Below, piece by piece: positions 1 to 36,045 of a stretch of 36,045 nucleotides of DNA (position 1 is its first letter; each line of letters opens with the position of its first letter). The notes under the pieces were generated by a model that made no database searches, was not told where the DNA came from, and saw nothing but the letters and a program-made list of their open reading frames with translations. The position numbers were made by a program, and so were the translations under genes. This stretch comes from Ruminococcus sp. GTDB lineage: Bacteria > Bacillota > Clostridia > Oscillospirales > Acutalibacteraceae. Location of the stretch: positions 1 through 36,045 of the forward strand of contig JALELS010000001.1 of assembly GCA_022768065.1 (NCBI GenBank). Reading direction: 5' to 3'.

Positions 1-86
1 TCGCCTTCTCACTTTCTCTTTGCCGAATTTTTTTGCGAGATTCCCACACTTTTTCAAAAAAATTTTTTGTGCCGGTTCCAGAAAAC

Positions 87-129
87 AAAAAAGCGCCCAC
101 TGCACCTGTTTAGTAGGCGTAGTGAGCGC
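87..129 (-). terminator. Intrinsic terminator, third in the tandem set
   Basis: A nine-base stem pairs 93-101 with 121-129 (one G-T pair). Read on the minus strand it is followed by six Ts at 92-87. It is the farthest of three terminators behind lysS. Confidence 0.55.
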
Positions 130-162
130 AAAAAATAAGACCCGGTGATTTCTCACCGAGTC
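130..162 (-). terminator. Intrinsic terminator, second in the tandem set
   Basis: The stem GACTCGGTGA / TCACCGGGTC has one mismatch and a four-base loop, and a TTATTTTTT tail on the minus strand. It acts as a backup behind the lysS-proximal terminator. Confidence 0.55.
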
Positions 163-184
163 TCATATCTGAATATATAGTTTT

Positions 185-221
185 CAAAAAAACAGCCCCG
201 CAGAATCACTTCTGCGAGGCT
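185..221 (-). terminator. lysS terminator
   Basis: A 12-base stem pairs 194-205 with 210-221 (one mismatch) around a four-base loop. On the minus strand it is followed by seven Ts. It lies about 100 bases past the lysS stop codon and is the first strong terminator met by the greA-lysS transcript. Confidence 0.75.
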
Positions 222-324
222 GAAATTCAATCGCACATTTTTCTCGGCATCCGTGGTGCACCCTTGGTGTAAATTGGTGTACGGATTGGTGTACGAGAGG
301 CTTTTTTAGCCCGATCAGGGGCAA

Positions 325-2271
325 TCAATAGAGCTTTGCGCCTGCCGGAATGTGAGGATCGACCATCAGCAAATGCAACTTTTCTTCGCCGTTTTCGTGA
401 TGCACGGCGGAGATGAGCATACCGCAGGAATCAATACCCATCATTGGGCGAGGCGGGAGGTTCGTGATGGCGATGCAGGTCTTGCCCACCAGTTCCTCCG
501 GCTCGTAATAGTCGTGAATACCGCTCAAAATGACCCGATCTACGCCCGTTCCGTCGTCCAAAACGAACTTTAAGAGCTTTTTGGACTTCTTCACAGCTTC
601 GCATTCCTTGACCTTTACGGCACGGAAATCACTCTTGGAGAAGGTGTCAAAATCGACCTGATCCTGGAACAGTGGCTCAATCTGAACATTGGAAAAATCA
701 ATTTTTTCTTCCACAACGGGAGCCGTCTGAGTAGCCTCCACAGGAGCCGAAACTTCCTTGGAAGCCTTCTTGTCAGAGTCAAGCGGCTTCATTGTGGGGA
801 AGAATAAAACGTCGCGGATTGCGGGGGAATCGGTAAGCAGCATTACCATACGGTCTATGCCGAAGCCTATACCGCCTGTGGGCGGCATACCGAGTTCAAG
901 AGCGTAGAGGAAATCTTCGTCGGTGTGATTTGCCTCTTCGTCTCCGAGAGCCAAAAGCTCCTCTTGAGCCTTAAAGCGTTCGCGCTGATCAATCGGGTCG
1001 TTAAGCTCCGAATAAGCGTTTGCCATTTCCCAACCGTTCATAAAGAACTCAAAGCGCTCAACATAGTCGGGATTTTCCGGCTTCTTTTTGGTGAGCGGAG
1101 ATATTTCAATGGGATGATCCATAATAAATGTAGGCTGTATAAGATGTTCTTCGACAAAAGCCTCGAAGAAGAGGTTGAGTATGTCTCCCTTTTTGTGGTG
1201 CGGCTCAAACTCTATATTGTGCTCTTTGGCGGCTGCTCTCGCCTCGTCAAGAGTCTTTATCTCGTTAAAATCGACGCCCGAATATTTCTTTACCGCGTCG
1301 AGCATTGTGATACGCTCAAAGGGCTTTCCGAGATCCATCTCAATGCCGTTATATGTTATAACCGTTGTGCCGAGAACCTCTTTTGCAACGTGACGATAAA
1401 GATTTTCGGTAAGGTCCATCATACCGTGATAATCGGTGTACGCCTGGTAAAGCTCCATAAGAGTAAATTCGGGATTGTGGCGTGTGTCAAGTCCCTCATT
1501 GCGGAAAACTCTGCCTATCTCGTAAACCTTTTCGAGTCCGCCGACTATAAGGCGCTTTAAATAGAGTTCAAGCGAAATTCTGAGCTTAACGTCCTCGTCG
1601 AGAGCGTTGTAATGAGTGGTAAACGGTCTTGCCGCCGCGCCGCCCGCATTTGCGACGAGCATGGGGGTCTCGACCTCCATAAAGCCTTCGGAATCAAAAT
1701 AATTTCTGATGCTGCTGATTATCTTGGAGCGCTTTACAAACGTATCTTTGACGTCCTGATTCATAATGAGGTCGATATATCTCTGGCGGTAGCGCGTATC
1801 TGTGTTTGTAAGTCCGTGGAATTTTTCGGGAAGAACCTGAAGACTCTTTGAAAGAAGAACAACATCGGTAGCGTGAACCGAAACCTCACCGGTTTTGGTT
1901 TTGAAAACGGTACCCTTGATATTTACTATATCGCCGATATCCATCTTTTTGAATGCCTTGTATTCGTCCTCGCCTATGCAGTCACGGGCAACATACGACT
2001 GTATACTGCCTTTAAGGTCCTGCACATTGCAAAATGAGGCTTTACCCATAACACGCTTTGACATAAGTCTGCCTGCAACGGAAACCTCTTTACCCTCAAG
2101 AGAATCGAAATTTTCTTTGATATCGGTGCTGTGATGAGTTACGTCGCACTTGGTGATAACAAATGGGTCTTTGCCCTCGGACTGTAAATCGAGGAGCTTC
2201 TGAACTCTTATCTTGTGCAGCTCGTCGAGGTTTTCGGCGGGCGCATTGTTTATATTCTTTTCGTCTGCCAT
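325..2271 (-). CDS. lysS: Lysyl-tRNA synthetase, class II, with fused C-terminal tRNA-binding domain
   Basis: Attaches lysine to tRNA-Lys in the cytoplasm. The N-terminal OB-fold anticodon-binding region is followed by the class II core. The core includes the MDHPIEISPL stretch and the late motif GGIGFGIDRMVML. The catalytic part ends near residue 510, the usual end of bacterial LysRS. After a Glu/Thr/Ala/Val linker come about 110 further residues resembling the EMAP-II/Trbp111-type domain at the end of many MetRS proteins (DFRAVKVKECEAV near its start, NLPPRPMMGIDSCGML near its end). The start at 2271 is preferred because AGGAAG lies eight bases upstream; an in-frame ATG 39 bases earlier has no better site. 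It follows greA by about 70 bases and probably shares its promoter. The identity is secure; the added domain suggests tighter or broader tRNA binding, which is inference. Confidence 0.96.
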   Translation of the reverse strand: MADEKNINNAPAENLDELHKIRVQKLLDLQSEGKDPFVITKCDVTHHSTDIKENFDSLEGKEVSVAGRLMSKRVMGKASFCNVQDLKGSIQSYVARDCIGEDEYKAFKKMDIGDIVNIKGTVFKTKTGEVSVHATDVVLLSKSLQVLPEKFHGLTNTDTRYRQRYIDLIMNQDVKDTFVKRSKIISSIRNYFDSEGFMEVETPMLVANAGGAAARPFTTHYNALDEDVKLRISLELYLKRLIVGGLEKVYEIGRVFRNEGLDTRHNPEFTLMELYQAYTDYHGMMDLTENLYRHVAKEVLGTTVITYNGIEMDLGKPFERITMLDAVKKYSGVDFNEIKTLDEARAAAKEHNIEFEPHHKKGDILNLFFEAFVEEHLIQPTFIMDHPIEISPLTKKKPENPDYVERFEFFMNGWEMANAYSELNDPIDQRERFKAQEELLALGDEEANHTDEDFLYALELGMPPTGGIGFGIDRMVMLLTDSPAIRDVLFFPTMKPLDSDKKASKEVSAPVEATQTAPVVEEKIDFSNVQIEPLFQDQVDFDTFSKSDFRAVKVKECEAVKKSKKLLKFVLDDGTGVDRVILSGIHDYYEPEELVGKTCIAITNLPPRPMMGIDSCGMLISAVHHENGEEKLHLLMVDPHIPAGAKLY

Positions 2272-2341
2272 ATCTTCACTTCCTGTTAAAAAAGGAGCGC
2301 AAGGGAACAAAGAGAGTTCCTTTTCGCCCCGTAAATTTAAA

Positions 2342-2815
2342 TTATTTTGAAATTTCCTTTATAACGAATTTAAGAAGACCTACGGGCGCTTCCACTTCAA
2401 CGGTCTCGCCGACCTTGTGGCCGATAAGGGCTTTGCCTACTGGTGATTCGTCGGATATTTTGCCCTCGTCGGGGTCAGCCTGAGCAAAACCGACTATCTT
2501 ATACTGTAATTCTGCGCCGCTTTCGTTTGTCATGGTGACCTTTGAACCGATGTGAACAACCTCGGTTCCGAGAGCGTCCTCATCAAAAACCTTTGCGTTT
2601 TTGATCATATGCTCAATTTCGTTGATGCGCGCTTCAAGCTTTGCCTGATCGCTCATCGCCTCATCGTACTCGCTGTTCTCGGACAAGTCGCCGAAGCTTC
2701 TCGCAACTTTGATTTTTTCTGCGGCTTCTTTTCTGCCGACGGTTTTTAATTCTTCAAGTTCTTTTTCAAGGTCGCGAAGACCCTCTGCGGTCAATAAGGT
2801 TTCCTGCTGAGCCAT
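2342..2815 (-). CDS. greA: Transcription elongation factor GreA
   Basis: Rescues backtracked RNA polymerase by stimulating cleavage of the nascent RNA. At 157 residues it has the normal length. The N-terminal coiled coil carries the GDLSENSEYDEA stretch typical of GreA, with the acidic residues that reach into the polymerase channel. The C-terminal FKBP-like domain ends in GKALIGHKVGETVEVEAP. The ribosome site is weak (GGTG about seven bases before the ATG). It is the first gene behind a consensus promoter at 2903-2931, with lysS downstream. In Bacillus subtilis greA lies in the yrrL-udk-greA region; here mltG and the U32 gene are about 23 kb away, so that linkage is broken. Confidence 0.97.
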   Translation of the reverse strand: MAQQETLLTAEGLRDLEKELEELKTVGRKEAAEKIKVARSFGDLSENSEYDEAMSDQAKLEARINEIEHMIKNAKVFDEDALGTEVVHIGSKVTMTNESGAELQYKIVGFAQADPDEGKISDESPVGKALIGHKVGETVEVEAPVGLLKFVIKEISK

Positions 2816-2902
2816 ACTAATTCACCATAGCCTTTCAAGTTTATAAATCGTACCGCAAAATATATTATGCGGCCGTGAAATTTCAGTATTACACGAATAA
2901 AT

Positions 2903-2931
2903 ATTGTATCAAAAGAGCGCGGATATGTCAA
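2903..2931 (-). promoter_or_regulatory. Sigma-A promoter for greA-lysS
   Basis: The minus strand reads TTGACA, 17 bases, TACAAT. The -35 box is 2931-2926 and the -10 box 2908-2903. It starts right after the folC stop codon and gives a greA leader of about 80 bases. Confidence 0.85.
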
Positions 2932-2936
2932 GTTTT

Positions 2937-4190
2937 TTAGGGTGTGTCGAAAATGTCGGAAAGCAGATAAAACGAGCCGCACACAAGCAGCATACCGTCG
3001 TTTTTTACAAGGCTCTCTGCTTTTTTGTAGGCATCTTTCGGGTCTTTTACGGAAAAAACGTCTCTGCAAAAGCACTCGCCCTCACGCAGAAGCTCGGTTT
3101 CGTCTGCCGCGCGCGGATTTGACGGCTTTGTAAATACCGCGGTTTTACAGTGCGGCAAAATTGCGGCAAGGTAATCTTTTGTGTCCTTATCCGCCATCAT
3201 ACCTATAAGAGCGGTTATATTTTTATCTCCCGCGAACCGTACAAGGACGTTTTCAAGCGCTGCGGCGCACTCGGGATTGTGTCCGCCGTCGAGCATAACA
3301 AGAGGCGACTTTGATATTATCTCCATACGTGCGTGGATAACCGTACTCTCTATGCCCTTTTTTATAAATTCATCGCTTATTCCGAGTGCTCTTGCCGCAG
3401 TTATAACGCCCACGGTGTTTTCCACCTGATGCCTGCCGACAAGCGGAATTTTAAGGGTCAGCCCCTTGTAGGATATTTCCGTGCCGAAAATATCCTCGGA
3501 CAATATTTCGGCGTCGGAGACATCGCCTATTAAAAGCCGCCCGTTTTTTTCCTTTACCGTATCTTTTATGACGGGGAGCGCTTTTTCGTTTTGTTCGCTT
3601 GTGGTAATTACGGTTCCGCCGCTTTTTATTATGCCGCATTTTTCAAAGGCTATTTTTTCAACGGTGTCGCCGAGTATTTTGGTGTGGTCAAGCGATATTG
3701 AGGTTATCACGGCGGCTTTGGGGCACGGAATTATATTTGTGCTGTCATATCTTCCGCCGAGACCCACTTCAAGCACGACCGCGTCGCACCTTTGCTCATA
3801 AAAGTAAAGCATTGCCGCGGCTGTTATCGCCTCAAATTCCGTCGGCTCCGTTCCCCTTGCCGACAGCCTGTCACAGGCGTTTTTCACTTTTTCGACAATG
3901 CGCGAAAGGTCGTCATGCGGTATATTTTTATTGTTTATCTGTATTCTCTCGCAAAAATCAAAAACATAGGGCGAAGTAAAAAGCCCCGTCTTTTTACCGG
4001 CGGCGCAAAGAATATTGCTAAGCATTGCAGATGTGGTGCCCTTGCCGTTTGTACCGGCAACGTGCACGAATGTGAGCTTATTTTGCGGATCACCGAGCTC
4101 TTTAAGAAGTGCGGATATTCTCCGGAGCCCCAAATTCATACCGAATTTCAGAAGTGAATGTATATATTTTACCGAGTCCTCGTAAGTCAT
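2937..4190 (-). CDS. folC: Folylpolyglutamate synthase / dihydrofolate synthase
   Basis: Adds glutamate to tetrahydrofolates (and, if bifunctional, to dihydropteroate), which retains folates in the cell. It is a Mur-ligase family protein. The ATP-binding loop AGTNGKGTTSAML is near residue 45, followed by FTSPYV and the ERIQIN stretch. EVGLGGRYDSTN gives the central metal/ATP region, and LDGGHNPECA starts the C-terminal ligase domain. Its 417 residues match the family. AAGGA lies about seven bases before the ATG. It is downstream of the GtrA-like gene, separated by a hairpin with a poor T-run, so it may be partly cotranscribed. ThyX and 5-formyl-THF cyclo-ligase in the same window use the same folate pool. 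Confidence 0.95.
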   Translation of the reverse strand: MTYEDSVKYIHSLLKFGMNLGLRRISALLKELGDPQNKLTFVHVAGTNGKGTTSAMLSNILCAAGKKTGLFTSPYVFDFCERIQINNKNIPHDDLSRIVEKVKNACDRLSARGTEPTEFEAITAAAMLYFYEQRCDAVVLEVGLGGRYDSTNIIPCPKAAVITSISLDHTKILGDTVEKIAFEKCGIIKSGGTVITTSEQNEKALPVIKDTVKEKNGRLLIGDVSDAEILSEDIFGTEISYKGLTLKIPLVGRHQVENTVGVITAARALGISDEFIKKGIESTVIHARMEIISKSPLVMLDGGHNPECAAALENVLVRFAGDKNITALIGMMADKDTKDYLAAILPHCKTAVFTKPSNPRAADETELLREGECFCRDVFSVKDPKDAYKKAESLVKNDGMLLVCGSFYLLSDIFDTP

Positions 4191-4211
4191 AATTATCCTT
4201 TACAAAACACA

Positions 4212-4239
4212 GACCCACCGCGCAAATGCACAGCGGGTC
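4212..4239 (-). terminator. Weak terminator or hairpin between the GtrA-like gene and folC
   Basis: A 12-base stem with several G-T pairs closes on a four-base ATTT loop. The minus-strand tail is only TGTGTTTTG, so termination is probably partial. Confidence 0.4.
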
Positions 4240-4255
4240 GTAATATACAAAAATT

Positions 4256-4789
4256 TTAAACCTTTTCCTTTGCCTGCTCATCGGCTTTTTTTGCGTCTTT
4301 TTTATCCTTGGCGGTTCCCTCGGAGCCTTTAAATACGACGAACTTATCAAAGAGAAATTCCGTTATCATATTGCAGAGCATCGTAACGCCGAGAACAACA
4401 TAGTTTATAGCCGCAAACGAGGCGAACTTTGCCGTGAAGTAATTGCCGAGAACGGTTGATACAGGCGTAAATACAAGGTAATATCCGAAAACCTTGAGCA
4501 TTGCGATAGGCACATTGTTTGCGGATTTAAACGTAAACTTGCGGTTAAACGTGAAATTCCAGATTACGGAGAGAATAAGCGCTATTAAGTACATGGGGCC
4601 GTATTCGTTTTCCATTATTTTGGCAAACGTCGCATTGTTATGCATCAAATTCTGGAAAAACGAGAGCTTGATTATAACCTCGCTCATAAGGGTAAAGCTG
4701 CCTATCTGTATAATTCCCGCCGAGCACGAAAACAGAACAAACTTAATAAACTGGCCGAAACTCTTCTTATCTTTTTTCTCTTCGCTCAT
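4256..4789 (-). CDS. GtrA-like four-helix membrane protein
   Basis: The 177-residue protein has about four membrane segments (near residues 12-35, 66-86, 97-117 and 127-150). The helix pattern, WNFTFNRKFTFKS loop and final FLFDKFVVF are typical of the GtrA family, members of which are linked to moving lipid-linked sugars or modifying surface glycans. The C-terminal tail is lysine-rich and probably cytoplasmic. The start at 4789 is chosen because AAAGGAG lies about eight bases upstream; an ATG 27 bases earlier lies ahead of that site. No glycosyltransferase gene is adjacent, so the substrate cannot be inferred. It is divergent from the HAD gene, whose product may also act on lipid phosphates. 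Confidence 0.85.
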   Translation of the reverse strand: MSEEKKDKKSFGQFIKFVLFSCSAGIIQIGSFTLMSEVIIKLSFFQNLMHNNATFAKIMENEYGPMYLIALILSVIWNFTFNRKFTFKSANNVPIAMLKVFGYYLVFTPVSTVLGNYFTAKFASFAAINYVVLGVTMLCNMITEFLFDKFVVFKGSEGTAKDKKDAKKADEQAKEKV

Positions 4790-4846
4790 ACACTCTGCTC
4801 CTTTATTTTCGCGCAAAACGCGCTGTTTACAATTATCGACGGTTTT

Positions 4847-4875
4847 ATTTTAACACGCTTCATATCGGTTTTCAA
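4847..4875 (-). promoter_or_regulatory. Promoter for the GtrA-like gene
   Basis: The minus strand reads TTGAAA, 17 bases, TAAAAT, ending about 58 bases before the chosen start codon. It is back to back with the plus-strand promoter at 4892-4920. Confidence 0.7.
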
Positions 4876-4891
4876 GGTATTTACCGCCGTA

Positions 4892-4920
4892 TTTACAAGA
4901 AAGTTAAAATATGTTAAAAT
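4892..4920 (+). promoter_or_regulatory. Promoter for the HAD phosphatase gene
   Basis: TTTACA, 17 bases, TAAAAT, about 32 bases before the chosen ATG. Confidence 0.7.
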
Positions 4921-4952
4921 CACACTATCAAATTGTGACGAAGGGGTTTATT

Positions 4953-5540
4953 ATGCAAGTCGATATATATGATTTTGACCACACACTTTACCCTATGGAC
5001 AGCGGTTCGCGTTTTTTCGGATACTGTGTATTGCACTACCCGTGGATACTTATTTTGGCGCCGTTTCAAATAATTATGGCGCTCTTACTGGTCACTAAAA
5101 TAATCAGCTTTACCACATTCAAAAAATATTTCTTCTGCTTTATAATGTTGGTTCCGCTCAAAAGCGCCGTAAACAAATTTTGGGATAAGCACGAAAAAGA
5201 GGTGTTCCCCTGGTTTAAGGAGAGAAAGCGCTACGCCGTTGTGATAAGCGCAAGCCCCGATTTTTTGCTGTGCGAAATACAAAGGCGGCTCAAATTTGAC
5301 ACGCTGATATGCACAAAGCACAACCCGAAAACAGGCGCCATTATAGGTCTTAACTGCCGAGACGGGGAAAAGGTAAGACGGTTCAGAGAGCTTTTTCCCG
5401 ACGCCGAGGTAATAGATGTGTATTCCGACAGTCTGCGGCACGACGGTCCCATATTTTCGCTCGGAAAACGCTGTATACATGTAGTAAAAGGGCAATGCGA
5501 AGAATTTGATTACGAAAGCGTTTACGGTAAGAAAAAGTAA
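4953..5540 (+). CDS. HAD-IB phosphatase, PgpC-like
   Basis: A 195-residue HAD hydrolase. Motif I is DFDHT (nucleophile Asp7, acid Asp9), motif II is the serine in VVISASPDF near residue 99, Lys140 fits motif III, and DSLRHDGP (Asp159, Asp164) fits motif IV. The cap segment, residues 22-70, is very hydrophobic and may enter the membrane. This layout and the size recall PgpC, the HAD-type phosphatidylglycerophosphatase of Enterobacteria, so a lipid-phosphate substrate is my inference; a phosphoserine-phosphatase-like role is the alternative. AAGGGG sits eight bases before the ATG; the longer reading from 4911 overlaps the -10 box and is rejected. A strong terminator follows. Confidence 0.82.
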   Translation: MQVDIYDFDHTLYPMDSGSRFFGYCVLHYPWILILAPFQIIMALLLVTKIISFTTFKKYFFCFIMLVPLKSAVNKFWDKHEKEVFPWFKERKRYAVVISASPDFLLCEIQRRLKFDTLICTKHNPKTGAIIGLNCRDGEKVRRFRELFPDAEVIDVYSDSLRHDGPIFSLGKRCIHVVKGQCEEFDYESVYGKKK

Positions 5541-5562
5541 ACAAAGTGTTTTATAAAAAAGC

Positions 5563-5604
5563 AATGAGCTGTAAAAAACAGACGTTTTTTACAGCTCATT
5601 TTTT
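5563..5604. terminator. Bidirectional terminator between the HAD gene and cobO
   Basis: A perfect stem of about 16 bases (5563-5578 with 5585-5600) has a six-base loop and T-runs on both strands. It serves the HAD gene on plus and cobO on minus. Confidence 0.85.
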
Positions 5605-5616
5605 GCAGTATGTTAT

Positions 5617-6126
5617 TCAGTATTCTATACCGCGGCGAGCTTTTATGCCTTTTTCATACGGATGCCGAACGGCAGTAAATTCCGTCTCATAATCAGCCGC
5701 GTCCGCTATATCGTCGCTCTTTGCGTGACCCGTCACTATAATTTCAAGATTGTCGGGGCAATTTTCGATACAGCTCAAAAAAAGCTCACGGTCAACAAAT
5801 CCGCCCGTGTATGCGTCGAGCGCTTCGTCAAGAATTATCATATCGCAGCCGGCTCGGTTTTTAAACACCGAGCGCAAAAACTCGGTATAATCTTCGCAAA
5901 GCTCTTTTTTCCGCGCCTCGGTCATATTCTCAAACAGCTTATAGTCGCTTTTCGGCAAAAGCACAGTGACGCCCGGTATACTTCTCAGCACTTTTACTTC
6001 GCCGGAAGAGCCGTCCTTAAAAAACTGCGTAAATATAACTCTCATTCCGTTGCCGGCGGCTCTTACGGCAGCGCCTGCCGCAGCGGAGGTTTTTCCTTTA
6101 CCGAAACCGTAATACAGCTGTACCAT
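5617..6126 (-). CDS. cobO: Corrinoid adenosyltransferase (CobA/CobO/BtuR type)
   Basis: Transfers the adenosyl group of ATP to cob(I)alamin or a corrinoid precursor. The P-loop GFGKGKTS is at residues 7-14, the Walker-B-like DMIILDEALDAY in the middle, the IVTGHAK stretch later, and the C-terminal HPYEKGIKARRGIEY closely follows the family ending. Its 169 residues are normal; it lacks the N-terminal arm of the longer Salmonella form. It is monocistronic, with its own promoter and terminator. No other cobalamin genes are nearby, which suggests salvage or cofactor activation rather than a local de novo pathway, but the rest of the genome is not visible. Confidence 0.93.
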   Translation of the reverse strand: MVQLYYGFGKGKTSAAAGAAVRAAGNGMRVIFTQFFKDGSSGEVKVLRSIPGVTVLLPKSDYKLFENMTEARKKELCEDYTEFLRSVFKNRAGCDMIILDEALDAYTGGFVDRELFLSCIENCPDNLEIIVTGHAKSDDIADAADYETEFTAVRHPYEKGIKARRGIEY

Positions 6127-6157
6127 TTTTCACCCTGCCTTTATGTTTTCGGGTTTT

Positions 6158-6186
6158 ATTATACCGAAAATTCATACACATTGCAA
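6158..6186 (-). promoter_or_regulatory. cobO promoter
   Basis: The minus strand reads TTGCAA, 17 bases, TATAAT, leaving a leader of only about 25 bases. This leaves no room for a cobalamin riboswitch in the leader. Confidence 0.8.
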
Positions 6187-6195
6187 TATTCTGGA

Positions 6196-8022
6196 TTATT
6201 CCACGGTGACGGATTTTGCGAGATTTCTCGGTTTGTCAACGTCGCAGCCGCGAAGCACAGCCATATAATAAGCGAATATCTGAAGAGGTATTACATTCAG
6301 CGACGGTAAGAAATTACCGTCGGTTACGGGCACGCGTATAACCTCATCGGCAAATTCTGAAACAGAAGCGTGCTTATCGGTGACAAGCGCGATTACCGAC
6401 GCGCCGCGCGCCTTTACCTCTTTAATATTACCGAGAGTTTTTTCAAAAAGTTTATCCTGCGTCGCAACGGCAAACACGGGAGTCCCCTCTTCGATAAGAG
6501 ATATGGTGCCGTGCTTAAGTTCACCGGCAGCATAGGCCTCCGAATGAATATACGATATTTCCTTGAGCTTTAACGAGCCTTCAAGAGAAATGGCATAATC
6601 AAGCCCCCTGCCGATAAAAAACACATCATCGGAGCCGACGTATTTATGGGCGAGCGTTTTAAGCTCGTCGGTAAGATTTAAAAGGTCTTCAATCTGCGAC
6701 GGAAGACACATAAGCTCTTTTGTAAGCTCTTTTTCTCTTTCCTCGGGAAGAAGCCCTACAGCCTTTGAAAAACGAAGTGCAAGCAGATATACTACGGCAA
6801 GCTGTGCCGAAAAAGCCTTTGTTGTTGCAACGGCGATTTCGGGTCCCGCCATGGTATATATAACGTCGTCGCTCTCTCGTGCTATTGTACTTGCGACCAC
6901 ATTTACTATCGAAATCACCTTTGCACCCTTGCTTTTAGCCTCACGCAGAGCCGCTAAGGTATCGGCGGTTTCACCGGATTGGCTTATAACTATGCAGATA
7001 TCGCCCTTTTTGATTATCGGGTCGCGGTAACGAAATTCGCTTGCAAGGTCTGTTTCACAGGGAATACGCGCCATATCCTCGAATATATATTTTGCCGTCA
7101 TACCTACATGCCATGCGCTGCCGCACGCCACTATATGAATCTTGCCGATATTCTTGATTTCTTCATCGGTAAGGGTGAGCTCGGGAATTGACACCCTGCC
7201 GTCCTTAATCCTCGGTGAAAGCGTATCGTGTATAGCCTTGGGCTGCTCGGCAATTTCCTTTTGCATAAAGTGCTCGTAGCCGCACTTTTCCGCAGCCTCA
7301 ACGTCCCATGTTACGTGGTAAACGTCCTTTTTGACAACATTTTTGTCTGTATCGTAAAGCGTCACATTGTCTTTTGTGAGAACCGCAATCTGATTGTCTT
7401 CAAGCAAATAGCAGTCTCTTGTATATTTTAAAACCGCGGGGATATCCGACGCGAGGAAATTCTCACCGTCGCCGAGCCCCACTATAAGCGGACTGTCTTT
7501 TCGTGCCGCTATAATTGTACCGGGCTTATCGTCCGCCAAAATCGCAACGGCATAAGAGCCGCGCACGGTCTTCATAACATTTACCATGGCGTCAAGCAAA
7601 TCGCCCTTGTAGTAATAATCAAACAAATGCGCGAGCACCTCGGTATCCGTTTCGGAAACGAATACATAGCCGCCCTTTTGGAGCATAGTTTTAAGCTCAA
7701 TATAATTCTCGATTATACCGTTGTGCACAAGCGTTATTCTGCCGTTTCCGCCCTTGTGCGGATGTGCATTGACATCTGTCGGCGCACCGTGGGTGGCCCA
7801 TCTTGTATGACCTATTCCGACCGTGCCGGAAAGACCGCCGACCTCTTCGAGCTTTTCCTCAAGATTTTTTATACGGCCCTTTGTCTTAACAACGTCTGTT
7901 TTGCCGTTTTCTGACACGGCAATGCCTGCCGAGTCATAACCTCTGTACTCAAGCTTTTTTAAACCGTCAATCAATATCGGAGAGGCACTATTCTCCCCTA
8001 CATAACCAACAATTCCACACAT
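6196..8022 (-). CDS. glmS: Glutamine--fructose-6-phosphate aminotransferase (isomerizing)
   Basis: Makes glucosamine-6-phosphate from fructose-6-phosphate and glutamine, the entry step to UDP-GlcNAc and peptidoglycan. Cys2 directly after the start Met is the glutaminase nucleophile (MCGIVGYVG). HTRWATHG and the HNGIIENY stretch complete the N-terminal amidotransferase domain. Two SIS sugar-isomerase domains follow, with CGSAWHVG and SQSGETADT in the first, and the usual C-terminus KPRNLAKSVTVE. Its 608 residues are typical. The start at 8022 is fixed by Cys2, with AAGGA about ten bases upstream. Expression is very likely controlled by the ribozyme in its leader. Confidence 0.98.
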   Translation of the reverse strand: MCGIVGYVGENSASPILIDGLKKLEYRGYDSAGIAVSENGKTDVVKTKGRIKNLEEKLEEVGGLSGTVGIGHTRWATHGAPTDVNAHPHKGGNGRITLVHNGIIENYIELKTMLQKGGYVFVSETDTEVLAHLFDYYYKGDLLDAMVNVMKTVRGSYAVAILADDKPGTIIAARKDSPLIVGLGDGENFLASDIPAVLKYTRDCYLLEDNQIAVLTKDNVTLYDTDKNVVKKDVYHVTWDVEAAEKCGYEHFMQKEIAEQPKAIHDTLSPRIKDGRVSIPELTLTDEEIKNIGKIHIVACGSAWHVGMTAKYIFEDMARIPCETDLASEFRYRDPIIKKGDICIVISQSGETADTLAALREAKSKGAKVISIVNVVASTIARESDDVIYTMAGPEIAVATTKAFSAQLAVVYLLALRFSKAVGLLPEEREKELTKELMCLPSQIEDLLNLTDELKTLAHKYVGSDDVFFIGRGLDYAISLEGSLKLKEISYIHSEAYAAGELKHGTISLIEEGTPVFAVATQDKLFEKTLGNIKEVKARGASVIALVTDKHASVSEFADEVIRVPVTDGNFLPSLNVIPLQIFAYYMAVLRGCDVDKPRNLAKSVTVE

Positions 8023-8049
8023 ATTAAATTTTTCCTTTTCAAAAAATAA

Positions 8050-8222
8050 AATTTGTGCCTTGCTTTCCCTTTGTACACGGTGCGTTGCCGCTCCGCCTTT
8101 GTGAAAAGCCTTTGATCCCCGCACTTATGGGACAAGAAGCATCCGCCGAAAACTTCGATAACTTCTTCCTCGTCACCTGTAAATTCGGCAAAGCCGATAG
8201 TGCGACATACAGGTCCGGCGCT
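8050..8222 (-). ncRNA. glmS self-cleaving ribozyme / riboswitch
   Basis: The leader of glmS carries the conserved glmS ribozyme core. The cleavage-site word AGCGCC puts the cut between minus-strand bases 8222 and 8221. A P2 region follows with CCTGTA/TACAGG closing and a CGGCTTTGCCG hairpin. Then come the signature words GACGAGG, TTATCGAAGTTTTCGG and CGGATGC. In known members glucosamine-6-phosphate is the cofactor for self-cleavage, and the cleaved mRNA is degraded, so GlmS product turns off its own synthesis. The 3' limit near 8050 is approximate. I recognised it from conserved words; no covariance search was run. Confidence 0.93.
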
Positions 8223-8312
8223 AAAACTCTCTTGCGGAAAGTCCTTTAAAAAACAAAAATCTCCTTTCGCTTTTTTGAGGGCGGCTCGCACAGCCGACGG
8301 CTCATTTGTTAA

Positions 8313-8341
8313 AGTATAATATGCCACGCGGCAAATGTCAA
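8313..8341 (-). promoter_or_regulatory. glmS promoter
   Basis: The minus strand reads TTGACA, 17 bases, TATACT. It lies about 90 bases upstream of the ribozyme cleavage site, giving a leader of about 285 bases. Confidence 0.85.
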
Positions 8342-8448
8342 CGAAAAATAATACTTTTATACCTTTTTTAAAACTTACGCAGCGAATATTATTATGTTTA
8401 AAACTCCGGTTTTTACACATAATTTTAATAAAAGCTCGGAGGTAATCT

Positions 8449-9276
8449 ATGGATATAAAAAGGTGCACCATTGACTCGCAGGATATTTTACGGCACGAAA
8501 ACGCAAGAGCGTTTTTTGTTTGCCTTTTGAGCTTTGTGCTGTCGCTTTTGATCCTCGGCGCCGCTCTTTTCGGCGTGTATTCGCTCTATACCGTGAGCGG
8601 ACTCGACAAGGAAAAATACAGCGTTCCCGTTCTCTCTTTACTATATGCCCTTTTTTCGTCGGAGGTTACCGTTTCTCTGTTTGCGCTGTCCGCCGTTTCC
8701 TACAACCGCAAAAGATGGTTTTACCGCAACGCCTCGGAAAAAGCACCTGTATCATATCTTTTTGCCGGTGAAAAATTTTCGGTAAGGCTGAAGGTCTTTT
8801 ATTTTTTCTTTTTCAAAAAGCTGATGACTGCGCTGTGTCTTGTCGCAGCTGAAATACCGTTTTTGCTTTGCAGTCTTGTTTTTTACCGCGAGCTCTCCGA
8901 AAAAGGATTATACAAAACCGTATTTGCGGGAGCAGTCGCCCTCTGCTCTGTGCTGTTTTTGCTCGGACTGTACTTCGGCGCGGTTCTTTCGAAAACATTT
9001 TGGCTGTGCGAAAAGGTATACTTCAAAAACAAAAAATGCTCCGTAGCGCTTGCCGTAAACAAAAGCAAAAGCCTGACCGAGGGAAACCGGTTCAGGCTTG
9101 TAAATTATAATATAAGCTTTGCTTGGCGAATACTTTTCTGCATATTCTTAATTCCGCTGTTTTACACGGTACCGTACATTTCACAGTCAAACGGATTGCT
9201 GTGCCGCGAATTTATCGGAAAGTACAGGCAAGGTGCCGCCTTCCCCGTAGTTTTTATGAAGCCGCAAAAGACATAA
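8449..9276 (+). CDS. Integral membrane protein of unknown function
   Basis: I do not recognise the family. The 275-residue protein has about five to six hydrophobic segments (roughly 20-48, 62-84, 118-145, 155-182 and 228-250), with basic, aromatic-rich stretches between them such as SYNRKRWFYRN and SKTFWLCEKVYFKNKK. There is no signal peptide or soluble domain. A strong GGAGGTAA site lies seven bases before the ATG, so the gene looks real. It is divergent from glmS and convergent with two small genes on the other strand. No role can be assigned from this. Confidence 0.75.
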   Translation: MDIKRCTIDSQDILRHENARAFFVCLLSFVLSLLILGAALFGVYSLYTVSGLDKEKYSVPVLSLLYALFSSEVTVSLFALSAVSYNRKRWFYRNASEKAPVSYLFAGEKFSVRLKVFYFFFFKKLMTALCLVAAEIPFLLCSLVFYRELSEKGLYKTVFAGAVALCSVLFLLGLYFGAVLSKTFWLCEKVYFKNKKCSVALAVNKSKSLTEGNRFRLVNYNISFAWRILFCIFLIPLFYTVPYISQSNGLLCREFIGKYRQGAAFPVVFMKPQKT

Positions 9277-9291
9277 TTTTGCGACAAACGG

Positions 9292-9567
9292 CTATTCGCT
9301 TTTCTTTGCCTTTTTACTGCCGAGGGTATCGGCAAGATAAATCATAAGAAGTATCAGCACGGCTATCGCGGTGGATTTAAGCCGTGTAAAGCCGTATTTT
9401 GCCTCAAGGCAGCCGGTCGCAAAGACGAGCCCCGCAAGAGCTAAAATATATACTATCAAAAGAACGGTTTTCAGAGCCGGCTTTTTTTCGGAATTAAGCG
9501 ACATAAAAAACACGGCGAGCGTGACAGCCAAAGCCGCTCCGAAGTATATAAAAGCAAACGCAGTCAT
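9292..9567 (-). CDS. Small membrane protein, unknown function
   Basis: A 91-residue protein with three predicted membrane helices (about 2-22, 32-52 and 64-84) and a lysine-rich end. No family recognised. GAAGGG lies about eleven bases before the ATG, a wide gap. It starts 19 bases after the lipoprotein gene and is probably cotranscribed with it. Confidence 0.6.
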   Translation of the reverse strand: MTAFAFIYFGAALAVTLAVFFMSLNSEKKPALKTVLLIVYILALAGLVFATGCLEAKYGFTRLKSTAIAVLILLMIYLADTLGSKKAKKSE

Positions 9568-9586
9568 AAAACATCAGCCCTTCTTA

Positions 9587-9943
9587 TTATTCAAATTCCC
9601 AGCCCATGGATATGAGAGTATCCAAAGCCTTTTCGTCCACATCATCCGCAGTACCGCTTGAAACCACCTTGCAGGAAAACACGTTAACCTGCGGCGGATA
9701 CGACTCCATAATCTCATTGGCATGCTTTATCTTTATAAGGTCGCCCGTATGGACGTCGGAAAACAGCCCGTCATCGTCCGAGGAGTTTATCATAACCGTC
9801 GGAGTTCCTCTCATAATTATCAGGCAATCGCCGCCCTTTGTAATAACGGCGCGCCCCGTATAGGACGGTTTGAAATTTCCGCAACCGCAAAGAAAAGCAA
9901 AAACAAGTAAAAGACTTAAAATAGTGCATACTGCTTTTTTCAT
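9587..9943 (-). CDS. Small lipoprotein of unknown function
   Basis: A 118-residue secreted lipoprotein. A lysine start and hydrophobic signal segment lead to the lipobox FLCGC, so the mature protein should be anchored at a Cys near residue 20. The rest (VITKGGDCLIIMRG, then a GDLIKIKH turn) looks like a small beta-barrel, possibly similar to Bacillus YobA/DUF3221 lipoproteins; that match is tentative. AAAGGA lies about ten bases before the ATG. It is upstream of, and probably cotranscribed with, the three-helix protein. Confidence 0.75.
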   Translation of the reverse strand: MKKAVCTILSLLLVFAFLCGCGNFKPSYTGRAVITKGGDCLIIMRGTPTVMINSSDDDGLFSDVHTGDLIKIKHANEIMESYPPQVNVFSCKVVSSGTADDVDEKALDTLISMGWEFE

Positions 9944-10162
9944 ATGTCATCATCCTTTCTTCGGTAACGAATACCTTTGTCAATACGGCACCGACACAAC
10001 GCCATATAGTAATTTTACTTCTTTTCGGCGGCAAATACAATTCGCCGAAAGTATAATAAAACGCCCTTAAATTTGTCGGAAACAACAAAACGCAGGGGCG
10101 CTTCCGCCGACGTGAGAAAAGTATAAAACTTAAATCCGCGTTATATTTTTCAATATTAAATT

Positions 10163-11734
10163 TTACTCCTGCCAATCCGTTACCGGGCGCGGATAACGGG
10201 CTGATTTTCCGCCTGTATTTCTCGTGAACACGGCTTCCGATTTCACCGAAACGCCGTCATTTGTGCCGATTATTTTAAAAAGACTGCCCCCGCGGTTACC
10301 GTTATCCCAATCTCTGTCCACATATATATCGCCCGTTTTTACAACGGAATTGTACGTTATTCCGTCAAAAAACACCTCATAGCCGTCGCAATGATTGTGA
10401 CCCGAAGCCATTCGCTTTGTACTGCCCTTTTCATAAACCGCTCTTATAAACAGGTCGTTTTCCCTGTGAGTCGGATATTCCCTATCGATTATCTTAACGA
10501 GCTGCGAAAGGTGCATGGGGTTAGGATATTTTTCGTTTTTGCCGCTTATGTAATCGCCGCGCTTATCATTGTCGGCAAGGCAGAGATATTGTGAGATTGC
10601 GTCATTGCCTGCCTTTTCCACGGCATTTTCGTTATAGAATTTCAGCCTTGCCGCTATTTTCGGGTCGGAAGTCAACTCCTTATTCGACTCGTCAAATTCT
10701 ATATACGGTCTGTCCGCAGGAGACGACCACTCCGCGTCCGTGCTGAACGGCAAATCGTTGTACGGATAACCGCCGCTCGTATAGCAGCCGCCGTAACTGT
10801 TATCATACTGCGAGAGTATTGCCGCATAGTCGCATACATTGGGCGCAATGTGCGAAATAAACATTGTTTCGGGGGTGTCGCCGCCTTTTTTGCGGTTATA
10901 TTTTGTCAGCCCGTCTATTATGTACTTATACCATTCGATTTGGCGGTCCGTAAGACCTACGCCGACGCGTGAAAACGGGCGCGGCCCTACGGAAAGTCTG
11001 TTTTTCGACTTCATATTGCCGTACATATTTTGCCAGTCGCCCGTATCGGCAAGAATAAACGAATAGTAAATAATTCCCGTTTTTTTATCGCGCAGATTGA
11101 TAACGGTATTTCCGAGTCCGCCGGCATATTTATCGGTCTTTTCGTCGTATACCCTGTCGTCGATTACCCTGTCTTTGGTTATACCGAGATTAGTGGGGCC
11201 TTGCCTGAAAACGGTATTTTTGCCCTTTTCAACTATATTCATAACGGCAGGCTTATCCGCTCTCGTCTCCGCATCGTGATTTCCGAAAACCAACGTCCAC
11301 GGAACGCCGAGAGAATCCATCATATCCGTAAAATTTCTGTAATTGTCATCGTTGAGCGAGCCCGACTCCACATCGCCCGATACAATTATGAGGTCGGGAT
11401 TTGTTTCTTTAACGAGATACCTTAAATCTCTGTCGGTCTTGCGGTTTTGGAAATTTATCGTCCATATGCCGTACCAACCGTCATTTCTGTAATGTATATC
11501 GGTCATCATAAGAAGTCTGAATTCCCTGTCACGGTCAAAATCCATTGTGTGGTAAAGAGTCTCGTCATCGGGGTCAAACTCGTCGTTCGCGTCCCAATTT
11601 ATCTCTTTCCATGTGCCGCTTTTAAAAATGCGGCTCTGTTTTTTAAGTCCCGCCCTTGAAATCACCCAAAGCAGGAGAAGTATGACCGCTGCCGCCGAAA
11701 CTGCGGCTGCCATAACTGCAATTATTTTAAACAC
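10163..11734 (-). CDS. Membrane-anchored calcineurin-like metallophosphoesterase
   Basis: A 523-residue protein with an N-terminal anchor (about residues 4-26) and an outward-facing phosphoesterase domain. The metal-binding motifs are in order: TDIHY (Asp79, His81), SGDVE near 120, GNHDAE near 151, FISHIAP later, and ASGHNHCDG near the end. These define the PF00149 family; the substrate (nucleotide, phosphodiester or phospholipid) cannot be read. The start is uncertain. The open frame begins with GTG at 11734, where AGAGGG touches the start codon, which is too close. An in-frame ATG lies 21 bases later at 11713, where the same site is too far. It stands alone between the lipoprotein gene and tRNA-Arg. 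Confidence 0.87.
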   Translation of the reverse strand: MFKIIAVMAAAVSAAAVILLLLWVISRAGLKKQSRIFKSGTWKEINWDANDEFDPDDETLYHTMDFDRDREFRLLMMTDIHYRNDGWYGIWTINFQNRKTDRDLRYLVKETNPDLIIVSGDVESGSLNDDNYRNFTDMMDSLGVPWTLVFGNHDAETRADKPAVMNIVEKGKNTVFRQGPTNLGITKDRVIDDRVYDEKTDKYAGGLGNTVINLRDKKTGIIYYSFILADTGDWQNMYGNMKSKNRLSVGPRPFSRVGVGLTDRQIEWYKYIIDGLTKYNRKKGGDTPETMFISHIAPNVCDYAAILSQYDNSYGGCYTSGGYPYNDLPFSTDAEWSSPADRPYIEFDESNKELTSDPKIAARLKFYNENAVEKAGNDAISQYLCLADNDKRGDYISGKNEKYPNPMHLSQLVKIIDREYPTHRENDLFIRAVYEKGSTKRMASGHNHCDGYEVFFDGITYNSVVKTGDIYVDRDWDNGNRGGSLFKIIGTNDGVSVKSEAVFTRNTGGKSARYPRPVTDWQE

Positions 11735-11804
11735 CCTCTTTTGATTTTTCGGTTTTGAACGTCCCTATGACGATTATATACCATATCCGAATTTTAATAA
11801 AGTC

Positions 11805-11841
11805 AAAAAACGGTGTTGTACCCATATCGGCGCAACACCGT
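11805..11841 (-). terminator. Second terminator behind tRNA-Arg
   Basis: The stem ACGGTGTTG / CAACACCGT is followed by six Ts on the minus strand. It follows the first terminator by about 20 bases. Confidence 0.7.
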
Positions 11842-11852
11842 ATTCGCAAAAA

Positions 11853-11889
11853 GAAAAAATCGACAAGCCCCTGACGGGATTTGTCGATT
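11853..11889 (-). terminator. tRNA-Arg terminator
   Basis: The stem AATCGACAA / TTGTCGATT is extended by a CCC/GGG segment and followed by a TTTTTTC run on the minus strand, immediately behind the tRNA. Confidence 0.75.
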
Positions 11890-11891
11890 TG

Positions 11892-11968
11892 TGGCGCGCC
11901 GGGAGGGATTCGAACCCGCGACCTTTTGGTTCGTAGCCAAACACTCTATCCGGCTGAGCTACCGGCGC
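11892..11968 (-). tRNA. tRNA-Arg (anticodon ACG)
   Basis: A 77-base cloverleaf with encoded CCA. The acceptor stem is GCGCCGG / CCGGCGC with discriminator G. The D arm contains TAGCTCAGCCGGATAGA, the anticodon loop is CTACGAA, and the T arm has GGTTCGAATCC. ACG (read ICG after editing by TadA) decodes CGU/CGC/CGA. Confidence 0.97.
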
Positions 11969-11992
11969 ATATGCAATTTTTACTGCTCAAGT

Positions 11993-12021
11993 ATATTAAC
12001 ACTATTAAAGCAAAAAGTCAA
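11993..12021 (-). promoter_or_regulatory. tRNA-Arg promoter
   Basis: The minus strand reads TTGACT, 17 bases, TAATAT, about 25 bases before the tRNA 5' end. Confidence 0.85.
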
Positions 12022-12242
12022 CATTTTTTTACACTCGATATAAATAAATCGTTTTTTTATTGTATTCCGAAGCAGCCGAATTATCGCCATACAAATAAAA
12101 CATTACGGCTAAATGATTATTATATACCTGTTTGTCGAAGCAGCCGAAAAATGCAATTTTGGAAGCGAGACAAACCGAAAACAGAGCAAATTCGGCGGTA
12201 TAATTTGTATAAAGCAATCAAAATGCATAATTAACAAAAATT

Positions 12243-12273
12243 TTGTCCACTTTTTTCTGTTTTGTGGTATACT
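12243..12273 (+). promoter_or_regulatory. Probable nadBC promoter (extended -10)
   Basis: TGGTATACT is an extended -10 box at 12265-12273. The best -35 match, TTGTCC, is 19 bases upstream, so the extended element probably matters. It predicts a leader of about 100 bases. Confidence 0.55.
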
Positions 12274-12315
12274 TAAGAGGTATTACGGCACAGGTTCGGA
12301 TTCTGCCGAAATATA

Positions 12316-12345
12316 CGCGGCAAACGGTCTTACCGTTACCGCCGA
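12316..12345 (+). promoter_or_regulatory. Hairpin in the nadB leader
   Basis: AACGGT and ACCGTT pair over a three-base loop, with an outer GCGG/CCGC helix. Near-copies of GCCGAAATNTAYGC lie on both sides. No T-run follows, so it is not a terminator. A regulatory role is inference only. Confidence 0.35.
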
Positions 12346-12381
12346 AATTTATGCAAATCAAATCCGGGAAGGCGGATATAT

Positions 12382-13839
12382 ATGGAAAAAAAATATGAAG
12401 TTCTGATAATCGGCTGCGGAGTTGCAGGTCTTTACACCGCGCTCTCGCTGCCCGAAAATCTGTCTGTTCTTGTGCTTTCAAAGCAGGACGAAACCGTTTC
12501 CAACAGTTCGCTGGCTCAGGGCGGTGTTGCCGCTGTTTTAAGTCTTGAGAACGACAGCTATGAGCTTCATTACAACGATACTATGATTGCCGGCGGTCAG
12601 GCAAACACTCCCGAAGCCGTCAACACACTTGTTCACGAGGGTCCCGACCAGGTTCGTCAGCTTATGAAATACGGCGTTAACTTTGACCGCAACCCCGACG
12701 GAACTCTTCAGAAAACGCTTGAGGGCGGCCACAGCCGTCGCAGAATAGTCCATTATAAAGACACAACGGGAGCTGAAATTGTACGTGCGCTCCTTGTAGA
12801 AGCCAAAAAGCGCAGCAATATAACGCTTGTCGAAAACGCCGACGTTTTTAAGCTCACAAAGGTTAAAAACGGTTTTTGCGCGGACATGCTCTTAAACGGC
12901 AAATCCGCCGCCACGGTATTTTCGGATTTCTGCGTAATAGCGACGGGCGGTATAGGCAGAGTTTACAAATTCACCACAAATCCCGCCGTTGCCACGGGTG
13001 ACGGAATCCGCCTCGCATACGATATGGGTGCTACGATAAAGGAGCTAAGCTACGTTCAGTTTCATCCCACCGCTTTTAACGGAAACGACAGGGAGCAATT
13101 CCTGATAAGCGAGTCGGTACGCGGCGAGGGCGCATACCTGCTCAATTGCAACAAAGAGCGCTTTATGGACAGATACGACAAACGCCTTGAGCTTGCGCCG
13201 CGCGACGTTGTATCGCGCTCGATAATCCTTGAAAGCCGCAGGACGGGCAGCGACAACTTCTACCTTGACATAAGATACAAGGGCCACGATTATCTTGTAA
13301 ACCGTTTCCCCGGAATATACGAGGGATGCTTAAAGCACGGCGTTGATATGACCAAGGATTTAATTCCCGTTTTCCCGTGCCAGCACTACCTTATGGGCGG
13401 AATCGACGTTGACCTTGACGCGCGTACTTCTATTTCGAGAATGTATGCGGTAGGCGAATGTTCGCATACGGGAGTTCACGGCAAAAACCGTCTTGCAAGC
13501 AATTCGCTTTTGGAGGCGCTTGTATTCGGAAAGCGCGCGGCGGACGATATAGCGTCTCTTTCTAAAAAGGACCCCGACCACGTAGTCGTTACCGAGCACA
13601 AAACGGATATTTCCGGTGCTCCGCTGCCAAAGGGTATGCGTACCGAAATCCGCTCGATTATGCAGCGTTCTTACTTTGTAATTCCCGATATGGACACAGT
13701 AAGAGTGGGTTTAAAGCGCGTTGACGCCATACTTATGAGACTTAAAAACGGCAAATTTGCAATTACACCCGACTATTGCGAGGCTTTAAGCCTTGCCACG
13801 GTAGCCCATATAATCTTAAAAGAGGTGGACGAAGGATGA
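12382..13839 (+). CDS. nadB: L-aspartate oxidase
   Basis: Oxidises L-aspartate to iminoaspartate with FAD, the first step of de novo NAD synthesis. The dinucleotide-binding start LIIGCGVAGLYTALSL, SNSSLAQGGVAAV, VIATGGIGRVYKFTTNP and the GDGIRLAYDMGA and VQFHPTAF stretches are those of the flavoprotein family, as is MGGIDVDLDARTS later. Its 485 residues are at the short end of the family; the C-terminal helical domain is abbreviated. GGCGG lies about eight bases before the ATG. Its stop overlaps the nadC start (ATGA). nadA, the quinolinate synthase that uses the unstable product, is not adjacent. Confidence 0.95.
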   Translation: MEKKYEVLIIGCGVAGLYTALSLPENLSVLVLSKQDETVSNSSLAQGGVAAVLSLENDSYELHYNDTMIAGGQANTPEAVNTLVHEGPDQVRQLMKYGVNFDRNPDGTLQKTLEGGHSRRRIVHYKDTTGAEIVRALLVEAKKRSNITLVENADVFKLTKVKNGFCADMLLNGKSAATVFSDFCVIATGGIGRVYKFTTNPAVATGDGIRLAYDMGATIKELSYVQFHPTAFNGNDREQFLISESVRGEGAYLLNCNKERFMDRYDKRLELAPRDVVSRSIILESRRTGSDNFYLDIRYKGHDYLVNRFPGIYEGCLKHGVDMTKDLIPVFPCQHYLMGGIDVDLDARTSISRMYAVGECSHTGVHGKNRLASNSLLEALVFGKRAADDIASLSKKDPDHVVVTEHKTDISGAPLPKGMRTEIRSIMQRSYFVIPDMDTVRVGLKRVDAILMRLKNGKFAITPDYCEALSLATVAHIILKEVDEG

Positions 13840-14675
13840 TTTTACCGCAGTTTTACACGGATGACATTATTAAGCGCGCCATACTTGAGGATATTAACTA
13901 TGTTGATGTGGCGTCGGATTACCTGATACCCGAAGATCAGCGCAATGAGGCGTATTTTGTCTCAAAGGCAGACGGCGTTCTCTGCGGCATAGATGTTGCA
14001 ATGAGAGTTTTTGAGCTTTTGGACGACTCTTTTACCGCCAAAGTTTATATGCACGACGGCGACAAGGTGAAAAAGGGCGACCTCATTGCCGAATTCAGCG
14101 GAAAAACCACACTCCTTTTAAAGGGTGAGAGAACCGCTTTGAACCTGCTGCAGCATATGTCCGGTATAGCTACGGCGACCGCAAAGGCCGTCAAGCTCTG
14201 CGAGGGAACAAAGGCTTCGATAGCCGACACGAGAAAGACTCTCCCCTCTCTGCGGGCTCTTCAAAAATACGCGGTAACCTGCGGCGGAGGCAAAAACCAC
14301 CGCTTTAATCTTTCCGACTGCGCCATGCTCAAGGATAATCACATAGACGCCGGGGGCGGCATAACGGGAGCCGTAAAAAAGCTTCGCGGAAAGATAGGTC
14401 ATACGGTAAAAATCGAGGTTGAAACACGCAACCTTGACGAAGTGAAAGAGGCAGTTTCGACAGGAGCCGATATAATTATGCTCGACAATATGGACTGTGA
14501 CACCATGAAAAAAGCCGTTGAGATAATCGGCGGCAAAGCTCTTACGGAGGCTTCGGGCGGAATTACCGACGAAACCATACCGAGCGTTGCGGCGTGCGGC
14601 GTAGATATAATATCAATAGGAGCGCTGACTCACTCCGTTCAGGCATTTGATATTTCAATGAAGATGAAGAAATAA
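13836..14675 (+). CDS. nadC: Nicotinate-nucleotide pyrophosphorylase (carboxylating)
   Basis: Converts quinolinate and PRPP to nicotinate mononucleotide and CO2. The family motifs are clear: GERTALNLLQHMSGIAT, DTRKTLPSLRALQKYAV, GGGKNHRFNLSD, KDNHIDAGGG, and the barrel end EASGGITDET. The start at 13836 overlaps the nadB stop (ATGA) and gives the normal 279-residue length, so translation is probably coupled. GAAGGA lies just upstream inside nadB. Confidence 0.97.
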   Translation: MILPQFYTDDIIKRAILEDINYVDVASDYLIPEDQRNEAYFVSKADGVLCGIDVAMRVFELLDDSFTAKVYMHDGDKVKKGDLIAEFSGKTTLLLKGERTALNLLQHMSGIATATAKAVKLCEGTKASIADTRKTLPSLRALQKYAVTCGGGKNHRFNLSDCAMLKDNHIDAGGGITGAVKKLRGKIGHTVKIEVETRNLDEVKEAVSTGADIIMLDNMDCDTMKKAVEIIGGKALTEASGGITDETIPSVAACGVDIISIGALTHSVQAFDISMKMKK

Positions 14676-14720
14676 AAAAGGCAACCCCCTAAGATATGCT
14701 CCGGCATATCTTAGGGGGTT
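14674..14720 (-). terminator. Terminator for the unknown gene at 14848-15630
   Basis: A perfect 16-base stem (14683-14698 with 14705-14720) has a six-base loop. On the minus strand it is followed by GCC and six Ts. On the plus strand no T-run follows, so nadC transcription should pass it. Confidence 0.65.
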
Positions 14721-14760
14721 ATGTTATTTTGAAGCAATGCCGCCTTATAAGCACTCAGCC

Positions 14761-14800
14761 AACGGCACCGAATTTTTTTGCTTTCGGTGCCGTTATTTTT
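14761..14800 (+). terminator. nadBC terminator
   Basis: A perfect 12-base stem AACGGCACCGAA / TTCGGTGCCGTT is followed by ATTTTT. It lies beyond the minus-strand terminator of the convergent gene. Confidence 0.8.
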
Positions 14801-14847
14801 GTGTTCGGCGACAGAAAAGCCCTATATTGTTACACTAAGGACGGCGC

Positions 14848-15630
14848 TTATTTAATTCGGTATTTTTGGGCGCTGTCCGCAAGGCGGTCAAAACGCAGCT
14901 CGGAAAGGCGCGTCGCACCGCACAATTCATACAAGGCTGAGGCAAACAGAAGCGGATCGCACGGCGGCAGAACCTTTGATATGTCATCGGGCAGAGTAAC
15001 TCCGCTGCCCGACAGACAGACGGTATTTCCCGAATACTCATTCCTATATAAAAGGCAACCGCCGTCAAAATCGTTTTTTTCGGTTCTCGGAGCTATTACG
15101 AATGTGCAGCCGCCTGCCTCATTCACATTTTCGGTAACGGTAAGCGCAAGCCCCCAATCGTCATACAGCCGTCGGCGCACGGAAGAAAATTTTTCGGGGT
15201 CGCCCGTTATCACCTTGATACGCGAGGCAAGAGGAACAAGCAAAGACAGCTTATCCTTTTGAAAGCCGTCAAAATCCATAACAGCCACGCTCGTTTTTTC
15301 GGGCGGAAGTCCGCATTTTTTTATATAATCAATCGCAGAATTAAAAAGCATAACTGACGGCAATATGCGCGGCTCAAATTTTTTCACTTTTTCGTCCTCG
15401 GTTATGTTTCCGCCGCACACTATAACTCTGCCTGCGCACCGCCCGAGCAAGCTGTATATTTCGCCGGTATCGGCTTCTTCATTTTCACCGCACATAAGGG
15501 TCAGCGTAAAAAAAGGAGCGCTGCCGAAAACGCTTATCCGCTCGATAACGGGTTCGGGCGGAAAAAGCCTGTAACGAAGTTTCTTAAAAAATCCGCCGCT
15601 TAATCGTTTAACTATAATTACTCCAAACAT
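14848..15630 (-). CDS. Conserved-looking protein of unknown function
   Basis: I do not recognise this 260-residue protein. It has no signal peptide or clear membrane helix. The middle alternates short hydrophobic strands with helices (GRVIVCGGNITEDE, TSVAVMDFDG, SRIKVITGDPEKF, GCTFVIAP), which looks Rossmann-like, but the usual glycine loop is absent. The start at 15630 is chosen because GGGGG lies eight bases upstream; a GTG nine bases earlier is inside that site. The ribosome site lies inside a hairpin (15638-15663) following the S41 gene, so its translation may be controlled. As last gene of the FtsEX operon it may relate to the cell envelope; that is inference from position only. Confidence 0.7.
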   Translation of the reverse strand: MFGVIIVKRLSGGFFKKLRYRLFPPEPVIERISVFGSAPFFTLTLMCGENEEADTGEIYSLLGRCAGRVIVCGGNITEDEKVKKFEPRILPSVMLFNSAIDYIKKCGLPPEKTSVAVMDFDGFQKDKLSLLVPLASRIKVITGDPEKFSSVRRRLYDDWGLALTVTENVNEAGGCTFVIAPRTEKNDFDGGCLLYRNEYSGNTVCLSGSGVTLPDDISKVLPPCDPLLFASALYELCGATRLSELRFDRLADSAQKYRIK

Positions 15631-15637
15631 AAAAAGC

Positions 15638-15663
15638 ACCCCCGCATAACTATATGCGAGGGT
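15638..15663 (-). promoter_or_regulatory. Hairpin overlapping a ribosome binding site
   Basis: CGCATA pairs with TATGCG around a four-base loop, extended by CCC/GGG after one mismatch. On the minus strand its 3' arm contains the GGGGGTG ribosome site of the next gene, with TTTTT between hairpin and ATG. It could act as a terminator for the S41 gene, a translational lid for the downstream gene, or both. Confidence 0.6.
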
Positions 15664-15684
15664 TTTGTTTTTAATGTTTATTGT

Positions 15685-16905
15685 TTAAGATTCGTCCGCG
15701 CCTGCCGAAGAGGTTAAGAGCGAATTTGCCTTTTGATACTGCTCATCCTCGGAGTGAGGTAAAAGCGCCAGACGGTTCTTTTTCTGTGACGACAGCTCCA
15801 CAAGATAATCCGGAGTTAATCCCACACCGTTATACACATCGCTTGTATACGGTTTTATCTCTGCCACGGTGAGCTTTACCGCTCCGCCGTCGCTCAGCTG
15901 ATAAACCCTTTGCATGGTTCCGTTGCCCTTTGTTGCAGTACCTATGAGCTTTGCTTTGCCGAAATCACGCATATCACAGGCGAAAAGCTCGGCAGGTCCC
16001 GAAGTATCACTGTCTACAAGTATCATCATAGGCACGTTTATACTGTCGGCGTCCGATGTAAAGGTCTCTATGGTTTCGCCGTTTTTATCAACAGCGGTAG
16101 CGAGTGCTTTTGTACCGTCGCTTGCCACGGGAACGAGCACATCAAGCGCGTCTGCCGCATACTCAACGGTTCCGTTTGAGACCTCACGCAAATCTATAAT
16201 AATACCGCCGACTCCCTGCTTTATAAGCGTGTTGACGGCATTTTTGAGCTGAGACGCGGTGGTGGAATAAAAATCCGTTATCTTAACGTAGCCGACCTCG
16301 CCCACAGTCTCGTAATAAACAGTCTGCGCGGTGTAGCCCTTTACCATATTTGCGGCAACGAGATTGCCGTCATGGATAAACGCAACATTTACCGACGAGA
16401 GCTTTTCGCCCTCAAGCTTTTTTACAAGCTCTTTATAATTATAAACCGTAACTTCTTCCTCATCTATGGTAACTATGCGGTCGCCCTTTGACATATTGTT
16501 AAGCGCCGCCGGAGAACCGTCGGAAACCTCTGCCGCGTAAAGGCACATATCGTCCTCATTAAACGCCGTAATTACGCCGACGCCCATTTTCTGACCGTTC
16601 ATCTCGTTTTTATATACGTCATACTCGGACGCGGTCATATAATAGCTGTAACTGTCGCCTACGCCGTTTGCAAAGCCCTCTGCCATATCCGCGTTTAAAA
16701 GCGTTTCGTTAATCTCACCGTAGTAATTTGTGCGGATAACGTCGTCTATCTCCGCTAAGAGCGAATAAGTCTGCGAACGCTTCGGGAGATCTTTGATTAT
16801 TGAATTGTACATTTTCATTGACACAGCCATAGTACCTGCCACGGAGCCGGCTATGGCCACGAATATCAATGCGAGCGCAAGGCCCAATGATATTTTTCTG
16901 TTCAA
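15685..16905 (-). CDS. S41-family (CtpA/Tsp-like) PDZ protein, probably catalytically dead
   Basis: A 406-residue exported or anchored protein: membrane segment at about 6-30, PDZ domain at about 103-180, then the S41 fold. The fold is clear (GEVGYVKITDFYSTTASQL, GVGGIIIDLR, AELFACDMRDFGKAKLIGTATKGNG). Aligned with E. coli Tsp, the catalytic Ser430 falls on Gly303 and the catalytic Lys455 on Asn328; Asp441 is kept as Asp314. Ser302 and Lys326 lie one and two residues away, so either the dyad is displaced or the enzyme is inactive. The TTG start is supported by AGAGAGG six bases upstream. It sits 28 bases after the second LytM gene. Likely role: a scaffold, or an unusual protease, acting on the division hydrolases. 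Confidence 0.88.
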   Translation of the reverse strand: MNRKISLGLALALIFVAIAGSVAGTMAVSMKMYNSIIKDLPKRSQTYSLLAEIDDVIRTNYYGEINETLLNADMAEGFANGVGDSYSYYMTASEYDVYKNEMNGQKMGVGVITAFNEDDMCLYAAEVSDGSPAALNNMSKGDRIVTIDEEEVTVYNYKELVKKLEGEKLSSVNVAFIHDGNLVAANMVKGYTAQTVYYETVGEVGYVKITDFYSTTASQLKNAVNTLIKQGVGGIIIDLREVSNGTVEYAADALDVLVPVASDGTKALATAVDKNGETIETFTSDADSINVPMMILVDSDTSGPAELFACDMRDFGKAKLIGTATKGNGTMQRVYQLSDGGAVKLTVAEIKPYTSDVYNGVGLTPDYLVELSSQKKNRLALLPHSEDEQYQKANSLLTSSAGADES

Positions 16906-16932
16906 ACGAACGCCTCTCTTTCGGGGGTTTTA

Positions 16933-18144
16933 TCAAAGACCGATATACGGTTCGGGATTTACGCGGTTCTTATTTACATAGACCTCAAAATGAAGGTGCG
17001 GACCCGAAGAGTTGCCGGTGGAGCCGACCTTGCCTATATACTGACCCTGCGATACGGTTTGACCCGCGCTGACGCCTATACTGCTGAGATGCGCATATCT
17101 TGTCCATACACCGTTGCCGTGGTCTATAAGCACGTTGTTGCCCCAGCTTGAGTGATACGAAGCGGAAATTACCGTACCGCCTGCCGCGGCGTAAACGGGC
17201 TGACCGTTTATATTTGCTCCTGCTATATCAACGCCCTTGTGGCCGTTGTGACCGTAGTGCTGTGAAACGTAATAATTGCATGTGAGCGGGAAACTCATGC
17301 CGCTTGCGAGCACGCCGTTACCGGAAGAACCGGTTGTATTGTCAATCGACTGCGCTTCGAGTTTATCCATCTTTGCCTGATAAGCGTCGTTTTGCGAGTC
17401 GAGACTTGAAATCATTGATTTAAGCGACTTTACCTGCGCTTCAAGGCGCGACTGCTTTGCGTCAAGGGTATCGTAAACGCTCTTGACCTCGGCACGATCC
17501 GACTCTATGGCGGCTTTTTCGCTTACAATGCTCGCCTGCTTTTCCTGCTGCGACTGTTGGTCGGAGGAGAGCTGTTCTTTTGTTTTGTTAAGCTCGTCAA
17601 TTTCCTGCTGAAGTCCTTTGACAAGCTCCGTATCGTGTTTTGAAACACGGCTGATAAGTTCAATCCTTGTTAAAAAGCTCTCGTAATCGCTGGAGCCGAG
17701 AAGCACCTCGAGAGTTGAATTTTCGCCTGCTTTATACGCCGAGCGAAGTCTCTCTTTGAGTACGTCATAGGTTACGTTGATAGCGGCTGTCTGCGTTTCT
17801 ATTTGAATATTTGCGGCGTCTATTTCGGCTTGAAGTCTGTCGATTTCCGCCTGATAGTTGTTGATAATTTCATCCTTTGCCGCTATTTGCTTGTTAAGGT
17901 CGGTTATCTTGGCGTTGTAGACGTCAAGCTGAGCCTGCATATCGGAAATCTGATTGAGCAAATCGTTTACGGACGCCTTATTATCGCTGATTTTATTATT
18001 ATTGGCATTTATTTTGCTTTCAAGCTCGTCTATCTGATCCTGCACGGACGAAGCCGACCCCGAAAACGCCGTAACGGAAAACAGTATCGCCGTTATAAGG
18101 GTCACGGAAATAATGCGTATAAATGCTTTCTTCTGATGCTTCAA
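16933..18144 (-). CDS. Coiled-coil LytM (M23) peptidoglycan hydrolase, second copy
   Basis: A 403-residue EnvC/PcsB-like protein. A signal peptide (to about residue 32) is followed by a long coiled coil rich in Gln, Glu, Asn and Lys (about 33-265), then an M23 domain. The zinc ligands look intact: GHKGVDIAG supplies His and Asp, and PHLHFEVYV supplies the HxH pair. It is therefore probably an active endopeptidase, unlike E. coli EnvC. The start is TTG; AAAGGAG lies about eleven bases upstream. It is a tandem paralogue of the gene at 18188-19567, sharing segments such as RLRAAYMAGENSTLEVLL (here with RSAYKAGE). Position behind ftsEX implies activation by that complex. Confidence 0.9.
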   Translation of the reverse strand: MKHQKKAFIRIISVTLITAILFSVTAFSGSASSVQDQIDELESKINANNNKISDNKASVNDLLNQISDMQAQLDVYNAKITDLNKQIAAKDEIINNYQAEIDRLQAEIDAANIQIETQTAAINVTYDVLKERLRSAYKAGENSTLEVLLGSSDYESFLTRIELISRVSKHDTELVKGLQQEIDELNKTKEQLSSDQQSQQEKQASIVSEKAAIESDRAEVKSVYDTLDAKQSRLEAQVKSLKSMISSLDSQNDAYQAKMDKLEAQSIDNTTGSSGNGVLASGMSFPLTCNYYVSQHYGHNGHKGVDIAGANINGQPVYAAAGGTVISASYHSSWGNNVLIDHGNGVWTRYAHLSSIGVSAGQTVSQGQYIGKVGSTGNSSGPHLHFEVYVNKNRVNPEPYIGL

Positions 18145-18187
18145 AATAAAAAGAACTCCTTTAATACCGGATTTACCCCTTTACAAA

Positions 18188-19567
18188 TTACGGAAGATAC
18201 GGCGCGGGATTTACCCTTGTGCCGTTTATCCAGACCTCAAAATGAAGATGCGCTCCGGCGTGCGGATTTGCCGGCGTCGGCGCGGGACTTACGTTACCCG
18301 TATTGCCGACAAGAGCTATAACCTGCCCCTGCTTTACCGTTTGCCCCTTGCTCACCTTTAATACGCTGCAATGAGCATACCTTGTGCAAACTCCGTTGCC
18401 GTGATCAATAAAGACGTTATTGCCCCAGCTCGAATGATACTCGGCGGAAAGAACCTTACCGTCTGCCGCGGCTCTGATCTCTTTACCGTATGTATTGCCG
18501 GTTGCGCCCTTTGTGGTAAAATCAATACCCTTGTGATTCGGATAGCCGTACCAGCCTGCCGATATGGTTACATTTGAATACTGAAGCGGACAAATCATAC
18601 CTTTCGGAGATACCGTATAACCGCCGTTGCCGCCGGTGTTCCCACCGGTATTTCCGCCGGTGTTTCCGCCGGGTTTCGGTAATTCGCCGGAACCTTGCGA
18701 CGCATTTTTTGCTATTTCGGCAAGCTTTTTATCGTAGCTGTCTTTTTCAGCCTGTATTTTTTTATTCTCGTTTTCCAACTCCTTGGAGCCTGCGCTGAGA
18801 GATGAAATATAAGCATTTCGCTGCGCAACCTGCTTTTCAAGGGTAGACTGCTTAGAATCTACGGTATTATAAAGCGACTGCACCTGTGATTTTGACGAAA
18901 CAATATCAGCCTTTTCGGACTCGACGGCGGTTTGCTTAGCCTTTACTTCCTGCTGATTTGATGACAGGAGCTTTTTTGTATCGTTAAGCTTTGCAATATC
19001 GTCCTGCAAGGATTTCATAAGCTGCCTGTCGTGCTTTGTTGTTTTGCTCAAAAGCTCAAGCCTTGTGAGAAAGCTCTCGTAATCGCTTGCCGTAAGAAGC
19101 ACCTCAAGGGTGGAATTTTCGCCTGCCATATATGCCGCGCGAAGTCTCTCCTTTAAAAGGTCATATGTATCGTTTACTGTCTTCGTTTGAGTTTCTATGC
19201 TCTCGCTTGCCTCGTCTATGCTCTTTTGAAGAGAGTCTATTTCTTTTTGATAGTCGTTTATAACGGCGTTTTTGTCGCCTATCTGACTGTTAAGCTCCGT
19301 TATTTGACTTTGGTACGTGTCAAGCTGTTCCTGCAAAGCGTCTATCTGGTCAGAGGAATAGCCGTTTGACTCTTTGGCGCTGTCGATTTTATTTTGCAAA
19401 TCCTTAATTTTTTGCTCATTCTGCTTTTTCTTTGCCTCGGCAGCCGCGATTTTGTTTTCCAAATCCTCCTTGGAATCCGCCGCGGAAGCAGGCAAAAAAG
19501 ACGCGCAAAAAACGAATATTACCGACAGTAAAAGGCTCAAAGCTCTTTTGAGTCCGCTTTTAGTCAT
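18188..19567 (-). CDS. Coiled-coil LytM (M23) peptidoglycan hydrolase, first copy
   Basis: A 459-residue protein with a signal peptide (to about 30), a coiled coil (about 33-275), a Gly/Asn/Thr linker with repeated GGNT units (about 297-315) and a C-terminal M23 domain. Zinc ligands are present: NHKGIDFTT and AHLHFEVWI. The sequence after the repeat keeps the SSWGNNVFIDHGNG stretch shared with the second copy. Its ATG at 19567 overlaps the ftsX stop by eight bases, and AAGGGAG lies upstream, so the two are translationally linked. In other Firmicutes and in E. coli, FtsX's extracellular loop activates such coiled-coil partners (PcsB, CwlO, EnvC). I infer the same here. Confidence 0.92.
   Translation of the reverse strand: MTKSGLKRALSLLLSVIFVFCASFLPASAADSKEDLENKIAAAEAKKKQNEQKIKDLQNKIDSAKESNGYSSDQIDALQEQLDTYQSQITELNSQIGDKNAVINDYQKEIDSLQKSIDEASESIETQTKTVNDTYDLLKERLRAAYMAGENSTLEVLLTASDYESFLTRLELLSKTTKHDRQLMKSLQDDIAKLNDTKKLLSSNQQEVKAKQTAVESEKADIVSSKSQVQSLYNTVDSKQSTLEKQVAQRNAYISSLSAGSKELENENKKIQAEKDSYDKKLAEIAKNASQGSGELPKPGGNTGGNTGGNTGGNGGYTVSPKGMICPLQYSNVTISAGWYGYPNHKGIDFTTKGATGNTYGKEIRAAADGKVLSAEYHSSWGNNVFIDHGNGVCTRYAHCSVLKVSKGQTVKQGQVIALVGNTGNVSPAPTPANPHAGAHLHFEVWINGTRVNPAPYLP
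18629..18672. repeat. Short in-frame tandem repeat in the LytM linker
   Basis: About three and a half copies of a 12-base unit (minus strand near GGCGGAAACACC) encode the GGNT repeats that link coiled coil and LytM domain. Copy number may vary between strains. Confidence 0.75.
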
Positions 19568-20474
19568 CAGAGACCACGCTCCCTTGCTCTTTCAGGTATT
19601 TACCCATCGAAACAAGACTTCCGAAACCTCCTGTAAACAATCCTATCGCGACAAATACAAGAAGTATCTGCCACCAGTACTCGGTAAACGGCACGAGCTT
19701 AAATCCGAGAAGCGAGAGAGTCTGCGAAAACGCCTTTTCGGCTATCGCATAAAGACCCCACAGAACGCCCAAGGACACTACGCCCGAAATCGTACCGAGT
19801 ATCATACCCTCTATCATAAACGGCCAGCGGATAAACCAGTTGGTAGCGCCGACGGCTTTCATGATGGATATTTCAAGTTTTCTCGAGAACATCGTAATGC
19901 GTATGGTGTTTGCTATAATAAATACCGCAACAAGGAATAACATTACGACAAGACCTATGCTGACTATTGAAACGGCGTGGCGAAGCGACAAAAGCTTGCT
20001 CGCAAGGTCGCTGTTTTCACGCACGGAATCGACTTTGTCTATCTGCTTTATCTGAGAAACGGTATTTTCAAACTGTGACAAATCTTTTACCGTAACCTTG
20101 TACGCATCGGGAAGGGGACTTTCGTCAAAGCCCTCAAACAGAGCCGAGTCGCCGCCCATGCTCTGTATCTGCTTCTGAAAAGCCTCTTCTTTCGGTACAA
20201 ATTCGCAGCTCTCAATATTGCTTATGTTATTAAGAGACGCGCCTATCTGAGCCGTTTCGTCTTCCGTGGCGTCGTCGGCAACATAGACCATTACCACGTT
20301 TTGCGACTGAACGCTGTCAAGAAGAGTATTTATATTGAAGAATATCATTATGCCCGCGCCCATAATTATAAGGCACGCCATAAGTACGGTTACGGAGGCT
20401 ATCGACATAAGGCGGTTAACCCACACATTGCGGAACCCCTCATGCGTAAGATATTTTAAGCTTGTCCCTTTCAC
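19560..20474 (-). CDS. ftsX: Cell division protein FtsX
   Basis: Membrane partner of FtsE. The 304-residue protein has the family layout: an N-terminal helix (about 22-46), a large outer loop (about 47-165) with the VPKEEAFQ stretch, and three further helices near 170-195, 215-240 and 265-290. IRITMFSRKLEISIMKAVGAT precedes the third helix and is a hallmark. The GTG start overlaps the ftsE stop by four bases, and GGAGGTGA lies about seven bases upstream. FtsX passes FtsE's ATP cycle to extracellular hydrolases; its likely partners are the two LytM proteins encoded next. Confidence 0.96.
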   Translation of the reverse strand: MKGTSLKYLTHEGFRNVWVNRLMSIASVTVLMACLIIMGAGIMIFFNINTLLDSVQSQNVVMVYVADDATEDETAQIGASLNNISNIESCEFVPKEEAFQKQIQSMGGDSALFEGFDESPLPDAYKVTVKDLSQFENTVSQIKQIDKVDSVRENSDLASKLLSLRHAVSIVSIGLVVMLFLVAVFIIANTIRITMFSRKLEISIMKAVGATNWFIRWPFMIEGMILGTISGVVSLGVLWGLYAIAEKAFSQTLSLLGFKLVPFTEYWWQILLVFVAIGLFTGGFGSLVSMGKYLKEQGSVVSDD

Positions 20475-21442
20475 TTGTTGTCACCTCCGGTCTTTTTGTC
20501 AATGGCGTCGAGATATTTTGAGTAATCGACGTCATCGTCGGAGGAATCCGAATCCACGCCGTATGTCGCCATAAACTTTTCAAGGTCGGCGTCCGAATTC
20601 GGCTGAACATAAAACGGGCTTATGCTGTCTTCCTTTTGCTTGGCAACACGGTCCTCCACCGTCTCCGAGGAGGCAATGTTCTGAACCGCAGCCGCGGCTG
20701 CCGCCGCTCTTTCCGCATTTGACGCGTCGGAAGCATAGTCTCTTTCGATGGTGGCATAATCGTCGGGGAGCGCCTCGGTGTCTTCGGAATCCGAAACCAC
20801 GGAGCCCTGCTCTATTGTAATAACCCTGTGGTGGAAGTGACGGACGAGGTTGTGCTCGTGAGTTACCATTACCACGGTGGTTCCGTTTGCGTTTATGTGG
20901 TTTAAAAGATCAACTATTTCGTAAGACATTTCGGGGTCGATATTACCCGTAGGCTCGTCCGCAATTATAAGGCCCGCATTGTTTACAAGCGCACGTGCGA
21001 GAGCTACTCTCTGCTGCTCGCCTCCCGACAGCTCCGTCGGCAAATTTCTTGCCTTTGACGCAAGCCCGACAAGGCTGAGTATATAGGGAACGCGTTTTCT
21101 GACTTCCTTTTCCTTGGCGCCGATGCAGCGCATTGCAAATGCGACATTGTCAAACACCGTCATAGTCGGGATAAGTCTGAAATCCTGGAATACTATACCG
21201 AGAGTCCTTCTGAAAAGGGGAATCTCTTTTTTCTTTAAATTATTAAGATGATAACCGTTAATGATAACAGAACCGCTGTTTGGCACCTGCTCGCGCATCA
21301 TTATCTTGAGGAACGTACTCTTGCCTGCTCCCGATGAGCCGACTACGAAGACAAATTCTCCGTCGTTTATCTTGATATTGACATCTTTAAGCGCTTCGGT
21401 TCCGTTGTCGTAAGTTTTTGATACATTTTTAAATTCAATCAC
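20471..21442 (-). CDS. ftsE: Cell division ATP-binding protein FtsE with long C-terminal tail
   Basis: ATPase of the FtsEX complex. Walker A GSSGAGKST is at residues 35-43, with the Q-loop FQDFRL, the signature LSGGEQQR, Walker B GLIIADEP and the H-loop THEH. The ABC core ends near residue 228, the usual FtsE length. A further 95 residues are rich in Asp, Ser and Ala, with an Ala run and an acidic DSDSSDDDVDYSKYLDAIDK end; this looks disordered. The start is GTG with AGAGGT nine bases upstream. The tail may recruit a cytoplasmic division protein; that is inference. Confidence 0.95.
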   Translation of the reverse strand: MIEFKNVSKTYDNGTEALKDVNIKINDGEFVFVVGSSGAGKSTFLKIMMREQVPNSGSVIINGYHLNNLKKKEIPLFRRTLGIVFQDFRLIPTMTVFDNVAFAMRCIGAKEKEVRKRVPYILSLVGLASKARNLPTELSGGEQQRVALARALVNNAGLIIADEPTGNIDPEMSYEIVDLLNHINANGTTVVMVTHEHNLVRHFHHRVITIEQGSVVSDSEDTEALPDDYATIERDYASDASNAERAAAAAAAVQNIASSETVEDRVAKQKEDSISPFYVQPNSDADLEKFMATYGVDSDSSDDDVDYSKYLDAIDKKTGGDNK

Positions 21443-21530
21443 TTAGAACATACCTCTGCTTTTCACAATATTCCCACCGCTGACTCTGCCGTAAATCGAA
21501 AATGCCGACCGACAGAGACACTAAACAACC

Positions 21531-21581
21531 GCTATAAAAATATAGGCGGTAAAATGAGTATAGTCACTCATAATACCGCCT
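21531..21581 (-). terminator. Terminator between the regulator gene and ftsE
   Basis: The hairpin AGGCGGTA...TACCGCCT (16 near-continuous pairs, 21544-21581) is followed by ATATTTTT on the minus strand. It should end the transcript of the 21719-22804 gene. Confidence 0.7.
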
Positions 21582-21584
21582 GTA

Positions 21585-21612
21585 ATTATAACATAAAACG
21601 TCAAGTTTGTAA
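21585..21612 (-). promoter_or_regulatory. Promoter-like site directly upstream of the terminator hairpin
   Basis: The minus strand reads TTACAA, 16 bases, TATAAT. Transcription would start just at the hairpin 21544-21581, so this would either make a very short RNA or act as an ftsE promoter with an attenuator. Confidence 0.45.
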
Positions 21613-21718
21613 CCATTTTGTAATATGGTAAATTATATTCGTGCAGTTTAAACAAAAACTTATATACAAACTTGTATGTCTTGACAAATCGCAGTAGTAT
21701 ACGGCAAATTTACCGTTT

Positions 21719-22804
21719 TTAATACTTAACCGGATTTGAATCGAGATATTTCTTAACCATAAGAGCTACTTTAAATACTATTGCGTCGTCGAACTCACGA
21801 AGGTCAAGGCCTGTGAGCTTTTTAATCTTTTCAAGACGATATACAAGAGTATTTCTGTGTACAAAGAGCTTCCTTGAGGTTTCGGATACGTTGAGGTTGT
21901 TTTCAAAGAACTTCTGAATGGTGAAGAGCGTTTCCTGATCGAGGTTGTCGATAGAGCCGCGCTTGAAAACTTCTTTTAAGAACATATCGCAAAGCGTTGT
22001 GGGAAGCTGATAGATAAGTCTCGCGATACCGAGGTTATCATAGCTGACAATGCTCTTTTCGGTGTCGAACACCTTGCCGACTTCAAGAGAAACCTGAGCC
22101 TCTCTGAAAGAGCGCGCAAGATCTTTTATTCCCTCAACGGTAGTGCCTATACCGACAAGAACATGAGAATAGAACTCCGTTCCGAGACCGTCGGCTATCG
22201 AGCGGGCAAGCTTTTCGAGATCCTTTGTATCGATATTGGGCTTAACTTCTTTAATAAGGGCAATATCGGTCTCGTTAAGGTTTATTACGAAATCCTTGGT
22301 CTTATCCGGGAACAGGTTTTGAATTATATCATAAGCGGAAATATCTATGTGCTCGGTGATTCTGATAAGAATTACGACACGTGACACGTCATTGTTAAAA
22401 TGAAGCTCTCTCGCTTTGAGATAAATATCGCCCGGCAGTATGTTGTCAAGAATTACGTTCTTGATAAAGTTTGCGCGGTCGTATTTTTCGTCATAATACT
22501 GCTTAATGCTTGAAAGGGTTACGGCGAGCATTGAGAGATATTTCATGGCAAGATCGTCGTCGCCCGAAACAAATACGGCATATTCGGGGTGCATACGCGC
22601 ACCGAACGGCTTATAAGAATAGCCGTCTACCGATATAACATCCGAACCGCTGAAAACGGCGGTAACTTCGGTTGAGAGCACCTCCCCTATCTTACCGAGC
22701 TCGCTGCAGGAAATAATGGTACCCGACTCGTCTATAACACCTATAGTACGATCAATGCTGTCGGTAAGCTGATGCACAATACCCTGGAACAATCTGTTCG
22801 ACAT
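21719..22804 (-). CDS. CdaR/PucR-type transcriptional regulator
   Basis: A 361-residue DNA-binding regulator. The N-terminal part resembles a small sensory domain (TIGVIDESGTIISCS), the middle a GGDEF-like CdaR region (VLVGIGTTVEGIKDLARSFREAQVSLEV), and the C-terminus the PucR helix-turn-helix (LNVSETSRKLFVHRNTLVYRLEKIKKLTG). Proteins of this type sense sugar acids, purine catabolites or amino acids; no clue to the effector is visible, and no catabolic gene lies beside it. The start at 22804 is chosen because GGAGG lies nine bases upstream; an ATG 15 bases earlier contains that site. It has its own promoter and terminator. Confidence 0.9.
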   Translation of the reverse strand: MSNRLFQGIVHQLTDSIDRTIGVIDESGTIISCSELGKIGEVLSTEVTAVFSGSDVISVDGYSYKPFGARMHPEYAVFVSGDDDLAMKYLSMLAVTLSSIKQYYDEKYDRANFIKNVILDNILPGDIYLKARELHFNNDVSRVVILIRITEHIDISAYDIIQNLFPDKTKDFVINLNETDIALIKEVKPNIDTKDLEKLARSIADGLGTEFYSHVLVGIGTTVEGIKDLARSFREAQVSLEVGKVFDTEKSIVSYDNLGIARLIYQLPTTLCDMFLKEVFKRGSIDNLDQETLFTIQKFFENNLNVSETSRKLFVHRNTLVYRLEKIKKLTGLDLREFDDAIVFKVALMVKKYLDSNPVKY

Positions 22805-23184
22805 TGATAAAACCTCCATCTATCTTCTTTTTCTCCGGCGAAAACCGCTCTGCCGCACGCCGATAAAAGCCGAAACGACAGTACGAATTCTCCCGTCTGC
22901 ATTTTTATACAATTTCACAATTCATATATTATGTATTTTACACAATCTTTTAAGATTTTGCAAGCTAAAAATTGATATTTTAAAAATTTAGTTTGCATTT
23001 TTCACAAAAATTGTTTTTCATTTTGTAAAATCGGTTAGATAAAGGCTTTTTAATACGCTTTTTTGTCGGTTTTTGCATTGTTGAAAATGACTATGCGCAA
23101 AATGCCGAAGCCGTTGACGTGCCGCCGTTTGATGACACTTTTTTTCGATGTGTCCGTTATTTTGAGTCGATAATAATCGCAGCC
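22805..23184. other. Intergenic region upstream of the CdaR-like gene
   Basis: It contains the promoter at 22935-22963 and a leader of about 125 bases. The remaining A+T-rich part, about 22970-23184, shows no supported gene; open frames there have no ribosome site. Confidence 0.6.
22935..22963 (-). promoter_or_regulatory. Promoter of the CdaR-like gene
   Basis: The minus strand reads TTGCAA, 17 bases, TAAAAT. The spacer contains the palindrome AATCTTAAAAGATT, a possible operator. Confidence 0.75.
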
Positions 23185-23709
23185 TTACCTGCCGGCATTG
23201 CACTTTGAGCAAACGCTGTAACCGTTATTGAGATACGAGGAAAGCTCCGAGGCGGAAATTTCTTTTTTGTTTTCCGAGGATGTCCTTAAAGCATATGAGC
23301 ATGACGGAGAGTGTATTTTTTTGGTATTCACGTTCACTGTATAGGTGCCCTTAGAGGGTTGTGCGTCGGCAGAGCTCTTTTGTGAATTGCCGCCGGCGGA
23401 AGGCGAGGTCGAAGCACGCCCTGCGGCAGAGGAAGCCGCCGCAGTCTCTGTTTCGGCTTTTGCCGTCGTATCTGATTCGCTCTCGGCCTCTGCCGCCTTG
23501 GTCACAAGATAAAATCCGTCTTTTTCGTCTGTGTTTTTCGGCGAATTTTCAGATGACGCAATATTGCCGTATTCCTTCAGCAAAATATGATCCTTATACC
23601 GCAGCACAAGGGACACGGCGGAAAACACCGTACACAAAACGGCGCAAACGGTAATTACGGCTGTCATAATTTTAAACCCGCGTTTTGCGCTTTTCTCTTG
23701 GTTATTCAT
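23185..23709 (-). CDS. Membrane-anchored protein with Ada-type zinc-binding motif
   Basis: A 174-residue protein with one membrane helix (about 15-38), a disordered Ala/Ser/Thr/Glu-rich stretch (about 70-120) and a compact C-terminal motif: NVNTKKIHSPSC, then about 30 residues, then GYSVCSKCNAG. This His/Cys...CxxC pattern is like the Ada-type zinc-binding tail found at the end of ComEC-like and secreted nuclease proteins; here no nuclease domain is attached. The start at 23709 is preferred because GGGGGA lies seven bases upstream, while the ATG at 23715 is too close. It follows the PBP gene by 80 bases. Function unknown; it probably faces the cell surface. Confidence 0.78.
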   Translation of the reverse strand: MNNQEKSAKRGFKIMTAVITVCAVLCTVFSAVSLVLRYKDHILLKEYGNIASSENSPKNTDEKDGFYLVTKAAEAESESDTTAKAETETAAASSAAGRASTSPSAGGNSQKSSADAQPSKGTYTVNVNTKKIHSPSCSYALRTSSENKKEISASELSSYLNNGYSVCSKCNAGR

Positions 23710-23769
23710 ATTCATTCCCCCAATACATTATGGGAAAATGATAACATCACAGAGCCGAAAATAAAGCTT

Positions 23770-23788
23770 TTGTGCCGAATTAGCACAA
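23770..23788 (-). terminator. Possible weak terminator after the PBP gene
   Basis: The six-base stem TTGTGC / GCACAA has a loose tail (AAGCTTTATTTTC) on the minus strand. Probably only partial. Confidence 0.35.
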
Positions 23789-23789
23789 G

Positions 23790-25385
23790 TTATCTTTTAA
23801 TTCCGTCGGCAATGTATTTAAACACGGGGGCGCAGTCCAAAGCGCCTCCCGCTCCGTTTTCTTTAAAAACGGTGATGACATAGCGCGGTGAATCATACGG
23901 AAAAAATCCGCAAAACCACGAATGCGTCACTTCGTTCCCGCTCTCGTCAAACCATCCGCTTTGCGCCGTTGCCGTTTTGCCTGCGGCGTCCGAATACTCG
24001 GTTTCCGCCCTTTTTCCGCTGCCCGACACCACAGTCTCACGTAAAAGCCCGGTGACGGTTTTTGCCGTATCGACGCTCATTACGCGCCTCGGAACGGGCA
24101 ACGCGGCTTTTTTGATTTCCTTTCCGTTCCCGTCTATTACGGCTTTCATAAGAGAGGGCGCGCGATACACTCCGTTATTTGCCACAGCCGCATATACGGC
24201 GGACATTTGCAGCGGCGAAGCGAGCAATTTACCCTGACCGAATGCGAGATTGCACAAATCCGCCTCAGAAATCAGGCTGTCGGCTGACGGCATAATGCCG
24301 GGCTTTGTCTCCCAGCCGTCCGCAAGCTCGATTTTTTGACCGAGCCCGAGATTTTCACCCATGGCGCAAATGCTTTCCTTGCCCGTTTTAAGCGCGAGAT
24401 TTATAAAATACGGATTACATGACTCCGCCATAGCCGAATACATATTCATATTTCCGTGACCGGTCTTTTTGAAGCAGCCGAACGAAATATCGCCGTTCAG
24501 GATATATTTTCCGGTGCATACAAAGCTGAGATCGGTCGGTATACCGTCTTGTACGGCGGCGCAGGCGACAACCGCCTTAAAAACGGAGCCTACGGAGTAC
24601 GGAGTTACCGCCCTGTTTAAAAACGGCGAAGACGGGTCATCGAGACTTTTTTCGGGTGCGTTTCGGTCGAACGACGGTGCGCTCGCCATTGCCCTTATTT
24701 CGGAAGTGGCGCTGTCGAGAACGACAATCGCTCCGCGGTCGATACCGAATTCCCCGAGAGCCGATTCGCACAGCTTTTGTATGTCTCTGTCGACGGTAAG
24801 CTCCACTCCGCCCGCCGACATATACCCGTCCTTTAAAAATGTAATCTCCGCACCCTCAAGCAATTTTCCCGAAGCCGCTGCACCGCACCTTGCCTTCAGA
24901 GTTCCCGAATACGACAGAAGTATATCGTTGTAACACTTTTCGATTCCCGAAACGCCGTTTCCGTCGCCGTCGACATACCCAGTTATATGCGGTGCGAGAC
25001 TGTTTTCTCCGTACCGCACCGCAGTTTTTGCCGTCTTGATGTTTTTTTCGTCAAAAACCGCATTTGACGCGCAAACCGCAATTTTCCCCTGAGACAAAGT
25101 CGCGTAAACAGACGGTATTTCGTTTTCGGGGACGATGGTTTCAAGAGACAAAAGAGACTCCTCGCACGGCTTTATTGCCGCCGTCAGAACGGTATCGCAG
25201 TTGACTATCTGCCGCATATTGCAGTCATAAATATTGCCTCTTGACGAAGCCACCGTTACGCCAACGGTATTTTTCGACGCGGCGACATCGGACACATTGC
25301 CGCCGCAAAGCCCTGCCATTTTTACAAAAAGCACGCCGAACGACAGACACAGCAAAAAGAAAAGGGCACAAATACGCTTGCTCAT
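23790..25385 (-). CDS. Class B penicillin-binding protein (transpeptidase)
   Basis: A 531-residue peptidoglycan transpeptidase with an N-terminal anchor (about 5-24), a short pedestal (SSRGNIYDCN, GVSGIEKCYND) and a transpeptidase domain. The active-site motifs are SVFK (Ser267, Lys270) and SCN (Ser322-Asn324). The third motif reads KTA at 470-472 instead of the usual KTG. It has no PASTA domain and is close to the small SpoVD/PBP2-like or PbpA type; whether it serves division, elongation or sporulation cannot be told. Twelve or so cysteines is a high count for an exported protein. GAGGTG lies before the ATG. A terminator ends only about 17 bases upstream, so expression probably needs read-through or a promoter inside the U32 gene. 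Confidence 0.92.
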   Translation of the reverse strand: MSKRICALFFLLCLSFGVLFVKMAGLCGGNVSDVAASKNTVGVTVASSRGNIYDCNMRQIVNCDTVLTAAIKPCEESLLSLETIVPENEIPSVYATLSQGKIAVCASNAVFDEKNIKTAKTAVRYGENSLAPHITGYVDGDGNGVSGIEKCYNDILLSYSGTLKARCGAAASGKLLEGAEITFLKDGYMSAGGVELTVDRDIQKLCESALGEFGIDRGAIVVLDSATSEIRAMASAPSFDRNAPEKSLDDPSSPFLNRAVTPYSVGSVFKAVVACAAVQDGIPTDLSFVCTGKYILNGDISFGCFKKTGHGNMNMYSAMAESCNPYFINLALKTGKESICAMGENLGLGQKIELADGWETKPGIMPSADSLISEADLCNLAFGQGKLLASPLQMSAVYAAVANNGVYRAPSLMKAVIDGNGKEIKKAALPVPRRVMSVDTAKTVTGLLRETVVSGSGKRAETEYSDAAGKTATAQSGWFDESGNEVTHSWFCGFFPYDSPRYVITVFKENGAGGALDCAPVFKYIADGIKR

Positions 25386-25443
25386 AATTCACCTCAAAAA
25401 ACAAAAAACGCTCCCGTTCTATTATTGAACGGAAGCGCGTGTT
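25386..25443 (-). terminator. Terminator between the U32 gene and the PBP gene
   Basis: The 11-base stem CGCTTCCGTTC / GAACGGGAGCG (25409-25437) is followed on the minus strand by TTTTTTGTTTTTTG, which leads straight into the GAGGTG ribosome site of the PBP gene. No promoter fits between the T-run and the ATG. Confidence 0.8.
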
Positions 25444-26673
25444 TTATTTCGTATTTTGTTTTCTGAGAATTGTTCCGGGGGCAAATTTCAAATCGGAGCG
25501 TATTTTAAATTTCATCATAGCCCGCGGCGTGCTGTCTATGGGCTCGCCGTTCTCGTCAAAGAGCTCCTCCGCCGTAAATGTTTGCGGCTTTTTGCCCGGC
25601 TCAAGGCTCTCAAGCAAATCTCCCTTAAAAAATTTGTTGCGCTGTTCGCAGTAAATAAAGCCGTCACTGCAATTTTCGACCACCGCCGTAACATCCCATT
25701 CGCGGCGGTAACCGCCCTCAAAACTGATATTCGCTTTTTCGTGCGGCGAATCAAAATAGAAGCCCGTGCAGTAATCGCGATAGCTCACCTTGCGCACTTC
25801 GTCAAGTATCCACTCGGGTAAAACGAAGCTGCCCGACTCGCTGCTCATATAAGTGTCAATTGCCGCTCTGTAAGCATTTGTTATAACCGCCGTATAATAC
25901 GCGGATTTTGCTCTGCCCTCTATTTTAAAGCTGTCGATTCCGGCATCTATAAGCTCCGGAATGTGTTCTATCATACACATATCCTCGGAGTTTAATATAT
26001 ATGTGCCGTCCTCTTCTTCGTTTACCGGGAAATATCTGCCCTCGCGCGTTTTTTCCATAAGCGCATACTGCCAGCGGCACGGCTGAGCGCATTCGCCGCG
26101 GTTTGCGTCGCGACCGGTCAGATAGTTTGACAAAAGGCATCTGCCCGAAAATGACATACACATACTGCCGTGCACAAAGCACTCGATTTGCAGCTCTTTC
26201 GGGGTTTTGGCTCTTATCTCGGCAATCTCCGACAGAGAGAGCTCGCGTGCCGTAACTATTCGCTCGGCGCCCATATTGTAAAACTCGTTTGCCGTGAGGT
26301 AATTTACTATGCCCGCCTGCGTGGAAACGTGCAGCGGTACCGACGGTGCATACTTCTTGCAATATGCCATAGTGCCTATATCGGCTGCAATATACGCGTC
26401 CACCCCTGCATTTGCCGTCATCTCTATAAAGCCCGGCAAAAGCGGTATCTCGCTGTTTCGCGGAAGCGTATTCAGCGTGAGATAAATTTTAACTCCCTTT
26501 TCATGCGCTTTTTTTACCGCCTTTATAAGATCCTCTTCGGGGAAATTTTGCGGACCTGCGCGCATACCGAATGAACTGCCGGCAAGGTAGACGGCGTCCG
26601 CTCCGAAGCGCAAGGCCGCCTCAAAGCGTTCAAAATCGCCTGCCGGACTTAGTAATTCGGGTCGTCTTTTCAT
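25444..26673 (-). CDS. trhP: U32 family protein, probable tRNA U34 hydroxylation factor TrhP
   Basis: A 409-residue U32 family protein. The N-terminal RRPELLSPAGDFERFEAALRF leads into a barrel with the GADAVYLAGSSF stretch, and the U32 signature ECFVHGSMCMSFSGRC is followed by RGECAQPCRW, conserved cysteines that may hold an iron-sulfur cluster. Characterised relatives (E. coli TrhP/YegQ; B. subtilis YrrN and YrrO) act in prephenate-dependent 5-hydroxylation of U34 in tRNA; older annotations call them collagenase-like peptidases. GAGGAG lies five bases before the ATG. mltG is directly upstream, as yrrL is near yrrNO in Bacillus. Only one copy is seen here, so it may cover both Bacillus roles. 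Confidence 0.85.
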   Translation of the reverse strand: MKRRPELLSPAGDFERFEAALRFGADAVYLAGSSFGMRAGPQNFPEEDLIKAVKKAHEKGVKIYLTLNTLPRNSEIPLLPGFIEMTANAGVDAYIAADIGTMAYCKKYAPSVPLHVSTQAGIVNYLTANEFYNMGAERIVTARELSLSEIAEIRAKTPKELQIECFVHGSMCMSFSGRCLLSNYLTGRDANRGECAQPCRWQYALMEKTREGRYFPVNEEEDGTYILNSEDMCMIEHIPELIDAGIDSFKIEGRAKSAYYTAVITNAYRAAIDTYMSSESGSFVLPEWILDEVRKVSYRDYCTGFYFDSPHEKANISFEGGYRREWDVTAVVENCSDGFIYCEQRNKFFKGDLLESLEPGKKPQTFTAEELFDENGEPIDSTPRAMMKFKIRSDLKFAPGTILRKQNTK

Positions 26674-26690
26674 ATTGCTCCTCTGGTAAA

Positions 26691-28313
26691 TTACTGCGAA
26701 GCCGATTTTGCCGCTTTTTGGTTGGCCTGGAGTATGGCAATGTTATTTGCCTGACGCTCCGAATCGTTTTTCGCAAGATAAATCTTCTTATTGTTGTCGT
26801 GTGCGAAGAAGTAGTAATCGGTCTTTGCGGGATTCAGCGCCGCGTTTATTGAGTCGTCTCCGGGGTTACAGATAGCGCCCACGGGCAGACCCTCGCACTT
26901 ATACGTACTGTAACGCGAGGTATAGGAAGCGAGTTCCGTAGCGTTTGTAACATTCTTCGCAATATAATCGTTGATATAATCCGCCGTGGAGTCGCACTGA
27001 AGCGACGGATAAAGCCCCGGCTTATTGAGACGATTGTGAAGTACCGACGATACAAGCGGCATCTGCGTCGCATCGGCAGCCTCTTTTTCTATAATGGAGG
27101 CAAGCTTTATTATATCGTCAACCGACATATTGAGCGCATCGGCTTTTTTCTGATAATCGTCCGTCCACTTTTTTTGGAAGTTGTTGAGGAAAGTCCTTAT
27201 AACACTCGAGGCGTTTTCACCCTTATAGAAATCATACGTGTCGGGGTAAAGATAGCCCTCAAGGCTCCTGTAACGCTGCTCTTTATTCGGTTCATTCTTA
27301 ATGAAGGTGTATTCGCTGCTGAAGTCCACCTCTCTCATGGCTTTATAGATGGCATCGGCGGAGCAAACCTCGTATTTTTCGAGCTTTTCGACTATCTGAT
27401 CCACCGTATAGCCCTCGGGGAACGAAAGCCGCACGGTTTCGCCCGTGGACGGAGGTGATTTAAAGGTCGAAAGCATTTTTTCAACGCCCATCGACTTTGT
27501 TATATAGTAAATACCCGACATATAGTTGTCGTCGCGGTATTTCATTACCTTTGCAAACATCTTGCAAAAATGCTTGTGCTTTATAAGCCCGTTGTCTTTT
27601 AATATATTTATAACGTCGCTCGTGTTGGTCTCGGCGGGGATTGTAACGGACACAACATTTTCGCTGTCGCGGCGTATTGCCAAAACGTCGTTCATACAGC
27701 TTATGAGATACGACGACAGACAAATTGCGCATACAACGCAAACAGCTATTGTTATCCACGTTTTTTTGTTCCTTACAAAATACGCGGCAATTCTTACGGC
27801 AATTTCTTTTTCGTTGCCCTTTATCCCTTTTATCGGTGGTCTTTTATGAGCGGCGCCCTGTCTTGCGTTTTCCGTTTCCGGCATATATCCGCGTGACGTA
27901 TTGCCGAAAGACGCGGCATTTCCGCCGTTTCTGCCGCCGCGCGTAATTATCGGTCCGAATTCATCGTCGTAGCTTATGCCGCGCTGCGCCGTACCGGTTT
28001 TTTCGGGCGGTCTTTTATGAATCTTGTGCTTTTCTGTCGGCCTTTTGTGAGCATTGTGAGCGTTATGCATTTCCGGAACATCGGCACTGTGATGCACGGG
28101 CATATCGCGTCTGACAGGCGGTCTTTTTTGCGGAGCGTCGGTAAACTCGGAGTCAAGGTCTTTTATTTCGAGCTTAAAGGGCTTTTTGCCGCTCTTACGG
28201 TTTCTTTCAACCATATTTTTGAGTTCGGGTCTTTTCTGCTCGTCTTCCTCACGCGCATAAATATCCAAAAGGTCTTTATACGAATCCTCCGGAGATCTTT
28301 TATTGTCATCCAT
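26691..28313 (-). CDS. mltG: Endolytic murein transglycosylase MltG with long cytoplasmic N-terminus
   Basis: Cuts nascent glycan strands and is thought to set their length. The start at 28313 (AAAGGAGG upstream) gives 540 residues, well above the E. coli 340. The first 185 residues are basic and disordered, with repeated KRPP-type words (KRPPVRRD, HKRPTEKH, HKRPPEKT, HKRPPIKG). A membrane helix follows (about 187-210), a LysM-like region, and the YceG domain. In that domain are LEGYLYPDTYDFYKG, IIKLASIIEKEA with the catalytic Glu, LQCDSTADY and GLPVGAICNPGDDSINAALNP. It starts 17 bases after the folate-ligase gene. The long tail may bind cytoplasmic elongation or division proteins, as in some Firmicutes; inference. 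Confidence 0.94.
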   Translation of the reverse strand: MDDNKRSPEDSYKDLLDIYAREEDEQKRPELKNMVERNRKSGKKPFKLEIKDLDSEFTDAPQKRPPVRRDMPVHHSADVPEMHNAHNAHKRPTEKHKIHKRPPEKTGTAQRGISYDDEFGPIITRGGRNGGNAASFGNTSRGYMPETENARQGAAHKRPPIKGIKGNEKEIAVRIAAYFVRNKKTWITIAVCVVCAICLSSYLISCMNDVLAIRRDSENVVSVTIPAETNTSDVINILKDNGLIKHKHFCKMFAKVMKYRDDNYMSGIYYITKSMGVEKMLSTFKSPPSTGETVRLSFPEGYTVDQIVEKLEKYEVCSADAIYKAMREVDFSSEYTFIKNEPNKEQRYRSLEGYLYPDTYDFYKGENASSVIRTFLNNFQKKWTDDYQKKADALNMSVDDIIKLASIIEKEAADATQMPLVSSVLHNRLNKPGLYPSLQCDSTADYINDYIAKNVTNATELASYTSRYSTYKCEGLPVGAICNPGDDSINAALNPAKTDYYFFAHDNNKKIYLAKNDSERQANNIAILQANQKAAKSASQ

Positions 28314-28330
28314 GGGCGCTCCTCCTTTCA

Positions 28331-28903
28331 TTAAACTCTGTGTACTGTCTTATCCGAAACGATTATGTCGGATTTAATATCATAGCTGTCGTGCGGAATT
28401 CTTCCGACTATCTGCTCTTCATAAGCAAGGCCTATTTTGGTGCCCGAAAACGATTTTAAAAACCTGTCGTAGTAGCCTTTGCCGAAGCCTACGCGGTATC
28501 CGTCCTCGGAGAACACAAGAGCCGGCACTATACATATACCGCCGTCAAACGAGGTCATAATTTCACATGACGGGTTCGGCTCCATTATGCCGAATGCCCC
28601 GGGTTCAAGGTCAAAAACCGAGTCTATACGGCAAAACTCCATATGCCCGAAAGCGTCAAGGCATCTCGGCACGGCAACGGTTTTGCCCGAAAGCACCGCC
28701 TGTTTAATTATACACGATGTGTCAACCTCGCGTGAAGACGACACATAGCACAAAACGGTTTTCGCATTTTTAAATTCGCTGAGAGCAAACAGGTTGTCCG
28801 TAACGAATTTATCAAGTCTCGCCTTTTCTTCCGGCAGAAGCGACTCTCTGTACTCTTTGGCGCGTCTTCTTAAATACGCTTTATCCTCACTTTGAGCCGT
28901 CAT
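28331..28903 (-). CDS. 5-formyltetrahydrofolate cyclo-ligase
   Basis: Converts 5-formyl-THF to 5,10-methenyl-THF with ATP, recycling a stored folate. It has 190 residues, the standard size. LRRRAKEYRESLLPEE opens the family, and GYRVGFGKGYYDRFL is the ATP/Mg-binding motif. VPALVFSEDG precedes it and the substrate loop with Glu is earlier. The start at 28903 is chosen because it begins just after the DJ-1 gene stop (overlapping SD AGCGAGTGA, rather weak); the longer reading adds 19 basic, Cys-rich residues unlike the family. It belongs to the tmk-to-trhP run and connects to ThyX and FolC metabolically. Confidence 0.94.
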   Translation of the reverse strand: MTAQSEDKAYLRRRAKEYRESLLPEEKARLDKFVTDNLFALSEFKNAKTVLCYVSSSREVDTSCIIKQAVLSGKTVAVPRCLDAFGHMEFCRIDSVFDLEPGAFGIMEPNPSCEIMTSFDGGICIVPALVFSEDGYRVGFGKGYYDRFLKSFSGTKIGLAYEEQIVGRIPHDSYDIKSDIIVSDKTVHRV

Positions 28904-28908
28904 TTTTA

Positions 28909-29451
28909 TCACTCGCTTTGAACAGATGATTTTATGTTTTCGGCAACATCGCTGCCGCAAAGCGCCTCGGCTATTTTAAGCCCGAATTCGAGAGCCACAC
29001 CCATTCCGCGTGCGGTTACTATGTTTCCGTCACGCTCTACGGGAGCGCCCGTGGCAACAGCGCCGTAAAGGTCTTTTTCAAATCCGGGGAAGCAGGTTGC
29101 GGTTTTGCCGCTTAACAGATTTTTATGACCGAGCACCGACGGTGCCGCGCAAATAGCACAGATAAGCTTTCCGTCTTTTGAAGCGCGGTCGATAAATTCA
29201 TTTACCTTTTCCGACTTTTCAAGATTTAAAGTGCCCGGCATACCGCCCGGCAAAACAACCGCCTCAATATCGTCGCCCGGAAGCACCTGTGAAGTGTCGG
29301 CGTCGCAGGTAATCGCGATATTGTGGGACGAAACTATTGTTTTTTTACCGACGCCTACAACCTTAACGTCTTTTTTCGCCCTTCTGAGCACATCGACAGG
29401 GGTGAGAGCTTCTATCTCTTCACAGCCGTCCGCAAGAAAAACATAAATCAT
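28909..29451 (-). CDS. DJ-1/PfpI family protein
   Basis: A 180-residue class I glutamine-amidotransferase-like protein. The start MIYVFLADGCEEIEALTP matches the family, with Glu14 in the usual conserved position. Cys101 in the nucleophile elbow ICAICAAPSVLG is the reactive cysteine, and VTARGMGVALEFGLKI closes the fold. Bacterial relatives act as chaperone-like or glyoxalase/deglycase proteins; the precise role is disputed in the field. The ATG at 29451 is chosen on homology and a GGCGG site; a TTG at 29481 touches its AAAGGA site. Six-base inverted repeats (GCCGCA/TGCGGC) sit between them and could modulate start use. Confidence 0.9.
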   Translation of the reverse strand: MIYVFLADGCEEIEALTPVDVLRRAKKDVKVVGVGKKTIVSSHNIAITCDADTSQVLPGDDIEAVVLPGGMPGTLNLEKSEKVNEFIDRASKDGKLICAICAAPSVLGHKNLLSGKTATCFPGFEKDLYGAVATGAPVERDGNIVTARGMGVALEFGLKIAEALCGSDVAENIKSSVQSE

Positions 29452-29497
29452 TTTTTGTACCGCCGCACGGGAATGCGGCAATCCTTTCTTTAAGTCT

Positions 29498-30331
29498 TCA
29501 GTTCAGCGTTATCCCTATATACACGCTGTCCTCTATCTTCTCGCCTTTGATATTTTTTATCATACCTACGGCGGTGCGTTTGCAATTTTTTAATTCGGCG
29601 GCTTTTTCCTCGGGCACAGAGACAAAAAACGTATTTTCGCCCGTTTTTTTCAAAACGTCCAAGGCGTTTTCATATGTTCCGCCGCAGAGAAGCTCCGTAA
29701 CAAAAACGCCGTTTTCAGCCGGACTGTACGAGACATAAAAATCGTCTCCGAAAACTATTTTGCCGTCGTCGCCGAGGAAATCCGAAAACAGTTTTATTTC
29801 GTTTTCTCGCCACACTACGCGGTTTACGTTTTTTAAAAGCTCTTCTCTTTTAAGAGCCGCCTTTTTTATATCCGACGGCGCCGCGCCTTTTATATCGAGA
29901 GGCTCACCGCCGATCAATTTTAAGACGGTTTTTTCGGCATAGACGGCTTTATAAAAGCCGAATTTTTCGTAGTAATCAAAAAGGTGCTCCGTCGCCGGAA
30001 CCAAAAACAGATAATCCGATTTTCTGTCGGCGGCAAGCGAAGCGGCAAACTTCAGCACCGAACCCATTATGCCGCGTTTTCTGTATTTTTTTGCGGTGGC
30101 GGCGGCGTAAATATAGTACGCCGAATATCCTTTTCCCGCGATTGAAAGCTTTTCCGGAAGCAAAAACAGCTGAGACACAACTTCCTGCCCCTCGGTACAG
30201 ATAACCGCATTTTCATAAGAAAAGCTGTTTTTGAAAAACATATCAATCGTTTCATTATCGTCGCCGAAGCACTCCTGCCACAGCGAATACATCTTTTTCT
30301 TGTATTTCGGTGAAGAAAGCCGAATATCCAT
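29498..30331 (-). CDS. GNAT family N-acetyltransferase, two-domain
   Basis: A 277-residue acetyltransferase. The first 140 residues are a GNAT fold: AAATAKKYRKRGIMGSVLKFA is the acetyl-CoA loop (RxxGxxG/S type) and HLFDYYEKFGFYKA is the late motif. The second half resembles a degenerate repeat or Eis-like C-terminal domain. The substrate is unknown. AAGGGA lies six bases before the ATG, and the gene follows the DUF2156 gene by three bases, so they are cotranscribed and perhaps functionally paired. Confidence 0.86.
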   Translation of the reverse strand: MDIRLSSPKYKKKMYSLWQECFGDDNETIDMFFKNSFSYENAVICTEGQEVVSQLFLLPEKLSIAGKGYSAYYIYAAATAKKYRKRGIMGSVLKFAASLAADRKSDYLFLVPATEHLFDYYEKFGFYKAVYAEKTVLKLIGGEPLDIKGAAPSDIKKAALKREELLKNVNRVVWRENEIKLFSDFLGDDGKIVFGDDFYVSYSPAENGVFVTELLCGGTYENALDVLKKTGENTFFVSVPEEKAAELKNCKRTAVGMIKNIKGEKIEDSVYIGITLN

Positions 30332-30334
30332 AAC

Positions 30335-31225
30335 TTATCCCTTATAAAAAGCGCGGTACTTTTGAAGAAGTATCTCGGGGTAATACGAGAGCTTTGCCTT
30401 ACGAAGGCCCTCGCTGCCCGTGTCGTCCTCGCGGTTTATAAATTTATAGTTTGCAAGCATATTCGCCGCAAATTCGCGGTTTACAGTGGGGTAAGCTCCG
30501 CGAACCGAAGCATACGCTTTTTCTATATGTGTGCAAAAAGCCGAGCTGTTCAGCTCTTCGCCGAGAGTGTAAGCCACAACCTCGCCGTCGGCATATAAAA
30601 CTCCGCCTTTGAACCCGAGCTCGTCAAAATTCGAGAACGCACGTTTTATGGCTTCAAGCTCGTTATCTATTTCATCCGGGTCCTTTTCACGGTTTAAAGA
30701 CTCCCATTTTTTGTTCATTTCAAGGCAGGATTCCATATTGCCGTCGTTTATCGGTTCAAAATGCCAATCGTGATTATTTTTAAAGTAAGATATATGGTTA
30801 CGCTTACCGTGGTATTTTCTTCCGGCAAGGTCAATAAGATCGGTGGTATTGTAAATGTAATCGGCAAATTCCCGCATCTCGGTAAATTCAAACTTCCCGG
30901 GCATCATATCTTCAAGCTCACGGACATTTGACGGAGTGAGGCAGTACATGGTAAGACGCGCACCGTCGTGATTTTCGGCATAACGTATAAGCTCGTTTAC
31001 GGCGGCCTTTTTATCGCCGTCGCCGCACGGGTAAAGATACATCGGATCGCCTATACCGTCGCGTGCCAAAAACATACCGTCATACTCGCAAATCGTATTT
31101 TCATACACAGGCGCCCATATATAAAGGTTGCCGAAGCAGTACTCGCAGGCCATATCGCCCGAACGTTCCATTACACTGCTCACCCAAGCCCTGTCCGATA
31201 ATTCGGGTTTTCTGAATTCAAGCAA
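30335..31225 (-). CDS. DUF2156 (LPG-synthase C-terminal-like) protein
   Basis: A 296-residue soluble protein resembling the acyl-transferase domain of phosphatidylglycerol lysyltransferases (MprF C-terminal region, PF09924), itself a double GNAT fold. Supportive words are KYHGKRNHISYFKNNH, VLYADGEVVAYTLGEEL and LRKAKLSYYPEILL. It has no membrane domain, so it is not a complete MprF. Such stand-alone proteins may transfer amino acids from aminoacyl-tRNA to an unknown acceptor. The TTG start is supported by AGGAGA seven bases upstream. It follows tmk by two bases. Confidence 0.85.
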   Translation of the reverse strand: MLEFRKPELSDRAWVSSVMERSGDMACEYCFGNLYIWAPVYENTICEYDGMFLARDGIGDPMYLYPCGDGDKKAAVNELIRYAENHDGARLTMYCLTPSNVRELEDMMPGKFEFTEMREFADYIYNTTDLIDLAGRKYHGKRNHISYFKNNHDWHFEPINDGNMESCLEMNKKWESLNREKDPDEIDNELEAIKRAFSNFDELGFKGGVLYADGEVVAYTLGEELNSSAFCTHIEKAYASVRGAYPTVNREFAANMLANYKFINREDDTGSEGLRKAKLSYYPEILLQKYRAFYKG

Positions 31226-31227
31226 AA

Positions 31228-31905
31228 TTATTCTCCTAAACCAAGTTCTTTTTTTACTATATCCAATATTTCTTCGCTTATATCGGCTATTGGACGCGGC
31301 TCACCGTTTTCGGAGCAGACCACGGTCTCCCAGCCCATTTTTTCCGCGGCAAATGCCGCCGCTTTTGCACAGCGACGCAAATACTCGACATTTGCCTCGT
31401 GGACATCTTTTTTCACCTCGTCGCCGCCGTAGCGCTTTGTCATAAGGCGCTGTGACACGTCGACGGGCATGTCAAGATATATAATCTTGTCGGGCTTCGG
31501 CACGGCAAGCTTTACGTATTCGTAATCGCAGAGCCATTTAATGTAGTCGCCCCACTCGCTCTGCGGCAGTTTTACCGCCTGATGAACGGCGTTCGACGAA
31601 GTATATCTGTCGGCTAAAATGACCTTGCCCGAAAAATAATCCTCTTTCCAATGACGGCTGTAGCTCGCATAGCGGTCCACCGCATAAAACGAGGACGCCG
31701 CATAAACGTTGACGCACGACGGGTCATTTCCGAATTCTCCGCCGAGATACATTCTGACAAGCGTGCTTGACGGGTCGTCGTAATCTGGCAGTTTAATTCT
31801 TTTTGTATCGATTGAAAGAGCGGCAAGTTTTTTCTGAAGAAGCTCCGTTTGAGTCGATTTACCGCTTCCGTCAAGACCCTCAATAACTATAAGTTTGCCG
31901 GACAT
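31228..31905 (-). CDS. tmk: Thymidylate kinase
   Basis: Phosphorylates dTMP to dTDP. The P-loop GLDGSGKST is at residues 10-18, DRYTSSNAVHQ is the DRY motif near residue 98, and LDMPVDVSQRLMTKR is the lid region. The 225 residues are slightly long because of inserts around the lid (GGDEVKKDVHE). GGGG lies nine bases before the ATG. First gene of a run ending with trhP. It is divergent from thyX, whose product dTMP is its substrate. Confidence 0.95.
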   Translation of the reverse strand: MSGKLIVIEGLDGSGKSTQTELLQKKLAALSIDTKRIKLPDYDDPSSTLVRMYLGGEFGNDPSCVNVYAASSFYAVDRYASYSRHWKEDYFSGKVILADRYTSSNAVHQAVKLPQSEWGDYIKWLCDYEYVKLAVPKPDKIIYLDMPVDVSQRLMTKRYGGDEVKKDVHEANVEYLRRCAKAAAFAAEKMGWETVVCSENGEPRPIADISEEILDIVKKELGLGE

Positions 31906-31939
31906 ACCTTTTACCCCTTTTACATATCTAATCTAAATT

Positions 31940-31968
31940 ATTATAGCAAACAATTACATTTTTTACAA
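31940..31968 (-). promoter_or_regulatory. Promoter of the tmk-to-trhP run
   Basis: The minus strand reads TTGTAA, 17 bases, TATAAT, about 28 bases before the leader's ribosome site. Confidence 0.8.
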
Positions 31969-31991
31969 CAAAAAATGCACAATATTCCAAA

Positions 31992-32020
31992 TTGCTTAAA
32001 CCGATATAATGTGATAAAAT
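31992..32020 (+). promoter_or_regulatory. thyX promoter
   Basis: TTGCTT, 17 bases, TAAAAT. Its -35 box lies about 24 bases from the -35 box of the tmk promoter, so one protein bound here could control both. Confidence 0.75.
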
Positions 32021-32054
32021 ATTACAAAATATCAAAAAGGGGCATACGCACAAA

Positions 32055-33431
32055 ATGGATCTTGATAATTTGGATTTGAATAAAAGCGGAGCATTCATAA
32101 TAGGTCTTTCGGACTGCGGCGAAAAAGTAACCTCCGCCGGCGGCAGAGTATCTACGCAGGAGGGCACCGCACTCGGCATATGGCAAAAATCGCAGGACTG
32201 CGAAAAAAACGCAAAGCTTATTGACAAGGTTACGCGCTCCGGCCACAATTCGGTAGTGGAGCATACATATTTTAATCTCGCATTTCAGAATGTCACGGCG
32301 GTTGTCGAGCAATTCGTCATTGAATTCAGACTCGCTTCATTCACCGTAAAATCACGCAGATATGTTGATTTTTCCGACGCGGGATTTTTTGTTCCCGAGG
32401 ATGCGGACGAAAACTACAAAAGCCATATGTCAAAGCTTTTCGGTCTGTACAGTGAATTCTGCGAAGCCGGCGTACCCAAAGAGGACGCGAGATTCCTTTT
32501 GCCGTACTGCCTTTTTTCCAACTTCTTTTGCAGCATAAACGGGCGTGAATTTTTGCACTTGTTAAAAGCCATGCTCTACGGCAGAGGCAGCAAATACCCC
32601 GAGATAGTAAAGCTCGGACGCGAATTAAAAGAACAGGCGGAAAAGCTCACTCCCGGCATAATGACGGGCTTTGACGAGCGCAGCAAAAACTATATGCCGG
32701 ATAACCCCGACCTCTCGTTTGTCGGTGTTGTTTCGCGCCGCACAAACGGAAAAAAAGTCGAACTTCTATCATATACGGGCGACGCCGAAAAAAATGTTCA
32801 GAGAAGCGCGCTCATTTCTTACACCAACGCTTCAACCGAGGATATAGACCGCATTTTATCGGACAGCGCGGTTGCCGACAAAATAACCTACAGCCTTGTG
32901 CACTCTTCAAGACCGAGAGCGCTTGAAGCCGCAGACTTTACTCTTCGTTTTAACGACGTTTCGCTCTCCGGAATAACTCACTTCACACGTCACAGAATGC
33001 AGAGCATAGAAATTCCCGAGCTTACAAGAGCCAACAGAAAGAAACACATCGTCCCCGAATCGGTCAAAAAAGACCCGGAGCTGCTTCTTAAATACGAAAA
33101 CACATTTAAAGAAAATGCCGCCGAATACGAGAGACTTCGCGCTCTCGGCAAGAGCGAAGAAAGCCTCGTATACTATCTTCTCAGCGGCAACACACTCGAT
33201 ATAGTCACAACCATGAACGCCCGCGAATTACTGACATTTATGAAACTGCGCACCTGCTCACGAGCTCAGTGGGAAATCAGAGCGCACGCGGTAGAGGCTC
33301 TCGAGCTTTTGAGAAAAGCCGCTCCGGGGATTTTCAAATACTACGGCCCGAGCTGCTTTATTTCATCTTGCCCCGAGGGCAGATTCTGCTGCGGCAGACA
33401 GGAAGAAATGCGTAAAACATTTTCAATGTAA
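32055..33431 (+). CDS. thyX: Flavin-dependent thymidylate synthase, tandem two-domain fusion
   Basis: Makes dTMP from dUMP with methylene-THF, FAD and NADPH. Normal ThyX has about 220 residues; this protein has 458 and reads as two ThyX units. The first half has SGHNSVVEH (63-70) and the SFTVKSRRY segment (95-103), but the RHR motif reads EFR and the AQ.EIR element is lost. The second half has FTRHRMQS (RHR 312-314), MNARELLTFMKLR and AQWEIRAHA (404-411), but its EH position reads EA and the Q/S-RRY segment is altered. The last 30 residues hold five cysteines. AAGGGG lies 13 bases before the ATG, a long gap. A terminator follows. Fused ThyX forms may be known in related bacteria. Confidence 0.92.
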   Translation: MDLDNLDLNKSGAFIIGLSDCGEKVTSAGGRVSTQEGTALGIWQKSQDCEKNAKLIDKVTRSGHNSVVEHTYFNLAFQNVTAVVEQFVIEFRLASFTVKSRRYVDFSDAGFFVPEDADENYKSHMSKLFGLYSEFCEAGVPKEDARFLLPYCLFSNFFCSINGREFLHLLKAMLYGRGSKYPEIVKLGRELKEQAEKLTPGIMTGFDERSKNYMPDNPDLSFVGVVSRRTNGKKVELLSYTGDAEKNVQRSALISYTNASTEDIDRILSDSAVADKITYSLVHSSRPRALEAADFTLRFNDVSLSGITHFTRHRMQSIEIPELTRANRKKHIVPESVKKDPELLLKYENTFKENAAEYERLRALGKSEESLVYYLLSGNTLDIVTTMNARELLTFMKLRTCSRAQWEIRAHAVEALELLRKAAPGIFKYYGPSCFISSCPEGRFCCGRQEEMRKTFSM

Positions 33432-33441
33432 AATAAAAATG

Positions 33442-33478
33442 CCGAAGCCTTGCAAATCAAAGCTTCGGTGTTTTTTTG
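33442..33478 (+). terminator. thyX terminator, shared with the convergent gene
   Basis: The stem CCGAAGC / GCTTCGG has a 13-base loop and seven Ts on plus. On minus it is followed by TTTTTATTTTAC, so it probably ends both converging transcripts. Confidence 0.75.
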
Positions 33479-33996
33479 AGCAATTTTTCCCTCTCCCTGT
33501 AATCGGGCATATACTTTTCCACGAGGGCGTAAAACCTTGCCGAATGGTTCTTTTCCTTAATGTGCGCAAGCTCGTGCACAACAACGTAGTCGACGGCTTC
33601 CGGCGGATAAAGCATAAGCCTGTATGAAAAGCATATTGAATTTTTACCGCTGCACGAACCGAATCTTGTCGCGGCGGAGGTTATTTTAACGCTTGTAGGG
33701 TAAAGACCCATTTTCTCGCTGTAATATTCTACGCGGCGCGGCAATTCCGCGGCGGCAAGCGCGCGAAGCTCCGACACTCTCTTTTCGTCAAGTGTTTTTT
33801 CAAGAGAAAGACGGCTCTTTTGCTTTTCTATATGCTCATTTATCCATTTTTCATGTGATAAAACAAAGTCGTCTATCGTTTTTTTGGGGCAGCCGACAGG
33901 CGCCTTTACGCTTACTTTTAAATCCTTTGTCACGGTGAGCGACAGAGTTTTTCTTTTTGACCTTTTCAACTCATAATCTGTTTTCATAAAGTTCAT
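33457..33996 (-). CDS. YgjP-like (DUF45) metallopeptidase-type protein
   Basis: A 179-residue protein with the DUF45/WLM-type zinc motif HELAHIKEKNHSARF: two His, Glu and a third His three residues past Asn. TRFGSCSGKNSICFSYRL upstream is the second hallmark of YgjP proteins. No signal peptide, so it is cytoplasmic. The substrate is unknown; E. coli YgjP lies beside DNA-repair-related genes but has no firm role. The ATG at 33996 has no clear ribosome site; another ATG lies nine bases later. It is convergent with thyX and divergent from the bile salt hydrolase gene. Confidence 0.9.
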   Translation of the reverse strand: MNFMKTDYELKRSKRKTLSLTVTKDLKVSVKAPVGCPKKTIDDFVLSHEKWINEHIEKQKSRLSLEKTLDEKRVSELRALAAAELPRRVEYYSEKMGLYPTSVKITSAATRFGSCSGKNSICFSYRLMLYPPEAVDYVVVHELAHIKEKNHSARFYALVEKYMPDYREREKLLKKTPKL

Positions 33997-34053
33997 AATA
34001 TTAAAACAATTATAATTTATATTTTAAGTGTTCCGTTTTTTCGGGCAAACATA

Positions 34054-34081
34054 AGTATAGCATTTTCTCTGTAAAAATCAA
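34054..34081 (-). promoter_or_regulatory. Promoter of the YgjP-like gene
   Basis: The minus strand reads TTGATT, 16 bases, TATACT, about 58 bases before the start codon. Confidence 0.6.
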
Positions 34082-34101
34082 ATATATCGGGAGGACTTAA
34101 T

Positions 34102-35076
34102 ATGTGTACCGCAGCAACATACAAAACAAACGATTTTTATTTCGGCCGCACGCTCGACTATGAATTTTCATACGGAGACGAAATTACCGTGACGCCGCGA
34201 AATTATCCTTTTAACTTTAAATTCACGGAGTCTCTCGGCAGTCACTACGCCATAATAGGTATGGCTTATGTTTTTGACAATTATCCGCTCTACTACGACG
34301 CGGTCAATGAAAAGGGACTTGCGGCGGCAGGTCTTAATTTTGTAGGCAACGCCTGCTATAATTCGGAGCAAAGCGGCAAATACAATGTGGCGCAATTTGA
34401 ATTTATACCGTGGCTCTTATGCAGGTGCGGCAATATAAAAGAGGCGAAAGAGCTGCTCACAAACGCGAATATCACAAACACGCCGTTTAACGAATCGCTC
34501 CCTGCCGCACAGCTTCATTGGATAATAGCCGACAAGAACGGCTGCATAACCGTTGAATCGGTAAAAGACGGCATTAAAATATATGAAAATCCCGTAGGGG
34601 TTCTTACAAACAATCCGCCGTTTGATATGCAGCTTCAAAATTTAAACAACTATATGAGCCTCAGCGCAGCCGACCCCAAAAACACATTTGCTCCCGATAT
34701 GAACCTCACGACTTATTCGCGCGGTATGGGCGCGCTCGGACTTCCCGGAGATCTCTCTTCGCAGTCGAGGTTTGTCAGAGCGGCGTTTGTCAAAGCGAAC
34801 TCCGTTTCGGAAAATACCGAAGAAAAAAGCGTAAGTCAGTTTTTCCATATTCTCAATTCGGTAAGCCAGCCGAGGGGTTGCTGCAAGCTTGAAAGCGGCA
34901 AATATGAAATCACGATTTACACATCATGCTGCAATACGGATAAGGGAATTTATTATTACACAACGTATGACAATCATCAAATTTCGGCTGTTGATATGCA
35001 CCGCGAAAATCTCGATTCTTCCGCTTTGATACGTTATTCGCCCGTAAAAGACGAGCAGATAAATTTTCAGAACTGA
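34102..35076 (+). CDS. bsh: Choloylglycine hydrolase (bile salt hydrolase type)
   Basis: An Ntn-hydrolase of 324 residues, the usual size, which cuts the glycine or taurine amide of conjugated bile acids. Cys2 (MCTAA) becomes the N-terminal nucleophile once Met is removed. The other active-site residues are in place: Arg16 and Asp19 (GRTLDYE), Asn79 (AGLNF), Asn170 or 171 (GVLTNNPPF) and Arg223 (SSQSRFVRA). No signal peptide, so it acts inside the cell, as Gram-positive enzymes do. Penicillin V acylase is the main alternative within the family. GGGAGG lies eight bases before the ATG. A terminator follows and no bile-acid transporter is adjacent. It strongly suggests an intestinal host habitat. 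Confidence 0.93.
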   Translation: MCTAATYKTNDFYFGRTLDYEFSYGDEITVTPRNYPFNFKFTESLGSHYAIIGMAYVFDNYPLYYDAVNEKGLAAAGLNFVGNACYNSEQSGKYNVAQFEFIPWLLCRCGNIKEAKELLTNANITNTPFNESLPAAQLHWIIADKNGCITVESVKDGIKIYENPVGVLTNNPPFDMQLQNLNNYMSLSAADPKNTFAPDMNLTTYSRGMGALGLPGDLSSQSRFVRAAFVKANSVSENTEEKSVSQFFHILNSVSQPRGCCKLESGKYEITIYTSCCNTDKGIYYYTTYDNHQISAVDMHRENLDSSALIRYSPVKDEQINFQN

Positions 35077-35089
35077 AAAATTACAAAGT

Positions 35090-35127
35090 GCGGCGGCTCC
35101 TATTTTGAGATGTCCGCCGCCTTTTTT
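35090..35127 (+). terminator. Bile salt hydrolase terminator
   Basis: The stem GCGGCGG / CCGCCGC encloses a 17-base loop and is followed by six Ts. Confidence 0.75.
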
Positions 35128-35314
35128 AATCGCAATAAAACGGGAATATACAAAAAGCGCATTATTTTTTCTTTCCCTGTAAACACACTCCTCGGTGTAA
35201 AATTTTATTCGCGACGGATATTAAACCGACCGTATAAAGCTAAACCATATCCCCCCGACGGGCTACGCAAAACCCCTGCATCTTTTCAAAAGATATAAAA
35301 TACAAATAAAACAC

Positions 35315-35343
35315 TTGACAAACGCATATAATGATAATATAAT
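35315..35343 (+). promoter_or_regulatory. Consensus promoter of initiator tRNA
   Basis: A perfect TTGACA, 17 bases, TATAAT, as expected for a strongly expressed tRNA; it ends 35 bases before the tRNA. Confidence 0.95.
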
Positions 35344-35378
35344 GGTTAGGCACTCTGAAAGAGGGCACAACTTAATAT

Positions 35379-35455
<77 letters not shown>

Positions 35456-35458
35456 TTA

Positions 35459-35487
35459 GGAACTGTCTTTTATGACAGTTCTTTTTT
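35459..35487 (+). terminator. tRNA-fMet terminator
   Basis: GAACTGTC / GACAGTTC with a short loop, then seven Ts, immediately behind the intact tRNA. Confidence 0.85.
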
Positions 35488-35662
35488 TATCCGGTTATGA
35501 GCACGATGAGCGGTGCTCGTTGGGGCGAAGCGGTATGCCGCTGCCTGTGGCAGATACAGGCGTGCCGCTGAGGTGAAGAAATAAGGAGCATTGCGACGCG
35601 CTCCAAGCGAGCATATGCGACTATATTTCTGAGGGGCAAGCAAGGCGCAGCCTTGTGAGATG
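35488..35662. other. Palindrome-rich insert between the two tRNA 3' copies
   Basis: No gene is supported. It is dense in short inverted repeats (GAGCAC/GTGCTC, AGCGG/CCGCT, GCCTG/CAGGC, GGCGCAGCC). It begins with CCGGTTATGAGC, almost the reverse complement of the tRNA anticodon arm (one G fewer). The word GCTCGTTGGGG resembles the tRNA D-to-anticodon segment GCTCGTCGGGC. It may be a decayed tRNA copy with an insertion, or a small mobile or repetitive element. Confidence 0.6.
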
Positions 35663-35704
35663 TAACCCGGAGGTCGCAGGTTCAAGTCCTGTCCCCGCAA
35701 CCAT
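35663..35704 (+). repeat. 42-bp direct repeat, copy 2 (tRNA-fMet 3' fragment)
   Basis: An exact second copy of tRNA-fMet 3' sequence with CCA but without the acceptor 5' strand, D arm and anticodon. It cannot make a full tRNA. It looks like one half of an integration site (attL/attR pair). Confidence 0.9.
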
Positions 35705-35708
35705 ATCG

Positions 35709-35750
35709 AGCGGATGTAACTGATTTCAGTTACATCCGCTTTGTTTTTTT
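35709..35750 (+). terminator. Terminator behind the tRNA 3' fragment
   Basis: A perfect 14-15-base stem (AGCGGATGTAACTG / CAGTTACATCCGCT) followed by TTGTTTTTTT. Confidence 0.85.
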
Positions 35751-35757
35751 ACCAATA

Positions 35758-35786
35758 TTGAAAAATCAGGCGTAATATTGTATAAT
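35758..35786 (+). promoter_or_regulatory. Promoter of the gene at 35819
   Basis: TTGAAA, 17 bases, TATAAT, 32 bases before the ATG. Confidence 0.85.
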
Positions 35787-35818
35787 AAACCACAAACTTC
35801 GGAAAGGGGATTCTTATA

Positions 35819-36045
35819 ATGTCAAAAATGCTCACAGAAACCCAAGTTCTAAAGAAGCTTAATATTCCTGATTTTCGCCATTTGTCGAAGGATAACGTTA
35901 TGTCCTTCGTTTCAATGATTGACAAAATGGATCCGGAGGTTGCCAAAAAAGCGTTAGAGCAGTTCCCGGACTTTGCGAAGGTGTCCATTCAAGGATTAAA
36001 CGATCTGAAGGATACCGTTTCAAAGGTAATGGATGATGACAAAGA
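35819..36045 (+). CDS. Unknown protein, 3' end cut by the window
   Basis: The first 75 codons of a gene that runs off the window. The protein begins MSKMLTETQVLKKLNIPDF and continues with DPEVAKKALEQFPDFAKV, an all-helical, charged, cytoplasmic sequence. No family is recognised with confidence. A strong ribosome site (AAAGGGGA, about nine bases before ATG) and a consensus promoter make it real. It sits just beyond the duplicated tRNA end, so it could be part of the chromosome or cargo of an element; nothing in it says which. Confidence 0.75.
   Translation, partial: MSKMLTETQVLKKLNIPDFRHLSKDNVMSFVSMIDKMDPEVAKKALEQFPDFAKVSIQGLNDLKDTVSKVMDDDK

Follow-up and report, generated by a model that had tools for sequence, protein, structure and literature searches.

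ThyX is an FAD-dependent thymidylate synthase, which converts dUMP to dTMP with NADPH and CH2-THF, and an antibacterial target. In the published site, the FAD of subunit A contacts the RHR motif of that subunit plus a Ser and an Arg from subunit B. For dUMP, subunit A contributes the first Arg of RHR and a distal Arg, and subunit C contributes two Arg and a Ser; a Tyr of subunit C forms a lid over the site (PMC6514825). Arg-182 and Ser-88 have been placed on different monomers (PMC3498832), and H53 on 'monomer-3', hydrogen-bonded to Y91 (PMC11940539). In the numbering of Thermotoga maritima ThyX, reached from that of Mycobacterium tuberculosis by our own renumbering according to spacing from RHR, the A role comprises R78, H79, R80 and R174 (taken as the equivalent of Arg-182), the B role T55 and R165, and the C role S88, R90 and Y91; position 70 also belongs to the C role, and T. 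maritima has no Arg there. Because H53 and T55 lie on one stretch, we infer that H53 belongs to the B role as well, and R147 is presumably a ligand of the C role. The sets scored below are R78, H79, R80, R174 (A), H53, S/T55, R165 (B) and S88, R90, Y91, R147 (C). A 'duplicated ThyX' of Chloroflexi, uncharacterised, is mentioned briefly, and without residue analysis, in a passage of Valas and Bourne 2009 (PMC3224940).

The gene described here encodes two fused, diverged ThyX domains, and we consider it likely that its product is an active FAD-dependent thymidylate synthase that assembles as a two-chain pseudo-tetramer with composite sites.

The tandem gene and its two halves

The window, that is, the whole stretch of DNA analysed (36,045 nucleotides, Ruminococcus sp.), contains an open reading frame whose position, strand and length of 458 residues, as given in the first-pass annotation, were exact on recheck. 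The features of this gene, and the gene next to it, are listed below; fractions of 68 refer to the corresponding halves of the type-1 tandems introduced in the next section.

31228..31905, minus strand: thymidylate kinase-like gene, divergent from the tandem (Pfam Thymidylate_kin, 59.6 bits)
32055..33431, plus strand: tandem ThyX gene, 458 aa, ATG start, TAA stop
32121..32654, plus strand: first Thy1 domain, residues 23-200, putative B and C roles; AlphaFold2 pLDDT mostly >90
32244..32252, plus strand: His64 and Ser66, equivalent to T. maritima H53 and T55, B role (first halves: His 68/68, Ser/Thr 68/68)
32322..32330, plus strand: Glu90-Phe91-Arg92 in place of RHR, A role lost in half 1
32352..32363, plus strand: Ser100, Arg102 and Tyr103, equivalent to S88, R90 and Y91, C role kept (68/68, 68/68, 67/68)
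32490..32492, plus strand: Arg146, equivalent to R147, retained in half 1 (68/68)
32571..32573, plus strand: Met173 at the position of R174, loss of the A role from half 1 (R174 0/68)
32760..33326, plus strand: second Thy1 domain, residues 236-424, putative A role (Pfam)
32910..32918, plus strand: Arg286-Pro-Arg288 where H53 and T55 would lie, loss of the B role from half 2 (Arg at position 55, 68/68)
32988..32996, plus strand: Arg312-His313-Arg314, RHR motif intact in half 2 (68/68 each)
33249..33251, plus strand: Arg399, equivalent to R174, retained in half 2 (68/68)
33354..33395, plus strand: Cys-rich C-terminal motif, residues 434-447 (62/62 tandems, 36/38 single ThyX)

The whole protein matches Pfam Thy1 with 244.3 bits, in two stretches. 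When the halves are scored apart against PF02511 (cut-off 24.8), residues 1-229 reach 116.4 bits and residues 230-458 reach 131.6, so that both, including the first, are Thy1 domains, as had been proposed from the sequence; the two share 19% identity. The NCBIfam equivalog TIGR02170 (thyX, cut-off 87.9) is matched by the full-length protein (150.5 bits) and by neither half taken singly (87.5 and 67.6), a result that we count against an active composite enzyme. This standard thyX model thus matches the tandem without flagging its divided roles. An AlphaFold2 model of the fused chain, built from an alignment of 54 tandems taken from the larger set, has a mean pLDDT of 93.1 and a pTM of 0.89, which predicts that both halves fold and pack against each other in a defined manner. 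The best 50 of 188 Foldseek matches of this model are all ThyX structures, PDB chains among them, and the predicted fold is that of ThyX. A sequencing or frameshift artefact was ruled out, the frame being open in 17 relatives of the genus and in independent assemblies.

The first-pass annotation had suspected that each half has lost a different part of the active site, and the motifs on which it relied are as described. Half 1 keeps GHNSVVEH, carries EFRLASFTVKSRRY where the RHRxxS...S.RY segment would be, and is devoid of the AQWEI element; half 2 keeps THFTRHRMQS and NAREL...LRTCSRAQWEIR, has SSRPRALEA in place of GHxSxxEH, and carries after RHR a loop unrelated to that of usual ThyX. The losses go further than those first listed, as half 1 also lacks R174, and half 2 lacks H53, S/T55 and R147. 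The Cys-rich C-terminus, which had been thought foreign to the standard enzyme, turned out to be ordinary for clostridial ThyX, being present in nearly all of the single-domain proteins collected (see list), and we dropped it as a novelty.

Division of roles and possible assembly

We aligned the halves of 68 type-1 tandems (the window protein included) and of four tandems of a second type, described below, with 37 single ThyX proteins; three atypical single ThyX-like proteins (L128, L129, L012) were excluded from the single set, and L165 and L167 were added. All three residue sets are found in one chain in 35 of the 37 single proteins, the two failures being L165 and L167, which have His at R165 and so fail the B role. 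In the type-1 tandems, the complete A set is present in none of the first halves and in all 68 second halves, and the complete B set in all 68 first halves and in no second half; the complete C set is likewise absent from second halves (0/68) and present in 67 of 68 first halves, the exception (L097) having Glu for Y91. The A, B and C residues that contact FAD and dUMP are therefore supplied by the pooled halves only, and by neither half alone; not one half among the 72 tandems of both types carries a full catalytic set. The pattern of kept and lost residues holds in the 17 relatives of the genus, at 61-68% identity, as well as across the 68 distinct tandems.

The sets are not wholly lost from the opposite half: R80 is retained in both halves (68/68 each), R165 is also present in 62 of 68 second halves, and some H79 remain. 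First halves have Glu at the R78 position in 62 of 68 cases and never Arg, Phe at the H79 position in 64 and His in two (L160, L161), and at the R174 position Met (56), Ala (6), Leu (5) or Ser (1). RHR and S88-R90-Y91 lie at most 14 residues apart, yet they are retained in opposite halves, whereas R78 and R174, 96 residues apart, are retained together. The losses thus track structure rather than sequence blocks, and block deletion or drift would not give such a split. Several of the replaced positions are themselves conserved (E78 62/68, F79 64/68, R55 68/68), which suggests that vacant pockets have been refilled. The second-half loop after RHR aligns loosely, so that counts for its single columns, such as 25/68 for Ser at position 88, are approximate. 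Position Q75 is occupied by His in all 59 second halves aligned, which we count against the reading of an active composite enzyme. The Glu of L097 at Y91 is another such point. So is the equivalent of M. tuberculosis R87, a phosphate-binding residue of subunit C, which is Arg in 2 of 68 first halves, although T. maritima ThyX, like most first halves, lacks it too.

To account for this division, we propose that two chains would pair into a D2-like pseudo-tetramer, in which second halves would occupy positions A and D and first halves positions B and C. The second half would supply the residues of subunit A (RHR and R174), handling FAD and uracil, and the first halves would supply those of subunit B (S55, R165 and probably H53) and of subunit C (S88, R90 and the Tyr lid, Y91). 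Four domains would then form two complete and two vestigial sites, with two FAD per two chains. The first-pass annotation had proposed an obligate pseudo-dimer with fewer, composite sites. The idea of composite sites is supported, in that complementary retention matches the published subunit origins and is fixed in relatives, and in that the tandem is the only thymidylate synthase found in nearly all of its genomes; a lone pseudo-dimer is probably insufficient, for an ordinary ThyX site draws on three subunits, and two chains, a pseudo-tetramer and two sites are hence expected. The earlier interpretation is on the whole supported as largely right, its assembly needing refinement.

A single chain might be sufficient, as a monomeric pseudo-dimer whose two halves together build one site with no second chain involved. 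AlphaFold2 does pack the halves confidently within one chain (pTM 0.89), and A and C residues do sit in different halves. However, ThyX sites use three subunits (PMC6514825, PMC11940539), and since the first half houses the B as well as the C residues, two such halves would have to come together to build a complete site in the usual way; we therefore regard a self-sufficient chain as unlikely.

The open frames of the second-type tandems (L125, L126, L127 and L166) span 441-475 codons. Their proteins show 52-53% identity to L127 and, half by half, 19-25% identity to the window protein (three of the four compared). Both halves of L127 score above the Pfam Thy1 cut-off (51.4 and 62.8 bits). As in type 1, the A role lies in half 2 and the C role in half 1; unlike in type 1, the B role, H53 included, lies in half 2. 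Half 1 has the complete C set only (4/4), the H53 segment being absent, and half 2 has the complete A and B sets (4/4). Neither ThyA nor DHFR was found in the four type-2 genomes. An AlphaFold2 model of a type-2 tandem, made from four sequences, is poor (pLDDT 48.9) and uninformative. A first tree of the halves of both types joins N1 with N2 (98/91) and C1 with C2 (99/98), but the branches leading to type 2, at 6.2 and 4.8 changes per site, are too long for this to speak firmly for one fusion shared by both types.

By symmetry, a D2 tetramer in which half 1 provides B and C (type 1) would place half 2 at A and D, and one in which half 2 provides A and B (type 2) would place it at A and B. We lean slightly towards the view that these are two ways in which fused ThyX domains share one three-subunit site, half 2 acting as A and half 1 as C in both, the B role falling to half 1 in type 1 and to half 2 in type 2, with two good sites in either placement (A/D or A/B); in type 1, the FAD pockets that have gone dead may now be occupied by Arg55, invariant in second halves, and by the Glu78-Phe79 typical of first halves. 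A further tandem ThyX, L162 (genome G559, 535-codon frame), which we report apart from the 68 type-1 tandems, divides A and C as the others do and has R165 in neither half. It may be a Chloroflexi-type duplicate, and we count it against the composite type-1 enzyme proposed above.

Thymidylate synthesis in tandem genomes, distribution and history

Among 36 genomes of the genus, 20 contain the tandem, 15 contain ThyA and DHFR without ThyX, and one (G019, 86% complete) contains neither synthase. The tandem is in one frame in 19 of the 20, the second half being at a contig end in G012. ThyA was found in none of the 20 tandem genomes; DHFR was found in all 15 ThyA genomes, adjoining thyA (in G028 it is cut near a contig end), and again in none of the 20. 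The window's genome yielded neither ThyA (no match to PF00303, a family also absent among the Pfam hits of the tandem protein) nor DHFR. The genus thus alternates between two thymidylate pathways, tandem ThyX without DHFR and the ThyA-DHFR pair, with the reservation that its genomes are related and the counts therefore not phylogenetically independent.

In 38 tandem genomes from a contig scan, two of them of the genus (L040, L042), ThyA was absent from 37, the last giving one weak 53-bit match, and an extra single ThyX was present in one. ThyA was also missing from a set of seven tandem genomes (four type 1 and three type 2, out of 11 genomes searched) and from five in another set, in whose sixth genome (G552) the tandem was not confirmed; the sets of 38, 7 and 5 genomes may overlap. 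In nearly all genomes examined, the tandem is the only thymidylate synthase found.

According to a passage of PMC4177761, the product of ThyA is dihydrofolate and that of ThyX tetrahydrofolate. Since ThyX returns tetrahydrofolate, a missing DHFR is what a working ThyX would permit. In a wider set of 50 tandem genomes (two of them in the genus), seven do have DHFR, which counts against this. However, among the control genomes T. maritima has ThyX and also DHFR, and because the two coexist there, DHFR in tandem genomes is not strong counter-evidence. Judged from its sequence and from these gene contents, the tandem is probably a working ThyX in a gut bacterium.

It could be argued that the tandem is a ThyX-fold enzyme shifted to another substrate or reaction, thymidylate coming from elsewhere, for it is far from single ThyX (mean identity about 22% for half 1 and about 32% for half 2). 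Against this, ThyA is missing from nearly all tandem genomes examined, an additional single ThyX occurs in just 1 of 38, the tandem alternates with the ThyA-DHFR pair inside one genus, and one or other half retains each of the A, B and C residue sets, which makes such a shift very unlikely in our opinion. A different substrate is possibly used by some atypical ThyX-like proteins, namely L128 (G018:C3) and L129 (G048:C6), of 260-262 aa, and the additional ThyX of G474 (260 aa); L128 has RHQ for RHR, and its H53, R147 and AQW segments are altered.

Of 19 other loci examined in the genus, 18 also have the thymidylate kinase-like gene beside the tandem. In the window, a gene of the 5-formyltetrahydrofolate cyclo-ligase family (28331-28960, minus strand) lies about 3 kb from the tandem and shares the strand of the kinase-like gene. 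Elsewhere in the window are a gene of the Choloylglycine hydrolase family (bile salt hydrolase-like; 34102-35076, plus strand, 355.6 bits) and a glmS ribozyme (8052-8233, minus strand, 79.4 bits). The ThyA loci of five ThyA-bearing members of the genus share no gene order with window positions 15685-35076, the comparison giving two matches only, both in L183 and both to the gene at 20471-21442.

Scanning genome contigs with patterns of half 1 gave 57 loci, of which 55 are long tandems and two are cut by contig ends; since the patterns derive from half 1 only, the scan is not an unbiased census. The matches are mostly from records titled Clostridia, Clostridiales, Oscillospiraceae or similar, and include Lachnospiraceae bacterium 3-1, Clostridiaceae 1XD21-72 and a Coatesbacteria genome. 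Type 1 occurs in at least 5 of 391 genomes of a class-level sample and at least 7 of 398 of a phylum-level sample, and type 2 in at least 3 of the same 391; these counts, like those that follow, include the centre genome of each sample. Among relatives of the Coatesbacteria genome, at least 5 of 61 have tandems of any kind, and among relatives of G392 at least 3 of 61 have type 2. Three proteins from the former group (L160, L161, L163), counted among the 68, obey the type-1 rule, and the tandem search gave no match for L164. We excluded L087, L089 and L130 (contig ends), L091-L094 (short viral sequences), L095 and L133 (duplicates) and identical proteins, and made no use of L135.

In a tree of 19 type-1 tandems (L156 left out by the motif filter, L149 entered as a partial sequence), first halves form one clade and second halves another, in largely mirrored order; all halves together are set apart by a single, weakly supported branch (84/72). 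Pairwise distances of half 1 and half 2 are correlated at 0.94 (2278 pairs), and together with the mirrored trees this is consistent with type 1 going back to a single ancient duplication-fusion. An origin in phages was considered and rejected: a 97% protein match in a phage collection, MT835736.1, looks like mislabelled host DNA. This 'Bacteriophage sp.' record (human faecal, UNVERIFIED) is collinear over 19.5 kb with window positions 15615-35534, at 91% identity. In the scan of viral contigs, the five matches found were short and distant (22-27% identity).

Two other explanations appear highly improbable. One half could do all the catalytic work and leave a regulatory or structural part to the other, each half clearing the Pfam cut-off by itself, but the alignment, in which none of the halves of 72 tandems has all three sets, contradicts this, and several replaced positions are conserved rather than drifting (Glu78 62/68, Arg55 68/68), so that we rejected it. 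Nor do the residues missing from each half make a decaying duplicate credible, in bacteria relying on thymidine salvage, since the open frame and the residue pattern are retained down to 33% identity, across several families and beyond a single phylum.

Comparison with known ThyX enzymes

The long ThyX of Chlamydia, of about 530 aa, resembles the tandem in length, and we found nothing on it in the open-licence literature searched. Single clostridial ThyX proteins of the same order (L001-L011, part of the 37-protein single set) commonly share the Cys-rich C-terminal motif with the tandem; beyond RHR the resemblance is with half 1, and at RHR itself and the AQWEI element it is with half 2. Unlike the tandem, they are not duplicated. 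With its two Thy1 domains, the window protein agrees with the domain duplication noted in Chloroflexi. In open-licence full texts, as far as the passages retrieved go, we found no report of a ThyX active site divided between halves, and tandem ThyX is unmentioned in passages of PMC6514825, PMC8316439, PMC5954106, PMC9931769 and PMC10733785.

In ordinary ThyX, each site mixes three identical subunits, so that no residue can be altered in one role alone. In the tandems, these roles are divided over two covalently joined domains, a separation maintained in more than one phylum. Such a protein would allow FAD binding, uracil activation and the folate and lid functions to be assigned per domain, and would allow sites to be counted, thereby testing whether two suffice. 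It offers a clear case in which a symmetric homo-oligomer has become, through duplication, fusion and complementary loss, a probable obligate pseudo-hetero-oligomer.

A standard ThyX has one domain of about 220 aa with a complete residue set; with two domains, 458 aa and divided sets, the window protein is instead a variant of the family. It shares with the enzymes of T. maritima (TM0449) and M. tuberculosis the fold, the Thy1 domain and, in its pooled halves, the A, B and C residues, except for the R87 equivalent. Those enzymes are built from four identical single-domain subunits and have four equal sites, whereas in the window tandem the residue sets are divided between two halves.
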